From the NCBI GenBank assembly GCA_021234155.1, contig JAJEKV010000054.1, forward strand, positions 2,765,702 through 2,829,701: 64,000 nucleotides of DNA, written 5' to 3'. Each line of letters begins with the position of its first letter. The stretch's first letter is position 1. Of this stretch, positions 1-64,000 are shown in pieces. The notes below the pieces were generated by a model. That model worked only from the letters and a program-made list of their open reading frames with translations. It was not told the origin of the DNA and made no database searches. This DNA is from Isoetes taiwanensis (taxonomy: Eukaryota > Streptophyta > Lycopodiopsida > Isoetales > Isoetaceae). A program made the position numbers and the translations under genes.

Positions 1-1020
1 AATTTCCTTCAACTTACCACGCTACATGATTATTGATAGGTGATATAATGATATGGAATATGTGGAGATTCTAGCTTTCTCACCCTTCTTGTAAGGCATA
101 TATGCGAACAGTGGACCATCAATACTATTTAAATGCAAGTATCTAACATTCCGATGCAATTTCACCATACCCGAGTGTGATAATCTGTAAGTAAAAAGGT
201 AACGATGGAAGATATCTATTCTTCTGCAAGGGATGAATCCTTATTTTTGAAAAAGGCCTACATAATTTGTTGTGCACGGCGCATAGAAAAATGCAAGCAC
301 TCAATAGTTGAGATCTCACCATTGATGGCACATCGAGCAAGTTGATTTGCCACTACTGGATGCTGATAAAATTAGATATGAGATTTGCTTTTATCTCCTT
401 AGTTGTGGCCATCTTTAATCGCATACATGGACTTCTATTTTGGTTTTGATGACAACCCATTGTTGAGATCTAGCAAAATGCTTGCTAAAGAGAGGAGATA
501 ATGCATACTTTCATGACATGATGTCCTGGTCTATAAGTGAACCACATTTTATGCACATGGAAACTAATGAGTTGGATCACCATCCATTTTGCAGAATCTC
601 TGCATGTACTTCCCAACTCTTAACTAATGCTCCTATGCGATCGCAAGCCTTCTAGATACAGACAAAAATAACTGCATTTGGACACCAAACATCCTTTTGT
701 AGGTGTTCAAAGAATTTCAGGCCACACCCAGCATTTGTATGTACAACAATTAAAGTACTCCAGCATATGACATCTTGCATGGGCAGCTTCTTGAAGATCA
801 ATGTCTTCTAACGAAATAAGATTTGATTTTAAGGCACGGCCCTTCTACCATTTTTGTGCAAAAAGAAGCCATTGCTTCTTTTTCCTGTATCCAAACTTTG
901 CCATAATTGAGCGGTCTTCAAACTATGTTATCAGACCTAACCCAACCCAGTGAGGAAAGGCTTTCTTCTATTCCAATGTATGGCACTTTAAGTATTGGAA
1001 AAAAAGGAAATGAAAAATAC
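1..1020. other. Intergenic, no supported gene
   Basis: No ORF with recognisable protein signatures and no clear repeat structure was seen. Composition is AT-rich and typical of plant intergenic or intron DNA. It lies downstream, on the minus strand, of the methyltransferase-like exon at about 1.1 kb, so some of it could be intron or 3' UTR of that possible gene. Confidence 0.4.
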
Positions 1021-1140
1021 CTCTGCAAGAAGATAACAACCGTCCAAGTTGGTTGAAAAGTGCTTGACTGATTTTGCATTTCGGTAAGAAGGAAGCACGC
1101 CAAACCGCCAGGTTTAAGAATGCTTTCTACTTCTGAAAAA
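1020..1140 (-). pseudogene. Possible class I SAM-methyltransferase exon
   Basis: On the minus strand a pyrimidine-rich stretch ending in CAG precedes an open stretch that reads EVESILKPGGLACFLL. This fits the motif that closes the Rossmann core of class I SAM-dependent methyltransferases (E-V-x-x-x-L-K-P-G-G followed by hydrophobic residues). A possible GT donor follows after about 38 codons. I could not find convincing flanking exons with the SAM-binding GxGxG motif in the window, so this may be a decayed gene fragment or an exon of a gene whose other exons I could not link. The substrate cannot be inferred. Confidence 0.25.
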
Positions 1141-1934
1141 AATAGGGCCAGAAACAGGGAACAATCCAACACATTAGAAGATTCAAAATCAAAATAGTTT
1201 CACATCCCCAGCTTTCGAATTTATCATCAGATATGTGTTTGAATAAACTTAGTTGGAACTAGCACTTGATTTTAACATGCTAGTTTTTTTCCTGTCAAAG
1301 TTACATTGTAAAATTCAGTATCTCACATTCAAAATTTGTTGTACTTTTTTTTGGACATATTATGAAAGCTCAATTGAAGAGCATGTAACACCAGACATTA
1401 CTTGGCATTCTGATAAACATGCAAAAATTTACAAGATATGTACGTGAAGACTTGGGCGCATGGTCCAAATCTGAATACACTCCAAGGGGCTGTTAATGCA
1501 TGGCCATACTTTTTACAATCACAGCAAATCCAACTAAATAAATAACTTATGTACAATAGATCATCAGAATGAATTGAGATCTAATATTCTCTCATTATTG
1601 ACATACGTAATAGCCACAACCCTGATCTTTTAGGGCCACTCTGCTTACAAATTGCTAAGGAAACCACTCCACACATACTATGTTGTGTACTTGAGGAGTT
1701 AATTCACAGAAATTTTCCTGACTCACTATAGCAAAATGCCAAAAACAAAGTTCAAACTTATCCACCAAAGGTCAGAACCAGCCACCCTTAATGTGTTGGT
1801 GCTCAGTATGCCTCCTTGCGAAAGCTTGAAGAACTAGCTCTTTCGAGTTGTGCAACATGTAAAGGTGAACGAACGTGTAAGGCAATCCATATCCATGGAC
1901 AAAATCTATTACCACAACTATAGAGATAGATACA

Positions 1935-3123
1935 ATATAGAAATTGGGTCGCATTTTTTAGGTGGGGTGTAATGTGGTGCTGCCACGTAGCACTCTCCTA
2001 CAATGCGGAATGGAAGATGGGTACCCAAATTCTGCATGACAGGTTCTCCCGGTTACACCTCCCTCCCCTGTTTTTTCCCCTTTGTTCCATTGTTTCTTCT
2101 TCGTGTCGGCTATGGCGTTCCTCTGTTTCTTCTCTGTCTGATTTTTCCATGGCTTTGATCTTGCGGACTGGTAAAATAACTTCGAATTTTCAGCTGCCTA
2201 CACATGAACCAAGGATCTTAGTGTTGTTGCGACTTAGAGGCAGGCTCTGATACGCTTGGAAGCTGCAACAAGACGAAAACAAAGGAAATAGCACCAACGG
2301 ATGCCAAAACAAAGCAATAGAGCACTAAATATGGAAGATGAAAGATCTGATAGCATGAAAGGACGTCCAAGAAGAAGTTCTTGGCCTATATTGGTCGCCA
2401 GATTGCCAGATTTTGGCAGCCAAAATACAAGGCAAGAATGCCGCTTCTCAATACCCTTCTCAATCTTAAGCAAAACACGTGAAGAGAACCTTTTCCTACC
2501 ATTTAAGGCAAGAAATAACCTGGATTATTGTTCCCATTCACGGATGCCTGTAAATACACTGCAGAAAATTTCATGTCCAAAGATTCTTGCCGGATTTTAG
2601 TAATCGTATACTGAAGCAACCATTTCTTGCAAATAATGTGGCCTAAAACACAGAAAACTAAAGGTTACGAAACGGATTCAAGGAAGAATGCAGAAATTCA
2701 CAGGGTCTTTTGCAAAACCGCCCTTGGTTAAGGGATGGTCGCAGACATGGATTTCGTGGGCCCAAAGAATATGCACATGCTCTAAAACCGGCCGCGAAAA
2801 CAAGCAGACAATACAGAGCTTTACCGGAATGGGGCTGGGAAATCTCATTGCACTGAAAGGATTCCCTGCTTTTGTAGCTTTCTTTGCATCACTTGCAAAC
2901 CACGACATGCAATCAAACTGCCGAGCTCAAAACTGCTTCAACAGATTAAAAAACCACTGTCTTTCTAACCACAGAATCGCCAGAAGCCACGATCAGCGTA
3001 TTTTTGGACTCAAGAATTGCCAAGCAAACTGGGGCGGCTAAGAATCAAGAAAACCGCCAAAGCAACAACCTAAGCGCCATCGCCGAAGAAAAACAGAGCA
3101 AAAAATTCTCCCCAATTTCTATA
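1935..3123 (+). repeat. Leader repeat copy 1 and following non-coding DNA
   Basis: The stretch from about 1935 to 2030 (a GGGTCG block, then GCCACGT, then AATGCGGAATGGAAG) is repeated at about 5942-6020 and in degraded form at about 7726-7800. Each copy lies upstream, on the same strand, of one of the three foldback elements. This suggests one repeat family of which the foldback is a part. The ORFs here are short, mutually overlapping and have no domain features, so I treat them as chance. Confidence 0.4.
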
Positions 3124-3249
3124 TTGTAGGGGAAAGGACAACGGTCCTGCTTTCCGGTGCAGCCGGTGACCCGCTCCCGGCTACCGCCGGTCGCGGGACC
3201 CCACCGGCTGCACCGGAAAGCAGTCCCGTTGTTCCTTTCCCCTATACAA
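3124..3249. repeat. Foldback element 1
   Basis: This is a long hairpin of about 126 bp. It starts TTGTAGGGGAAAGGACAACG and ends with the inverse, CCTTTCCCCTATACAA. The arms are about 45 bp and nearly perfectly complementary, with GC-rich inner parts. The loop contains the core GCTCCCGGCTACCGCCGGTC. The same ends and a related core recur at 6321 and 8039, but the arm sequences differ between copies. Confidence 0.8.
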
Positions 3250-3603
3250 AACATAGTCATGGGAAACGATACGGGTCCCTAAACTAAATTTCAGAAAACG
3301 GAACACGGAAATGGATAACCTGGGCATATTCCTAAATATTAATTACTCTAAATTTCTGAAATATCAAAAGAAAATTTCAGATTTTGCTCGAATTTGTGAC
3401 TCATCGCAAAGCACAACAGTACACCGTTTTCTGCATCAAAAGTAACACGGCCGTAACCGAACAAACTTTGCATAACTTACATAGATCAAAATTTGCAACA
3501 ACCTGGATCCGAAGTAAAAAAGGTAAGAAACAGAACAATCTCGTCTATAATATTTGAATTGATAATGATATTGATCATTATTGATCTACAAAATAACTTC
3601 CAG

Positions 3604-5127
3604 CTAGAATTGCTTCTCTGTAAGCATTTGCTTAACGTTTATTGGGTAGCTTTCTGTCTTATTTCCTGTCCACAATTTCTTTGTGATGATAGAATATGTC
3701 CGAGAAGTAGGATGGAACTCATCCCAAAACACATATTCAGAAGCATGCTGGCAAACGGGCACATAAGGCAAACAAGGCACAGCCCCTTTGTAGCTCCCTA
3801 GACCACAGCATGCAGTATCAGCATGTTGATACCCTGCACAAAACAAACATAAAACATATTCAGCAACATTTTACTTTAATTCTAAACCTTTTAAACCTTC
3901 TAAACCTTAAAAAAACTTTTCTTAAGATTCACAAACTGAAAAACATAAAAGAACCTTTTCTCAAAATTTACAAGCTCATAGAAAGAAAAAGTAGGAACAA
4001 ATCTTAGGATGAAATATGACGTTACCATAATGCTTGTAATTTCTAGTCACATCTTGGAGCACATCATAAAGATTGTTATAAATGAGAGTGACTCCAGGCA
4101 AAGATCTTCTGAGTTCTGTGAGCTTTTTGAAGAGCCTAGTGTTATAACTCTCTGCCATGGAATTCAAGAATAAGGCACCACTCATTGTTCTAGTGGCAAA
4201 TCTAGATAACTGAGATGGAACTGATCCCAAAGGAGATAAAGATGCTACTACAATTCTCCTTGCACCCAAATTATATAGCAACTTCAGCTGTTCTCCAAAT
4301 TGTGAAACCACCATATCTAAAAATGCATCACGAGGATATGACATTAGGAGGCGAGATCCAGGCAGCAAATAGTTATTCACTATATCGTTGCTCCCAGTGG
4401 AAACATAATACAGAGACTCTGCCATAATCTTAGATGCATTCTCTTGCCCAAAGTCAGCAGCCAACTTAGATTTCACATTTTCCAGATATTCAAGTTGCTT
4501 GTAGGTTGTGATCCGCTGACCCTGCAATATAAAGGAAGCTAAGTTATTACAAACAGAACCTTTTGATCTAATATATCCTAAAAAATAAATTGATTAGCAG
4601 CAAACTGATTAGCAGAAAAAGGAAAAGTGAAACAAATTAAGTAAGAAGGAGAGACTCACAAAGACACTGCCACTAGAGTTTAAAACTCCAGATCCAGCCG
4701 ATGCAAAATTTACACCCTTGTGGTAGTTATTTTCCTTAATGGCGATCATATAGGGAGGAGTAAGGGGCAATCCTAGAAGATCAGCTGCAGAACACAAGCC
4801 AATATCAGAAATAACATTCTTATAAAATGGAAATATGAAGGAACTCGATCAAACGCAGAAAATTCGAGAGGAAGAGCTAAAACAAATACCTAGATAATCA
4901 ACACTCAATCTCCCATTTGTGAAACGACCAGTAGGGCCTTTGGTATCAAAATCTCTGCCGTAAGGAAGAAAAGTGGCCTGGGCAAGGGTCCAAAGGACAT
5001 TATTGTTGCCACTATCCACGGTAGAATCGCCAAGGATGAAGAGGGCAGGAACCAAAGACTGATTTTGTGCTGCAGCGGCAAGACCCATTAAGGAAAAAAG
5101 GAAGAAGAGAATGGAGGCCATGGCCAT
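3604..5127 (-). CDS. GDSL esterase/lipase, four exons
   Basis: A plant GDSL-type serine esterase/lipase, probably secreted. Exons on the minus strand are 5127-4890, 4784-4660, 4521-4026 and 3833-3604, all with GT-AG borders and consistent phases, giving about 362 residues, the usual family size. Residues 1-20 are hydrophobic and look like a signal peptide (MAMASILFFLFSLMGLAAAA). Block I reads FILGDSTVDSGNNN and carries the nucleophile Ser. Block II is GVNFASAGSG with the oxyanion Gly. Block III is STGSNDIVNNY with the oxyanion Asn. Block V is WDEFHPT with the catalytic Asp and His. All key residues are present and no frame break is seen. Members hydrolyse acyl esters in the cell wall, cuticle or lipid metabolism; the substrate is not predictable here. 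The start is preceded by a hexanucleotide repeat. Confidence 0.92.
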
Positions 5128-5162
5128 GGCTATGGCTATGGCTATGGCTATGGCTAAGTACG
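5128..5162 (-). repeat. AGCCAT hexanucleotide repeat in 5' UTR of GDSL gene
   Basis: About six tandem AGCCAT/AGCCATAG-type units lie directly upstream of the GDSL start codon on the minus strand and run into the ATGGCCATGGCC start. Slippage here could shift or add in-frame start codons. I chose the ATG at 5127 because it begins the signal peptide. Confidence 0.6.
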
Positions 5163-5339
5163 GTGGCTGGCGATGGCAGAATAGAAGGACGGATTGAAAT
5201 TATAACTAAGGTGGCCATGGTGGGAAGCATGGCGGTGAAGAGTGAAGAATGGCGTGATTTTCGGCCCTTTAATCTAGGTTAAACGTGTTTGTGTTAAATA
5301 AAGTGTTTCCTATTTGATGAATTGAAGACTCTTCATCAT

Positions 5340-5466
5340 CTAAGGTTTTTCCCCCGAAAACCGGTAGTAATACGTCTGCTGCTCTCTCTTTGTACTTGGG
5401 TCCCATAGGCCAGTTGGTCTCCGTGGACGATACTATTCTATTCTATTCTATTCTATTCTATTCTAT
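5340..5466 (+). mobile_element. 5'-truncated LINE 3' end with (TATTC)n tail
   Basis: It matches the last part of the LINE at 23.2-25.65 kb: the AAGGTTTTTCCCCCGAAAAC block, GTAGTAATACG, then TACTTGGGTCCCATAGGCC, GTCTCCGTGGACGATA and a pentanucleotide tail. Compared with that LINE it lacks about 30 nt covering the second half of the hairpin block. It is a typical 5'-truncated product of target-primed reverse transcription, just upstream of the GDSL gene promoter. Confidence 0.8.
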
Positions 5467-5490
5467 CATTCAAGTTTGGTTGAAGCCTAA

Positions 5491-5822
5491 GGGTCCGGTC
5501 ACATGAAGCTGGTAACAGGGATTCTTTGCCGTTGACAGGAACTGAATTTTTTTGCTTGGGTCACATGATCCTGTCAAAGGAAGGGTTCCACGTTGCAAAG
5601 AAAGACCGGAAGCAAGAAAATTTGGCGCGCCCTGTGTGTGATCAAGAAGAGGGATTGCTGCCAAGTGCTAGAAAATCTTCCAGCTGTCCTCATCTCTGAA
5701 AGCCCGCTGAACGGATTGCTATCAACAGGGCTTCTTCCCTGTCAAAAATTGGCATGTGACCCCTTCCATTTCTATGATTGACGGCTTGTGAACCCTGTTG
5801 ACAGCATCATGTGACCGGACCC
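5491..5822. mobile_element. Tourist/PIF-Harbinger-type MITE, copy 1
   Basis: A 332-bp element with terminal inverted repeats GGGTCCGGTCACATGA and TCATGTGACCGGACCC, flanked on both sides by TAA (5488-5490 and 5823-5825). A 3-bp TWA target duplication with GGG-starting termini is diagnostic of PIF/Harbinger elements. A related copy in the opposite orientation lies at 51198-51556. There is no coding capacity, so it must be mobilised in trans. Confidence 0.85.
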
Positions 5823-5941
5823 TAACGATAACGAAGCCAAACACCATTCATTCGTTTTCATTTAATCATTGAACCATAAGTATGAACCAGCAACTCTCGC
5901 TTACTTGCCTTAAAGATGTGCAGCAACATACATAACTTAAA

Positions 5942-6320
5942 CAATACGGAAGTTGGGTCATTGCTGTGCATTTGTGTGCCGCCACGTGTCCTCGCCAATA
6001 ATGCGGAATGGAAGTTGGGGCATCCATTCCGCCCAGCAGGTAAATCTGTGCATTGTTAGCATGTAAACAGTCGGTGTAAGGTTTTAGGGTTAGGTTAGCT
6101 CACCGGGCGAAGCCCTGCTCGAAGCTTGCCAAATCTACTGCAGAGATCCATCTGCTGCCTGAAGCTTGCCGGATCTTGCATGAACTGCTTGAAGCTTGCT
6201 GGATCTTGCCGGATCTACTGCCGCAAAACACGATTTGATGCTGAAGAACACGATTTGCTGCTCCATAGCTAAAGAGCCCGAGCTTGCCGGAGAAGATAAT
6301 CTGATTCCCCACCTTCCATA
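5942..6320 (+). repeat. Leader repeat copy 2
   Basis: The first 80 bp repeat the block at about 1935 (AAGTTGGGTC, GCCACGTGTC, AATAATGCGGAATGGAAG). The GCCACGTGTC stretch is a perfect G-box, so this copy could carry a bZIP/bHLH binding site. The remainder up to the foldback is non-coding. Confidence 0.4.
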
Positions 6321-6490
6321 TTGTAGGGGAAGGGAAGCAGGGGCTCCCCTTCCGCAAAATGCGGCAGACCTGCTCCCGACTGCCATCGATCGCGAGGCCC
6401 CTGCTGATTTTGCAGAAGGGGAGCCCCGAGGAAGCGAGGCCCCTGCCGATTTTGCGAAAGGGAAGCCCCGCTTCCCTTCCCCTATACATT
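6321..6490. repeat. Foldback element 2
   Basis: Starts TTGTAGGGGAAGGGAAGC and ends GCTTCCCTTCCCCTATACA. The inner arms differ from copy 1 (AGGGGCTCCCCTTCCGC against GGACAACGGTCCTGC), yet pair with the opposite arm within the copy. The core reads GCTCCCGACTGCCATCGATC. The right arm is partly duplicated (two GAGGCCCCTGC units). Overlapping ORFs are by-products of the symmetrical GC-rich sequence. Confidence 0.8.
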
Positions 6491-6977
6491 GTTACGTCGG
6501 CGCAATCCCCGTTCGGAGATAAGATGACACTGGCAAGATCGATAGATATACCACGAAAATAGAGTAGACCAGACATCTGAGGAACATTGGAAGCAGATCC
6601 AAGCGATGGTGGAGGGCAACACAGCCCAGATTGCGTCTTTGATAGAAGAAGTACAGGCCTCCACACCCAACCTACTGAAAAAGCAACTCACCACTGAAAA
6701 GCAGCGCGTTTCCAGCATGGAGACTCGCATCCAATAGCTTAATACCATATCAAAATCTTACTTCGAACCTTTTCGTGAATAACCTCTGGCAATACAAAGG
6801 TGATTGTGCAAATTTTATTCATCAAATTTTTAGAAAATAACTCTGTCGATGTTGTATCGACGTTTTTGGGAGGCGCCGCCATATTCTGTTTCTGCACAGA
6901 CCCAATGCCCAGCTAGCTCCATACATATTCTGTTTTTGCACAAGAAGCCTTCATACACCGATGCTTATATTGGCAAG
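6491..6977. other. Non-coding stretch
   Basis: No supported gene. It follows foldback 2 and runs to the TTAA-flanked MITE. Short ORFs have no domain features. Confidence 0.35.
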
Positions 6978-6981
6978 TTAA

Positions 6982-7309
6982 CCACACATCCAGGGGATTC
7001 TCTTAAGCTAATCCTATCTAACAACATTGGATGTCCAAAGTTTAAACAAAATCCTAATTCTCTTAAGAGAATCCTATTGGGTCTCCACCCCCTCCCTCTG
7101 ATCCCAATGCTTATTTTTCACTTATTTTCATGATTCTCCATGAATAGTGTAAGATAATAGTGCAAAGAGAATTCTAAACATGAAGATAGGATTAGCTTAA
7201 GAGAATCCTAATGGAGAAGGTAGGATTAATCTAAGAGAATCCTAAGGAGAAAGTAGTATTCTCTTAAGAAGACTCGTGGCTCTTGAGAGAATCTGCTTGG
7301 TATGTGTGG
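6982..7309. mobile_element. MITE flanked by TTAA
   Basis: A 328-bp element with inverted ends CCACACATCC and GGTATGTGTGG, flanked by TTAA at 6978-6981 and 7310-7313. An inner perfect inverted repeat (TTCTCTTAAGCTAATCCTAT near 6998 and its complement near 7188) makes most of it foldable. TTAA duplication with CC-starting ends suggests a piggyBac-like origin; reading the ends as ACCACACAT flanked by TA, a Tc1/mariner-type origin, is equally possible. Confidence 0.55.
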
Positions 7310-7313
7310 TTAA

Positions 7314-8038
7314 AATTAGGGAGCCAATAAAGCTTGCGTTCATACAGTGGTCTTTTCTGCATCGGAAGCAATGGCCATCGGCGCCAGGATTGCACAAGAA
7401 GCCTCCATAGCCGCGAAAGCAAGAGCAGAGGGCTATTGTATGGAGGTGCCAGCCATGGCTGCATCAATGGCAATGTTGATAAAGAACCAACATAGAAGCG
7501 AACATGTAACCTGCATAGCAGCATTGACAAGGGCATAGACAGAGCCGTGCAGCCATAGATAGAGCTTCCTTACTCTTGCTGTGCCGTTCTTTTCTTCAGT
7601 GATACAGGTAATGACTTGGCAGAAATTTTCAGCCTGAATCGCGCTGCAGCAGAGTTTATGAGAAAGGAAAATTCAATAAAAAACTTCGGAAAGAAAAATT
7701 AGAAGCAAAAAATTGTTACAGATATCAATACCATAATTGGGTCGTCCATTTTGTCGATGGTGTAATCTCATGTCGACACCTGTCCTATGCCAATATCACG
7801 GAATAACAATCGGGCACACAAATTCTTGATGACTTGTAGAACCGGTGGCTTTTTGCACACAAGCGACCAGAAGCGACCAGACAGATCCGGCTATGGTGGT
7901 TCCAGATCCGGCGATGGGGTTTCAATGGCAATGGTGTTTCAGATCCTGCAGGGCTGGAGAGCTAACATACGCCATAGCTAGGAGCTTGAGCCAAGACGCA
8001 AATAGAGCAACATAAAAAACGACTCCCTAATTATGGTA
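7314..8038 (+). repeat. Non-coding, with degraded leader repeat copy 3
   Basis: About 7726-7800 resembles the leader repeats at 1935 and 5942 (ATTGGGTCGTCC, CAATATCACGGAATAAC). The rest has no recognisable gene. Confidence 0.3.
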
Positions 8039-8195
8039 TTGTAAGGGTAAGCTAACTGGTCCAAGATTCCCAGTTAGCTGCTCCCAGCTCTGCTGGTTGC
8101 AGCTAAACTAGGAATCTTGTCCTAGTTAACTGCTCCCGGCTCCGCCAATCGCAGCTAAACTAGGAATCTTGTCCCAATTAGCTTACCCCATAACA
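8039..8195. repeat. Foldback element 3 with duplicated core
   Basis: Starts TTGTAAGGGTAAGCTAACTG and ends AGCTTACCCCATAACAA. The core is present twice (GCTCCCAGCTCTGCTGGTTG and GCTCCCGGCTCCGCCAATCG), each framed by arms of the AGCTAAACTAGGAATCTTGT type. The arm sequence is unrelated to copies 1 and 2, but the ends and core are shared. Confidence 0.75.
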
Positions 8196-9269
8196 AGATC
8201 TCCTCCAAAATGGGCAAAATTTGAAGCTGGTTGAAATTTCATTGGGTAATTTTCGTGAGAAAAAAATTTCCATGGGGCTGCCAAAAATCTCATCACGAAT
8301 TTTATCCTCATGAAAATTACTCTCACAATTCTCAACAATGCAGTTATATGAAGATGCTGAGAAGATGCCCACTCGATATTATGAAGATGCCTACTATTGA
8401 GAAGAAAAACATGTTTTCCAGTGCAGGCTTTAACGAGCTCTCGAACCCAAATCCGGCCTGCATCCATCACTGGAGCGGACTGCTTTCTGCCACTTAATGT
8501 ATCCTTTGGATTTTTCAGTCTCGGTGTCGGAGATAATCGGTTTGGTTGGGTTGAGTGAAGTCTTAGTGGTATTAGAATGGAAACAACAGAAAGAACTGGA
8601 ATGGCGGATTGCGACTTGGGATCCCAACACTTTGTAATACATGGCTACTCTTCAGTTAAGGGCATGGGTTCGGGAAATACATAGCGAGCGAGGTTTTCAC
8701 AGTTGGGGGCTATGAATGGCGATATATTTCTATCCTGATAGAAAAGAGGTTGAAGACTCTTCATATATATCTGCATTCATCACTCTGTTAAGCGACAACA
8801 CAACTATGAGGGCTTTGCTTGAATTAACCATTGTAGATCAGTCTGGGAAGGAAGGCATAAGGTGCACAGCCATTTCGGTACTTCTCTTGTGTTGGAATTA
8901 TGGTCATGCCTGATTTTCAACATAAGTGACATTTGGTATAGGCCAGAGTTGGACACGTGTTGGAAAGAGCAATAAAAGAGGCGATTGGCAAATCGTAAAG
9001 GACGGGAGACAGAGAGAGATAACAGAGAGGAAGATCGGGAGGTGAAGGCAGATTTGAGTTCGATCCAGGTACTGCATTTGTTGGATGCAGGTATATCTGT
9101 GAATAGCCGGATATGAGCCAAAATCTAAGGCTGTAGAAGAAGCTGTGGCAGGAGAAGAAGTTTGGGCTGTAGAGGCCGAGTTGTGAAGAGCAGCTGATTC
9201 AGAGACAGGGGGAGAAGATACGGATTGTGTATCCTGCAATTTGTGTTTGAATCGGAAGTACTGGATGAT
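8196..9269. other. Non-coding stretch before copia fragment
   Basis: No supported gene. ORFs here are short and lack motifs. The last part may be decayed upstream sequence of the copia element. Confidence 0.35.
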
Positions 9270-10570
9270 GGATTTATTTGCCTAAGGACCGTGATTGCTG
9301 CATGAAAACTGATAAAAGAGATAAAGGAATCAGATACCCCTTGTGTGCAAATGGGCAATGGCAATCTGCATCAAGTAAAAGGATGCGGAAAGTTGGAATT
9401 CTATCATGACGATGAGGAAAAGGTGTGCTTAGAAAATGCTCTCTACACTCCTGGTATGTTGTTCAATCTAGTTTCTGTGGCAGGCCTAGTAGACACCGGT
9501 TATAAATTAAATTTTGATGCTTCACGCTGTGAGATGGTGCATAATGGAAAAAGGATTTACGCAAACAGAAAAGGTAAGTTATATTGTTTGGATGCCTTTC
9601 CGTGTGTTGGAAATGTCAGTTCTTTAGAATTATGGCATTTTAGATGCGGATATGCTAGTGAATGAGCAGACATAAGTTGGTAGAGGGTTTGCCTACCAAC
9701 ATAGATGAAGCAGAACACAAAATATGCCATGGATGTATGCTTGGAAAGCAAGCTACACATGCGTTCAGTCCTCGTTTCTCTAAAACCTTAGGCATTTTGA
9801 ATTTGGTGCATTCGGATTTGTGTGGCCTAATGCGTGTAGAGAGTATGAGCGGCAAAACATACTTCATTACATTTATTACATTTATTGATGATTTTTCCCG
9901 AAGGGCAAAGTGTTACTTTTTAAAATCTAAAGATCAAGCATTCCAAGCATTTCAATTATATTTAGTTGAAGCTGAACGTGAGACGTCTAGGTAGTTGAAA
10001 CGGCTGCGTTCAGATTCAGGGGGAGAGTATCTATCAGGTGCATTCATGCAGTTTTGTCGAGAAAAGGGAATACGACGTCATTTTACTTGCAGGTATACTC
10101 CACAGCAGAACGGTATTGCTGAGCGAAAGAATAGAACTCTAATTATTAATGCAGTGAGATCGATGTTGAAACATGCAGGTTTGCCTAATTACCTGTGGGC
10201 AGAAGCAGTGCAGGCCGCGTGTTACATTCAGAATAAGCTACCTTTAGAATTCGTAGAGGAGAATGTAGAAGATGAAGCTACAGAAATGGAAGATCGGAGT
10301 ATGGAAGTAAGTTTGGAAGAACAGGCTGAAGATCGAGCAGTAGAATTAGGAGATGTGAATGTAGAAGAGCCGTTGGTGGAAGAAATCCGCACAAAAAAGC
10401 GATGCAGAGAGATTGAAGGAGGAGGTATCTTTGGCACGTCAAAGTATGGAAGAGATGAGCGTGGTAGAAGCACTCGTGAATGTAGGCTACCAACAAGGTT
10501 TAGGGAATATGAATTAGGGAGTAATACACGTAAGAGCCGGCCGCCGTCTATGTTATGTATTGCCACTAGA
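9270..10570 (+). pseudogene. Ty1/copia retrotransposon fragment: GAG-pre-integrase and integrase
   Basis: Translation begins near an eroded protease region (a W-M-M-D stretch at about 9265 where W-x-L-D-S-G-A is expected), then VQMGNGNLHQVKGCG, the GAG-pre-integrase region (LYTPGMLFNLVSV; zinc-binding CHGCMLGK) and the integrase core. The DDE triad is present: HSDLCG, RSDSGGEY and NGIAERKNRTL. The frame is broken near 9660 by a shift and at 9992 by a TAG. After YIQNKLP the reading jumps to an acidic stretch and then to LPTRFREYEL, the motif normally just before reverse transcriptase. About 150 residues of integrase C-terminus are therefore missing, and RT/RNase H and both LTRs are absent. Not functional. 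Confidence 0.88.
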
Positions 10571-10866
10571 AGGCGCAAGGGTCTTTTGTCACGGGCTAAT
10601 TTGTCACGCCAATAAAGTTTGTCACGTATTTTCATTTTGCCACTAGTGACAAAGGCAAATCTTTTTTTACAACTCGTGACAAAGGCAAATCCTTTTTTGC
10701 AACTCGTGACAAAAATTCAAACTCAAAAACCGTGACAAATGATTAAAATTTGACTCTCGTGACAAATTATGTCACTCTCTTGTCACGCGTGACAAATATT
10801 TGTCAGCGTGACAAATTTTAATAACTTTTGTCACGGGTGATAAATTTTTGTCACAAGGCGCCCAAA
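10571..10866. mobile_element. Miniature element rich in CGTGACAAA subterminal repeats
   Basis: About twelve copies of TTGTCACG/CGTGACAAA lie in under 300 bp. The left copies are mostly TTGTCACG and the middle ones CGTGACAAA. The ends GGCGCAAGGG and CAAGGCGCCC are weakly inverted. Dense short repeats next to the ends are characteristic of CACTA-type elements, where they bind the accessory transposase protein. The right end resembles the start of the SET/CACTA element at 34.57 kb. I could not define a target duplication. It abuts the 3' end of the copia fragment. Confidence 0.55.
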
Positions 10867-11416
10867 ATTGAATCAGTATGATTTTTCAACCATAGTTTGT
10901 TGGTGAAAGCCAAGCATTTAAATCGGTACCGAATTGTGGGCCAAAAAGTTTACAAACCTTATCTGGTTATGCAAAATAGTTTGTTCCTATGATCTGATAG
11001 TGTGATAAACAAACATTATTTTTTAGTGCGATAAACAAACATTATTTCTTAACATGATAAGTGTAAGTTATGCAACATGGTTCATTTATACAGTTTGATA
11101 ATATGATAAACAAAAATAGCTTTCTAACATGGTAACTGTAGTTGATTCATGTTCCTACTTAAAGTATATGATGTATAATATTGCTTACGACAACAAGTTT
11201 TTTGTATAGATGTTTTACCAGGTCTATCTTCTTTGCTTTTCAATGGTGGTAATAAAACATGACATTCTACAATACAGTGTTGATTTGTACATATGATACT
11301 ATACTACAATGTAATTTTTTGTAGGCATGGTTTCTGCATGTGACATATTATGGTGGTAAGTATGTGAGTATGTATGGTTTCTAATCTGAGGACGTGCTTA
11401 ATCATTGGGAGGCATT
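10867..11416. other. AT-rich non-coding stretch
   Basis: Contains short repeated phrases (GATAAACAAACATTATTT, TAACATGATAA). No gene or defined element was recognised. Confidence 0.35.
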
Positions 11417-12515
11417 TAATTCCATCGATCCGAGCCCTCAGATCGAGATTCTAGATGGGGCGAGCATGCATGTCTCGCATGCATGCATTGAATGCCTTCT
11501 CTGGTTGGGAGATCGCTATATTAGGCGAGGTTCTTCATCAACGTCTCATCGACGCTTCCTCTTCTCTCTCAGCAGTACCTTATTCTCTATTCTTTGAAAC
11601 CATGCAGGGGAGGGGCCTCTCCCTGCTTGGATTGACCAATTTGGCATTTCTTTCATGCCGTGGCATGTCCTTTCTCGTCCTTGCCTCTTCTTTAGCCATA
11701 ATCCTTTGACCTTTGTCCTCGATCCCATTTTGATAAGGAAGTTCTCTTCTATTCGGGAGGTTTTTGTCGTTTTCATGCGAGCCCCATTCTAGAATTCCAT
11801 CGATCCGAGCCCCATTCTAGATGGGGCGAGCATGCATGTCTCGCATGCATATATTGAATGCCTTCTCTGGTTGGGAGATCGCTATATTAGGCGAGGTTCT
11901 TCATCAACGTCTCATCGGCGCTTCCTCTTATCTCTCAGCAGTACCTTATTCTCTATCTTTGAAACCCACCCTCCCCCCTAATTGTTTAATGTATTTGTCG
12001 CCTGGCTGGCACGCGTGACCAGCCCCTTTATTTGAAGAGGTTTTTGTTTTGTTGTCGCGTGGCACGCGTGATCAGCCCCTCCACTTTGGGGGTTTGTTTT
12101 GTCACATTTGTTCTAGTGTTAGTGATGTGCAGGTACAGGTTAGCAAGAAGCAGCAGCAACAGCTTCGACTTCTCCATTCGTGGGTTTTTTGGGACCGAAT
12201 TCTCAACCTTACGTTTGTCCAAGCCCCTTGCCGAAGACTTATCACTAGGATTTTTCCTCGAAAACCCGAAAGGGCGGGGTTTTTTAATCCCGGTGATAAG
12301 CTTTCGACAGGTACACAGACCAAACATCTATTAGCATTGTATTTCATGGGGTCCAAGTTGTATAATTGGATATTCCCTTTATTTTTCTTCGTGGGTAGTT
12401 CGCATGTGTGCGGCTATCCACTATCCACCATTGTAGAAAATCTGCTGAGATGAATGAGAAGCCTATCTATCGGGAGGTTTTTGTCATTTTCATGCGAGCC
12501 CCATTCTAGAATTTA
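11417..12515 (+). repeat. Two tandem units of a dispersed repeat
   Basis: Unit 1 (about 11417-11794) and unit 2 (about 11795-12515) both start CCATCGATCCGAGCCC and end CATGCGAGCCCCATTCTAGA. Unit 1 has an internal deletion. Both carry GCGAGCATGCATGTCTCGCA and the phrase TGGTTGGGAGATCGCTATAT. Unit 2 also carries a block TTCCTCGAAAACCCGAAAGG plus GCGGGGTTTTTTAATCCC that is shared with the LINE 3' ends. The same repeat is on the minus strand at 26511-27242. Apparent ORFs of 60-134 codons are not conserved between copies. Confidence 0.7.
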
Positions 12516-12866
12516 TTTGCACATATCGATGGGACCAAGGAGTCAAACCTTAGGAAATCCAAATCCCTTAAAATGACATTGAACATTGAACTGGAGTCTC
12601 CAAAATTCATTTCGTCTTATATCAATCCCTTTATTCAAATGGCATTGAACCGAGATCTCTGAACTCATTTCAATGCTTAATTCATCCTGGAATGTATTTT
12701 ATCTTGATTTCCTGCCAGCAGTAATAGATGCTTGAAGTACAGAGTCCATCCTAAAACGGGAAAGGCATATCATATCCACTCTGATCACATAAGAACCAGA
12801 CATTCATCGTTTTGCAACCCCCCTACAAGCATGAAAAATGAATGAAAGAAGACTTTACGATATGTA
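12516..12866. other. Non-coding stretch
   Basis: No gene recognised. It ends at the Helitron 3' terminus. Confidence 0.35.
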
Positions 12867-12896
12867 CTAGAAACGTGTGCCCGGCGATGCCGGGCA
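12867..12896 (-). mobile_element. Helitron 3' terminus
   Basis: Read on the minus strand: an 8-bp stem (TGCCCGGC with GCCGGGCA, 3-nt loop), a 7-nt spacer, then CTAG followed by a host T. This is the canonical Helitron 3' end (subterminal hairpin, CTRR, insertion before T). The body would extend to higher coordinates. I found neither a 5' TC end nor Rep/helicase coding sequence, so this is likely a non-autonomous element or a fragment. Confidence 0.65.
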
Positions 12897-14500
12897 GTTG
12901 TAGACGTGTGGAATGAGTAGATATATTGGTTTATAGGTGCAATAAAGAATCATAAATGTAATTGTAGCCGTAGAGGGTTGTAAATGTGATCATGTTCGTA
13001 GATGTAATGGAGTGTTAAGCAGGAAGGCTTTAGAGGTTAGGGTCGATGAGAAAAAAACTTTATAAGGCATCCCTTTGGAATTCTTTAAAAGTTGTATGGT
13101 TATGGTCTCCTATCTGAAAAGACAAATTCTAAAGCCAAACCCTAAATGCTAATTTGCGTATGATCACAACATTTATGGTATCCATCTATCCTTGAACCCT
13201 AAATGTATAAGTCCCTTGTTGACCTTTAACCTTCAACCTTAAATGTGTGATTTTCGAACATGTTTCATATCCATATGTTTAATTATTTAATATACCTGCC
13301 CCCTGATGATTGACATTAGTCTTGAGCACAATGGAGGGTAGATGTAATGGAGTTTATAGATGGAATAGAAGGTTGTAGATACTACATATGGAATGGTGTA
13401 CTTAGATGTGAGGACAATTTTCGTAATCTGAGTTAAGATGGACATGGCTTTTACATAGGAATACAATAATTAAGAAACAATATGTTCCGCTTTAGATGTA
13501 AAATGCCATTTCTAGAGAGCCTGCAATATAGAAACAAAATATTTACTTCACTTCTAGAAGCTGCGACAGTGTATGTAAATGTAGAGTAACTTGCCACACT
13601 ATTCAATAGACCACTGCTCGTGATCTTCCTGATTTCTTCTTTTGATCCATCATACTTAATGATGGAGGTATTTGTAAACATCTGAAGATGTTCTTGGTTG
13701 AGTTATTGACCACTAATCTTCCCAATGGGGCTAGCATTCATTCAAGAAATTTGTATCCTAAAAAGTACATTTAATATTTCCTCCATAAATTATCATATCA
13801 GACATCTTGATTAGCTTCAAGATAAGCCCATCCAGTGACAATCATGCATCAAAATTGACAGGAAATAAATAATTATGTTTCTCGTCTCAAGATTCTAGAA
13901 AAGTGATTCAAAGTTGTGGAAGTACTTTAGAAATGCCACTCAATCTATATCCCAAATCATTGTAGTTTAGACTGGAAATACAGATGTCAAATGTTGTAAA
14001 TATAATCAAGATGATATTTAATTATGCTCCCTCCAAAGTCTTCTAAACAATTACAATGTTACTTGCATTGCAAGACATACTTGAAGTAGCTGGAACAAAT
14101 TGCATAAGTTGATTCTCTGCTCATATACATATATCTTCAAATGCTAGAGTCTAATGACTTCTTAAAATCCTTCCAGAATTGGACAAAAACCTTGAAGACA
14201 AAATAATGATCGTCTTTTCTCCTAGTAAATGGATCATGATACAAATTTTATAGCAAACTTCGTATTTGGAAGAATGAAAAACAACATTCATTGTACTTTT
14301 TATATTGTCCAGAGTTTACAACAATCGTTAGCAAAAAGATCATATATTTCTTTACACATGCAGCTTGAGAATAAAGACCAACAACTGTAACACATAAATG
14401 AGATCATTATGATAATGCAAGGCAATGGCAACATGAAGCAAGATAGAAATGTTGGTATTAAAATTTCAAGTCCTATGTTGTATAACATATGCAAATGCAC
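12897..14500. other. Non-coding, possible Helitron body
   Basis: Contains repeated phrases such as GTAGATGTAATGGAGT near 12995 and 13335. No coding region is supported. The left part is the presumed interior of the Helitron-like element. Confidence 0.3.
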
Positions 14501-14506
14501 CTGACA

Positions 14507-15120
14507 TGTAGACCTCATGGAATCCAGAAAATATTTGATCTAGTATTTACCCGTCTTAAGATTCTAGAAGATAATAACATAAGACTTCAGACCCTACAGA
14601 TAATAACAAAATAAGTACCCAATTTACAATTAACAATGATCATATTAACTTTATTATGAGCAAAAGCAACGATTTTTCAATTTTTTTTTTTTTTTTTGTT
14701 GTTGAAGGACGTCAGACTTTATTCAATCAAAGAGTCAAATACAAGTATAAATGCAGAGACAGGAATAAAATCTCAGCGGATAAGCGGAGACCCACCGAGT
14801 GAAGCAACCTGCCTAAGCATAAGAGTGCACATCCAAAAACTCCTCAAAAATCAATCGCCTCTTGCGAGGGGCAAGTGAAGAACAATGATACGACTTTACA
14901 ATGTAACCTTGAGCTTCAAATTTTTGCAATGGACCTCATGGGATACATGAAATATTTGATCTAGTATTTACTTGTCTTAACATTCTAGAAGAAAAATAAA
15001 AGTAAACTCAGGCCCTACAGATAATAATAAAATAATTCCCCAATTTAAAGTTAAGGATGATCATGTTAGTTTTAATATGAGCAAAAGCACCGATTTTCCT
15101 ACGTTTTGCAATTGATTGGT
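14507..15120. repeat. Direct duplication of about 190 bp
   Basis: Segments 14507-14690 and 14930-15120 are diverged copies (both contain ATATTTGATCTAGTATTTAC, CCCTACAGATAATAA and TATGAGCAAAAGCA). The poly(A) retroposon lies between them, at the end of the first copy. Confidence 0.7.
14682..14882 (-). mobile_element. Retroposed sequence with poly(A) tail
   Basis: On the minus strand the sequence ends TTGAATAAAGTCTGACG followed by about 15 A residues (T-run at 14682-14696). An AATAAA signal just before an A-tract is typical of an L1-type LINE 3' end or a processed transcript. The source is not identified and no long target duplication was seen. Confidence 0.5.
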
Positions 15121-15692
15121 CACAACCAAGGTCAAAAGAAACACATTTGACCTACAGATTCAGGTATAGAGATCACCATGTTTGGTAAAAAAAACTCAAA
15201 TGGTCTTGGCACTCACAAAGTGGTATGGTTTTTTGTCACATCATAAACAAAGAGCTGGAAATGGAACATACTTTATCTTGCACAAACATTCAAAAGATAT
15301 TATTGGTGTAAGGAAGTTGAAGAAGAGAAAATTTGTAAAATTTGTAAAGATTGCACTTTAGTCCTCGAAGGTGAATCTCGTCCTCCATGCATCTTTCATA
15401 TTAGAGCTTAAGTGAATGGTAATTTATCAGGATAGCCATGGAAAAAGTAAGCGACATACTTCCAACTCCTGTTTCCACACACAGTTTGCATGTCATGGGA
15501 TCTGAGCAAAGCTGGAGCCACCATAGCTCTTAGCCACCATAGCTCTTAGAAGCATTGTATTAACCTCACATAAAGACCTCAAATCAAAAGAAAAATAACT
15601 ATCTTTCCAAATATCATTTCTCAAACCACTCTCTAATTTCGTATCAGAGATTTACATAACTAAGAGGTAACGTATTCCAACTTTTTTCTTAC
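15121..15692. other. Non-coding stretch
   Basis: No gene recognised. It may be 3' flank or intron of the possible minus-strand gene to its right. Confidence 0.35.
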
Positions 15693-18340
15693 CTGCCTTT
15701 TACAAAAATGCAATGCATGTATCACTTTTGGAAGACCACCTCTAAAAACCTGAACCAAATAAGAAATAATGAATCCAGTCAGGCCTTTATTTAAATACCA
15801 GCATAGATTAATTACAAAATTAGAAACACCTCCGCCACACTTATGCATTAGTTCAGAAATCAAAATTTGATTTTTAGTTAAATTTTACTCACCCATTGCT
15901 CAGTGCAAGGTTGAGGCAGGCTACAGGCTGCAGGGCGTTGAACTTCCTTCCAAATTGTGAAAATTGACCTGCAAAAAGTACAAAAATAATAGTCATGTTA
16001 GAAGACCATTGAGTTAGGAGAGACATCCAGAAGAAGCAAAGAAATTAGATTTAGAATACACGAAAGCAAAGACAACAACTTTTATTGTTCGCTTCTAAAG
16101 CTTGAGGAAAACATATTGTGCATGTTTAATAATAAGATATATTTATCTTTCTAAAGGGAATCAAGCCAAATGGAGCCAAAGATTATCAACAAACGATTGA
16201 TTCGTAGAAACAACTTTTCCATGCAGCAGAAGCATAGAGGGCATACCTACAACAAAGGCTATCAGCAAAGATGAGAGTACCAAGTTGATTCGCTTCACAT
16301 TGGCAACCAGGCTTAATCTAACATGTTTGGTTCCACAAAATAGATGTCGATGGAATGACCATTCAGATTATGTCAAACTGAGTAATAGACATGCAATAGC
16401 ACACATGGAAACCTTACTCTCAAACTTGCTTCAACTTACATCTACTCAAGTAAAATGCAAAAGTTTGGAAGGCAGTGTAAGTACATGCACCTTCTTTGTC
16501 AAATGCTTTTTTGTTTTCCTAACCACCAATGCATATTGATATGGGATCAATCAACACCATCTCGTGCAAAACCATCTGTGCAAAACCATCTTTACAAATA
16601 CTGAAGCCCACAAATATATGCAAAACACACGGTGAAGTGTAAGATGGAGCAAAAATTAAAGTAAAACACAATTATGATGTGCAGACTATGTCTCAAGCTT
16701 TGAGAGCGGCAAATGAAGAAATAGCAACGTCATTGCTTAAATATTTTGCCTAGGCTTTCCTATTTGCTTTCCTATTTGCAAGCATGACAGAAGGTCTTCA
16801 ACCATATATGAAACTTCCCAAGAAGGTCTTCTTTTACATATGATTACCAGTATTTCACCATTGCAGACCTGAGACTACTTGAGACTATTGTTGGAGTAAG
16901 TATGTTGTCATTATGAAATAATCCATTGGAAAAGCTGCAAAGAGATTCTTGATATACTTGCAAGGCACCAATGATGAAGCCATTTTCTAATTGCATATGC
17001 AAGACTCGCAACTAAAACTCTTCATAGAAGCAAATTTCACAAGCAGGAACTGGGATTTCAAATGGTTTTCTGCCCTACATTAGCACTGTTGTCACTTGGA
17101 GCATTTATGCATTACATAGTCGCATGTTGCAGCCATTTCTCTATTATCTCACAATGGGTAACTATCTGCTGCTAAGACCATCTCTTGGTGAATGCTCAGA
17201 GCTGGTACAACTCAAATAAAAACCATGGCCTATTTTCAAGATGACTCTGTGGATATGCAAATCAGACACTAATTATTAAGATGCCTACAACTCAGGCAAG
17301 GAATTGTGGAGAGATCAGACATGTTTAAAAATGTAAGGGAATAAACCCTCTCTTACATTCGCATCAGCTCTTCTGTATAGAAATGTAAGAAAAACCCTCT
17401 CTTACGTTCGCTCCAGCCCTTTGCTCTGGCTAAAGTATCCTATAGAAGATACCCATTCAAGAATTTGGAAGAGAGCCATTATCTTCATACAATGCATAAA
17501 GCAACTTTATCTCTGGATTTATTTCTTTCCTTGTAAGTATCTAATTACTATGCATCATAGGCATCGTAAAGATGACAATGTTGAAAAGCCTGATTGCATA
17601 TTAAAAGTTGCAGTTTCTTTAAATGCAGATCAATTTTTTAAATAGAACAAACTTACCTCTTCTCCCACGAATGTGAATCCTAGATCCCTCCAGCAAGTTA
17701 AAAAACAGACGCCATAAGTTGCCTGCAAAAATTAGATGTTTTTTTAGTAAAACTGACGCTTGCAAAGTCCATAGCTCTTATGTTTTGACTCCAAGAAATG
17801 AAGGGAGGATGAATTCAGAGTACTTTAACATGCTACGTTCAAAAAATCCCCGATTTCCATAGCTTAATGGATTTTCCAAGAATCTGCATTGCTGATTTGT
17901 GGTCATGCAATAAACTAAAAAAGCAAGAACTGGTAAACTCGATTCTTATAGAAACAGACATGGCAAATGCAGTGAAGCTCAGGTTGCAAAAATTGCCAAG
18001 ATGCTGCCGCTTCCCCCTCCTCCAACACAAAACTTCTATTTCCCAATTTCGAAATGGAGAGTCCTCAACCATACAACAGGCGCTCCTTAAAAGTTTTTAC
18101 TTCTTATTTTCATAATAATTCGGCCAAGCATTAGGTGCTTATCCTCAGTGTAGCTGCCAGCCTAAGCCAAAGAAAAAGAACGGGTTCCTGCAAGTTTGCA
18201 AATAAAGGAAATAAGAGAAGAAAAGGCTCACCTTTGATTCGGCATAAATTCGTGTAGAAACAATAAGTCTCTGCAGTTTTTGTACCAGAAATAGCGAGAA
18301 GCTTCAAAAACTCTATTGCAATGGCATTACTTTGCATCCA
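15693..18340 (-). CDS. Possible multi-exon gene of unknown function
   Basis: On the minus strand there are four short stretches with good splice borders. They are an exon ending at 18232 before GTGAGC, 17722-17657 (TTTTGCAG before, GTAAGT after), 15968-15893 (TTTTTGCAG before, GTGAGT after) and about 15741-15693 (GTAAGA after). The first three join in one open frame, giving pieces such as ETYCFYTNLCRIKG, NLWRLFFNLLEGSRIHIRG and FGRKFNALQPVACLNLALSN. I do not recognise the protein. The start exon near 18340 and the 3' end are uncertain. It could equally be a spliced non-coding transcript or the remains of a gene. The intron of about 1.7 kb between 17657 and 15968 holds nothing recognisable. 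Confidence 0.3.
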
Positions 18341-18659
18341 TTACCGTATAAGGAGAAGCTTCATGCGCCATCCAGGTTGTCTCGGCCGTGAGATAGAAGC
18401 GCCACTGCAGTTGGTCTAAGAGGAGGCTTGAATAAAATTTAAAATTTGCCCGCTGGCGTCCCGCAAGGGGAACACAAATTGGAAGGGAACGCCGCATGCG
18501 TCTGCACAGCGTCGTTCCAGGCACAAATACCAAGGCCATCTCATTTTAATAAAGAAGATAAGCAGAGGATAAGAACACAAATATCTAAATGGCATATTCA
18601 ACAAAACCTGGACTTATTCAGATATAATAGACAGGGATATCATTTTAAGACTATATATC
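18341..18659. other. Upstream flank of the possible gene
   Basis: No supported feature. It is a moderately GC-rich stretch that changes abruptly into the AT-rich island to its right. Confidence 0.3.
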
Positions 18660-19440
18660 ATATTTAATTCTTATTGATTCTTATAATTTTTACAAGTTTT
18701 AACCATATAACTTTATCTTTAAATTTGAAGTATAATTGTCATAGAAACATACAATTGCTTTCTAAACTAACTTTCACGTGAATCTATTTAGAATTAGACA
18801 TTTCAAGGATATAAAATTTTAATTTTTAGTGATTTCTTATTAAATTTAAATTTGGCAATCAGGATAATTTGTAAATGAAATATAATGGTCTGATAAGTGA
18901 TTGACTTAAAATTATATGAGAATTTCATAATTTATAAACTCTTAACACTTTAAAAATACTTTAAAAAAGTACTAGATTAAAACTAATCAAAAGATAAAGT
19001 TCATGTTTTAATAAAAATATTGAATAGTTTATTATTGATGAAATAAAGATATATTAAAAATTAATTAAAAAAATTATTCAAACTATTTTAGTTAAAACAT
19101 AAACATAATTATTTGATTCATTTCATTTAAACTTTCTTTAAACATTTAAAAACCATAACATTTTAATCAGATAGAGTTCATCTTGGATGAAAATTTAATT
19201 TTAAATAGATTTAAAGTAAAAATTAGTCTAAAATATAATTTTAAACTTTTAACTATCATACTTTTTATTTGAAGATAAACAGTAAATTCTATAAAAATTA
19301 ATAAGAGTTAAAAATACATATAATCTTATCATGACATCTTTGAAGGATAACTATTAGATTTGAGTAAGTCCAAATTTTATTAAATATGTCATCTAAAGAT
19401 TATCTAAGCAGTTGTTAATTCAATCGTAGTTCTTAATTTG
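18660..19440. other. AT-rich island
   Basis: Nearly 800 bp of very AT-rich sequence full of AAATTTAA, TTAAAA and ATAAA words, with no ORFs and sharp borders. It could be a matrix attachment region or old decayed transposon DNA; composition alone cannot decide. Confidence 0.5.
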
Positions 19441-19599
19441 ATCTTGAAATACACGAGTCGTCCCTTGCCTTCCTTCCTCTAGTCTCCAGAAAAGGCAACG
19501 TTAGAATGTATGAATGAGAATGATATAACGAAGTTCAATGTCTTAAGATACAGGACCCAGAAGCATTTGCATTAATTACCTGCTCCTACTAGGATGCAG

Positions 19600-22500
19600 G
19601 GCCACAACTGTTATCATATAATCTCCATTGAAACCAGCATCCGTGCAGCGGAGATGCAACAATGTACCAAATCGTAACTGCCTCTATATAAGCCATGTGT
19701 TAGCTTGAAACATGCATTTTTCCAGAGCCAGGTATTGCAGCAACCTAAGAGATTCCACAAGCAATCGAAGGATTCAGAAAGAATTGAAGGAAGAATTAAG
19801 TCTAACAAATTCCTGCTAGATTTTCGATCAACCTGAAAAACTGGAGCAGATATGGTAAAATATGGACCTCCACTGCAGGGAAGTGTAACGGATCTAGCCC
19901 CTTGGCCTAGGCCGTTGCACCGACACATTTAACATCTAAGTTAAACATCCAAGATACTCGTATACTTGCTCAATAAAGTATAGTCCCATTGATCAGATAA
20001 TTACATACAAGACCAAGCTCATCTGAGTTTGGCATGCTAACAACTTCTATTAGCTCAACAAGTCCTCCTTATAAGTCACCGAGGATGACTCTGGAAAATG
20101 CTCCTACTGTCGCACCCTCATCCCTAAACTCTCCATTCGAATACTGCATTCTCAGCTCAGGACGTACCATCTTAAACATACACAAACAACACAAGGGGGT
20201 TAGTCCACAAGGACTAAGTGGGGAGGAAACATTTCGGGAGCATCCACAACATCAGCCACAAAGCAATCTAGCGTATAACATCATCCACAAAGTAATCTAG
20301 CATACCCATCAAAGATAAGAACAACAACCATTTTACCTGCTCCACTATGCCCCTGCATTAGTTAGAACTCAGGCTACAAGCATGTTTACGTTCTCATCAA
20401 TCGTACGTATGTATGCACATATGCCAAGCGTAATCCTTGGGTTGCGACCCCAAGGAGACCACTCTCTCCATCTGTACGTACAGGTTTCAACTCATCCGTC
20501 AGGCCATCTGGCTCGGATGCGGAGTTACACGGCCACCCCACCCCTCCGAAGGTGGGCCGTAAATGCAACATGACATTCGTCTAGCCATCTAGAACGGATG
20601 CGGAGTCTCACGGCCATTCCACCCCTTCGAAGATGGTCCGTTTGCAGTGCAAGATGCAACCTCACTTATCATGACTTTACAAGATAGAATATCACCAATA
20701 ACCTTTAGGTTTATCCAATACGAGATATCATAGAATCCTCATGCATCTTACTTCCAAGAATAACCGCAGAACAATGCAATACAATAGAATGAGGTTCATC
20801 AAGATATTTCATAACCAAGTGACAACATCTCATTGCACATCTCAAAGCAAGAACATGAACATAAGCAACCATAACTTTCATGTAATATCTTAATCAAACC
20901 AATGTCTAGAGATAATGACATTCCTTCTACCTCATCATGACGTCTAGTACCACAAGATGGTCCTTACCATATCCATAGCAAAAGAGATCACAACACCCAT
21001 AATAACATTAGTCGGAGTAGAGTAGATATGATTTACTTCTTGCCACCCATCAACTCTTAGAATTGGTGTGAGTCAAGCACATCCATGCTTGTTCATAAGC
21101 TTTTAGAAGACAAAATTAAGCTTAGGGGAAGTTTTCCAGGGACTACCAGTTATCGACCGGTCTTGAATCATATCTCCGACACGCGCCCCAAAAGGCTTTG
21201 CCCTACCACAGATGCGGCATCGGCTCGAGGTCACACAACACCCATGCGCCATCTATTCTAGCATCATAGAATCCGCATGCTACTCTAACAAAATACTGGC
21301 GGTATACCTTCTATGGTATGGTTATCAAGCTAGCCTCTATTCTCAAAGCTTCCGTGAACTAGGCCATATACAATGGTACAACCCTGGAGCAAAGAACTCT
21401 ATGATCCCACCCTATAGTAAGATATCTTAAAAAGGTTCGTAAGAGTCTTCATACTTAATTCATATACTAGCTATCTAGGCGCACAAATAAACACATGCCA
21501 CAATGGCCAGCATACAGGTCAAGATAGATAGGTTATCAACAATGCCATGGAGATACATACACAACGAGCCCTCCCACCAATAAAAGGCATGGCACAATAG
21601 TTTTGGGCTGCCCCCTAAGTATAACCTAAAGCTATGTTCAATAGCTTAGAATATAGCAACTTATCTTGATTATGGTTCATTCTAATAGTTAACTTGTTTA
21701 CCACTGGACATAAACATGCTTCCGACTAAGCTCATAAGGTCCTATGGCTCCACTATGGCCAGAAGCTCTCATGCCGTTCAAGACCTCTCTTCCCTCAGCA
21801 TCACACATTTGACATTTACCAATGATTCCCTTAGCTATACTAATATTCCATTCAATTCCCTACTTCTCTTCCCTAGCTTTTCTATAAATTCTACCAAGTG
21901 ACCCAAGCCATGGAAAAACCCATCTCAAACTTATGTACTTGTACAAACATTCCACGTCAGAGACTAGCAAGACAGATAGTTTCATACAACTGTACTAGTT
22001 TACCAAATTCCAAGACATGGCATATGATTAAGTTTCTCAAGAGGAGAGTTCAAGGTTCCCGGCTAGATAGGATTTCGGCATCATAAGATTTATTGCCTAA
22101 CAGGGTTTATTGATGGTAGGAACTCCAAGACTCAACTTAAGGCCCTAAGGCTTTAACTTTAATGGCAAAACCCAAAGGAATAGTTTTAATAGCTTAGAAC
22201 GTGTTGATAAATGATTTAATATGGTTCAAACCTTAAACACTAATTTAATATCTATGTATGTGGATACCGGACCTCGGTATCCCCCTTAAAAAAAAGTTAC
22301 AGCAACAGGAAGAGCAACGGCAACCAAGGCGGCCAGCTCCCAGCTCCTCCAACTTGCTCTCTTCTTTGACAGAGTTTCCATGAGATAAAAATGGTTTCCT
22401 GCAGCCACATGGCCGATTTTCTACAGCAAGGAGCAGGATTCAGATGACCCAATCAGTTTGTATGGCAGATTACAGAGATAGGCTATCAATCGGCTCCCAG

Positions 22501-22985
22501 AGATGGCTCTGCCTCTTCCATGATTCACAAAAATCAGAAATCACAACCCAATCCTCACACCAATAGAATCCCCACCTTAGTTCTTCAGATATGCCTCTGC
22601 TCCAAATCGATCTGTGCCTCCTTTGCATCCAGCTTCTGGTTCTCTTGTCTTCTCCACCTCCTTCTCCCATTCGGCCAGCTCCTCCCTCCTCTTATATAAG
22701 CTTTGCCCAGGTGATCAAATCTCCACCTGGCAATCTATCCTGCTGCCAGAGCATCTCGCCAGATGCCCATTCGGCATGCTGGGGTGCCGGATTTTGCATG
22801 GCTTCCCTTAATCAGGCAAATTGGGATTTCCGATATTCGCAACACATGTTATGATTTTGGTAGCCCCGCTTTTATGGTGCTCACCAAGTTTGAAAAGCCA
22901 ATATAGGACCCCTTAACATTACACAATATTTAGATAAAAATAAGTTTGCTAAAACCATACCCCCAAGGTCACTAGGTTCGTTACA
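19600..22985 (-). mobile_element. Probable Ty3/gypsy 3' LTR
   Basis: On the minus strand the LTR starts TGTAACGAACCTAGTGACC at 22985, directly after the purine tract AAGGGAAGAA. A gypsy pol remnant lies upstream. The LTR appears to continue for about 3.3 kb. It contains an 81-bp tandem duplication (20503-20660, units starting GCCATCT..CGGATGCGGAGT) and a small palindrome GGATACCG/CGGTATCC near 22263. The far end near 19600 is not proven, because I did not find a matching target duplication. ORFs inside have no domain features. Confidence 0.5.
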
Positions 22986-23230
22986 TTCTTCCCTTGTAAA
23001 ATTCAACTCATGTCCTCATGAGTTACTTGAGGTACAACTGCTTGAATGCGGTCTAACGCTTCTTCTATTACTTTTAAATGCAAAAGACTAACCTTTAGCC
23101 AAATCTAGGGTTTTACGTCTCTTGTCCACATATGGCTTTTCGCGATTCTGAGGCACGCCTATGTTCTGATGCAGTGTCCTAAATTGCACATTTCTGCCAC
23201 AATAGCAATAGGACATGGGTATTCCTAATA
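22986..23230 (-). pseudogene. Gypsy pol C-terminal remnant and polypurine tract
   Basis: Minus-strand translation near 23150 reads QNREKPYVDKRRKTLDLAKG. This matches the stretch after the integrase core of plant gypsy polyproteins (Q-x-R-x-x-Y-x-D-x-R-R-x-x-L-x-F-x-x-G-D). A stop follows, then CATGAGGACATGAGTTG and the polypurine tract. The rest of the element is cut off by the LINE that begins at about 23235. Confidence 0.6.
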
Positions 23231-23234
23231 CCCT

Positions 23235-25652
23235 TCCACATTATAGAACAACTTCCTTCGATGGCTCCGCCAAGTGCTGGACCCCACCATTCGCCCGAAG
23301 GCCGTCCGTCAATACCGCTCCTTCCTCAAGACCAAGAAAGCCAGGTACCTTGCGGAGCACCAGCAACAGATGTTCGGTCTACTAGACCGCCACCCTAGGA
23401 CCTTCTAGAGAAAGGTCTTGAGTAAGCCTGCACAGCCCACAGGAAATATTACCCCGGAACAATGGGTGAGATACTTGCGGCCCTGTATGACCCAATGGGA
23501 AGCCGGGCACCCGGTACCTCCCGCAGACAGGCCCTAGCACTGGTCATTACCGAAGGGGATGTCATAATGCGCACCGCAACGCCTAAGCCATCGTGAAGGC
23601 GCAGATTTGGATGGTATCTTGGCAGAGCTTCTCAAGTGGGTCGGGCCCCCAATGATGCCGGTTCTCTCACAAAGACTCTTCAGCAGGGCATTGCAAGAAG
23701 GCTTCCCCATGACCGGACTACCGGTAGAGTTGTGCCCATATACAAAGCGGGGACCCCACAGCCCAGCCAACCATCGCATTACCATTATGGTCGGGTTCTG
23801 TCTTTGCCAAGTTGTTTGTGGGATTCTTGAGCGTGGCCCGACACTTTGGGTAGAGGATGGAGAAGTGCGGGCTCTCACGCAGTAAAGCTTCCCGCAGGAT
23901 TCTACTATTGACCATATCTTCACTCTGCGAACACTCATAGAGGATAGCCGGAATCAACGCCGAGACTGCATCGTTGTTTTGTGGATTTCGCAAAGGCTTT
24001 TGACACGGTGCCTCGGGCTAAGTTGTGGGATAGATTGAGACAGCTAGGGACCCCGGCCGACTTGCGAATCGCTATATACTGAGACTATATGCAGGCTTGC
24101 TCCTGGTCGTCTCAATAACCGTCGGGGAAGCCCGTTGTTAGTAGCATTGGGGTGCTTGCGCCGGTGGCTGCCCTCTATCCCTCGACGCTCTTCGGCTTGT
24201 ACATTGACCAGCTAGAAGAATGGGTAGCCCGAGCACGGGGGAGGCACTCGGTTGATGCACCACATAATCCGCAACTCATATATGCTGATGATGTTGACCG
24301 CTTTGCATATACCCGGAGGACATGCAACGCCACCTGGATGCTTTGGACACTTTCTGCCAATTCACTGACATGAGAGTTAACTTGGCCAAGACAAGGGTGC
24401 TGCTGGTCCCATCATCCCGGCACCCACGCCTTCCCTCATTCACTTACTACTGTAAGGTGTAGTGGAGGTGGCTCGATCTTATAAGTATTTGGGCATTGAG
24501 TTTTCTACTACCACACACCGGGATGCATCCATCGTTACGGGTCACCGCAGCCGGAAAGCCCCGTGATGCAATGCAAAACAACAGTTACAAGGCAGAGCTG
24601 TATGCATGGGGTCACCAGGCACACTTGTTCAGGGCCTTGGTTGAACCGGTCCTCCTCTATGGGGCAGAAGTGTGGGGGCCAGTGATATCCCTCACCACTT
24701 GGAACGATCTAGAAGGTGTACTGAAGGCCTTCTTGGCCCGGGTAAGACCTTTGGGAGTGAAGTCCACGGTCCCATATCGATCTTGCTCCAGGAGACAGGC
24801 TTCCTTCCATTCTGAGGGTCGCTACTGGAACGTCCACATTATTTACTTCCGTAAGGTGGTGGCTATGGATGAAGCCCGGCTGCCCAACCTTGCTTTGGCA
24901 AGTGGCGATGGGCCCAGGCGACTCAAAGCCCGCGAAGTGGTTCTCGCTATGGAATGTGCGAGGCACGATGTGGACCGGTGCATACACGAAGGAACGAACT
25001 CCCTTTGAAGCGTATTTGGATGCTTGCTTCATGGTTGGGATCAGAGCCCTGTCACATGTCAAGGTGGCAAATTATCGAGCAGCGAGTTAATCCCATGCTC
25101 ACGAGGGCCCACTCCACTACCTGCGCACCCATCTACCCATGAAAAAGCGCAGGGGTGATTGCTTCCATTCGCGACAGTGCATACCACCTCCGCATTGAGG
25201 CAGGGAGATGGATTCGAGGGCAGCGTGAGGGACAGAGTCCGCCGGTGTTGTCAGCGTAGGCCATTGAGGATGAAAGTCACGCCCTCCGTGCTGTGCGTAC
25301 CGGCATATCCGGGCCTCGGATGCTCGGTTAGTTGTGCCCCATCGCCTTGCATGAGCTACCGAGCACGGCCTGTGGAGGCTTGTTGGGATCAGACCTCGAG
25401 GAGGTAATGGATCTGTGGACTTCAGTTATGCCCCCGTCCGACATTAACCTCAGCTGTACTTGTGATTATGTATATAACTGTGCGTCAGCATCCTTATTGC
25501 TACTAAGGTTTTTCCCCCGAAAACCCTTCGGGGCGGGGGTTTTTTAATCCTGGTAGTAATACGCCTGCTGCTCTCTCTTTGTACTTGGGTCCCATAGGCC
25601 AGTTGGTCTCCGTGGACGATAAAATCATATTCTATTCTATTCTATTCTATTA
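23235..25652 (+). pseudogene. LINE A: 5'-truncated non-LTR retrotransposon with (ATTCT)n tail
   Basis: Decayed reverse transcriptase with many frame breaks. Recognisable pieces in order are KTKKARYLAEHQQQMFGLLD, then LDGILAELLKWVGPPM and FSRALQEGFP (RT fingers), HSPANHR, FAKAFDTVPR in another frame near 23990, YADDVD near 24280 (RT active site) and LAKTRVLLVPSS. Downstream come FRALVEPVLLYGAEVWGP and GVKSTVPYRS. The endonuclease domain is missing, so the copy is truncated at its 5' end. The 3' end has a hairpin-like block (TTTTTCCCCCGAAAACCC with GGGGCGGGGGTTTTTTAATC), then CCCATAGGCC, GTCTCCGTGGACGATA and the (ATTCT)n tail ending at 25652. Domain layout and short-repeat tail point to an RTE/CR1-like lineage rather than poly(A)-tailed L1. 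It sits against the gypsy remnant. Confidence 0.85.
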
Positions 25653-25869
25653 ACCCATATAGGCTTAAGCTCCACTATTTCTGTCCAAATTGGTGTAGTC
25701 CCAACTTAATCTACCACATACTCAAAATAACTAAGTGCATCAACCTTGCCACTAATGTACTTTTTGCATAAAATTATTATGCTCTAAGAGACCATCACAT
25801 CAAAAATGATGCCCACATAATGGGGGATTGACGAGCAAAGGATCATTTTTTGAGGAGAAGAGGATTTTA
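25653..25869. other. Short non-coding stretch
   Basis: No recognisable feature between the LINE tail and the minisatellite. Confidence 0.35.
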
Positions 25870-26470
25870 GTTCTATGTTAGGGGTACTGAGGGAGTAATA
25901 GGGGGATTGCAATTTATAACATGGGGATTTTCTATAAAAAATGAAGAATGGAGGATGAGGAGAAATGGGGTAGTCAGGGTACTAGGGGTAATGATGGAGT
26001 AATAAGGGGATTGCAATTTATAACATGGGGATTCCTTAAAAAAAAATGAAGAATGGGGGATGAGGAGAAACGGGGTAGTTAGGGTTAATAGGGGTAATGA
26101 GGGAGTAATGCGGGATTGCAATTTAGAATGTGGGATTTTTTCAGAAGAGATGAAGAATGGGGATGCGGAGAAATGGGGTAGTCAGGCTACTGGGGGTAAT
26201 GAAGGAGTAATAGGAGGATTGCAATTTAGAATATGAGGATTTCTAAAAAAAATGAAGAATGGGGACTACGAGAAATGGGGTAGCCGTGGTTAGTAGGGGT
26301 AATGAGAGAGCAATAGAGGATTGCAATTTACAATGGGGAATTGCAATTTAGAATGGGGGATAAGATTAGTAAGGGTAATGAGGGCCTAATGGGGGAATTG
26401 CAATTTAGAATGGGGGGATGAGAATGGGGATGAGGAGAAATGGGGATTCACATGAAAAGGGAATGAAGGA
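25870..26470. repeat. G-rich minisatellite, unit about 100-110 bp
   Basis: At least five diverged tandem units, each with GGGATTGCAATTTA, a stretch AAAAATGAAGAATGG, GGAGAAATGGGGTAGT and GGGGTAATGAGGGAGTAAT. The GGGATTGCAATTTA word occurs near 25904, 26007, 26112, 26216 and 26318. The two right-hand units are shortened. The plus strand is strongly purine-rich. Confidence 0.85.
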
Positions 26471-26510
26471 AAGGGAGGATGAGGATTATATTTAAGTTAA
26501 TATTCTTGCT

Positions 26511-27242
26511 CTGTGACTCGCATGAAAACAACAACATCCCTAGGTAGGCTTTTCATTCATCTCAGCAATTTTTTCTACAATAGTAGAGGGTGGGTAGTCG
26601 CACACATCGCAGCTACCCAAAAACCGAAAAACATAGGGAATATCCGGTTATAACACACGGACCCCAAATAAAATTGTGTGCTACTGAGATGTTGGCTAGT
26701 GTACCGCCGAGCTTATCGCCGGATTAAAACCCGCCTTTTCGGGTTTCGAGGGAAAACCCTAGCGATAAAATCTCGGCAAGGGGCTTGGACAACGCAGGGC
26801 TGCTAAACGTTCCCAATAAAAAAACCCACGCCCACGAGAGAATAACAAGTCGCCAAGATCACGCTGGACCGCACATCACCAACGAAAAACGAATAGAGAA
26901 AAAAAAAAAGCGAGGGGGCTCACGCTAGCGTGCCACGCCGACAAAAAAATATTTACACCTCGAAAAAGCGAGGGGCTGGTCACACGTGCCACGCGACAAT
27001 GATAACAAATATGAACATATAAATAACAATTCTAAGGAGGGGGGGTGGAGCCATGGATACTGCTGAGAGATGAGAAAGCGCCGATGAAAAGTCGATGAAG
27101 AACTCTGCAATAAATAGTGATCCCCCAACACGATGAATGGCTTAAAAATGTATGCGATGCATGTATGCGACGCATGTAATGCATGCATGCTCGTCTTGCG
27201 CAAGAATGTCGATCCGCTACGCGGATCGATGACATTTCAGTG
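26511..27242 (-). mobile_element. 732-bp element with 9-bp target duplication
   Basis: Flanked by exact 9-bp repeats ATTCTTGCT at 26502-26510 and 27243-27251. It is a second copy of the repeat at 11417-12515: in minus orientation it starts CACTGAAATGTCATCGATCC and ends TTTCATGCGAGTCACAG. A palindrome CGATCCGC/GCGGATCG lies about 12 nt from one end. A 9-bp duplication is usual for Mutator-like elements, but I see no long terminal inverted repeats. It also carries the GGTTTTCCCTCGAAACCC block with GGCGGGTTTTAATCCGG found in LINE 3' ends. Confidence 0.65.
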
Positions 27243-27251
27243 ATTCTTGCT

Positions 27252-27355
27252 TTAAAAAGTGGGTGTTGCTTTAGATTGCCAATTTGAGAACACCACTAAT
27301 ATAACTAGTAACATTTAAACCTTTGCAGTAATCTTATTAATACTTATTATACTAG
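27252..27355. other. Short AT-rich spacer
   Basis: Lies between the 732-bp element and the end of the transposase remnant. Nothing recognised. Confidence 0.3.
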
Positions 27356-28990
27356 TCAAAAGATTACATGTTGGTCCGTAAGTGGTTGAATTAGCTCATA
27401 CCCTAGAATCTTTGTATCATCGTATGGCACAGGGATGAACGTTTGAACTAGAGAGTTAATAAACATGGTCTTTCCAAAGGCTATATCTAAGGAAAGGATC
27501 CATGCCTCTGTAAATGGATCTTTGTTACCTCGATAGTAGTAACTCTTTAGCTCTCCAACAGATTCATGAACAAAGATTGTTGATATATTACCCTTGGGCT
27601 CTATATGGTTTTCCTCACTTAACTCTTGTGATGACATATAGTCTCCTTCTTTATAGATTGTTCCACAGAAAAGAACCTTCTTAAACTTGTAACTTTGCCT
27701 CTTCATAAGTGTTTGATCATGTAAACCATTCAGCTCCATCACACCAGTCAAGTCTATAATCACCCCTTTTTGCTCACTCCTCGCTGATCCTATAACTATG
27801 CCCTTCTTGGTAATGGCCTCCTTGCAGCCACAATGATTTGGAAGGTATTCTAACTTATCCATAATGCTTTTAGCCACTTCTACTAATGGCACTCCAATAA
27901 TTCCTTTCCTATGGTCTCGAATGCCAACTGGTAGCCAAATGTACTTATGTACCTCTTTCAAAGTGTACTCAATAGGATTGCCTTCTTCGGCTTCAAGGAA
28001 AGTTGTGGTGAAAAGGTAACGCGCATACCTCATATAGGTAAGTTCAACTTCCAAGTTGTTGGTCTTCACTTGCTTATGGATCTTCACATCTCGCTCTTGA
28101 GGGAAACACCAGGTGCCATCATGAGGTCCATGCCTCAAAATATCATCAATGACTTCACCAACTCCTGTAGAGTGAGAATAAAAATTTAAGAATGTTATGC
28201 TACTAAGAATAAAATTTTTGATGAACTCACCAAGATTATGTTGCTTTGGAGATGCATTACATCCAAATTGCTGCTCGGATTTTACCCATCAAGATGCAAG
28301 CACCTTTCTCATCCTACTGAGATCATGCTCTGAGCATCCATGAACTCGACTCCATCCGAAGAAGAAATGGACAAACTTTACAAGAAAAATTCCAATTTGC
28401 TTCACTTCGACTGCAGAGTATATATGAGTAAAAATAAAAATAAAAATCTAGACATATAAATGAGATTAATTACCTGGGATAACATGATCTAGAAATCTCC
28501 TTAGCACTTCTGCTAAACACCACTGAGCAAACTTCTGATAATCCTCACCTTTGAATCCTTTATAGTATTTGCTGGGTTGAGCAGACCAGTGCCCTTTACG
28601 AAGCTCACTTGGGACAACATTATAAATTTCTTGGACAATTTGATCTAAATTCAAAAGAAGTTGATTGTCTGCTTCGAGGAGAGCCATAAGTTTCTTGATG
28701 AAGAACTTCACTGCTCCTATCAGTAATACATGAAATAAGTCAAAGACGAGATCTTCATGTGGGCGAAACCCATAGAGCCGTTGAAGCTCCCATAAAAAGC
28801 TTTCTCCTTTGAGACCAAAGTTCTCTAAAACATCAATATTTGTTGATCTTTTGCCATTGTTGAAGAACGTCCAAGTATTCTGCTAGGGTCTTTTTCGATG
28901 TAGGATCTATGACTTGTTCCATAGCATTGCTGAACACATGCCTGACTCCTCCGAACTCTTGTCTACCTGAAAGTGAGTTGGAAAGCTTAT
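27356..28990 (-). pseudogene. TNP2-like (CMC-type) transposase, C-terminal half
   Basis: Three coding blocks on the minus strand separated by intron-like gaps. Block 1 (about 28770-28466) reads GFRPHEDLVFDLFHVLLIGA, the place of the conserved FD-x-x-H motif, then SAQPSKYYKGFKGEDYQKFA. Block 2 (about 28430-28232) reads FLVKFVHFFFGW and HGCSEHDLSRMRK. Block 3 (about 28165-27356, 260 codons ending at a TGA) includes HGPHDGTWCFPQERDVKIHK and TNNLEVELTYMRYARYL. It resembles the GP-x-x-x-W-x-F-P-x-E-R / K-x-x-x-T-N-N-x-x-x-E stretch of the TNP2-related transposases seen in animal, fungal and plant elements. The N-terminal half and the ends of the element were not found. A stop interrupts block 2. 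It is a different branch from the CACTA fragment at 36.4-38.7 kb. Confidence 0.6.
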
Positions 28991-29480
28991 ATTAAGATGC
29001 ATAAGATAAGACAACCATGGTCAAGAGATAATTATAAGCATAGATACCTGTTTGAATATAAGAAACCTTTTAAAGGTATTCGAAACCTCAGTCAATTAGA
29101 GAAGCTAGATCTAGTAGTAAAGCACTTACTAGAGCAAAATTCTGAGTTGGCTGCCAAAACAAATGCTCACCAAGTGGGGTTTTGTGTATCTGATTTGTTT
29201 TTCGATGTCAGCTCATAGTTGGCAGGCTATAAGGAATGACTAATGTACTGATCTTTGATCTCTTAATAGACTGATTTACTGACTTGTTCTTTCTATATTC
29301 ATGGTCTTGGTATTAAGAAATTGCATATAATTTTCAGTTTCTCTTTCTTTTTTTTTTGTATGGAACATAATTTGTTTTATAGAATCCACATCAATTCTGT
29401 CCTATCTGCATTCAAATCTACATCTTCATATGCTTTATTATCTGATCTAAGTAAACTACAAAATAAAACTACAAAATAAA
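28991..29480. other. Non-coding stretch
   Basis: No gene supported. A short ORF at 28973-29218 has no domain features and may be degraded transposon sequence. Confidence 0.3.
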
Positions 29481-29551
29481 AAAAGAATAGAATATAATAG
29501 AATAGAATAGAATTGTTTGTATCGTCCACGGAGACCAATCGGCCTATGGGA
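29481..29551 (-). mobile_element. Very short LINE 3' end with (ATTCT)n tail
   Basis: Read on the minus strand: CCCATAGGCCGATTGGTCTC, CGTGGACGATA, then (ATTCT)n. Only about 40 bp of LINE body remains. It joins directly to satellite sequence of the kind at 31.2 kb. Confidence 0.75.
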
Positions 29552-29660
29552 TATTAAATACAAGGTCACAAAAGGGGGATGGTTGAGAAGAGGGGTATGA
29601 ACGGAATAAGGGGATATTAAACATAAAAGGAGTATGAACGGAAAAGGAATATGTAGCATA
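29552..29660. repeat. Satellite unit related to 31.2-31.5 kb
   Basis: Contains AAAGGGGGATGGTTGAGAAG, GGGGTATGAACGGAATAAGG and GGGGATATTAAACATAAA, the same words as the array at 31203-31490. Confidence 0.7.
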
Positions 29661-29799
29661 ATAACATGGGGTTTTCTTTGTGTTTTTGTACGCTTTTCAC
29701 TAAGGTTTTCCTATGATTTCGTGATGTATTCAAATGGATGTACTAATGCGTACATCTAGAGTGCACCATTTCTGAGCCATTGATTTTAGCCTTTTTTTT

Positions 29800-29985
29800 T
29801 TCAATGGTTAACAACCAATGACTCACAACAAAAGCCCTTTTTTTGTGCGTGTGGTGCATAATGGTCAACAACCAATGGCTCACAACAAAAGCTCTTTTTT
29901 TGTGTGTGGTGCATAATGGGCAACAACCAATGGCTCACAACAAAAGCCCTCTTTTTGTGTGTGTGTGTGGTGCATAATGGGCACA
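29800..29985. repeat. 66-bp minisatellite, three units
   Basis: Three tandem units with CAACAACCAATGGCTCACAA, CAAAAGC, a T-run and GTGTGGTGCATAATGG. Length differences come from T-run and (GT)n slippage. Confidence 0.85.
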
Positions 29986-30704
29986 TGAAGGGCTTGAAGG
30001 ACGCATGTAGTGCAGTTTCCCTGCCGGCAACACATTTCTTATCATAACTTTTGATCTAGAGCTCGGTTTCAGATGATTTTTATTGCGTTGGAAAGCTCTC
30101 TCCGAGATCTTTTTGATAATGTATGATATGGATATGTTTGGATAAGTTATTTATGCTAAAACAGCAATTTTTTGGCCGGGTTTGGTAGGCTTTCACATCC
30201 TACCAGCTGATTAATACAGGATTGCGCTATTGGATATTGTTTTATGGCTCATTCCGAATGAAGCTTGCAAAAAATTACCATGCATTTTTAGATTTTAAGG
30301 CAGTTATCAAGCAAATTCCAAGGCTTCTAGATCCTTGTGCTAACAAGCAGAAAAGTTTCCCACTTTGGTTTCTCACCACAAGAATCCATGGAGGCCAAAG
30401 GCTGCTATTAAATTCCAGTTGAAAAATGTTTGTGTATGGGTGTTGCAAACTTTATGACTTTCAGAATAATGGGATCAATCTGCTCTATCTGTATGGTAAC
30501 TTTTACGTATGTTTTATTTGTTTTATTGTGATGAAATTCAAAAGCTATAGGTGATGAAAGCCTCAAATGAATTCTAGTTTTTTTCTGGTTTGAATTCTAA
30601 AATTTTTGTCACACCCTGGGTGACGTCCCTAAGGCCCCCAAGGGGCCAAAAATTTTTTTTTGCAACACAAACCATTAACATCCAACATATAAAAATTAAA
30701 TCCC
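29986..30704. other. Non-coding, retrotransposon-like flank
   Basis: About 30040-30110 holds a phrase on the pattern of ATAACTTTTGATCTAGAGCT followed by GCGTTGGAAAGCTCT, which I have seen as a common repeat in plant LTR retrotransposons. No coding region is supported. A small palindrome GTCAC/GTGAC lies near 30608. Confidence 0.3.
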
Positions 30705-31201
30705 CCAACACATAACAACCATTGACATTAACAACCAACACATAACTACCATTGACATTAATTAACACAACCATTGGGTCCAACACATTTAAATTAAAAT
30801 CCCCTTAACCCCCTTTGGTTTGGGTGCATATTCACACGGGGTGATGTAGGGGTGAGAGCCCCTCATAATTGTATTTTTGCACGTACGAAATCAACACCAT
30901 ATAGTATTCCGCTTGAAATCTTATAGTATTTTGCGAATCTTGTTATACAGTATAGCAAATTTTGTACTTGCATACCCCACAAACGAGGAACTTTACTACG
31001 GTGTAGATTAAGGAATAAGGGGTGAATATGCCTATCCAACAGCTCTCGTTGCCCGGAGTCACCCCCGTGTGAATATGCACCCAAACCAAAGGGGGTTTAA
31101 GGGGGATTTTAATTTAAATGTGTTGGACCCAATGGTTGTGTTAATTAATGTCAATGGTAGTTATGTGTTGGTTGTTAATGTCAATGGTTGTTATGTGTTG
31201 G
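30705..31201. repeat. Near-perfect inverted repeat, arms about 140 bp
   Basis: Left arm 30705-30844 and right arm 31059-31201 are reverse complements with only a few single-base differences, separated by about 214 bp. The arms contain GGTTTGGGTGCATATTCACA, AACCATTGGGTCCAACAC and a short internal repeat AACACATAACNACCATTGAC. If transcribed, this would fold into a long hairpin that could feed DICER-LIKE processing. The high identity means it is recent or maintained by conversion. Confidence 0.85.
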
Positions 31202-31202
31202 A

Positions 31203-31700
31203 GGTATGAATGGAATAAGGGGATATTAAACATAAGGGGATATTAAACATAAAAGGAGGATGGTTGAGAAGAGGGGTATGAACGGAATAAGGGGTATGAA
31301 CGGAATAAGGATATATTAAACTACAAAATCACAAAGGGGGATTGTTCTTAGAAAGGGGTATGAAAACATAAAAGGAGGATGGTTGAGAAGAGGGGTATGA
31401 ACGGAATAAGGGGTATGAACGGAATAAGGGTATATTAAACTACAAAATCACAAAGGGGGATTGTTCCTAGAAAGGGGTATGAACATTATTTGTGAGAAAA
31501 GGGGTATGACCATTGCATATGGCAATGGGGGATATAAAAAAAATTCAAATAAGGGGATATCAATCTACAAGATCACAATGGGGGGATTGTGGCCAAATAC
31601 CCCGTTTCTGAAAATCATGTCCATTCCACGAAAAGGGGGATTTTAAGGGGTTTTTTATGGGGGATTTTAAGGAGAATATGAGCATCGTTTTTTATGTGCA
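31203..31700. repeat. Minisatellite of about 120 bp units
   Basis: Units contain GGAGGATGGTTGAGAAGAGG, GGTATGAACGGAATAAGG (often twice), ATATTAAACTACAAAATCAC and AAAGGGGGATTGTTC. About two full units plus diverged fragments are present to about 31700. The ORF over the right end is not credible. Confidence 0.75.
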
Positions 31701-33369
31701 TGAGAGCATGGATATGTAACCTGCCATAAATTTCTGCACAATAGAAATTAATTCAGCAAAATACGACATTTGTGACATTACAGATAGCTTTTGCTTGGTT
31801 CACAAATGTAGATGCTAATAGAAGAATACTTCAAAAGCCATATTTTTCTCCTTCATGATCACCCGATGATCACCAGATTACCTTCTCCAACATGCAGCCT
31901 GAGCAAAACGAATCAAATAAGCTTTTTACAGAATGCAGCTCAAACTTACATGTTGGATCATGTTGCTAAAAGGAAACCGGCAAGGAATCTTTATAGAGCC
32001 GCCAGTGAAACCTTGTGTAGTGCAAATATGAAATAAGCTTCAAAATCTCTCCATTCATAGTAACCAGAATCGTTCTGCAATTGCTTGCATCACGTGATTT
32101 TCCTCTTTTGAATATCGAAACCACCCAACCTTTTTAGCAGGACTTTCGATCGGGGTTGCAGGGTAAGAAGCAGCTGCCAAAAATCATCCAGGACTTCAAA
32201 AATTGTGCTTTTGAATCAGAAGAAGGATCCAAAGTTTCTTTATGACAATCTTTATAAGTATTTTAAGGAAAAAGGGCAGATCTGGCAGAGGAAGAGCATT
32301 TCTACAATTTTCAGACAATTAGGGGTATTTTTGCAATTACGCAATAAATTTGGGGTATTTTTATAATTTGCCCAAAAAACTATCACCTCTATATGGCAAA
32401 AGCATAGGATAAATGCCATGGAACTACAAGGGTCAGGCTTTTACCATTCTCCACAGTAATTGACACGGGTCACACTTTTATTATTTTATAAGCCCTTGAA
32501 ATTATTGTGCAAGGAAGGAAGGAAGGAAGGAAGGAACCACATGTGAGAGCAATTTCTACACATATACACTAGATTATGATTCTGTCAAGAGCCATAAAAT
32601 CTTGTGCTAATTATAAGCTATAATCCAAGATACAAAAATCTTATTCTCAGTTGTAAGTAAAGGTAATAAGCTAACTAAATTTGAGTCATTATCTTGAGTA
32701 GTAAGCTTGATATGGGCTTGATATGAATTAACTAAAACTCAAATTTTCTTCTAGAGCAATGCAAAACAATACAAAACATTAGGCCTGGGATGATCTTGAG
32801 TTAGCTTTGGCCATTCAATAATCATGAATCAAATAATGGTGCGCATTCTTGCTTGAGGCATTTAACTCCCTAACGGGCCTTGACTCTGCAGGTGATGCTT
32901 TAAGGTCTCGTGGTTGTCAGAGTGTGCAAGGTCGTGCTTTAATCATTTGCTTGCCACAATGTTTTCAAGTTATCTCTGTTGTGGTTCGAGCGCCACCGGC
33001 ATTCCTCGAGAGCGTTTCTCATTAAAGTTTTTTCTCAAAAAACCACGAGGGGGAGGGTCATCGGATGAGAAGCATTCGCCAGTTTTTTCCACCTTTGCCT
33101 AATAGATGAAGCGGCAAATAAACCAAATTTTATCTTGTATTCTTTAGTTTCGTCGTGCTCTTGATGATTGTCTATCATTCAATTTCCAAGATTTTTCAAA
33201 ATTTTCTACCCCTAGTAGGGGAATCAATTTGCACTCAATGATTTTACAAAGCCCAATGAGAACAACACTTCACTTACCATATATGTTTCTAGGACCTTTC
33301 CACAGAAAGGATATATACTAGGTATAACTTCCACATTTAGATATATTGGCACTAGTATATTGAGCAACT
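31701..33369. other. Non-coding stretch with (GGAA)n microsatellite
   Basis: No gene recognised. A short (GGAA)n run lies at 32511-32536. About 33016-33065 has TTAAAGTTTTTTCTCAAAAA, then CACGAGGGGGAGGG, which may be a diverged copy of the hairpin block of the LINE 3' ends. Confidence 0.35.
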
Positions 33370-33918
33370 TGAATGCCTTTCCTCTTCCTTTTTGCTGGCA
33401 GCCGACCCCGGCCGCGGGCCTTTGGCGCCAGGGTTGTCCGGGCGAGCGACGGATGGCGGCACAGGAGCGATGATGGATGGGCCGCCCGCTGGCGTTTCGC
33501 GCTGAGCATGCCCAGATCGGTGGAGCTTTAGTGAGGAGGCACCTCCCCGGGCGATTTCCACTGGCGGTTTCGGCGCCCGCCTTCCCTGGCGTCACGGGCG
33601 ATTGGCGTTAAAGGCGTCTGTTTTCCAAAGACAATTGATTGTGAAGAGGCTACGGTTCGGAGGCGTTTGGTGAAGTCTTGTCTGTTGGAGGTATGCTTGT
33701 TGCTTCTTGCAATAGCATGGATTTTTGGACGTGTAATTATCCTGGCAACAGTTTTTTCCCAGGTGGTTTTTAATCTGGGCCATGGTGATATGTTTTATTC
33801 TGTGGGCTTCGGCCCTTGTTCTGGTTAGGGACTTCGGTCCCGTTTTGTACTTGTGGTCCCATAACCCGATTGGGTTCCGTGGACATTAAAAGTTTCTTCC
33901 TTCCTTCCTTCCTTCCTA
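33370..33918 (+). mobile_element. GC-rich retroposon with (TTCC)n tail
   Basis: The 3' end reads TTTTGTACTTGTGGTCCCAT, then CCGATTGGGTTCCGTGGACA, then (TTCC)n at 33893-33917. This is the same layout as the LINE A 3' end, with a different short-repeat tail. A block AGTTTTTTCCCAGGTGG plus TTTTTAATCTGGGCC at about 33748 corresponds to the hairpin block. The body is much more GC-rich than its surroundings. It encodes no recognisable protein and the 5' border is unknown. Confidence 0.5.
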
Positions 33919-34566
33919 AGCATTCTATTTAGCCTCTGAACATCATGGTGTTAAAAGTCCTCTTGATTATACAAAATTTGTGAATAATCTAAATATGATG
34001 TAGCTTCATAACATATCATTAACCTTAGATTTGCTTGTCAAAACCCAATTATATCCAAAGGCGACTCCATAGTGATTGTATTAATAATAAATATAAGTTA
34101 CATAAATTCAATTGAATTGCTAGTTAATACTAAAGAATATGCTCAAAGTTAGTAGTGATTTTAAGGGCTGAAATAAGCATATAATAAAAGCAATAGCATG
34201 AACTGGTGTAATAGGCTTTTATTAACCATAACGCACTTGCAAAATTGAACATGGTTTTTGAACCAACTAAGAAGACTTGAGAGCATCAAAACTATGTTAA
34301 AAAAACTTGCATGATAATAATAACTAGTAGGTGAAATCATCCAAAATTATAATATCATAATGTATGCTTAAAAACCGTCCCCTAAATTAGTAATAATTTC
34401 AAGAAACTAATGTAAGATATAAAATTAGTATAAGAACTATGATTAAACTAACAATGACTTTACAAAAGCATAGAAGGCACATGGTTTTTGTTGACGTTAT
34501 GAAATGTTTGTATACCAAACCACGTTCATAGTGGTTTCCATAGTGATTATTAATGTGATTTAAATT
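33919..34566. other. AT-rich non-coding stretch
   Basis: No gene or element recognised up to the terminus at 34567. Confidence 0.35.
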
Positions 34567-34663
34567 TTGGGGGCCTTGAGTGTCAGACGTGACAAACCTT
34601 TGTCATGCGTGACAAAGCTTTATCATACGTGACAATTGTCATGCATGACAAATAATATAGCCA
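34567..34663 (+). mobile_element. Left terminus with GTGACAAA subterminal repeats
   Basis: GGGGGCCTTGAGTGTCAGAC is followed by four to five GTGACAAA/TTTGTCATG motifs. Its start resembles the reversed right end of the element at 10571-10866 (GGGCGCCTTGTGACAAA). I infer that it is the left end of a DNA transposon that includes the SET and CACTA coding regions to its right. No right-hand terminus was found before the satellite. Confidence 0.5.
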
Positions 34664-34743
34664 TTTATTTCAATTTTAAATCTGATTATTTCAGCTCTCT
34701 TCTTATGCTCCTCTTCTCCTAGGCGCTCTGATGGGCGCTTGGT

Positions 34744-35900
34744 ATGGATCCCAAACTTTTTAACAATCTGCCTCCTAGTACTAGGGGGAGGAGGATAAAA
34801 GAGTTGATAGATGCAGGTTTGCTCCCAGCCAGCGCAGCTAAGACACATCGAGGACACCATGCTGGTGAGTTTGAACCTTGTTGGTGTCAGTCATGTGTGG
34901 AGCAACACAATCGTTATCTACGATGATTGAGCGGCTTGCAGTCAAATGATACTTATTGGGGCGCTTCTGAAAGCTTTTGTAGGAGTTTTGGCATGCCCTA
35001 CAATCCAACACCACTAGATGGACAGGTTAGTAAATAATTTGATTTATTATAGGTTTATATTATCTAGCATGTTGAGATGAATAGATGTTTTTAGTTAAAT
35101 ACATAGTCTTTTATTTAGAAAAACATTATATGGTTAAACATACCTCAACACAACGAGCCATAATCAATTTTTGAGGGGAGTTTCGAGATGTTGGAGATGA
35201 TGATGAAATAGATTCTGCACAAAGTGCATCCCACTATGAGACATGTGGATCAAGCCATATAAATGTACCTAGTAGAAGTAGTTACCAAGTTGTGGGGTGT
35301 GATATACCTGATTTACCAATGCCGCGTCACATTGAGAGATTATTAAAACATGTAGATTGACAAAAATTAGGTCTATTTAGTGGTCCATTGCCCAATTTAG
35401 GTGACATATTCACTTATTGGAGTCGTCGATATGTAATAAAGCAGTCTACGCTCCCTGGATCTGGAAGGGGATTATTCATTGCCCAAAATCTTCGTGTTGG
35501 ATATAATTCAGTTGTCCCTTTGATGATCTATGGAGGTCCAGAGTATAGTGCATCCGAGTGGGAGGCATTAACATATTATTCATTTTCTATGATGGTATAC
35601 AGTTGCAACAATAATGCATGCACTATGGAAATTAGATCAGAGTACAATGAGGACAAGAGATCTTATAGTGATGGTCATGTGGAAGAACATGGCAATATAG
35701 CGACGTTGATTAGCAGTTGTGGTGCCAATAAAAATATCATCAATTGCATGTTCGAAGAAAGAAGTAATGATTGCGAGGAGTTCATGACAAGAATGTGTAA
35801 GCACTTTGTTATGGTTGTTGCTATCAAGAGCCTCAGAGAGGGTGATGAGTTATTTTTGGACTATAAATTCCATGAGACTGTACTTGATTGGCTTTTGTAG
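34744..35900 (+). pseudogene. SET-domain protein gene within transposon-like sequence
   Basis: The main ORF (about 35388-35900) is a SET domain. IKQSTLPGSGRGLFIAQNL matches the SET N-terminal G-x-G-x-F motif. VVPLMIYGG matches the following strand. NIATLISSCGANKNIIN sits where N-H-S-C-x-P-N is expected but lacks its His. LREGDELFLDY matches the C-terminal G-E-E-L-x-x-D-Y. No post-SET cysteines are present. SET domains transfer methyl groups from SAM to protein lysine; the altered NHS motif makes activity doubtful. Upstream pieces are an ATG exon at 34744 (PPSTRGRRIKELIDAGLLP, then the cysteine cluster CWCQSC), a candidate exon at 34942-35029 before GTTAGT, and 35170-35387 interrupted by a TGA at about 35357. 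It lies between the left terminus and CACTA transposase fragments on the same strand. Confidence 0.6.
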
Positions 35901-36388
35901 AGATAAAAACTTTTAATTCTTTAAAACAAACTTTCATTTTTAATAAATCGCTACTTGATATTAATGATACTTATCTTATTAAATCTGAATATTATTGTTC
36001 TTGTTTCATTTCCTTTGCTTTATTTTTTCAAACATGTACTCATACTTAATGTTGTGCATACTTAACACCATCAAGCCTAATGCTTAGATTCTATGTGCAA
36101 CACTTAATGCTATTCAAAGTGCACTTAATGCTATTCTTTCATTTGTTTCTTTCTTTATTTATTCAATTCATATGCTCCTACTTATTGTTGTGGCAACTTT
36201 ATACCTAGTGGTTAGATTTCAAACATAATGCTTGCAAAAAATGGTTAATGGCTTAAAAGTAAGGGTATTCTTGACATATTGAATAAACGATTCTTTTGGT
36301 GGGGGTACCAGATGCTCCTCGTATATAAAAGTTCCACCGTGATGATATGAAAAAGATTGCATGAGAAAATCCTATAGTTAATGGGAAT
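35901..36388. other. Spacer between SET ORF and transposase
   Basis: AT-rich, with repeated phrases such as ACTTAATGCTATTC. No coding region. Confidence 0.35.
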
Positions 36389-38664
36389 GTGGAACAAAAC
36401 ACTAGTCATGCTTATGATGAGACGACTCAAGATTTGTTGTACGAGCATGCTCAACTTGAGTTTCTCGTGCAAGGCATTGATAATGACATTGACAAACAAG
36501 ATATGCACGTCCCTGAGGTTGATGAAGTCATTGAGTTAGATCCAGCTGAATACTTTGATGACCAGATAATCCAGGATGCCAAAACAAAATTATACGAGCG
36601 TTGCAAAATATCGAGATTGACATTTAACTAGGGCCTCCTCAACTTGCAAGGGCAATATAACATATCAAATGTTGTAGTCAATGCAATATTAAGGTTCTTC
36701 CTTCCCTTCCTAACTCTTAATTCTCGAACATATGAAATTTTATTGTTTATCTTTGTTGGCTTAATCATCATATATTTGTGTATGCAGACTTATTTGCAAA
36801 ATATTGCCTCCTGAAAATAAGGTTCCTTCTAGTCGTTCTGAAGCACGTAAGCTCATAAAGGCGCTTGGTTTTGAGTACGAGAACATCCATGTATGTCCAA
36901 ACGAATGTACCTTATATTATAAGGACACCAAGGATATGGTTCATTGTCGTAAATGTAACGAGTCGACGTACCGTAAAGATGTCCAAGGCTCGACCATTCC
37001 ATGCAAGGTATTGCGGTATTTTCCTATAATTCCTAGACTTAAACACATGTTTAGGACAAAGGATATTGCTACCTTGATGGATTGGCATGTGAATAACTGT
37101 AGTTCTGATGGAGTTATGCGTATTCTCGCTGATTCGGAGGCATGAAGATTTATAAATAACAGATGGTCTGAATTTCAAAATGATCCAAGACATATTCACT
37201 TTGGTCTCGCAACAGATGGTTTCAATCCTTTTTTGCAATGGACAGCCTCGTGGTCCACATGGCCAATCATGCTTGTAAACTACAACATCCATCCACATGA
37301 GTCCATCAAACGGGGTCATATGATCTTGAGCATGACATGTTTGTGCAATTCATTTAGTCCTATTAGGAATTCATTTTTTTTTTATATAAAATGTAGTAGG
37401 AGTCTTTAATAATGCTGAGTCTTGATATTGCAGGCTCTTCACAACCTAAAAATTTTGATATATATCTATCACCCTTAATTGATGACTTGAAAACTCTATG
37501 GAGTGGTGTTTCCATGGTAGATATCTCTAAGAGAACATCTAGGGAGCAAAGATTTACACTGAAGGCTATATTAATGTGGACAATGCATGACTATCCTGGT
37601 CTTAGCATATGTAACAGTATCTTCTTGTTCTTTTTATTTATTTTGAGGGCATTTTTTATATGAAAATTGCATCGATAATACAAATTGTTTTTATAAAACT
37701 AAAGGTCAATATGTTTGTGTACGTTGCGGTGCCCAAATCACATCAAGATACTCTAGTTCATTGAAGAAACATGTATCGGGACATGAAAGATTTTTATCAA
37801 TGGATCATCCATTACATAGGGGAGCCCTAGAAAAAATAGATACTCCAAAGTGCATGACCGCAAGAGATTGGCTCGATCAGTGGGAACGTGCAGAAGACAA
37901 GGCATGGAAAGAGGCTGAACATGCAAGCAATGTTTATAAAGGTCCTGATAACATCATTGTCACTCCTCCAAATGGCATGAAACGAGTATCTATACTATTT
38001 GAGTTACCATACTGGCGGGAGTTGAAGTACACGACTTTATTGGATCCAATGCATATCATGAAAAATATTTCAAATTCTCTATGGCAGCATATCACGGGGG
38101 AGAAAGATAGTGTTGCTTCTCGACAAGATTGTTTATTATTAGAGCCCCCTTGTAATGCAAGTCTGACTAATTATCTGACGATTAAAACGTCAGATAGAAC
38201 TTGTCAGTACAATCGTCAGGAATAAGGGCATGGGCAGTTGTCTATTTTATAAAAGCTCTCTGACAGTTATTCTGACGTTTAGCCATCATCCTCTTGTAGT
38301 GACCCCAGCTCTGTAACTGATGAGGAAAGATAAGATAAGATAAGATGAATTTTTACGTCCACGGGAAGCTTGTACTTGTTTACACTATGTCAATCTTTGC
38401 TCGATTTTGCAGGTCTCGTTATGTAATGGATATATTTGCAATGGGCGCCACTTTCTGGTTCAGAAAAGGGATGAAAATTATGTCACTTTTGATTGCGGTC
38501 TGATATCTACTTTTGCAGTTGTAAATCACGCTAGTGCAAGGGACACGAACCTGGTAGAAGCTGATATTGAATATGTTGGAAGAATACAACAAATTTTGGA
38601 ACTTGATTTTCGACAATTCACCAGTCCTATTTCTAGTTAGATGGTTTGATGCACAATTACGAGG
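36389..38664 (+). pseudogene. CACTA/En-Spm TNP2 transposase with DUF4216 remnant
   Basis: Blocks of a plant CACTA transposase in the right order. 36389-36631 is an acidic N-terminal part (LDPAEYFDDQIIQDAKTKLY). 36804-37310 reads HVCPNECTLYYKD, then CRKCNESTYRKD, KVLRYFPIIPRLKHMF and HFGLATDGFNPF. 37412-37600 reads FDIYLSPLIDDLKTLW and RFTLKAILMWTMHDYPGLS. 37705-38225 reads YVCVRCGAQITSR and ELPYWRELKYTTLLDPMHIM, where LD-x-MH-x-x-K-N is a conserved transposase motif. 38413-38664 reads NGRHFLVQKRDENYVTFDCG and EADIEYVGRIQQILELDF, matching DUF4216, then LFLVRWFDAQLRGV after a frameshift. Stops, frameshifts and a missing middle part make it non-functional. The 3' coding end runs straight into satellite DNA. 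Confidence 0.85.
38324..38380 (-). mobile_element. Tiny LINE-type 3' stub with (ATCTT)n tail
   Basis: On the minus strand: CTTCCCGTGGACGTAAAAAT followed by (ATCTT)n. The CCGTGGACG plus short-repeat layout matches the other LINE 3' ends, but only about 30 bp of body remains. It lies in a gap between two CACTA coding blocks. Confidence 0.45.
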
Positions 38665-41600
38665 CGTGTTCCTCCAGTTCGACCACTCTACTAAGCTCGG
38701 AATGCAGTTTTGACTATGTGCATGAGTAAAAAACATGCAATTTACTTTAAGAACTATGACGCAAACTTTCGACCATTTTAGAGGCAGGGAAGGCTGCCAA
38801 AACCTAAACCCTACAGATTAGTAGGGTTTAGGTATCGGGGCACCAAAGCAGCTTCATCTGCTAATCCCACCGTTCAAATGTTAGCTCATGTCCCATGAAA
38901 CATCTCGCAAAAGAAAAAATGAACATCTACTGCACGGATGTGCCAAGCACCAAATTTTCCTCTTTTCTACATAGGGGCACGACGAAGAAATGGTGCGTTC
39001 CTCCTGTTCGACCACTCTACCAAGCTCAGAATGTGCTTTTGACTCTGTGCATGAGTAAAAAAAAAATATTACTTTAGTGACTATGCATGCAAACTCTTGA
39101 CCACTTTAGAGGCAGGGAAGGCTGCCAAAACCTAAACCGTTGTAGGGTTTAAGTATCGGGGCACCAAAACAGCTTCATCTGCTTATCCCATCGTTCAAAT
39201 GGTAGCTCATGTCCTACGAAACGTCTCTCAAAAGAAAAAATAAACATCTACCGCACGAATGTGCCAAGCCCCAAATTTTCCCTTTTCTATAGGGGCATGA
39301 TGAAGAAATGGCGTATTCCTCCAGTTCGACAACTCTACCAAGGTCGGAATGTGGTTTTGACTATGTGCATGAGTAAAAAACATCCAATTTACTTTAGGGA
39401 CCATGCATGCAAACTGTCGACTACTTTAGAGGTAGGGAAGGCCTCCAAAACCTAAACCCTACAGGTTCGTAGGGTTTAAGTATCGGGGCACCAAAGCAGC
39501 GTCATTTGCTAATACCACCGTTCAAATGTTAGCTCATGTCCCATGAAACGTCTCCCAAAAGAAAAAATGAACATCTATCGCACGGATGTGCCAAGCCCCA
39601 AATTTTCCCCTTTTCGACGTTGGGGCACGACAAGGAAATGGCGTGGTTCCCCATTTCTGCCACTCTAATGAGCTCAGAATGCTATTTCAACTTCGGATAT
39701 GAGTTCAAAACATCCAAGTTACTCTAGGGACCAACTTCCATGACCAATAGAGCTAATCTCTACTAGATATCATGAGCAACTTACTCTAGGGACCAACTTC
39801 CATGATCAATAGAGCTAATCTCTACTAGATATCATGAGCAACTAGTGGACCTCCCATGCAATGCACTCCTTGCCTAGTGCGCTAATCTAAACATAGCATG
39901 CACTAGAAAAGCCAAGCATTTGATCGATTGTTTACTCCCTAACATGTGTTCAAGGGTGACACTGGCCGTCTTGATGCAAGCACGGAGCCAAACTTTCATG
40001 TTGTGCCTTCTAGCATGCCCGATCCCACAATGTCTAGCTTGTTATGAGCCACTGCAATGACACGAGTTTGGAACCGGTGCCTAGGAAGGGGTTCTTTCTT
40101 CTCTCTCTTCAGATCTCTCTTCGGGCCCTTGAAGAAACTCTGCATGTAAGCTCTCGACTATTTTAGAGACAAAAAGGGTTGCCAAAACCTAAACCCTATA
40201 GATTTAGTAGGGTTTAAATATGACAGCATCAAAACTGCGCAATTTGCTAATCCCATTGATGAAATGGAAGTTCATGTCCCGAGAAACATTTCCAAGAATT
40301 AAAGATGGACATCCACTGCACGGGGGTGCCAACCTCCAAATTCCCCCCTTTCCCACGTAGGGGCACAATGAAGAAATGGCGTGTTTCCTCCAGTTCGACC
40401 ACCCTAACAAGATCAGAATGTAGTTTTGACTCTGTACAGAGTCAAAAACATCCAATTTACTTTAGGGCCTATGTAAGCAAACTCCATTTTAGAGGCAGGG
40501 AAGGCTGCCAAAACCTAAACCCTACATATTAGTAGAGTTTAAGTATCGGGGCACTAAAACAGCTTCATTTGCTTATCCCACCGTTCAAATGGTAGCTCAT
40601 GTCCCATGAAACATATCTCAAAAGAAAAAATGAACATCTACTGCACGGATTTGCCAAGCCCCAAATTTTCCCTTTTCTACATAGGGGCATGACGAAGAAA
40701 TGGCGTGTTCCTCCAGTTCGACCACTCTACCAAGCTCAGAATGCGGTTTTGACTCTGTGCATAAGTAAAAAAAATACAATTTACTTTAGGGACTATGCAT
40801 GCAAACTCTTGACCACTTTAGAGGCAGGGAAGGCTGCCAAAACCTAAACCCTACAGATTAGTAGGGTTTAAGTATCGGGGCACCAAAACAGCTTCATCTA
40901 CTTATTCCACCATTCAAATGGTAGCTCATGTCCCATGAGACATCTCTCAAAAGAAAAAATGAACATCTACCGCACCAAGCCCCAAATTTTTCCTTTTCTA
41001 CATAGGGGCACGACGAACAAATGATGTATTCCTCCAGTTCGACGACTCTACCAAGGTCAGAATGTGGTTTTGACTATGTGCATAAACATTCAATTTACTT
41101 TAGGGACCATGCACGCAAACTCTCGGCTACTTTAGAGGTAGGGAAGGCTGCCAAAACCCAAACCCTACATGTTCATAGGGTTTAAGTACCGGGGCACTAA
41201 AGAAGCATCATCTGCTAATCCCACCGTTCAAATGTTAGCTCATGTCCCATGAAACGTCTCCCAAAAGAAAAAATGAACATCTATCACACGGATGTACCAA
41301 GCCCCAAAATTTCCCCTTTTCGACGTTGGGGCACAACGAGGAAATGGCGTGGTTCCCCACTTCTGCCACTCTAGTGAGCTCGGAATGCTATTTTGACTTT
41401 GAACATAAGTTCAAACATCCAAGTTACTCTAGGGACCAACTTCCATGACCAATAGAGCTGATCTCTACTATATATGAGCAACTAGTGGACCTCTCATGCA
41501 ATGCACTCCTTGCCTAGCGCACTAATCTAAATATAGCATGTACTAGGCAAGCCAGGCATTTGATCGATTGTTTACTCCCTAACATGTGTTCAAGGGTGAC

Positions 41601-43766
41601 ACTGGCCGTCTGGATGCAAGCACAGAGCCAAACTGTCATGTCTTGCCTTCTAGCATGCCCGATCCCACAAATGTCTAGCTTGTATGTTGGGGCACGACGA
41701 GGAAATGGCGTGGTTCCCCACTTCTGCCACTCTAGTGAGCTCGGAATGCTATTTCATCTTCGAACATGAGTTCAAAACATCCAAGTTACTCTAGGGACAA
41801 ACTTCCATGACCAATAGAGCTAATCTCTACTAGATATGAGCAACTAGTGGACCTCCCATGCAATGCACTCCTTGCCTAGTTCGCTAATCTAAATATAGCA
41901 TGTACTAGGCAAGCTAGGCATTTGATCGATTGTTTACCCCCTACCATGTGTTCAAGGGTGACACTGGCCGTCTGGATGCAAGCACGGAGCCAAACTGACA
42001 TGTCGTGCCTTCTAGCATGCCCGATCCCACAAATGTCTAGCTTGTTATGAGCCATTGCAAGAACACAAGTTTGGAACCGGTTCCTAGGAAGGGGTTTTTC
42101 TTCTCTCTCTTCAGGTCTCTCTTCGGGCCCTTGAAGAAACTCTGCGTGTAAGCTCTCGACGATTTCGGATACAAAAAAGGCTGCCAAAACCTAAACCCTA
42201 TAGATTTAGCAGGGTTTAAATATCATAGCACCAAAACTCGCAATTTGCTAATCCCATTGATGAAATGGAAGTTCATGTCCCAAGAAACATCTCCGAGAAT
42301 TAAAGATGGACATCCACTGCACGGGTGTGCCAACCTCCAAATTCCCCCCTTTCCCACGTAGGGGCGCAACGAAGAAATGGCGTGTTCCTCCAGTTCGACT
42401 ACTCTAGCAAGATCAGAATGCAGTTTTGACTCTACGCATGAGTCAAAAACATCCAATTTATTTTAGGGACTATGTAAGCAAACACTCGACCACTTTAGAG
42501 GCAAGGAAGGCTGCCAAAATCTAAACCCTACAGGTTAGTAGGGTTTAAGTATCGGGGCACCAAGATAGTTTCATCTGCTAACCACCGTTCAAATGTTATC
42601 TCATATCCCATGAAACGTCTTCCAAAAGAAAAAATGAACATCTACCGCACGGATGTGCCAAGCCCCAAATTTGCCCTTTTTCGACGTAGGGGCACGACGA
42701 GGAAATGGCATGGTTTCCCAGTTCAGCCACTCTAGCGAGCTTGGAATACTATTTCGACTTCAGACATGAGTTCAAAGCATCCAAGTTACTCTCGGGACCA
42801 GCTTCCATGACCAATAGAGCTAACGTCTACTCGATATGAGCAACTAGTGGACCTCTCATCCAATGCACTCCCTGTCTATGCGCTAATCTAAATATAGCAT
42901 GTACCAGGCAAGCCAGGCATTTGATCGATTGTCTACTCCCTAAACATGTGTTCAAGGGTAACTCCGACCGTCTGGATGCAAGCACGGAGCCAAACTGTCA
43001 TGTCGTGCCTTCTAGCATGCCCAGTCGCATAATGTCTAGCTTGTTATGAGCCATTGCAACGATACAAGTTTGGAACTGGTGCCTTGGAAGGGGTTCTTTC
43101 TTCTCTCTCTTTAGGTCTCCATTCCGACTCTTGAAGAAACTCTGCACTTAAGCTCTTGCTCTTGACCATTTCAGAGGCAAAAAAGGCTGCCAAAACCTAA
43201 ACCCTATAGATTTAGTAGGGTTTAAATATCATGGCATCAAAACCGCGAAATTTGCTAATCCCACCGACGAAATGGAAGTTCATATCCCAAGGAACATCTC
43301 CGAGAATTAAAGTTCAACATCCACTGCACGGATGTGCCAAACTCCAAATTCCCCCCTTTTCCACGTAGGGGCACAACGAAGAAATTGCGTGTTCCTCCAG
43401 TTCAACCACTCTAGCAAGCTCGGAATGCGATTTTGACTTTGTGCATGAGTCAAAAACATCCAATTTACTTTAAGAACTATGCATGCAAACTCTCGACCAC
43501 TTTAGAGGCAGGGAAGGCTACCTGAACCCTACAGGTTAGTAGGGTTTAAGTATCGGGGCATCAAAACAGCTTCATCTACTAATCGTATCGTTCAAATGTT
43601 AGCTCATATTCCATGAAACGTCTCCCAAAAGAAAAAATGAGCATCTACCACACAGATGTGCCAAGCCCCAAATTTTCCCTTTTTTACATAGGGGCACGTT
43701 GAAGAAATGGTGTGTTCCTCCACTTCGACCACTCTACCAAGCTCGGATACGGTTTTGACTCTGTAC
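38664..43766. repeat. Satellite array with telo-box hairpins, left part
   Basis: Tandem monomers of about 325 bp, with a second type about 85 bp longer, in a mixed order. Each monomer has GAAATGGCGTGTTCCTCCAG, TTTGACTCTGTGCATGAGT, TTTAGAGGCAGGGAAGGCTG, CCTAAACCCTA..TAGGGTTTA and ATGTCCCATGAAACATCTC. The telo-box hairpin recurs near 38802, 39130, 39450, 40186, 40513, 40841, 41156, 42188, 42518, 43195 and 43520. The longer type carries CCAACTTCCATGACCAATAG and GATCGATTGTTTACTCCCTA. A local 68-bp tandem duplication lies at 39720-39850. Short ORFs recur in each monomer in the same place but are not independent genes. Confidence 0.9.
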
Positions 43767-43771
43767 ATGAG

Positions 43772-45674
43772 TGTTGCCCCCAAAGGGCAACATACTAATT
43801 GATTGGTTCATTTGTTCAAGTTAGGAAAGCTAAGTCAAAAGAGGACTTGGTAGTCAACATTGGTATGAAGGTCAAAGGATATTTATCTTTAAGGTCAAGG
43901 AATACTTCATTTGAGGTCAAAGCTAGTCAAAGAGGTGCTGGGTTAAAGAAGATTGGAAGATGCTTTTTGAGGATTGGAAGTTAGAGTTTGGAAGATCCCA
44001 TGGTATTTGGTTCCATCCCTTAACCATTTTTTTGCCTACCCCCCATACCATATTCTCACCTTCCTTTTTGAATTTCCCCTAGCCATTTTCCCTCACACTT
44101 ATATTCTTCCTTGCTCGCCTTTTGCAAATCATATTTTGCCTTGCCTAAGTCCTTTATTAATACATTTTATTTCCCCCATGGGATGTCCTACCCCATTTCA
44201 TGTCTCTTTGCCTTATTTTCATTTCCTATATCACACCTTTGCAAATGCCCTTAGCCTAATTCTTTTTTACAAGCTCTTATACCTCCTTGCTTCTTTTACC
44301 ATTGTGCCCTAAGTACCTGTGCCACCCAAATATTCCCCATGGAATATTCCATTTATGGTACCTACCTAGAATATTCCCCAAGAAATTAGGGTTACCATAG
44401 ACCCAAATGAGTAGAAGCTTATAATTATTTTTTGGGTACCTTTGGAACCATGGCCTAGCTTCTCAAAATCGATAAATACATCATATTCTCAGTTTATACC
44501 CCAAAAAATACGGCCATCGTATCGCGAAATTCCTGGAAAAATACCCTCGAAGAACCCTAATTTCGGAAACCTGCTCGAATCACGCCGGAATGGAATCATT
44601 AAGCTCTGAAAACTATCTATTTCTGTATTCCCGCCCTTAAGCATCCTATCAAGCCTAAATTTAAGCACTAAGATGCTGGAACCGTTAAACCAAAACATAT
44701 ATACTGGGAAAACAATGACAGAAGATTTTTGAAGGCCCAGACGCATCAAACCTCAACATTGATACATGCTGAGCATGATCTGAAGACGTTCATGAAGTAT
44801 CTGAGTGTTCCACAGTTCGATTTGAGAAAATTGAACTGATATTCTTGATTTGATATTATTTATTGACCTCCTAAGCTATCTTGATGATTGATCTATGATC
44901 CTAAGACTCTTATTCACCTTGTATTACCTTCATATCAATGAAAATTGCCTGCCAAGTATTTAAAAAGTTGACTGTCATGATCCTTTGGTATTTTTGCATC
45001 ACAAACATTTTTACAGTGAAGTATTCCTTCATTTTTTCTTGCATATGACCATTTGCACTTCCTTTCTCATCATATTTGCACCTGTGTGCACAAAAATTTC
45101 GAAAGAAATCCATTCCAAACTCAAGTTACCATTTTTTGCATTCTGTCTGATACAATTTTAGACTGATATTCACAAAACAGTGCCAAAAAAATAGTTTTAG
45201 TGATCCAAATTATGATTTGATTGCATCCCCTCACCTTTGGGACCTATACTGCACCCTAGTTTTGGAACCTCTTCAAAATTCTATCTGCAACTCAAGTTAC
45301 AAAACTCTGAGATCTGTTTGTAGTTTTGACTGATATTGACCAAAATTTGACCCAACTTTGAGATCGAATATCTGGCAGATTAAAACTCAGACTTGGTCAA
45401 GGTTTTCACCCTTGCTTGCCTATAACTTTTCTGTACAAGTCACAATCATTTGACCTTGGAAATCAATCCGCCTATGAGAGCTACATCGATTTGAGTAAGG
45501 GCTCCATATTCTAGAATTGGGAAAGGTATGAATACTTGGTAACTAAGCTTTTCCTTTGAGAAATTCTTGTGTAGACTGATCACCTTAAGTGATCTGGAGG
45601 TTCTAACCCCAACTTGAGTAAAAACTCAAGTTGGCTTCTTGTGTTTGACTCTCTAGCCAGGTTGGGGGTCAACA
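43772..45674. mobile_element. Solo LTR inserted in the satellite
   Basis: A 1903-bp insertion that starts TGTTGCCCCCAAAGGGC and ends GGGGGTCAACA. It interrupts a satellite monomer between two copies of ATGAG (43767-43771 and 45675-45679). TG..CA ends and a 5-bp target duplication are diagnostic of an LTR retrotransposon, and there is no internal coding region, so this is a solo LTR left by recombination. No ORF inside is convincing. The satellite sequence resumes exactly where it left off. Confidence 0.9.
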
Positions 45675-45679
45675 ATGAG

Positions 45680-46190
45680 TCAAAAACACCCAATTTACTT
45701 TAGGAACTATGCATGCGAACTCTCGCCCACTTTAGAGGTAGGAAAGGATGCCAAAACCTAAACCCTACATGTTAGTAGGGTTTTAGTATCAGGGAAATGG
45801 CGTGGTTCCCCAGTTCAGCCACCCTAGCGAGCTCAGAATGCTATTTCGACTTCGGACATGAGTTCAAAGCATCCAAGTTATGCTAGCAGCAACTTCCATG
45901 ACCAATAGAGCTAATCTCTACTCGATATGAGCAATTAGTGGATCTCTCATGCAATGCACTCCTTGCCTAGTGCGCTAATCTAAACGTAGCATGTACTAGG
46001 CCACTCTAGTGAGCTCGGATGCTGTTTCGAATTTGCGCATGAGTCCAGAGCATTTAAGTTACCATAGGGACCAATTTCCATCACCAACCAAGCTAATCTC
46101 TACTCTGTATAGGCAATTAATCGACCTTTCGCTCAATGCACTTTTTGGCTAGCGTGCTCGTCTGAACCCAACATGTTCTTGAAAAATCCG
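45680..46190. repeat. Satellite array, right part
   Basis: Continuation of the monomer broken by the solo LTR (GAGTCAAAAACACCCAATTT), one more telo-box hairpin at about 45758, then increasingly diverged units that fade out near 46190. Confidence 0.8.
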
Positions 46191-47315
46191 TATATTTTCA
46201 GGAGAACTAGCAAAAAGCCAGCCCTCCATCTCATTCTACCCTTGCTGATAGATTTGCAGACAAATAACAGAAGGCTTTGTCATCTCTGTTGCCTTTGCCT
46301 CATAAGCTACCGGATTTGGCGAACAAATAACAGAAGGATGAAGCCGCCTCTGATTGCTGCTGTCAGATCTGAAGAATAAAGATTGTGAGAATCAAGAACC
46401 AAATCAAAAAGGAAAGAAGTCAAGCATCATACTCTATCTTGTTCTCCATTGCTGCTTTGCATATAAAGAAGCCGTTGCGTCTATTCCACATGCAAAGTTA
46501 ACCATAAGCAAGCTCTACAAAATACTCAGAGGAAGAATAGCTGCCTATCTGCATCTGTTGGATCATACTGCTACATTTCATTCCGCCATCGCCATTTTCT
46601 GCCACTATAGTGCCATAACTTTGCACACATAGCCAAGATAAGAAATGGGAGGGAAAAGAAAAGATGATGCCGCCTGTTCATCGCCATGACTACTGCCTGA
46701 CCTGCGAAAAAAGTGGGACCTGCAAAAGATCAAGGAGAGAGAAGCGAGAAGATGAAGTAAGATCAAGAAGCAGTCTTAGGGTGCTTTTCCATGAGATTAG
46801 CGACCTGGAAATCTGGGTCCAGGTCAAAAACCTCAGCGTTAAGAAATGCTTGGTGATTACTTCTGATTTAGGTCAAAAACCTGAGTCTTTGAGGTTGAGG
46901 CGCCCACGGGAACCTGCACACCCTTATCTGGACCTCAAGAAAACCTTGAGGTCGAAGATCCATGGGAAAGCACCTTTAGCCTGCTCGCTGCTGCCGATCT
47001 GCAAGGAAAGAAGAAAATTTTTCCTCCTTTCTTGGACTATTTTTGTTTTCCTCTTTGATTATTTTACCTACATTGATGTCTTGACCGTTATATTTGATTG
47101 CACCACACAAAGTTTGGACTTGACACATTTTTGTTTGGGCGAAGTGCCATTCTTTTTTTTGCCTTTCCTTACCATGCCAAAGCCAAAAAGATCATGGACT
47201 TTCTTGAAGCTTTACCAGCCTTTAACATTCATTCATGCCCTACCCCAAGGCCAAAATTATCATTACTTTTCTAAATCTTTCTCATGGCACATATCATTAT
47301 GGTGTTGTTACATAG
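46191..47315. other. Non-coding stretch
   Basis: An ORF of about 219 codons (46664-47323) is open but has no domain, skewed composition and no splice support, so I do not call it. The word ACAAATAACAGAAGG occurs twice (46261 and 46323). Confidence 0.35.
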
Positions 47316-47317
47316 TA

Positions 47318-47537
<220 letters not shown>

Positions 47538-49850
47538 TAAATCGAGCTTCGTGAGACCCAAAAGGTCATGAAGCTAAATGTACATCCACTGATTTCAAAA
47601 TTTACAGTACTAGTTCACGATGGGTTTCCATTTTTAACATAAAAGTACCCCGGTTCAATTTGCAATAAAGTAAAAAAATTCTGGAAATCTTCTTGACTGA
47701 TCTCACAATCATTGTGTATCTCTGGTAATGAGGACAATAGACATGTTCCTCATCTTCAATGTGTCCCATATCACAAGAACAGGTTCGATCTTCTCTTGAA
47801 ATCCCTTCCCAACGACCTGTCTCAACCCGCAACCGGTGAGAACCCAGTCTATATCGTGCAATCACCTTCCTAAGCCATGGTTGCGCCCGTAAGTACTCTT
47901 GTTCTATATACACAAGCATGGGATTAACCTCCATCAGGTAGAAATTCATCTTGGTCCCTTTTTCCCGCCACAACCTCTCAATTACCTTAGATTGCACTAT
48001 GTCCCTAACACCTGCATTAGAATCCGGCCAATCTTGTACATCTAACCTCCATTTGCTTGTCCACATTTTAACATCAGAGAACCATCCATTCTCAGAAGAC
48101 ATTTGCATTCCTATGTATGGAAGCCTGTCATCGTCCAAGCTTTTAACCCGATTAATTTACGCGATTGTCTGGCACAAGGCCTCTGACAAGATCATTCCAA
48201 CCTCTGACAAGATCATTGCATAAGGCACCTGTTTCTTGACTCCCAATTCCTCCCGCAAAAACAACTTAAGAACTCCCTCTGTTTTGCTCCAGAGCTTTCC
48301 GGAGGTAGATGGCCCCCATATGAGAGATCCATAAAGCACAACCGTTTGAACCAAGATTTGAAAAAGCATTTTACGCAAGTGCCATGTTTGCAAACCTGCC
48401 TTATGACATCTCCTCAGCATGCTATATAGTGCCGATTTACCTCCTGCTATTCTCTTCATGGTGCACTCCTTCCAACTGTAATTAGAGCTAACCTCTAAAC
48501 CCAAATATTTGTATGTATCAACTACCTCCAGTTTATCTGTCCCATAAAAGAAGTCTGTTTTTGCCACAGTCCCAAAAATCATGCATTTTGATTTTGACAT
48601 GTTTACCTTCATACTCTGATCTTTAGAGAACATCTCCAAGCTATCTAGATGTACTTGTAGGCCCATTGGAGTTTCTGAAATAAGAACCACATCGTCAGCA
48701 TACATCAATAACTGAATTACGTGGTTACCAAGAGGTGTCCCTATTTGTCCTCTCATACGTATCCATTCTTCTAATGAATCATTGTAAAGCCCAAAGAGCA
48801 TTGGTGATAAGGCCACCCTTGTTTCACACCGATTGTACTTTTAATTTCATCTGGAAGTTTTACTGAAACTTTTGCAATGACCTCTTCATACAGGTAGTTT
48901 TGCGACCGCACCTCGCAAGGATGTCGGGATACCTAATCGTTCCATTCTTTCCTGCAATCCCTCCCTTGGAACGGAATCAAATGCCTTTGTGAAATCAATG
49001 AAGGCCAAATACAACGCTTTTCTAGGACGTTTTGCCCTCTCAATAAGGCAGCGGAGTGTCATGATATGGTCATAAGTACTGTGGTTTCTTCGAAAAACAG
49101 CCTGACATACTGCTCTCTTGCCCTTTTCCTCCGTCCAGTCACTTATTTTACGTTCAAGTAAACCACTAAAAACTTTTGCAAACACGCTACTAACCATAAT
49201 TGTGCGGTAGCTGTGTACATCATGCTTATCAACTGATTTGAAAATAGGTACTACCTTGCAAACTTGCCATGCTCTAGGAAAATCGTCTTTAGCTGCTCTA
49301 TTCAAGACTGCAGTTAAACATGAGATCATACAATCCCCTCCCCATTTCAATACTTTGGCTGAGAGCCCATCTATGTCTAATGCTTTACCATTTGACATTG
49401 CCCGTAGGCAATCCTGCAATTCTGATTTAGTGAATAGATCTTCATGCACCTCAATTTCTTTCATGATAGTAGCCCCAGGAACATAATAAACTTTACGGAC
49501 AAATTCCAGCAACTCACCTATATTTAAAGCCATATGATCATGATCTAGTTGAGTGGTAGCCCATAATCTCTTGGGCTCTTCTTCTAACAGTGCCTCTAAC
49601 TCCAATTGACGAGTTCGCTGGAAAGATAAAACTTCTTATACAAGCTCGGTTTAAATTTCAGACCTTTTGGCAAAGATTTCCGCATCTCTGAGCACTCCAG
49701 ATCCCACCAAGATTTAGACCGCGTTGCTGGCCTATGCTTCGTCATTCCAAAACTCTGTTTGGCAGCACCCAAAATTGCATTGGTTAACACCGTTGCATCA
49801 ATTTCAGTCCCGCTCTTCAAGCTTGTGTATGCTTATGTACACACCACAAG
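47538..49850 (-). pseudogene. LINE C: non-LTR retrotransposon with (ATT)n tail
   Basis: Fairly well preserved reverse transcriptase and C-terminal region on the minus strand. Order from 49850: TRSKSWWDLECSEMRK (linker after the endonuclease); SNGKALDIDGLSAKVLKWGG; HSYRTIMVSSVFAKVFSGLL; FRRNHSTYDHIMTLR; AFIDFTKAFDSVPREGL; PLSPMLFGLYNDSLEEW; LLMYADDVVL with the YADD active site at 48691-48702; YKYLGLEVSSNYSWK. Then a C-terminal zinc-type cluster CSCDMGHIEDEEHVYCPHY. There is a frameshift near 49600 and another near 48850 (in KQG-x-PLSP), and a break near 48150. The endonuclease is missing, so it is 5'-truncated. The body ends at CGAAGCTCGATTTA and then the (ATT)n tail. Confidence 0.9.
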
Positions 49851-50239
49851 CTATATCTTGGTGTTGGAGTACACTTTCAAAACTCCAGTTTATTATCATT
49901 TTGAATAGGTTTAAAGGGTCCGTTAAAACCCCCATTTTTTTAATAGGTTTAGTGGGAGCCGTAAAACCCCCAGTTAGCTCTTCTTTGTGCCAAAGAAGAC
50001 TAACTTATTGTACTTGAAATATGGAAAATCTTGAAGTTGGTGGCCGAGAGGACCGGCCACATCTTTTTTTTTTTTTGGCGTGATGTTGACCGGATTTTTA
50101 GCAAATCCCGGTCAACATGGAAGAATTACTATCTAATGGTCTAAGAAGGGGGGAGAAGATCAAGGGCCTAGATGCATTTGTGTTTGTCGTTACAATTTAA
50201 CGGCCTTGATCAAATTGTGCTTATTGTTATAGAAAAAGA
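49851..50239. other. Non-coding stretch with a palindrome
   Basis: About 50082-50118 holds ATGTTGACCGGATTT and AAATCCCGGTCAACAT, an inverted repeat with arms of about 16 bp. GGTTTAAAGGGTCCG and GGTTTAGTGGGAGCCG are diverged repeats near 49910 and 49945. No gene. Confidence 0.35.
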
Positions 50240-50752
50240 TGAAAATTGTTAAAGGGAGAAGAAGACAAAATTGGGGAGATTGATGGGGCTGTCTGGGATT
50301 GGGTCAGGGCTCTGTTTCAGGTGAGATTGACTAGCCAGCAGTTGCTGCTTCATGTGTATCCTGGTGCTTGGCCGCTCTTGCGGCAGCAAGCCTTGCATCT
50401 GTGCGTGGCTTGGTTGGTGTGGCTGATTTGGAAGCGGCGACGGTTGTGGATCTTTCAGGGGATTCAGCAGCCTGCAGCCTCTCTGATTCCTCGACTCAGG
50501 TACAAGCTATTTCAAAGCTTTCTGGTGTTCCCGGGATTAGTAGAGCGGAAGTTTACCATTTGACGGGACTTATTGGGTGTTGTAGATGGTGATGGTCGGT
50601 TTGTACAGCAGTAGAGTTGCAGTTTTTCTGTGAGTTTGTTGTAGAGTGTCGAGGTATCGCTGTCTCTTTGGGGCACTTCTCCTTCCTCCTCACTTGCTTT
50701 GTAACATTACCATTCTTTTAATATATTGATGACACAGTTCTTCAAAAAAAAA
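50240..50752 (+). mobile_element. Poly(A) LINE (L1-like) 3' fragment
   Basis: The 3' end reads CTTGCTTTGTAACATTACCA, TTCTTTTAATATATTGATG and a poly(A) run at 50736-50751, the usual layout of plant L1 3' ends. The coding part is unrecognisable. Separate lineage from the short-repeat-tailed LINEs. Confidence 0.45.
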
Positions 50753-51194
50753 AGGGGGGCTAGGATCAAGACAAGTGGACGGCCAAGATCCATGGAAAAA
50801 ATTATAAATATTATGAGGGGACTTGTTCTCCTTCTCTCTCTTGGGGCTCTAGAATCTCACATGGAGCAAGGGTAGTGGCAGCCCTGGGAAGATGGTGTGG
50901 TATGCCTCTCCCCCCATGCAAGATATCTTGAAGCTTTGTATTACCTTATTTTCTTGAATAAAGTGGTGCACTCCATTTATTTTCCTACATCTTTTCTATT
51001 ATTCTTCTCTACATTGTTTCATTCTCTATATTTTCCTATTCTCCATATTTCCATACTTGTTTCCACATTCTTTTCTTTTGCAGCAGCACCAAGTTTTGAT
51101 CCCAATCTTTGCTTTTGAGGTCGAATGATAGGGATGTGGGAAAATCCGTCATCACCTAGCTTCAGTAGACCTTGAAGCAAGCACTTCAAGCATG
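50753..51194. other. Non-coding stretch
   Basis: Pyrimidine-rich runs at 50980-51080 (TTCTATTATTCTTCTC..). No gene. Confidence 0.35.
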
Positions 51195-51197
51195 TTA

Positions 51198-51556
51198 GGG
51201 TCCGGTCACATGATGTTGTCAACAGAGTTCACAAGGCGTCAATCATAGAAATGGAAGATGCCAAATTTTGACAGCGAAGAAGCCTGTTGATAGCAATCCG
51301 TTCAAGGGGCTTCTGCATTGGTTGGAAGCATTGCCATCAATAGGGATTTCAGAGATGAGGACCGCTGGAAGATTTTCTAGCACTTGGCAGCAATCCATCT
51401 GTTGGATCACAGACAGGTGCGTCAAATTTTCTTGCTTCGGGTTTTTCTTTGCAACGTGGAACCCTTACTTTGACAGGATCATGTGACCCGAGCAAAAAAA
51501 TTGAGTTCCTGTCAATGGCAAAGAATCCCTATTACCAGCTTCATGTGTCCGGACCC
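51198..51556. mobile_element. Tourist/PIF-Harbinger-type MITE, copy 2
   Basis: A 359-bp element with ends GGGTCCGGTCACATGA and TCATGTGTCCGGACCC, flanked by TTA at 51195-51197 and 51557-51559. It is the same family as 5491-5822 but in the opposite orientation, and shares inner words such as TTGACAGGATCATGTGACCC (in reverse). The right end has one mismatch to the consensus end. Confidence 0.85.
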
Positions 51557-51829
51557 TTACTATAGACACTTCAAACAACTTTGCAAAAAGTGCAACTTGT
51601 GTGCTAAGTTAAAAGAGATTTTAGAGAAGACCAAGCAACCAAGTCAAGGGGCAAAGGTAAAGAGCAAATGAAAGATCACATGATTGAGCAACTGTCATGT
51701 AGATCTATACATTTGATGTGGAAAACATTGTCAACATTGGAGCCCAATAATATACAAGTATTATACATGATAAGATGGATCAATCAAAGACTTGTGTGCC
51801 ACAATGTAGTTACATATCCAAACAAATGA
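51557..51829. other. Short flank before LINE B
   Basis: No gene. The exact 5' start of LINE B cannot be fixed and may lie in this stretch. Confidence 0.3.
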
Positions 51830-54355
51830 ATAGAGCTTATCCTATACATGTCTCTCTGCCAGGGAAATGGAGATATGGGGGTGTCATCTATGACTATCAA
51901 CAATTCTAGCACCATCAATGTCTTTGCAGAAGGCAAACAAATACAATCTTTACTTGTAGGTCTAAATGCAGAACCGCAATGGCGACATACTCTTTCTGAC
52001 AGCATGTTACTTTCCACATGGTACAACATGGATGTGGACATTCTGGATCTCTATGTCGATCTATATGATGACATACCGTTGTACAGACATTTGGGTCAGG
52101 TCATGTTGTTGGGAGACTTCAATGCACACAAGGGAATATGACAGCTCATCAATTTTGAGCGCTTAACAGAAGATGTCCTACAGCTCCATCCTGCAGAGAC
52201 CATTTGGCTACGAGCATCAGCCGACAAAGCTCACCAGGTCATGCAGCATGACAGATAGCTGTTGCAGATATGCAACATCTTTGACTTGGTTCTGATGCAA
52301 TGGGCACTATCCACCGGCTATACCTGAAGGCAGGAAAACCAGGGAGGCGGCTCCAGCATGGTAGATTATGTGTTGATAGCTGAACAAGATCTACACCTGA
52401 TCGCCCACCTCTGCATTGGTACAGAGAGCAAAGATGAGGAGATGGACTTCAATAAACTGATTTTTCTCTAGATAAATCGGTAGTCTGTTTGGGCCACATG
52501 TGCATCCACCATCTGTGGGCCTCATTTGCAGCTGGATTACGACCATGTATAAACTTATGTCCAGATGCTCACAACTAACCTGGAAAGAATTTCTGCAGTT
52601 TTCCATGCTACAACAATAGACTAACTAATTGATCAAAGTGCTTCTTACTGCTGGCGAGAGATGTTTCGTCAGAAGCTGCCCACGGAAAACCTCAGGGACT
52701 ACAACCTTTCCCCATAACTAGTGGTTTGATGCTGAGTGTAGGGAGCTCAAATGCTGGCTTCAACAAGTCATTGAACTTGCTTTGCATCCCTTAACAATCA
52801 AGCAATACCGTCTTTTTGTGAAGGGTAAGAAAGCCAGATTCGTTGCAGAGCATCAGAGGGAAATGTTTTACCTCCCAGACAGGCATCCCAGACATTCTAG
52901 GGAAAAGTGCTGCACAAACTGCTGTGGCCCACCCCACATGAAATATTAGCTCTGATTAATGGGTACAATACTTGCACAAGCTCTATAATCCTCATGGAGT
53001 CCGACCAGGGGTACCCCACTAGATGGGCTTGCCGTTAGAAATCATAGAGGCAGATGTCTCTCAGGGCCTATAGAGCCTCGCCAATGGCACGACGACCGAC
53101 TTGGATGGCATGCAAGCAGAGCTGCTCAAGAGGGCAGAGCCACTGATAGTGCCCATCCTGACTACACTATTCAACAGGGCATTGCAAGAAGGATTTACCC
53201 AACAAGGGACCACTAGCAAGGTCATCCCAATCTATAAGTTAGAAAACCCACACAGCCCAGCTAATTACAGAACAATCATCATCAGTTTGCTTTTTGAAAA
53301 ATTGATGGCCAACATTCTTGAGCAACAATTGTCGACGTGGGCAGAGAAGGCATAAGTGTGAGACTTCACACATCCAGGATTTAGGCTCCAACACTCCACC
53401 ATTGATCATGTTTTCACACTACATACCATGGTGGAGGACAACAAGAACCGCTGATAGGACCTTTACTGTTGCTTCGTCAATTGTACAAAGGCTTTTGACA
53501 CTGTGCCTCGGGAAAAATTGTGGGAAAGATTAAGGCAGCTTGGAGCCTCTATAGACTTGCAAAATGCAGTATACAGGCTGTTTTAGACATGCGCAGACTG
53601 ACACCAACAGGACAACCTGTCAACAATGTTATTGGAGTTCCCAGGGATGCCCGCTCTCTCCAACGTTGTTTGATCTCTACATTGATAAATTGGAACGGTA
53701 TCTTACTGAACATGGGGATGGCAGAACCTAGTTTGTGCATCAGATTAATAACTAGCGGATATACTCCGATGATGTGGACCTTCTAGTCCACACTGCGGAA
53801 GTTATGCAGCCGCACCTATAGGCCCTGGATACTTTCTATCGAGCCACTAAAATGTGGTCAATTTGGCCAAGACTAAGGTACTGCTTGTCTCATACTCATG
53901 CCAGCCAAGGCTTCCCTCTTTCACTTATCAGGGGCAAAATGTAGAGGTCACCCCCACCTACAAGTACCTTTGCATAGAGTTCCCCACTACCACATATCGG
54001 AACACTTCTATCAGATTATGTGTAACATCAGGTTGGATGGCATTGTTTGCGATGCAAAACAATGTGTCATGTCTAGGACCATGTGTCACACTTGTTTAGG
54101 TTTTTGGTGGAATCCATTCTTCTGGACGGGGTCAAAGTCTGGGGCCCGATCATATATCCCTACCCACCTGGAATGAACTGGAACAGGTGCAAAAAGCCGT
54201 TCTAGCCCGGGCACTTGGTTTAAAATCCACAGTCCCCTATCTGATTCTTTTATAGGAGACAGGTTTCTTACCCTTATAGTGAACAACACTCGATTGCCAT
54301 ATTATCTACTTTTGGAAGGTAGTTCATATGGGAAATGATTGTCTCCCCACATATG
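51830..54355 (+). pseudogene. LINE B, 5' part: endonuclease and reverse transcriptase
   Basis: The same family as LINE A but longer at the 5' end. The APE-type endonuclease is recognisable from TACYFPHGT, DLYDDIPLYRHLG and MLLGDFNAHKG (the GDFN motif near 52112). The linker reads YRLFVKGKKARFVAEHQREM. RT pieces are LDGMQAELLKRAEPLIVP, FNRALQEGFTQQG, PHSPANYRTIIIS, FTKAFDTVPREKLWERL (near 53490) and YSDDVD near 53761, where the usual YADD Ala is Ser. Then LAKTKVLLVSYSCQPRLPSF and TYKYL. Many frameshifts and stops; inactive. The element stops near 54355 and resumes at about 58130. Confidence 0.85.
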
Positions 54356-57300
54356 AGGGAACGCAATGAAATATGTACATTTCATATTTGATAATAATTG
54401 GAGCATTGCTCAAGATAATAATTGGCAATTTGCTCAGGATTTAATGTCAGATATTCGTCATGAGTGTGATGGTTATAAATATACCATGTAATCTTAGATC
54501 CCACAAAGCATACGCCCTAGTTGATAATCCTAAACCACTTAATCCTAGACCCATGGAAGGTGCTTGGTGGTCTGTTACTCCTATTGTGTAGTTGCTTCTA
54601 AATGGTAAGGCACGAGTTTCTAAAGTTGTTTTAATTTATGTGGATCTCTTAGTCTTAGTTCTTTGATGCAAAAACCTATGTAGTAGAAGCCAGAGATTTT
54701 TTCATTTCATGAAGATAAAGGAAAAGTAGTCTTCTTTCTCGCTTCAAAATCAGTATGTTGCATTAACATGTAGCAATAATCAAGTGTATTCTCATGAAGA
54801 AAAGACTTTTGCTCTCCAAACTTGAAAATTTGCATGCGCATCCTCATCAAGGAAAGACTTTTGCTTTCCAAAGTTGCAAATTTGCATGCACATCCTATAC
54901 TACACACCAATTCTTGCATTTTTTTTTCTTTTTTAAGAGGGAGAGGTTTTTTATTCCTTTCTTTTGAAAAACCTTCCTGCATATTTCATTGTCATATATG
55001 CTAATTTCTTGACTTCCAACATTCTGTGATTTTTAGTTGGTGTATGCATAAATGTTCACATAAGAACATCGTGAAATATAGAATATGATGATATTCACCA
55101 GGTAAAAGTTATTTTGTCATTATAGAACATTAGAAGTTATATTTTACATGCATAGGCAACCCTAGGTATGTTATCATGGCCCAAGGTCAAATATATGTTC
55201 TAGTTTAAACACTAAATGCTAAATAGATGTGAAGGTTTTTGGTCCAAACATACATGTTAACATAACAGATATGAGAAGATTATTTAGAACTATGGACAAT
55301 GCAACAATTACACTATACATGCCCATAGAGCCCTAAATAAGCTATGAGGGATGAGCTCAAAATACATAGTTTAATAGTTTAGGTGTGAAACCAAAACCCT
55401 AAACAAATAAATCAACTCTATTAGAGATGTGCAATAGTGTTAAGAGGAGGCAACAATCAACAAATAATAAAAGCAAAAAGAAAAGTTGAAGGCAACTGCA
55501 TGTTCACCTGGTATGGTAAGGATACATATTTATGATTTCTTGAACCGTACTTAGGTATAGGTTGTAATTGATAGCTTAATTGATAGAAGAAATAGAGAGA
55601 GATGCGTATGCGTCTCGCCTTCATGTAGGAGTCAATATTGTTGCATTTAGTACTACAACAGCAGAAACATGAAGTATCTTCTAGGGCCTCCACTATGTAG
55701 AGAAAGCAAGAGAAACAAAAAAGAGATTGAACAACCTAAAGGCAAGTTTAATTGGACATTTAATTCAAAGAACACAACAAATGCAGCATGAAGTATTTTG
55801 TAGATTAAGTATTATTGTAGAAGGCATGTCTGCTAGATGCAATTTGAATTAAAACATCTCTTATATAACAAATTCAAATGTGCAGATATAGAACATTTGA
55901 AGGCATACCTTGGAAAGCTTGTTCCATGTAGGGATGAGGTTATAATCCTCTAGCAGCCTTGCGACATCATGCTATGTGGCCTATGCGCATGCATCTAAGG
56001 TAGCATCCTCTATGGGACCATTTTGTTAGCCTCCACAGTAGACTTGAGTTTGGTGACTTGAGCAAGTGTAGTGTCCTGCATAGTTTGTTGAATTCAACAT
56101 TATACATCATAAACTTGCGAGCGAAAAGTTAAAAGCTAACTTCCACCATGCTCACACCAAGAATGTGATTGAATTCTATAGGTTTATCAACCAACTCCAA
56201 TGTTGCCAACTCTAACCTTATTCCAGAGAAGGATTAAAAAAGTGATAGCAATAAGAAAAAAGACAAAGAAGGTTTCGACAAAATAGAAATACGTAATTGC
56301 GAGAATGGACACTGCAATATACGCCTTCAGTTAATAGAATATGGTCTCACATGAGTGATCAAATTCATGAGAACCAGCATTTAACAGGTTATGAAATACA
56401 AACCTGATTCATACTTTAAATCTACTGTCAAATAGTAATTACCAACTAATAATAAAATTGCAAGCAAAGGAAAAGCTCTAAAGCTTACATTCCCTGAAAT
56501 CTGTTTCTGGTGCCCACATGCAAATAACTCACAGTGGGAATCAAAGCAATCCGTTTTTTGGCATGATGTGCGCAGTAGAGCACGGTATCCTTGTCTTTCA
56601 TTACTTCAAAGACAACATCTTCCTACACCTCCTGCATTGCATCACATAGTCCTTTCCATCACAACTTTGAATCACAACAACAAAATACAACTATCAAGAT
56701 CTGCAATAATCTAATGCAATAGCTTGAATTGGCACGTTACCTATGGTTCTTATAATATGGCATAAATTTCTTTTAAACATCAAATGCTTTTGAATAATGC
56801 GCCAAAAGGATTTATTCCCTTTCCTCAACCTATTATTAAGATACAAATCAAATGTGCTCCTAATGCCTCTGTTATTATCGGTCATGTACAGTCATTATTC
56901 CACTTGTTACAGCCCCATATTGTGCTTGACATCTGCATGGAATTCTGCCAGGGAAACCATTTTGCACCAATACGTTCTGATCGTTGTGAATCTATTGCTG
57001 AATACGAATCGGCAGTTGACGTCGGTATAAAATGTGCAACATGCACATTGCACATCATACACCAAATGTACATACTCATATATGACCATATCAATCGTAG
57101 ATGCAATTTTTTACCACCTGTACATTGTGGTGGACCTCCACAAAAATTCATGCTCAGAAATAAATACACATGTAGAAAATGTATTCTCAAAAATATGCAA
57201 CTATTCTGAGGAAAGATCATATGCTAGACTATGACATCTTACTCTTGCAAAATAATGTTTATCATTATTCAAACAAAAGCAAAAATAATTGCAGGAAACA

Positions 57301-57528
57301 GGTAAAAATTATACCAAGAGCAATGCTAGGAGATTTGTTGACGGAGTGCGAACTGCATGAGCAAAATGTCTGTAGTGCGTTGCAGTGTGATACATGTCTG
57401 TAGTGCATTGCTATGTAATACATATAATATAGGCCACAAGCAGTGTACCTGCCATATGTAAATAGCATTGTTCCAATTTTCTTCATCATTTCCATGATTG
57501 TTTCACGCCTTGTAGATTCAAACAAACA
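54356..57528. other. DNA that splits LINE B, mostly non-coding
   Basis: Begins with a 27-bp direct duplication (GATAATAATTGG..TTGCTCA, 54389-54440). A 52-bp tandem duplication lies at 54792-54895 (AAAGACTTTTGCTCTCCAAA, then TTTGCATGCGCATCC). The rest has no supported gene; ORFs at 56.7-57.2 kb have no domains and overlap on both strands. I could not define termini or a target duplication. Confidence 0.4.
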
Positions 57529-57955
57529 CTAAAATCCATTTTGAACTGTTTGCCTTAGCGCCTGAAAGGGCAGGATTGATTGGTGGTTTAACAAAGATGA
57601 TATTAAAAGAACTACACCGAAAGAGTATACATTTGATTTCTTCGTAAGCTGCATTCTGGAAAAATATTCGGGATCCAAGTACCCAAAACTGCCCTTTACT
57701 GCCGTGCTTACATGAATAACATCACTATTAATAGGTTTAAAAAGACCAAAATTGGAAAGCTTGGCCAAGTAATCGTCATCCAGAAAAATATTTGAAGATT
57801 TCACATCTCTGTTGCACAGATTGAAAACTAAGATTGCCATAGAGATGGAATAGCAGGGAGCCTTTGACATGAATTCATAGACCAAGATCATCTCCTCTTT
57901 CTTTGCAAAACCCAATCAAAGAAACTAGATTGTACAGGCTGCACATTAGAACTAT
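57529..57955 (-). pseudogene. CrRLK1L-type receptor kinase pseudogene fragment
   Basis: Minus-strand translation: YNLVSLIGF, a 1-bp frameshift, [14 protein letters not shown], then after missing sequence [45 protein letters not shown] and [15 protein letters not shown]. The pattern (N/E-E-MILVYE-x-[21 protein letters not shown]) is typical of the Catharanthus roseus RLK1-like family that includes FERONIA. The catalytic HRD is NRD, the DFG is NFG, and subdomains V-VIa are deleted. The N-lobe before the frameshift, the transmembrane segment and the malectin-like ectodomain are absent. No introns are seen in the fragment. It lies inside the DNA that splits LINE B. Confidence 0.85.
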
Positions 57956-58129
57956 CCCCACATTCAGCAAACATAGGACATTGCATGTTCTAGAAATGAA
58001 ACAACAATATAAGAATATTTACTTACCACATCAGATCAAATCCATTGAGATTTACAAAGCAAAATAAAAGGGACTCTTTGTATGCAAAATTGCATGATAT
58101 GGAATATGAGTACAAGATCAGAGGTGCAG
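57956..58129. other. Right flank of the DNA splitting LINE B
   Basis: No recognisable feature. The border with the second LINE B segment is between about 58080 and 58135. Confidence 0.3.
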
Positions 58130-58815
58130 ATAGGTGAAAGATGAAGAGGATCACCATCACTTACGACAGTATCTTGGTACTTGCTTTCTCAGCAAGCTTT
58201 GGGATACTAGTGCCTTAGGACATGTTAAGACGGTATACTACCAGCTTCAGATCAATCCCATGCTTACAGGGGGTCCACAGCGCTATCTTCATATATATTT
58301 GCCCAAAAAAAGCGCATATGGATAGCTTCAAATCGCACAAGTATACATCGGCTCCGTATTATGACAGGCAGATGGGCTCGGGAGGCGTGTGAGAGATGGG
58401 CTCGGGAGGCGTGTGAGGATAGAATCTGTCAGTGTTACCAATATGGGGCCATTGAATACGAATGTCGCACTCTGCAGCAATGTCTAGCATTCAACCATAT
58501 CCGAGCCTGCTATGCTGAATTGGTCCTGCCTAACCAGCTCCATGCACTGGTAGACACGACTGCATTGGTTTTGCTTGGAGCTTTTCTCCCCGAGATCATG
58601 GATGCACGCACTCAGTTATATCCTTAGACTACATTGATGTTAAAACGTATCATAATGTATCATTGTACATTCTCTCAGCATACCTATTACCGCCAAGGTT
58701 TTCCCTCGAAAAACCTTCGAGGGGTCTTAGTAGTAATATTTTTACTGTATTACTTGTTTGGATCCCATAGGCCAATTGATCTCCGCGGACGATAACAATC
58801 AATTCAATTCAAGTC
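58130..58815 (+). pseudogene. LINE B, 3' part with (AATTC)n tail
   Basis: Resumes with LGHVKTVYYQLQINPMLTGG, which aligns with SHVKVANYRA and NPMLTRA of LINE A near 25060-25100. It continues through HIRACYAELVLPNQLHALVD. A duplicated WAREACE (58373-58420) is a small tandem repeat. The 3' end has CAAGGTTTTCCCTCGAAAAA, CCTTCGAGGGG, GTAGTAATATT, GGATCCCATAGGCCAATTGA, TCTCCGCGGACGATA and a short (AATTC)n tail. Confidence 0.85.
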
Positions 58816-59711
58816 TAACAAGTGCAATCTTGCATGGGCTAGTGCTAGTTTATTATGGGCATTTACGTTTACAGTTATGGAGTGGGGGCCCAAATTTCCA
58901 TATTGGAAGTATGATGAGGTGCTTGAGGAACTACGAGAATAGTGGTTATTCTAGTATCCTCCATAACCTGGAGGTGCTAGCCAGCCAATATTTAGTGCAT
59001 TGTTGGATGGAAAGCCGAATAATCTAGAGAGTTTACTAAGGCAATGTTTAGAAAGTCAGGCGCTTCTAAACATGTTGAAGCCTCAAGTTCACGTCCCAAA
59101 CCTCATGTTCTCATTCGTATCTTATTTGACAGCTGTGGATGCCCTTGAAAGAGTGAATCTGAGGTCCTCAATGCCTGAACATACTCATGAGGATGTGGAT
59201 GCATTGTTTGAGAAATAAAGTGCATAGTTGAAATCTCAAACTGTGAACAATCTTACTAGACTAATGGAAGTTCTTAGTGAATGCATTTCACCTTCTCTTA
59301 TAGGGTTGCTCATAGGAGGTGTCTGATTGGAAAAGTTTTGTGGAAAGTTATGCTCTCGCCATGGAAGGTCAGCCTAGACCTTTTCAGTACACTTTCAAGG
59401 TCAAAGAAGGGAAGTCGATAATGAAATGGAAGGTGAGATCTTTAGATGAGAAATGGAAGCCAAATGAGGGAGTAAAAATAGGGTACGAAGATGAGAATGG
59501 AAAAGCTAAGATACCCAAGGGTCAACCAAAAGCTCTTAAGCCGTATGCGGAGGTGGATTCATTGCAAAGCACAAAGGAAGGCATTTCTGAATATATCAAG
59601 TATTGGAAATATAACCTTGATGATATTAACCTTGCATTGATAGATTACTGGACACGAGTACATGAATTATTGGGAGAAGTAGACATATCCTCTGATGAAT
59701 TGAAAGATTGA
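58816..59711 (+). pseudogene. Transposon ORF fragment with HTHEDVD motif (DUF7869-like)
   Basis: Translation in pieces: LESLLRQCLESQALLNML, HVPNLMFSFVSYLTAVDALE, SSMPEHTHEDVDALFEK (the HTHEDVD codons at about 59180-59200), then across a stop LKSQTVNNLTRLMEVLSE. After a frame change come DWKSFVESYALAMEGQ, PFQYTFKVKEGKSIMKWKVR and YIKYWKYNLDDINLALIDYW, ending at a stop at 59709. The H-T-H-E-D-[IV]-D motif after a hydrophobic block is the hallmark of transposon-associated proteins carrying DUF7869, whose biochemical role is not established. The N-terminal part is absent. LINE B ends just upstream, so the LINE probably inserted into or beside this ORF. Confidence 0.55.
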
Positions 59712-61740
59712 TGACTACCTAAGACTAGGTGGAGAGGCTTGGCAACATCTGCGGAATTTGATGATGGGATTAGTAGTCACAATCCATGGCTGCTCCACCT
59801 GCTGATCAACATTATCTTAGTCCTAGGAAAGGAAGCCCAAATATCTTGGGATAGAGAGTTATGATCCCAAAATGGATTTGACTTGCCATCACTTATAGTA
59901 CCAGAATGCTCAGAGATATACTCTACGTGGTTGGGATACACCATCTCAAATATTTGCAAGGAAGAGGGTGATGCAATATTAATGAAGTTTGTGTAGAATG
60001 CTGGTGTCCATGCACTAGTTAGCTAATGTGGTGGATGAAGAAAGATATAAGGACTATCGGACAAAGAAATGGAAGGAAAGCCCTAGTGCAGGGGATCAAT
60101 GACTTGATACGGATAGTATTTTGTACACATGGATCCCAAAGATCACCCCATGTAGGAATGGTAGGGTGTCTTTTGAGAAGTAATTGACAATATGTCTACA
60201 GAGATATTCCAATGTTAATGCAATTATAGTGTTATTACAAAAAACATCCCATTAAAGATGTAAATTTGCTAACCATACAAAAGTAGCAAAGGCTTATTTT
60301 CCCAAAATTTTGACATGAACCCAATTTAATTGAATGATGGTGTAAAAGAATTATATGTGTTAATCTATATAAGATAGAGTACATGGAATCCCCAATTGGA
60401 ATTGATAGGAAGACTATTCTAGTGACAAGACATCAACATATGTACTTAAAGACATCTTAGGTCTCTTGAGTAGTGGTCACACAAAGGAATCAGCTGACAC
60501 CTTAGTGGTGACCAACATGTTGGAAGGTGGGGGGCATGGCCTAGAACCAACCACATGAATGGGCCAGAAGTAGACACTAACCTGGACCAACCCCGCCAAT
60601 CACATGATGCATTTAGTATGCGACGTCCTCTTGATGCCTTGATGCACTTCAGACCATCCTCTTGTACCCCACTTGTGAAGGTACTAGAAGAAAATATCAT
60701 CCTCCTTTTCTCAAGGCACGTACTATAGAGTAAGGTCTTTTTTTTTTCCAGAAGTGTTGATATGGTAGAAGGTAAACGAGCATGGCCTATATGAGCATTC
60801 TCACTATTGTTAGCACCCATGGTATCAACTTTCTCAATTTTGCAAGGCAAAACATGGTTAGAAATGCATTCATTCGAAAAACTTAGGTGTGGAAATTTCA
60901 CCTGGGCTTGCTCTCCCTTACTTATTGCTACTGCTATTTATTGGACTCAATTATGCATTTCTATAATTCATGCACATTCAAAGCTTTGAGGAAGGAATAG
61001 CAACATAATCTAGTAGTCCAAAATATCATGAATAAAGGAGACTTTTACTTCCAATAAAAAGAAGGCTCCCTTCTTTGATTGGAAGGCAAGTTACTTCAAT
61101 TAACTGAAAACTGCCTTACATCAGTGATACATGGCAAGAAGGCATGTCAAAGGTTTCATTATGATATTTGACTTATGAATCCAAGTGCTAAGAACAAGAA
61201 CTACAGTGCATAGTAAGGGCATTGAATGTTTGATTTTTGGGTACATATCAGTTCACGACAGACAATCATCATACTGAGAATAATGTGGCTAGAGGAGCTA
61301 GTTATTTTTTATTTATAAAGTGGCGATATGCTATTCAATATATAATAGAGTTGAATGGGTGCTATGCAATATAAAAATTGAATTGAATGGGTTTTTTTTA
61401 TAGTGGATGATGCAGGGCTAGCATTGTGCATGATGCTCGAGATGGGTATAAGATGCCAAAAAAAGAGCTGTATTTGAAGCGTGGCAAGGCCAAGTGTCCA
61501 AAATCAACAGATGGAAGCAAAGCAATACAACAGCATCATACAAGAATCTAAAGCATGACCTCGAGCAGCCTATTCTGCCGTAACCTGCTGGCCATGTCCT
61601 TCTCCCACGTAATGTGCTGGCCTTCTCAAAACTGGGCGCGTGTTTAACTGTAGTAAAAGGAGCTCCAACAATGCTTGACTCCTAGAATAGAATTTCATCT
61701 ACCCCGCAGGTTTTCGCGTCATTCTCTGCTCCGGAGTAGC
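59712..61740. other. Intergenic, upstream of the MINIYO-like gene
   Basis: No gene supported; ORFs at 60.4-60.9 kb lack domains. The last 150 bp contain the likely 5' UTR of the MINIYO-like gene. No clear TATA box was identified. Confidence 0.4.
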
Positions 61741-61741
61741 T

Positions 61742-63783
61742 ATGGCGGAGAAGAAAAAAAACCCATATGACATACCAGAACATGCAGCAGCTAACTTTTC
61801 TCCAATTGCTCATTCCGATCATCCTCCAGACTACAAACCATTGCCACTTGTTGGTGGCATTAAGGAGAAGGGTTTTAGCTCTTCATTATTAAGCCCTGTC
61901 TCTGAGCCCGAGCTGAAAGGTTTATCATTTCCAGTTGCAAGACATAGGTCCGAAGGTCCTGTAAGTTGATCATACTTTTCGTCGTGTTCGCTTAAGGATT
62001 TCTATCTTCTGGTAGTTATATATATGTTTTTGCATTGTATAATTTATGTAGCATTGGGCTCCTTTGAATATTCAAGCTGAAGCGGTAGAAGCAGAAGAGG
62101 AAAAAGATGTGGAAGCAGCGGTGCTTCACGCTAAGCCTTTAGTAAGGAAAACCAAGAAAGGATTGCAGCTTAATTGGAGGGACTTGGATTCAAAGAAGAT
62201 TGAATCGGAAAACGTTGATCAATCCGAGAACCAGATCAATACGGAAGATAAAACTGTTAACTTGCAGACAAAAGAGCATAGAGGGGACGTAGAACTCCCC
62301 CATGGAGCATTAACATGTACAGATGGTTTTAAGCACGGTACAGAGGACAATTCCAAACACACTGCTGTTGCTACATATACAGGTGGTCTTGGCCGTGACC
62401 ATGCAAAAAATAATTCTGGCCATACTAGAAGAACTGATTCTGATAGCAAAGGCATGGAAGAACAAGATAAAAGCAGCAGGAGAGTACATTTTGACATGGA
62501 AAACAGGACAAAGGTTTTAGCTATGTCTGAGGCTCAAGTTGCAGATATGCAGGCAGAATTATCAGAGCGATTCAGCCCTGAGGTTTTAGACATGCTGAAG
62601 AAAAGAGGAGCTGAAAAAGAAAGGAAGAGGGCGATGGAAAAAAGAAAATTTGATACGTCTTCTCAAGCAAGTGCAACAGATGAAATGTCAGAAGTAGAGA
62701 ATAAGCCTCTGCCAAGCAATGATTTGGTCAGCATACATGGTCAAGCTTCTGAGATTCAAGAGATTAGAGAAAGGTATTAGCACAATAAATAACTGGGTTC
62801 AAAGGGTGGAAGCTGTGAAGTTCATGAAATTTGATCTTCAGGGTGATCTTCTGCTACAAGACAATCGAGGCGAGTGTCTTATTTTCTGAATTGTATTACT
62901 TAATCCTTGAGGAACTGTAAATAAATATGTATAGACACGTTGACCCATAAGGACATCTGACTATGAACAAATGGTACATGCGAAAAAACTGGCATTGAGG
63001 TCTTCTTTTCCTTTGCAGAGCCATCACCTATTTTCCAGAGCGTGTCGGAGCGGGATTTCTTGCGGACAGAAGGTGATCCTGCACAGGCAGGTTATACGTT
63101 GGTGGAGCTTACAGAACTTGTCAGAAGCACGGTGGGTCACCCTTATTAGTTTACCTAAAAATTGCACGTTTAAGAGAGCAAGTTGCACAAATACGTTGGA
63201 ATTTGAATATAAACAGACTAGCTTTGGGACATTGTTCTAAGCATGTACTTCTCTATGACCAAAAACATTTGTTATGACATATAGATAGCATTCCCAATAA
63301 GTCTCACTCATACAAGTGCGGTATTTTCTCTGCAGCCCAGTATCTCTTCTAAAACTTCCAATGGGATATGATGTTGTGTAGAACTGGACTATGAGTTAAA
63401 CATTTTTGCTGCCAAATGTAACTGTTAAGAAAAGTTCCGTCAAATTGCATAAATTGATGCTATGCTTTTGTCCCTCATATGGATCTTTTTTCAGGCGACA
63501 AGGCTAGTACATGCATTTTTTCTTTCTGCATATTGCTCCATCCAGCTTATTGTTTTTCTTACTAGTAGCCTAGGTCATTGACTTTCATAGCTTGCTTGTG
63601 AACTCAGGTTCCTGGCCAAAGGGCGCTAGCACTTCGAGCTCTTACACTGGTGCTTGCAAATGCTGCAGTTGGTTTGAAAAGTCAGGAGTATGGAGGCTGC
63701 AATTCCCTCGGGAAGAAAGTTGACTGGCAAGCAGTATGGGCATATGCTCTTGGCCCGCAACCACAATTGGTTCTTGCATTGAG
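61742..63783 (+). CDS. MINIYO/RPAP1-like, 5' part (partial at right edge)
   Basis: Plant homologue of RNA polymerase II-associated protein 1 (MINIYO/IYO in Arabidopsis), which binds RNA polymerase II, moves to the nucleus and promotes the start of cell differentiation. Exons: 61742-61960, 62052-62773, 62805-62869 (or continuous with the previous one), 63019-63131 and 63608-63783. RPAP1 N-terminal box: RRVHFDMENRTKVLAMSEAQ followed by FSPEVLDMLKKRGAEKERKR. RPAP1 C-terminal box: VKFMKFDLQGDLL. Then SERDFLRTEGDPAQAGYTLV, PGQRALALRALTLVLANAAV and VDWQAVWAYALGPQPQLVLA, all typical of the family. The start has a good plant context (AGCTATGGCG). The donor at 62870 is GC (CGAG|GCGAGT), a GC-AG intron. 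Between 62774 and 62804 the frame shifts (see findings). The protein continues beyond the window. Confidence 0.9.
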
Positions 63784-64000
63784 GTTGGTTTTTCGGATCT
63801 TTATTTTGGTTATATATTATATATTAGCTTTCTTGACAGCCTTCTTTACCAAGAATTTTCGCCACTATCATGTGGTTAAATTTAGTGTAATGGATGTGAA
63901 ATGAGTACTTTTCCTTTTGTGGAAGATTTTTAAGTTTCAGGTTATGTCCTCTCTTTCACATTCTTTGACACCTTAGTGGTAATGGATTTAGCAACCTCCA
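63784..64000 (+). other. Intron of the MINIYO-like gene
   Basis: Begins GTTGGT after the fifth exon. The next acceptor lies beyond the window or near its end. Confidence 0.6.

Follow-up and report, generated by a model that had tools for sequence, protein, structure and literature searches.

The window analysed here, a 64-kb stretch of the Isoetes taiwanensis genome, contains three elements, termed c1, c2 and c3 (1315, 546 and 469 bp, respectively; Table 1), whose hairpins are the 3′ ends of larger, gene-less non-autonomous elements and not free-standing foldbacks. From 5′ to 3′, each element consists of a 16-bp left repeat, a variable body, an inverted copy of the repeat, a terminal hairpin and the sequence TATAC. 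The final three bases of the right end repeat (ATIR) of c1 are the first three of its hairpin stretch, and in the c1 fold the left side of a TC/TC internal loop stands 16 nt above the hairpin foot.

Table 1. Positions of the three elements and their parts within the window.
Feature	Position	Strand	Basis
Element c1, left repeat to TATAC	1933..3247	+	Perfect 16/16 repeat pair; alignment of the left box to 21 further copies
c1 left (5′) ATIR, CAATATAGAAATTGGG	1933..1948	+	
c1 right (3′) ATIR, exact inverted copy of the left	3111..3126	-	
c1 terminal hairpin (first hairpin of the original prediction)	3124..3247	+	131.6 bits, covariance model
c1 left side of TC/TC internal loop	3145..3146	+	c1 fold and family position
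Element c2	5942..6487	+	Left and right ATIR differ at 2/16
c2 left subterminal inverted repeat, GCGGAAT...ATTCCGC	6003..6032	+	Sequence; similar stretches in other copies, by eye
c2 terminal hairpin with duplicated 3′ arm (second hairpin of the original prediction)	6321..6487	+	72.1 bits, covariance model
Element c3	7726..8194	+	Left and right ATIR differ at 1/16
c3 terminal hairpin (third hairpin of the original prediction)	8039..8194	+	45.3 bits, covariance model
c3 left TC, at the height of the c1 TC/TC loop	8060..8061	+	Sequence and family position

Hairpins at the element ends

The original prediction placed three hairpins at these loci, and strong hairpins are confirmed there by the minimum free energies (-103.3, -102.9 and -77.0 kcal/mol for c1, c2 and c3, RNA parameters) and by fold z-scores, each relative to 200 dinucleotide shuffles, of -14.5, -8.4 and -10.6. 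When the window was scanned at 180 nt, the three lowest energies fell on the same loci, c3 only narrowly (-80.1 vs. -79.4 for a GC-rich stretch at 33391). A covariance model of 13 family members (c1 included) matched no other place in the 64-kb window with E ≤ 1, and each of the three loci scored highest on the + strand. Internal duplication had been noted in two copies and is confirmed in both: in c3 the core plus inner arm is tandemly duplicated as a 52-bp unit (self-match over 64 nt at 83%), and c2 carries a second copy of the right inner arm (29/33 alike). A proposed shared core stood in part, as a core 20-mer occurs 76 times in the genome (control, 0), although the core as first written is exact in none of the three hairpins, differing from the second core of c3 by two mismatches and from the remaining cores by more mismatches or an extra base. 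Likewise, to call the arms unrelated is too strong: c3 compared with the other two lies at or near shuffle level, but c1 and c2 align at 69-70% over 88-96 nt. A T or clover shape with side hairpins on each arm was rejected as a family rule, being strong only in some subfamilies (GGAATGGAGG type); side-hairpin folds were weaker than the rod fold in the 26 hairpins folded.

A genome-wide family with common ends

Constant ends enclosing free arms recur across the genome: the exact ends occur 172 times, against 0 for a reversed control. As copies were picked by exact ends or exact core, conservation of foot and ends is partly built in, as is that of the core in the exact-core set; neither choice constrained the arms or the arm TC/TC loop. 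Hairpin extraction required an alignment score of at least 8 between the outermost 18 bases of one arm and those of the other, which favours paired arms, and passed 105 of 139 genome loci (L002-L140), or 108 hairpins with c1-c3, rising to 121 after 13 of 17 retried loci were added; among loci chosen by ends alone (L061-L120), 58 of 60 passed, and the pairing bias is small there. Some non-extracted loci, such as L002 and L008, are chance 13-mer matches. One genome copy (L010) is 84% like c1 over 165 nt. In viral contigs the core 20-mer had a single match, in a GC-rich contig, taken as chance.

With the right repeat ending by construction at the hairpin start and the left partner searched for, a left repeat within 3/16 mismatches of the copy's own right repeat was found in 38 of 45 testable copies (control, 0/45); the pair is perfect in 23 of the 45, and 7 have no left repeat within that limit. 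In one subfamily of 24 copies, 17 are exactly 283 bp, with shared ends and different flanks. The first bases of the elements are CAAT or variants of it, with TAAT in one decayed copy, and the base before them is A, T or C. Pairing at the 5′ side, judged by eye, amounts in part of 22 copies to CAA(T)...(A)TTG of only 3-4 bp; the GCGGAAT...ATTCCGC repeat is separate and lies further inside.

These ends bear on the foldback or MITE class originally assigned, which proved wrong, the hairpins being right ends of longer elements. An ordinary cut-and-paste family inserting at TA, with the form TTG[TA]GGGG...CCCC[TA]TACAA, would explain why TA flanks the hairpin foot on both sides in c1 and c2. However, the TTG preceding the foot closes the inner ATIR, the 3′ TATAC is common to copies with different flanks, and homology extends left past the hairpin as far as a left end that the copies share. 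Comparison by eye of the flanks of 24 insertions revealed no target-site duplication, and at L060 and L141 local repeats serving as empty sites, which are analogues and not orthologous sites, share one C with no duplication. The symmetric terminal repeats and target-site duplication of cut-and-paste elements are thus not found, and such an origin is contradicted by these observations and is the least probable of the explanations weighed here.

Paired change between subfamilies

Within the youngest subfamily (23 hairpins), arm sequence follows descent, the pattern originally named as one that would refute the prediction: left arms agree with one another at 0.976 and with their own right arms at 0.863, and changes are 11 one-sided vs. 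1 paired. Looser clusters behave in the opposite way, with values, for 54 hairpins, of 0.667 between left arms of different copies vs. 0.818 with the own right arm. The prediction of self-complementary yet free arms, more alike within than between copies, therefore holds between subfamilies and in looser clusters but not in tight subfamilies. When one member per cluster was drawn at random, no more than 16 of the 28 had their own right arm as the best match. Between subfamilies, the arms change in concert while the constant foot and core stay. Among 13 subfamily representatives, hand-picked and mostly well preserved, 32 of 49 base pairs changed on both sides, a value reached in 0 of 500 shuffles; 95.4% of their 625 cells are paired, and both-sided changed cells number 118, vs. 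33 on average in shuffles and 14-25 after sliding. Consensus comparisons (41, non-independent) gave 240 paired, 159 one-sided and 34 both-sided non-pairing changes. In four clusters, 85 changes were one-sided and 43 paired, with 2 more both-sided but unpaired; the majority of the paired ones are shared by subgroups, and one of these clusters mixes two arm types, and an indel there can misalign. One set of pair counts leaves out c2 and c3 because of their duplications. The distant 16-bp ATIRs co-vary as well, as judged from 22 of 27 distinct repeat pairs, with five decayed variants (L005, L031, L033, L038, L059) omitted.

Transcribed hairpins, for example small-RNA or miRNA precursors under selection for RNA pairing, could account for the very stable folds and for the common orientation of the three window copies. 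However, G-T pairs occupy only 9 of 612 cells (one invariant G-T pair excluded), and this favours pairing as DNA over pairing as RNA; in addition, the constant part is the ends and core and not an arm, the ATIR pair that also co-varies lies outside the hairpin, and an Rfam search of the window at gathering score gave no match. A constraint at the RNA level is accordingly very improbable.

The arms also retain a conserved but unpaired feature. A TC/TC mismatch occurs at fixed height in the otherwise free arms of 8 of 11 subfamily consensuses, and among 28 clusters the match at arm positions 17 and 18 is limited to 25% and 21%, vs. 71-89% for the variable positions 7-14; the full arm loop is absent from 3 of the 11 consensuses and the core loop from 2. 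This mismatch bears on whether one arm or ATIR might be copied or repaired from its partner while the single-stranded end is folded during transposition, spreading a mutation in one step. Such templated copying is suggested by a private A-T to G-C paired change in one copy (L037) of a burst, in which the other 23 matching copies have A...T, the one-sided state is absent at that site from all copies, and 0.04 both-sided changes are expected by chance in the cluster. It is further suggested by four shared paired flips separating L040 and L049 from three relatives, and by concerted changes between consensuses that are not wobble-biased (91 transitions, 149 transversions), unlike private changes (70 to 30). 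However, saturation likewise yields an excess of transversions, the single private paired change among the 23 young hairpins stands against 11 one-sided ones, the TC/TC mismatch is kept in most subfamilies and not erased, and changes at both ATIRs would require a separate pairing step. Because the distant ATIRs co-vary and TC/TC persists, conversion inside the hairpin alone is insufficient as a general cause. Templated copying is therefore considered unlikely. The better fit of the two processes originally proposed is structural selection accompanied by paired change, and we infer that the arms are kept matched by selection and not by copying.

Proposed mechanism and relation to known Helitrons

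Taken together, these observations allow a model, to which a probability of about three in four is given, in which the hairpins form the 3′ termini of non-autonomous, Helitron2-like transposons of rolling-circle type, with arms that are free but paired. A RepHel-type enzyme from elsewhere in the genome would copy one strand and would stop, or make its cut, at the 3′ end; there the displaced strand would fold into the hairpin. The ATIRs and hairpin would be recognised chiefly by their DNA shape, together with a small number of fixed signals (foot, TC/TC mismatches, core and TATAC), so that arm sequence could change freely in amplifying source elements, provided that both arms change together, while inserted copies would decay normally, one side at a time. 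RepHel is present in the genome (at least 150 Helitron_like_N matches, from 150 scored of 1813 first-look candidates), yet among the loci examined none was linked to the ends of this family. The 6.9 kb downstream of a RepHel match at C907:35639077 held no family end, only a separate 290-bp family copy lies near the L060 RepHel frame, and the 8.9 kb upstream of L039 held neither a RepHel match nor a left repeat. One Rep query matched neither 59 other records (mostly 3-6 kb stretches) nor L142. Two candidate partners were rejected: the core paired with RepHel on C1018 belongs to a separate short copy, and the 14-kb neighbour on C1066 is also a short copy.

A different mechanism, in which self-templated copying would match ATIRs and arms in each transposition cycle and TC/TC would mark the enzyme's hold on the folded strand, is more doubtful still; it resembles, by analogy, parvovirus hairpin transfer, and if true, end sequence would drift quickly while pairing would never be lost. 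Little is known of how Helitron-type elements preserve functional ends as the ends themselves diverge. The family supplies, within one genome, about 28 natural variants of a single 3′ hairpin (clusters at 85%), separates letters that must be given (foot, core, TC/TC loops and TATAC) from positions that must only pair, and makes selection vs. end-to-end copying directly testable. In the partial literature record searched, no paper on such a family in a quillwort was found.

The portions of the Helitron2 description drawn on here give a layout of left ATIR, body, inverted ATIR and 3′ hairpin, with the right ATIR located some 20-30 bp before the 3′ end, a 5′-terminal T, a 5′ hairpin formed by the left ATIR plus following bases and, with exceptions, no target-site duplication; they also note paired changes between two related elements, Helitron-1N1_CQu and 1N2_CQu, and name Helitron-5_SMo (Bao and Jurka, 2013; PMC3627910). 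The Isoetes family agrees in having ATIRs with the left one at the terminus, a right ATIR directly upstream of the 3′ terminal hairpin and no visible target-site duplication. It differs in its single-unit hairpins of 104-136 nt (vs. an end region of 20-30 bp), in starting with CAAT and not T, in a 5′ hairpin that by eye is weak or absent in many copies, and in its fixed TC/TC loops. Since the search for a RepHel partner was unsuccessful among the loci examined, and the family lacks two of the features described for Helitron2, it is classed as Helitron2-like and not assigned as a Helitron2 member. The SMo of Helitron-5_SMo presumably denotes Selaginella. TnpA-REP enzymes, of the single-strand HUH type, offer a further parallel. 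Bacterial REP sequences are palindromic DNA thought to be spread by this transposase, and as described in the excerpts consulted they are short and lack ATIRs; the likeness is in working, by analogy (PMC8266576). FoHeli elements of Fusarium share ATIRs and hairpins, and in two subgroups the right repeat lies 38-51 bp in from the end, but in the available portions of their description these two subgroups start with TCAG, end with ATTTT and insert at TNAT/A, RepHel-bearing copies are known and the hairpins are shorter (PMC5148889). Helraiser and Helibat (Helitron1) are described, in the parts of the source used, with 5′-TC, CTAG-3′, a 19-bp palindrome, an AT target and no end inverted repeats (PMC4778049), and the family, with CAAT...TATAC and ATIRs, departs from the Helitron1 end rule (5′-TC, CTRR-3′, no inverted repeats). 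The likeness to Helitron1 lies in a 3′ hairpin that acts as an end signal with an exchangeable stem sequence: swapping the Helraiser hairpin stem left about 90% of activity, and a loop change was equivalent to deleting the hairpin (PMC4778049).

Element structure and insertion

The three hairpins of the original prediction exist and lie well beyond the chance level, and a covariance model trained on 13 hairpins of the family, that of c1 (the first element of the window) included, matched these three loci only across the whole 64-kb window, with the + strand scoring higher at each. In the genome copies, homology extends to the left beyond the hairpin, and upstream alignments lead to a shared left end with ~110 alignable bases; judging by these alignments, the hairpin is one end of a larger element. 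At its left terminus c1 carries CAATATAGAAATTGGG, a perfect inverted copy of the 16-base stretch ending at the hairpin foot, so that the layout reads left repeat, body, inverted repeat, hairpin and TATAC. Among the 45 hairpins with sufficient upstream DNA, the left repeat lies within 3/16 mismatches of its own right repeat in 38 and is perfect in 23, whereas the identical search of reversed upstream DNA returned 0/45. In the other seven no left repeat was found within 3/16 mismatches; for some of them (e.g., L013, L022, and L041) a left box was found by BLAST. The 38 elements with a left repeat span 223-1384 bp.

Extents of the three elements, in window positions
Element	Positions
c1	1933-3247
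c2	5942-6487
c3	7726-8194

A GCGGAAT...ATTCCGC inverted repeat, ~60-75 bases in from the left end in many of the 22 aligned copies, encloses a second copy of the GAAGTTGGG motif (e.g., window 6003-6032) and is possibly a candidate enzyme-binding repeat. The predicted internal duplications were recovered as a 52-bp tandem of core and inner arm in c3 (64 nt at 83%) and a repeated 3' arm in c2, and the hairpins of loci L060 and L124 carry 6-7 bp tandem repeats; slippage during hairpin copying is enough to explain such duplications. The surroundings of c1-c3 are ordinary plant DNA, as the window also carries a GDSL lipase gene, copia-type, reverse-transcriptase and kinase fragments. It further holds two inverted copies (~82%) of a different terminal-repeat element with ends AGGGTCCGGTCACATG (5488-5826 and 51194-51559), an array of long direct repeats whose similarity is mostly 63-88% (38625-43772, with more copies at 45675-46179), and a large inverted repeat with 119-nt arms, 93% complementary, at 279-nt spacing (30695-31211).

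Across the genome (1,658,258,908 bases in 1110 contigs), TTGTATAGGGGAA matched 473 times against 82 for the reversed control, the exact core 76 times against 0, and exact ends enclosing 90-120 free bases 172 times against 0, exact-pattern counts that miss decayed copies and other end types. In 24 two-ended copies (a young subfamily and its near relative L042) the flanks all differ, 17 have the exact length of 283 bp, and no flanking duplication was seen. Two copies lie in local repeats usable as empty sites: the L060 unit across the insertion reads CCTC-AAGAAG (one C counted), with neighboring units CCTCAGAAAG or CCTCAGGAAG, and the L141 left flank ...ACACCTTTGA + C + ATTACC resembles the uninterrupted ...ACACCTTTGACATTTACC. 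Both fit clean insertion beside a C without duplication, the comparison being by eye with paralogous repeats, not orthologous sites. Separately, the L039 and L050 hairpin copies are 96% alike across the full 1.5 kb upstream, and the L039 right flank shows a further match to the L050 end region (92% over 393), as though 3' ends stood in tandem. Near L039, the reverse strand of L142 (bases 5-652) holds a 216-aa open frame, which by its motif we take to be a putative tyrosine recombinase. In L060, an open frame (4709-9901) for RepHel, the HUH nuclease and helicase enzyme of Helitrons, with PF14214 and PIF1 matches, is truncated by the end of the stretch; it lies ~4 kb away from a distinct 290-bp copy of the family.

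Descent and paired change in the arms

The arms had been proposed not to follow descent but to stay paired within each copy, either because one arm is rewritten from the other or through compensatory change under selection for structure. From 121 hairpins, 28 clusters were formed at 85% identity. Among the tight clusters, left arms match one another at 0.976 and their own right arms at 0.863 in the 23-copy cluster, and at 0.900 and 0.814 in one 6-copy cluster; in looser clusters the corresponding values are 0.667 and 0.818 (54 hairpins), 0.752 and 0.792 (9 hairpins), and 0.816 and 0.829 (a second set of 6). Base-pair changes in the 23-copy cluster were one-sided in 11 cases and paired in 1; three further clusters gave 62/32 (two arm types mixed), 6/2, and 6/8, their paired changes being mostly common to subgroups. 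From these identities and counts, arm sequence follows descent among young copies, against the proposal, and paired change, as proposed, appears once lineages are compared.

Between the 28 clusters, the left arm matches its own right arm at 0.778 and others at 0.551 (permutation sd 0.016, maximum 0.620 of 5000), the own partner being the single best match in 16. In comparisons of hairpin pairs, which are non-independent, both-sided changes account for 7-18% of all changed base pairs at divergences under 10% and for 42-48% at higher ones, and 78-86% of both-sided changes are still paired above 10% compared with 44-47% at 3-10%. Among 13 representatives of different subfamilies, both-sided change affects 32/49 base pairs and 118/625 cells, against a shuffle mean of 33 (0/500 as high) and 14-25 with the partner slid.

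Selection on pairing or copying between arms

Arm positions 7-14 are variable yet agree with the partner arm in 71-89% of the clusters. At positions 17-18, by contrast, the left arm mostly reads TC and the right arm, taken in reverse, GA, and agreement drops to 25 and 21%; TC falls exactly there in 16/28 clusters, with the opposite GA within one position in 15. A TC/TC internal loop occurs at position 21 in 8/11 subfamily consensuses, being replaced by pairs in two (GGGG types) and partly present in one, and a core TC/TC loop in 9/11. G-T pairs are almost absent from the 13 representatives (9/612 cells, one invariant G-T pair excluded). We read this pattern as selection that would act on DNA pairing, with a few letters read directly. 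The persistent TC/TC mismatch argues against routine copying of one arm from the other. Conversion within the hairpin also fails as sole cause, since the two 16-bp repeats, ~0.1-1.3 kb apart, differ between subfamilies in concert, and a hairpin-confined process does not account for co-variation outside it. For 22 distinct repeat pairs, identity to the own partner was 0.955, a value raised by likeness-based pair finding and the omission of five decayed variants, against 0.743 when permuted (maximum 0.830). Arm copying is favored by a private paired change in L037, where an all-state search of 24 copies gave 23 A...T, 1 G...C, and no one-sided state. It is also favored by transversions, which make up 149/240 concerted changes against 30/100 private ones, so that concerted changes are unlike a path through G-T pairs. 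However, saturation would likewise yield transversion richness.

Comparison with Helitron2 and Helraiser

Passages of PMC3627910 describe asymmetric terminal inverted repeats in Helitron2, the right one directly upstream of the 3' hairpin, and note paired changes between two elements. From Helitron2 as portrayed there, the present family differs in its long hairpin, CAAT start, weak 5' hairpin, and lack of a proven RepHel partner, and we therefore say that it would work like Helitron2 but do not class it as a member. For Helraiser, passages of PMC4778049 report that ~90% of activity was retained upon a hairpin stem swap and that a loop change was about equivalent to hairpin loss, the authors regarding the hairpin as a termination signal. 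The same division, a free stem and a fixed core, is found in this family.
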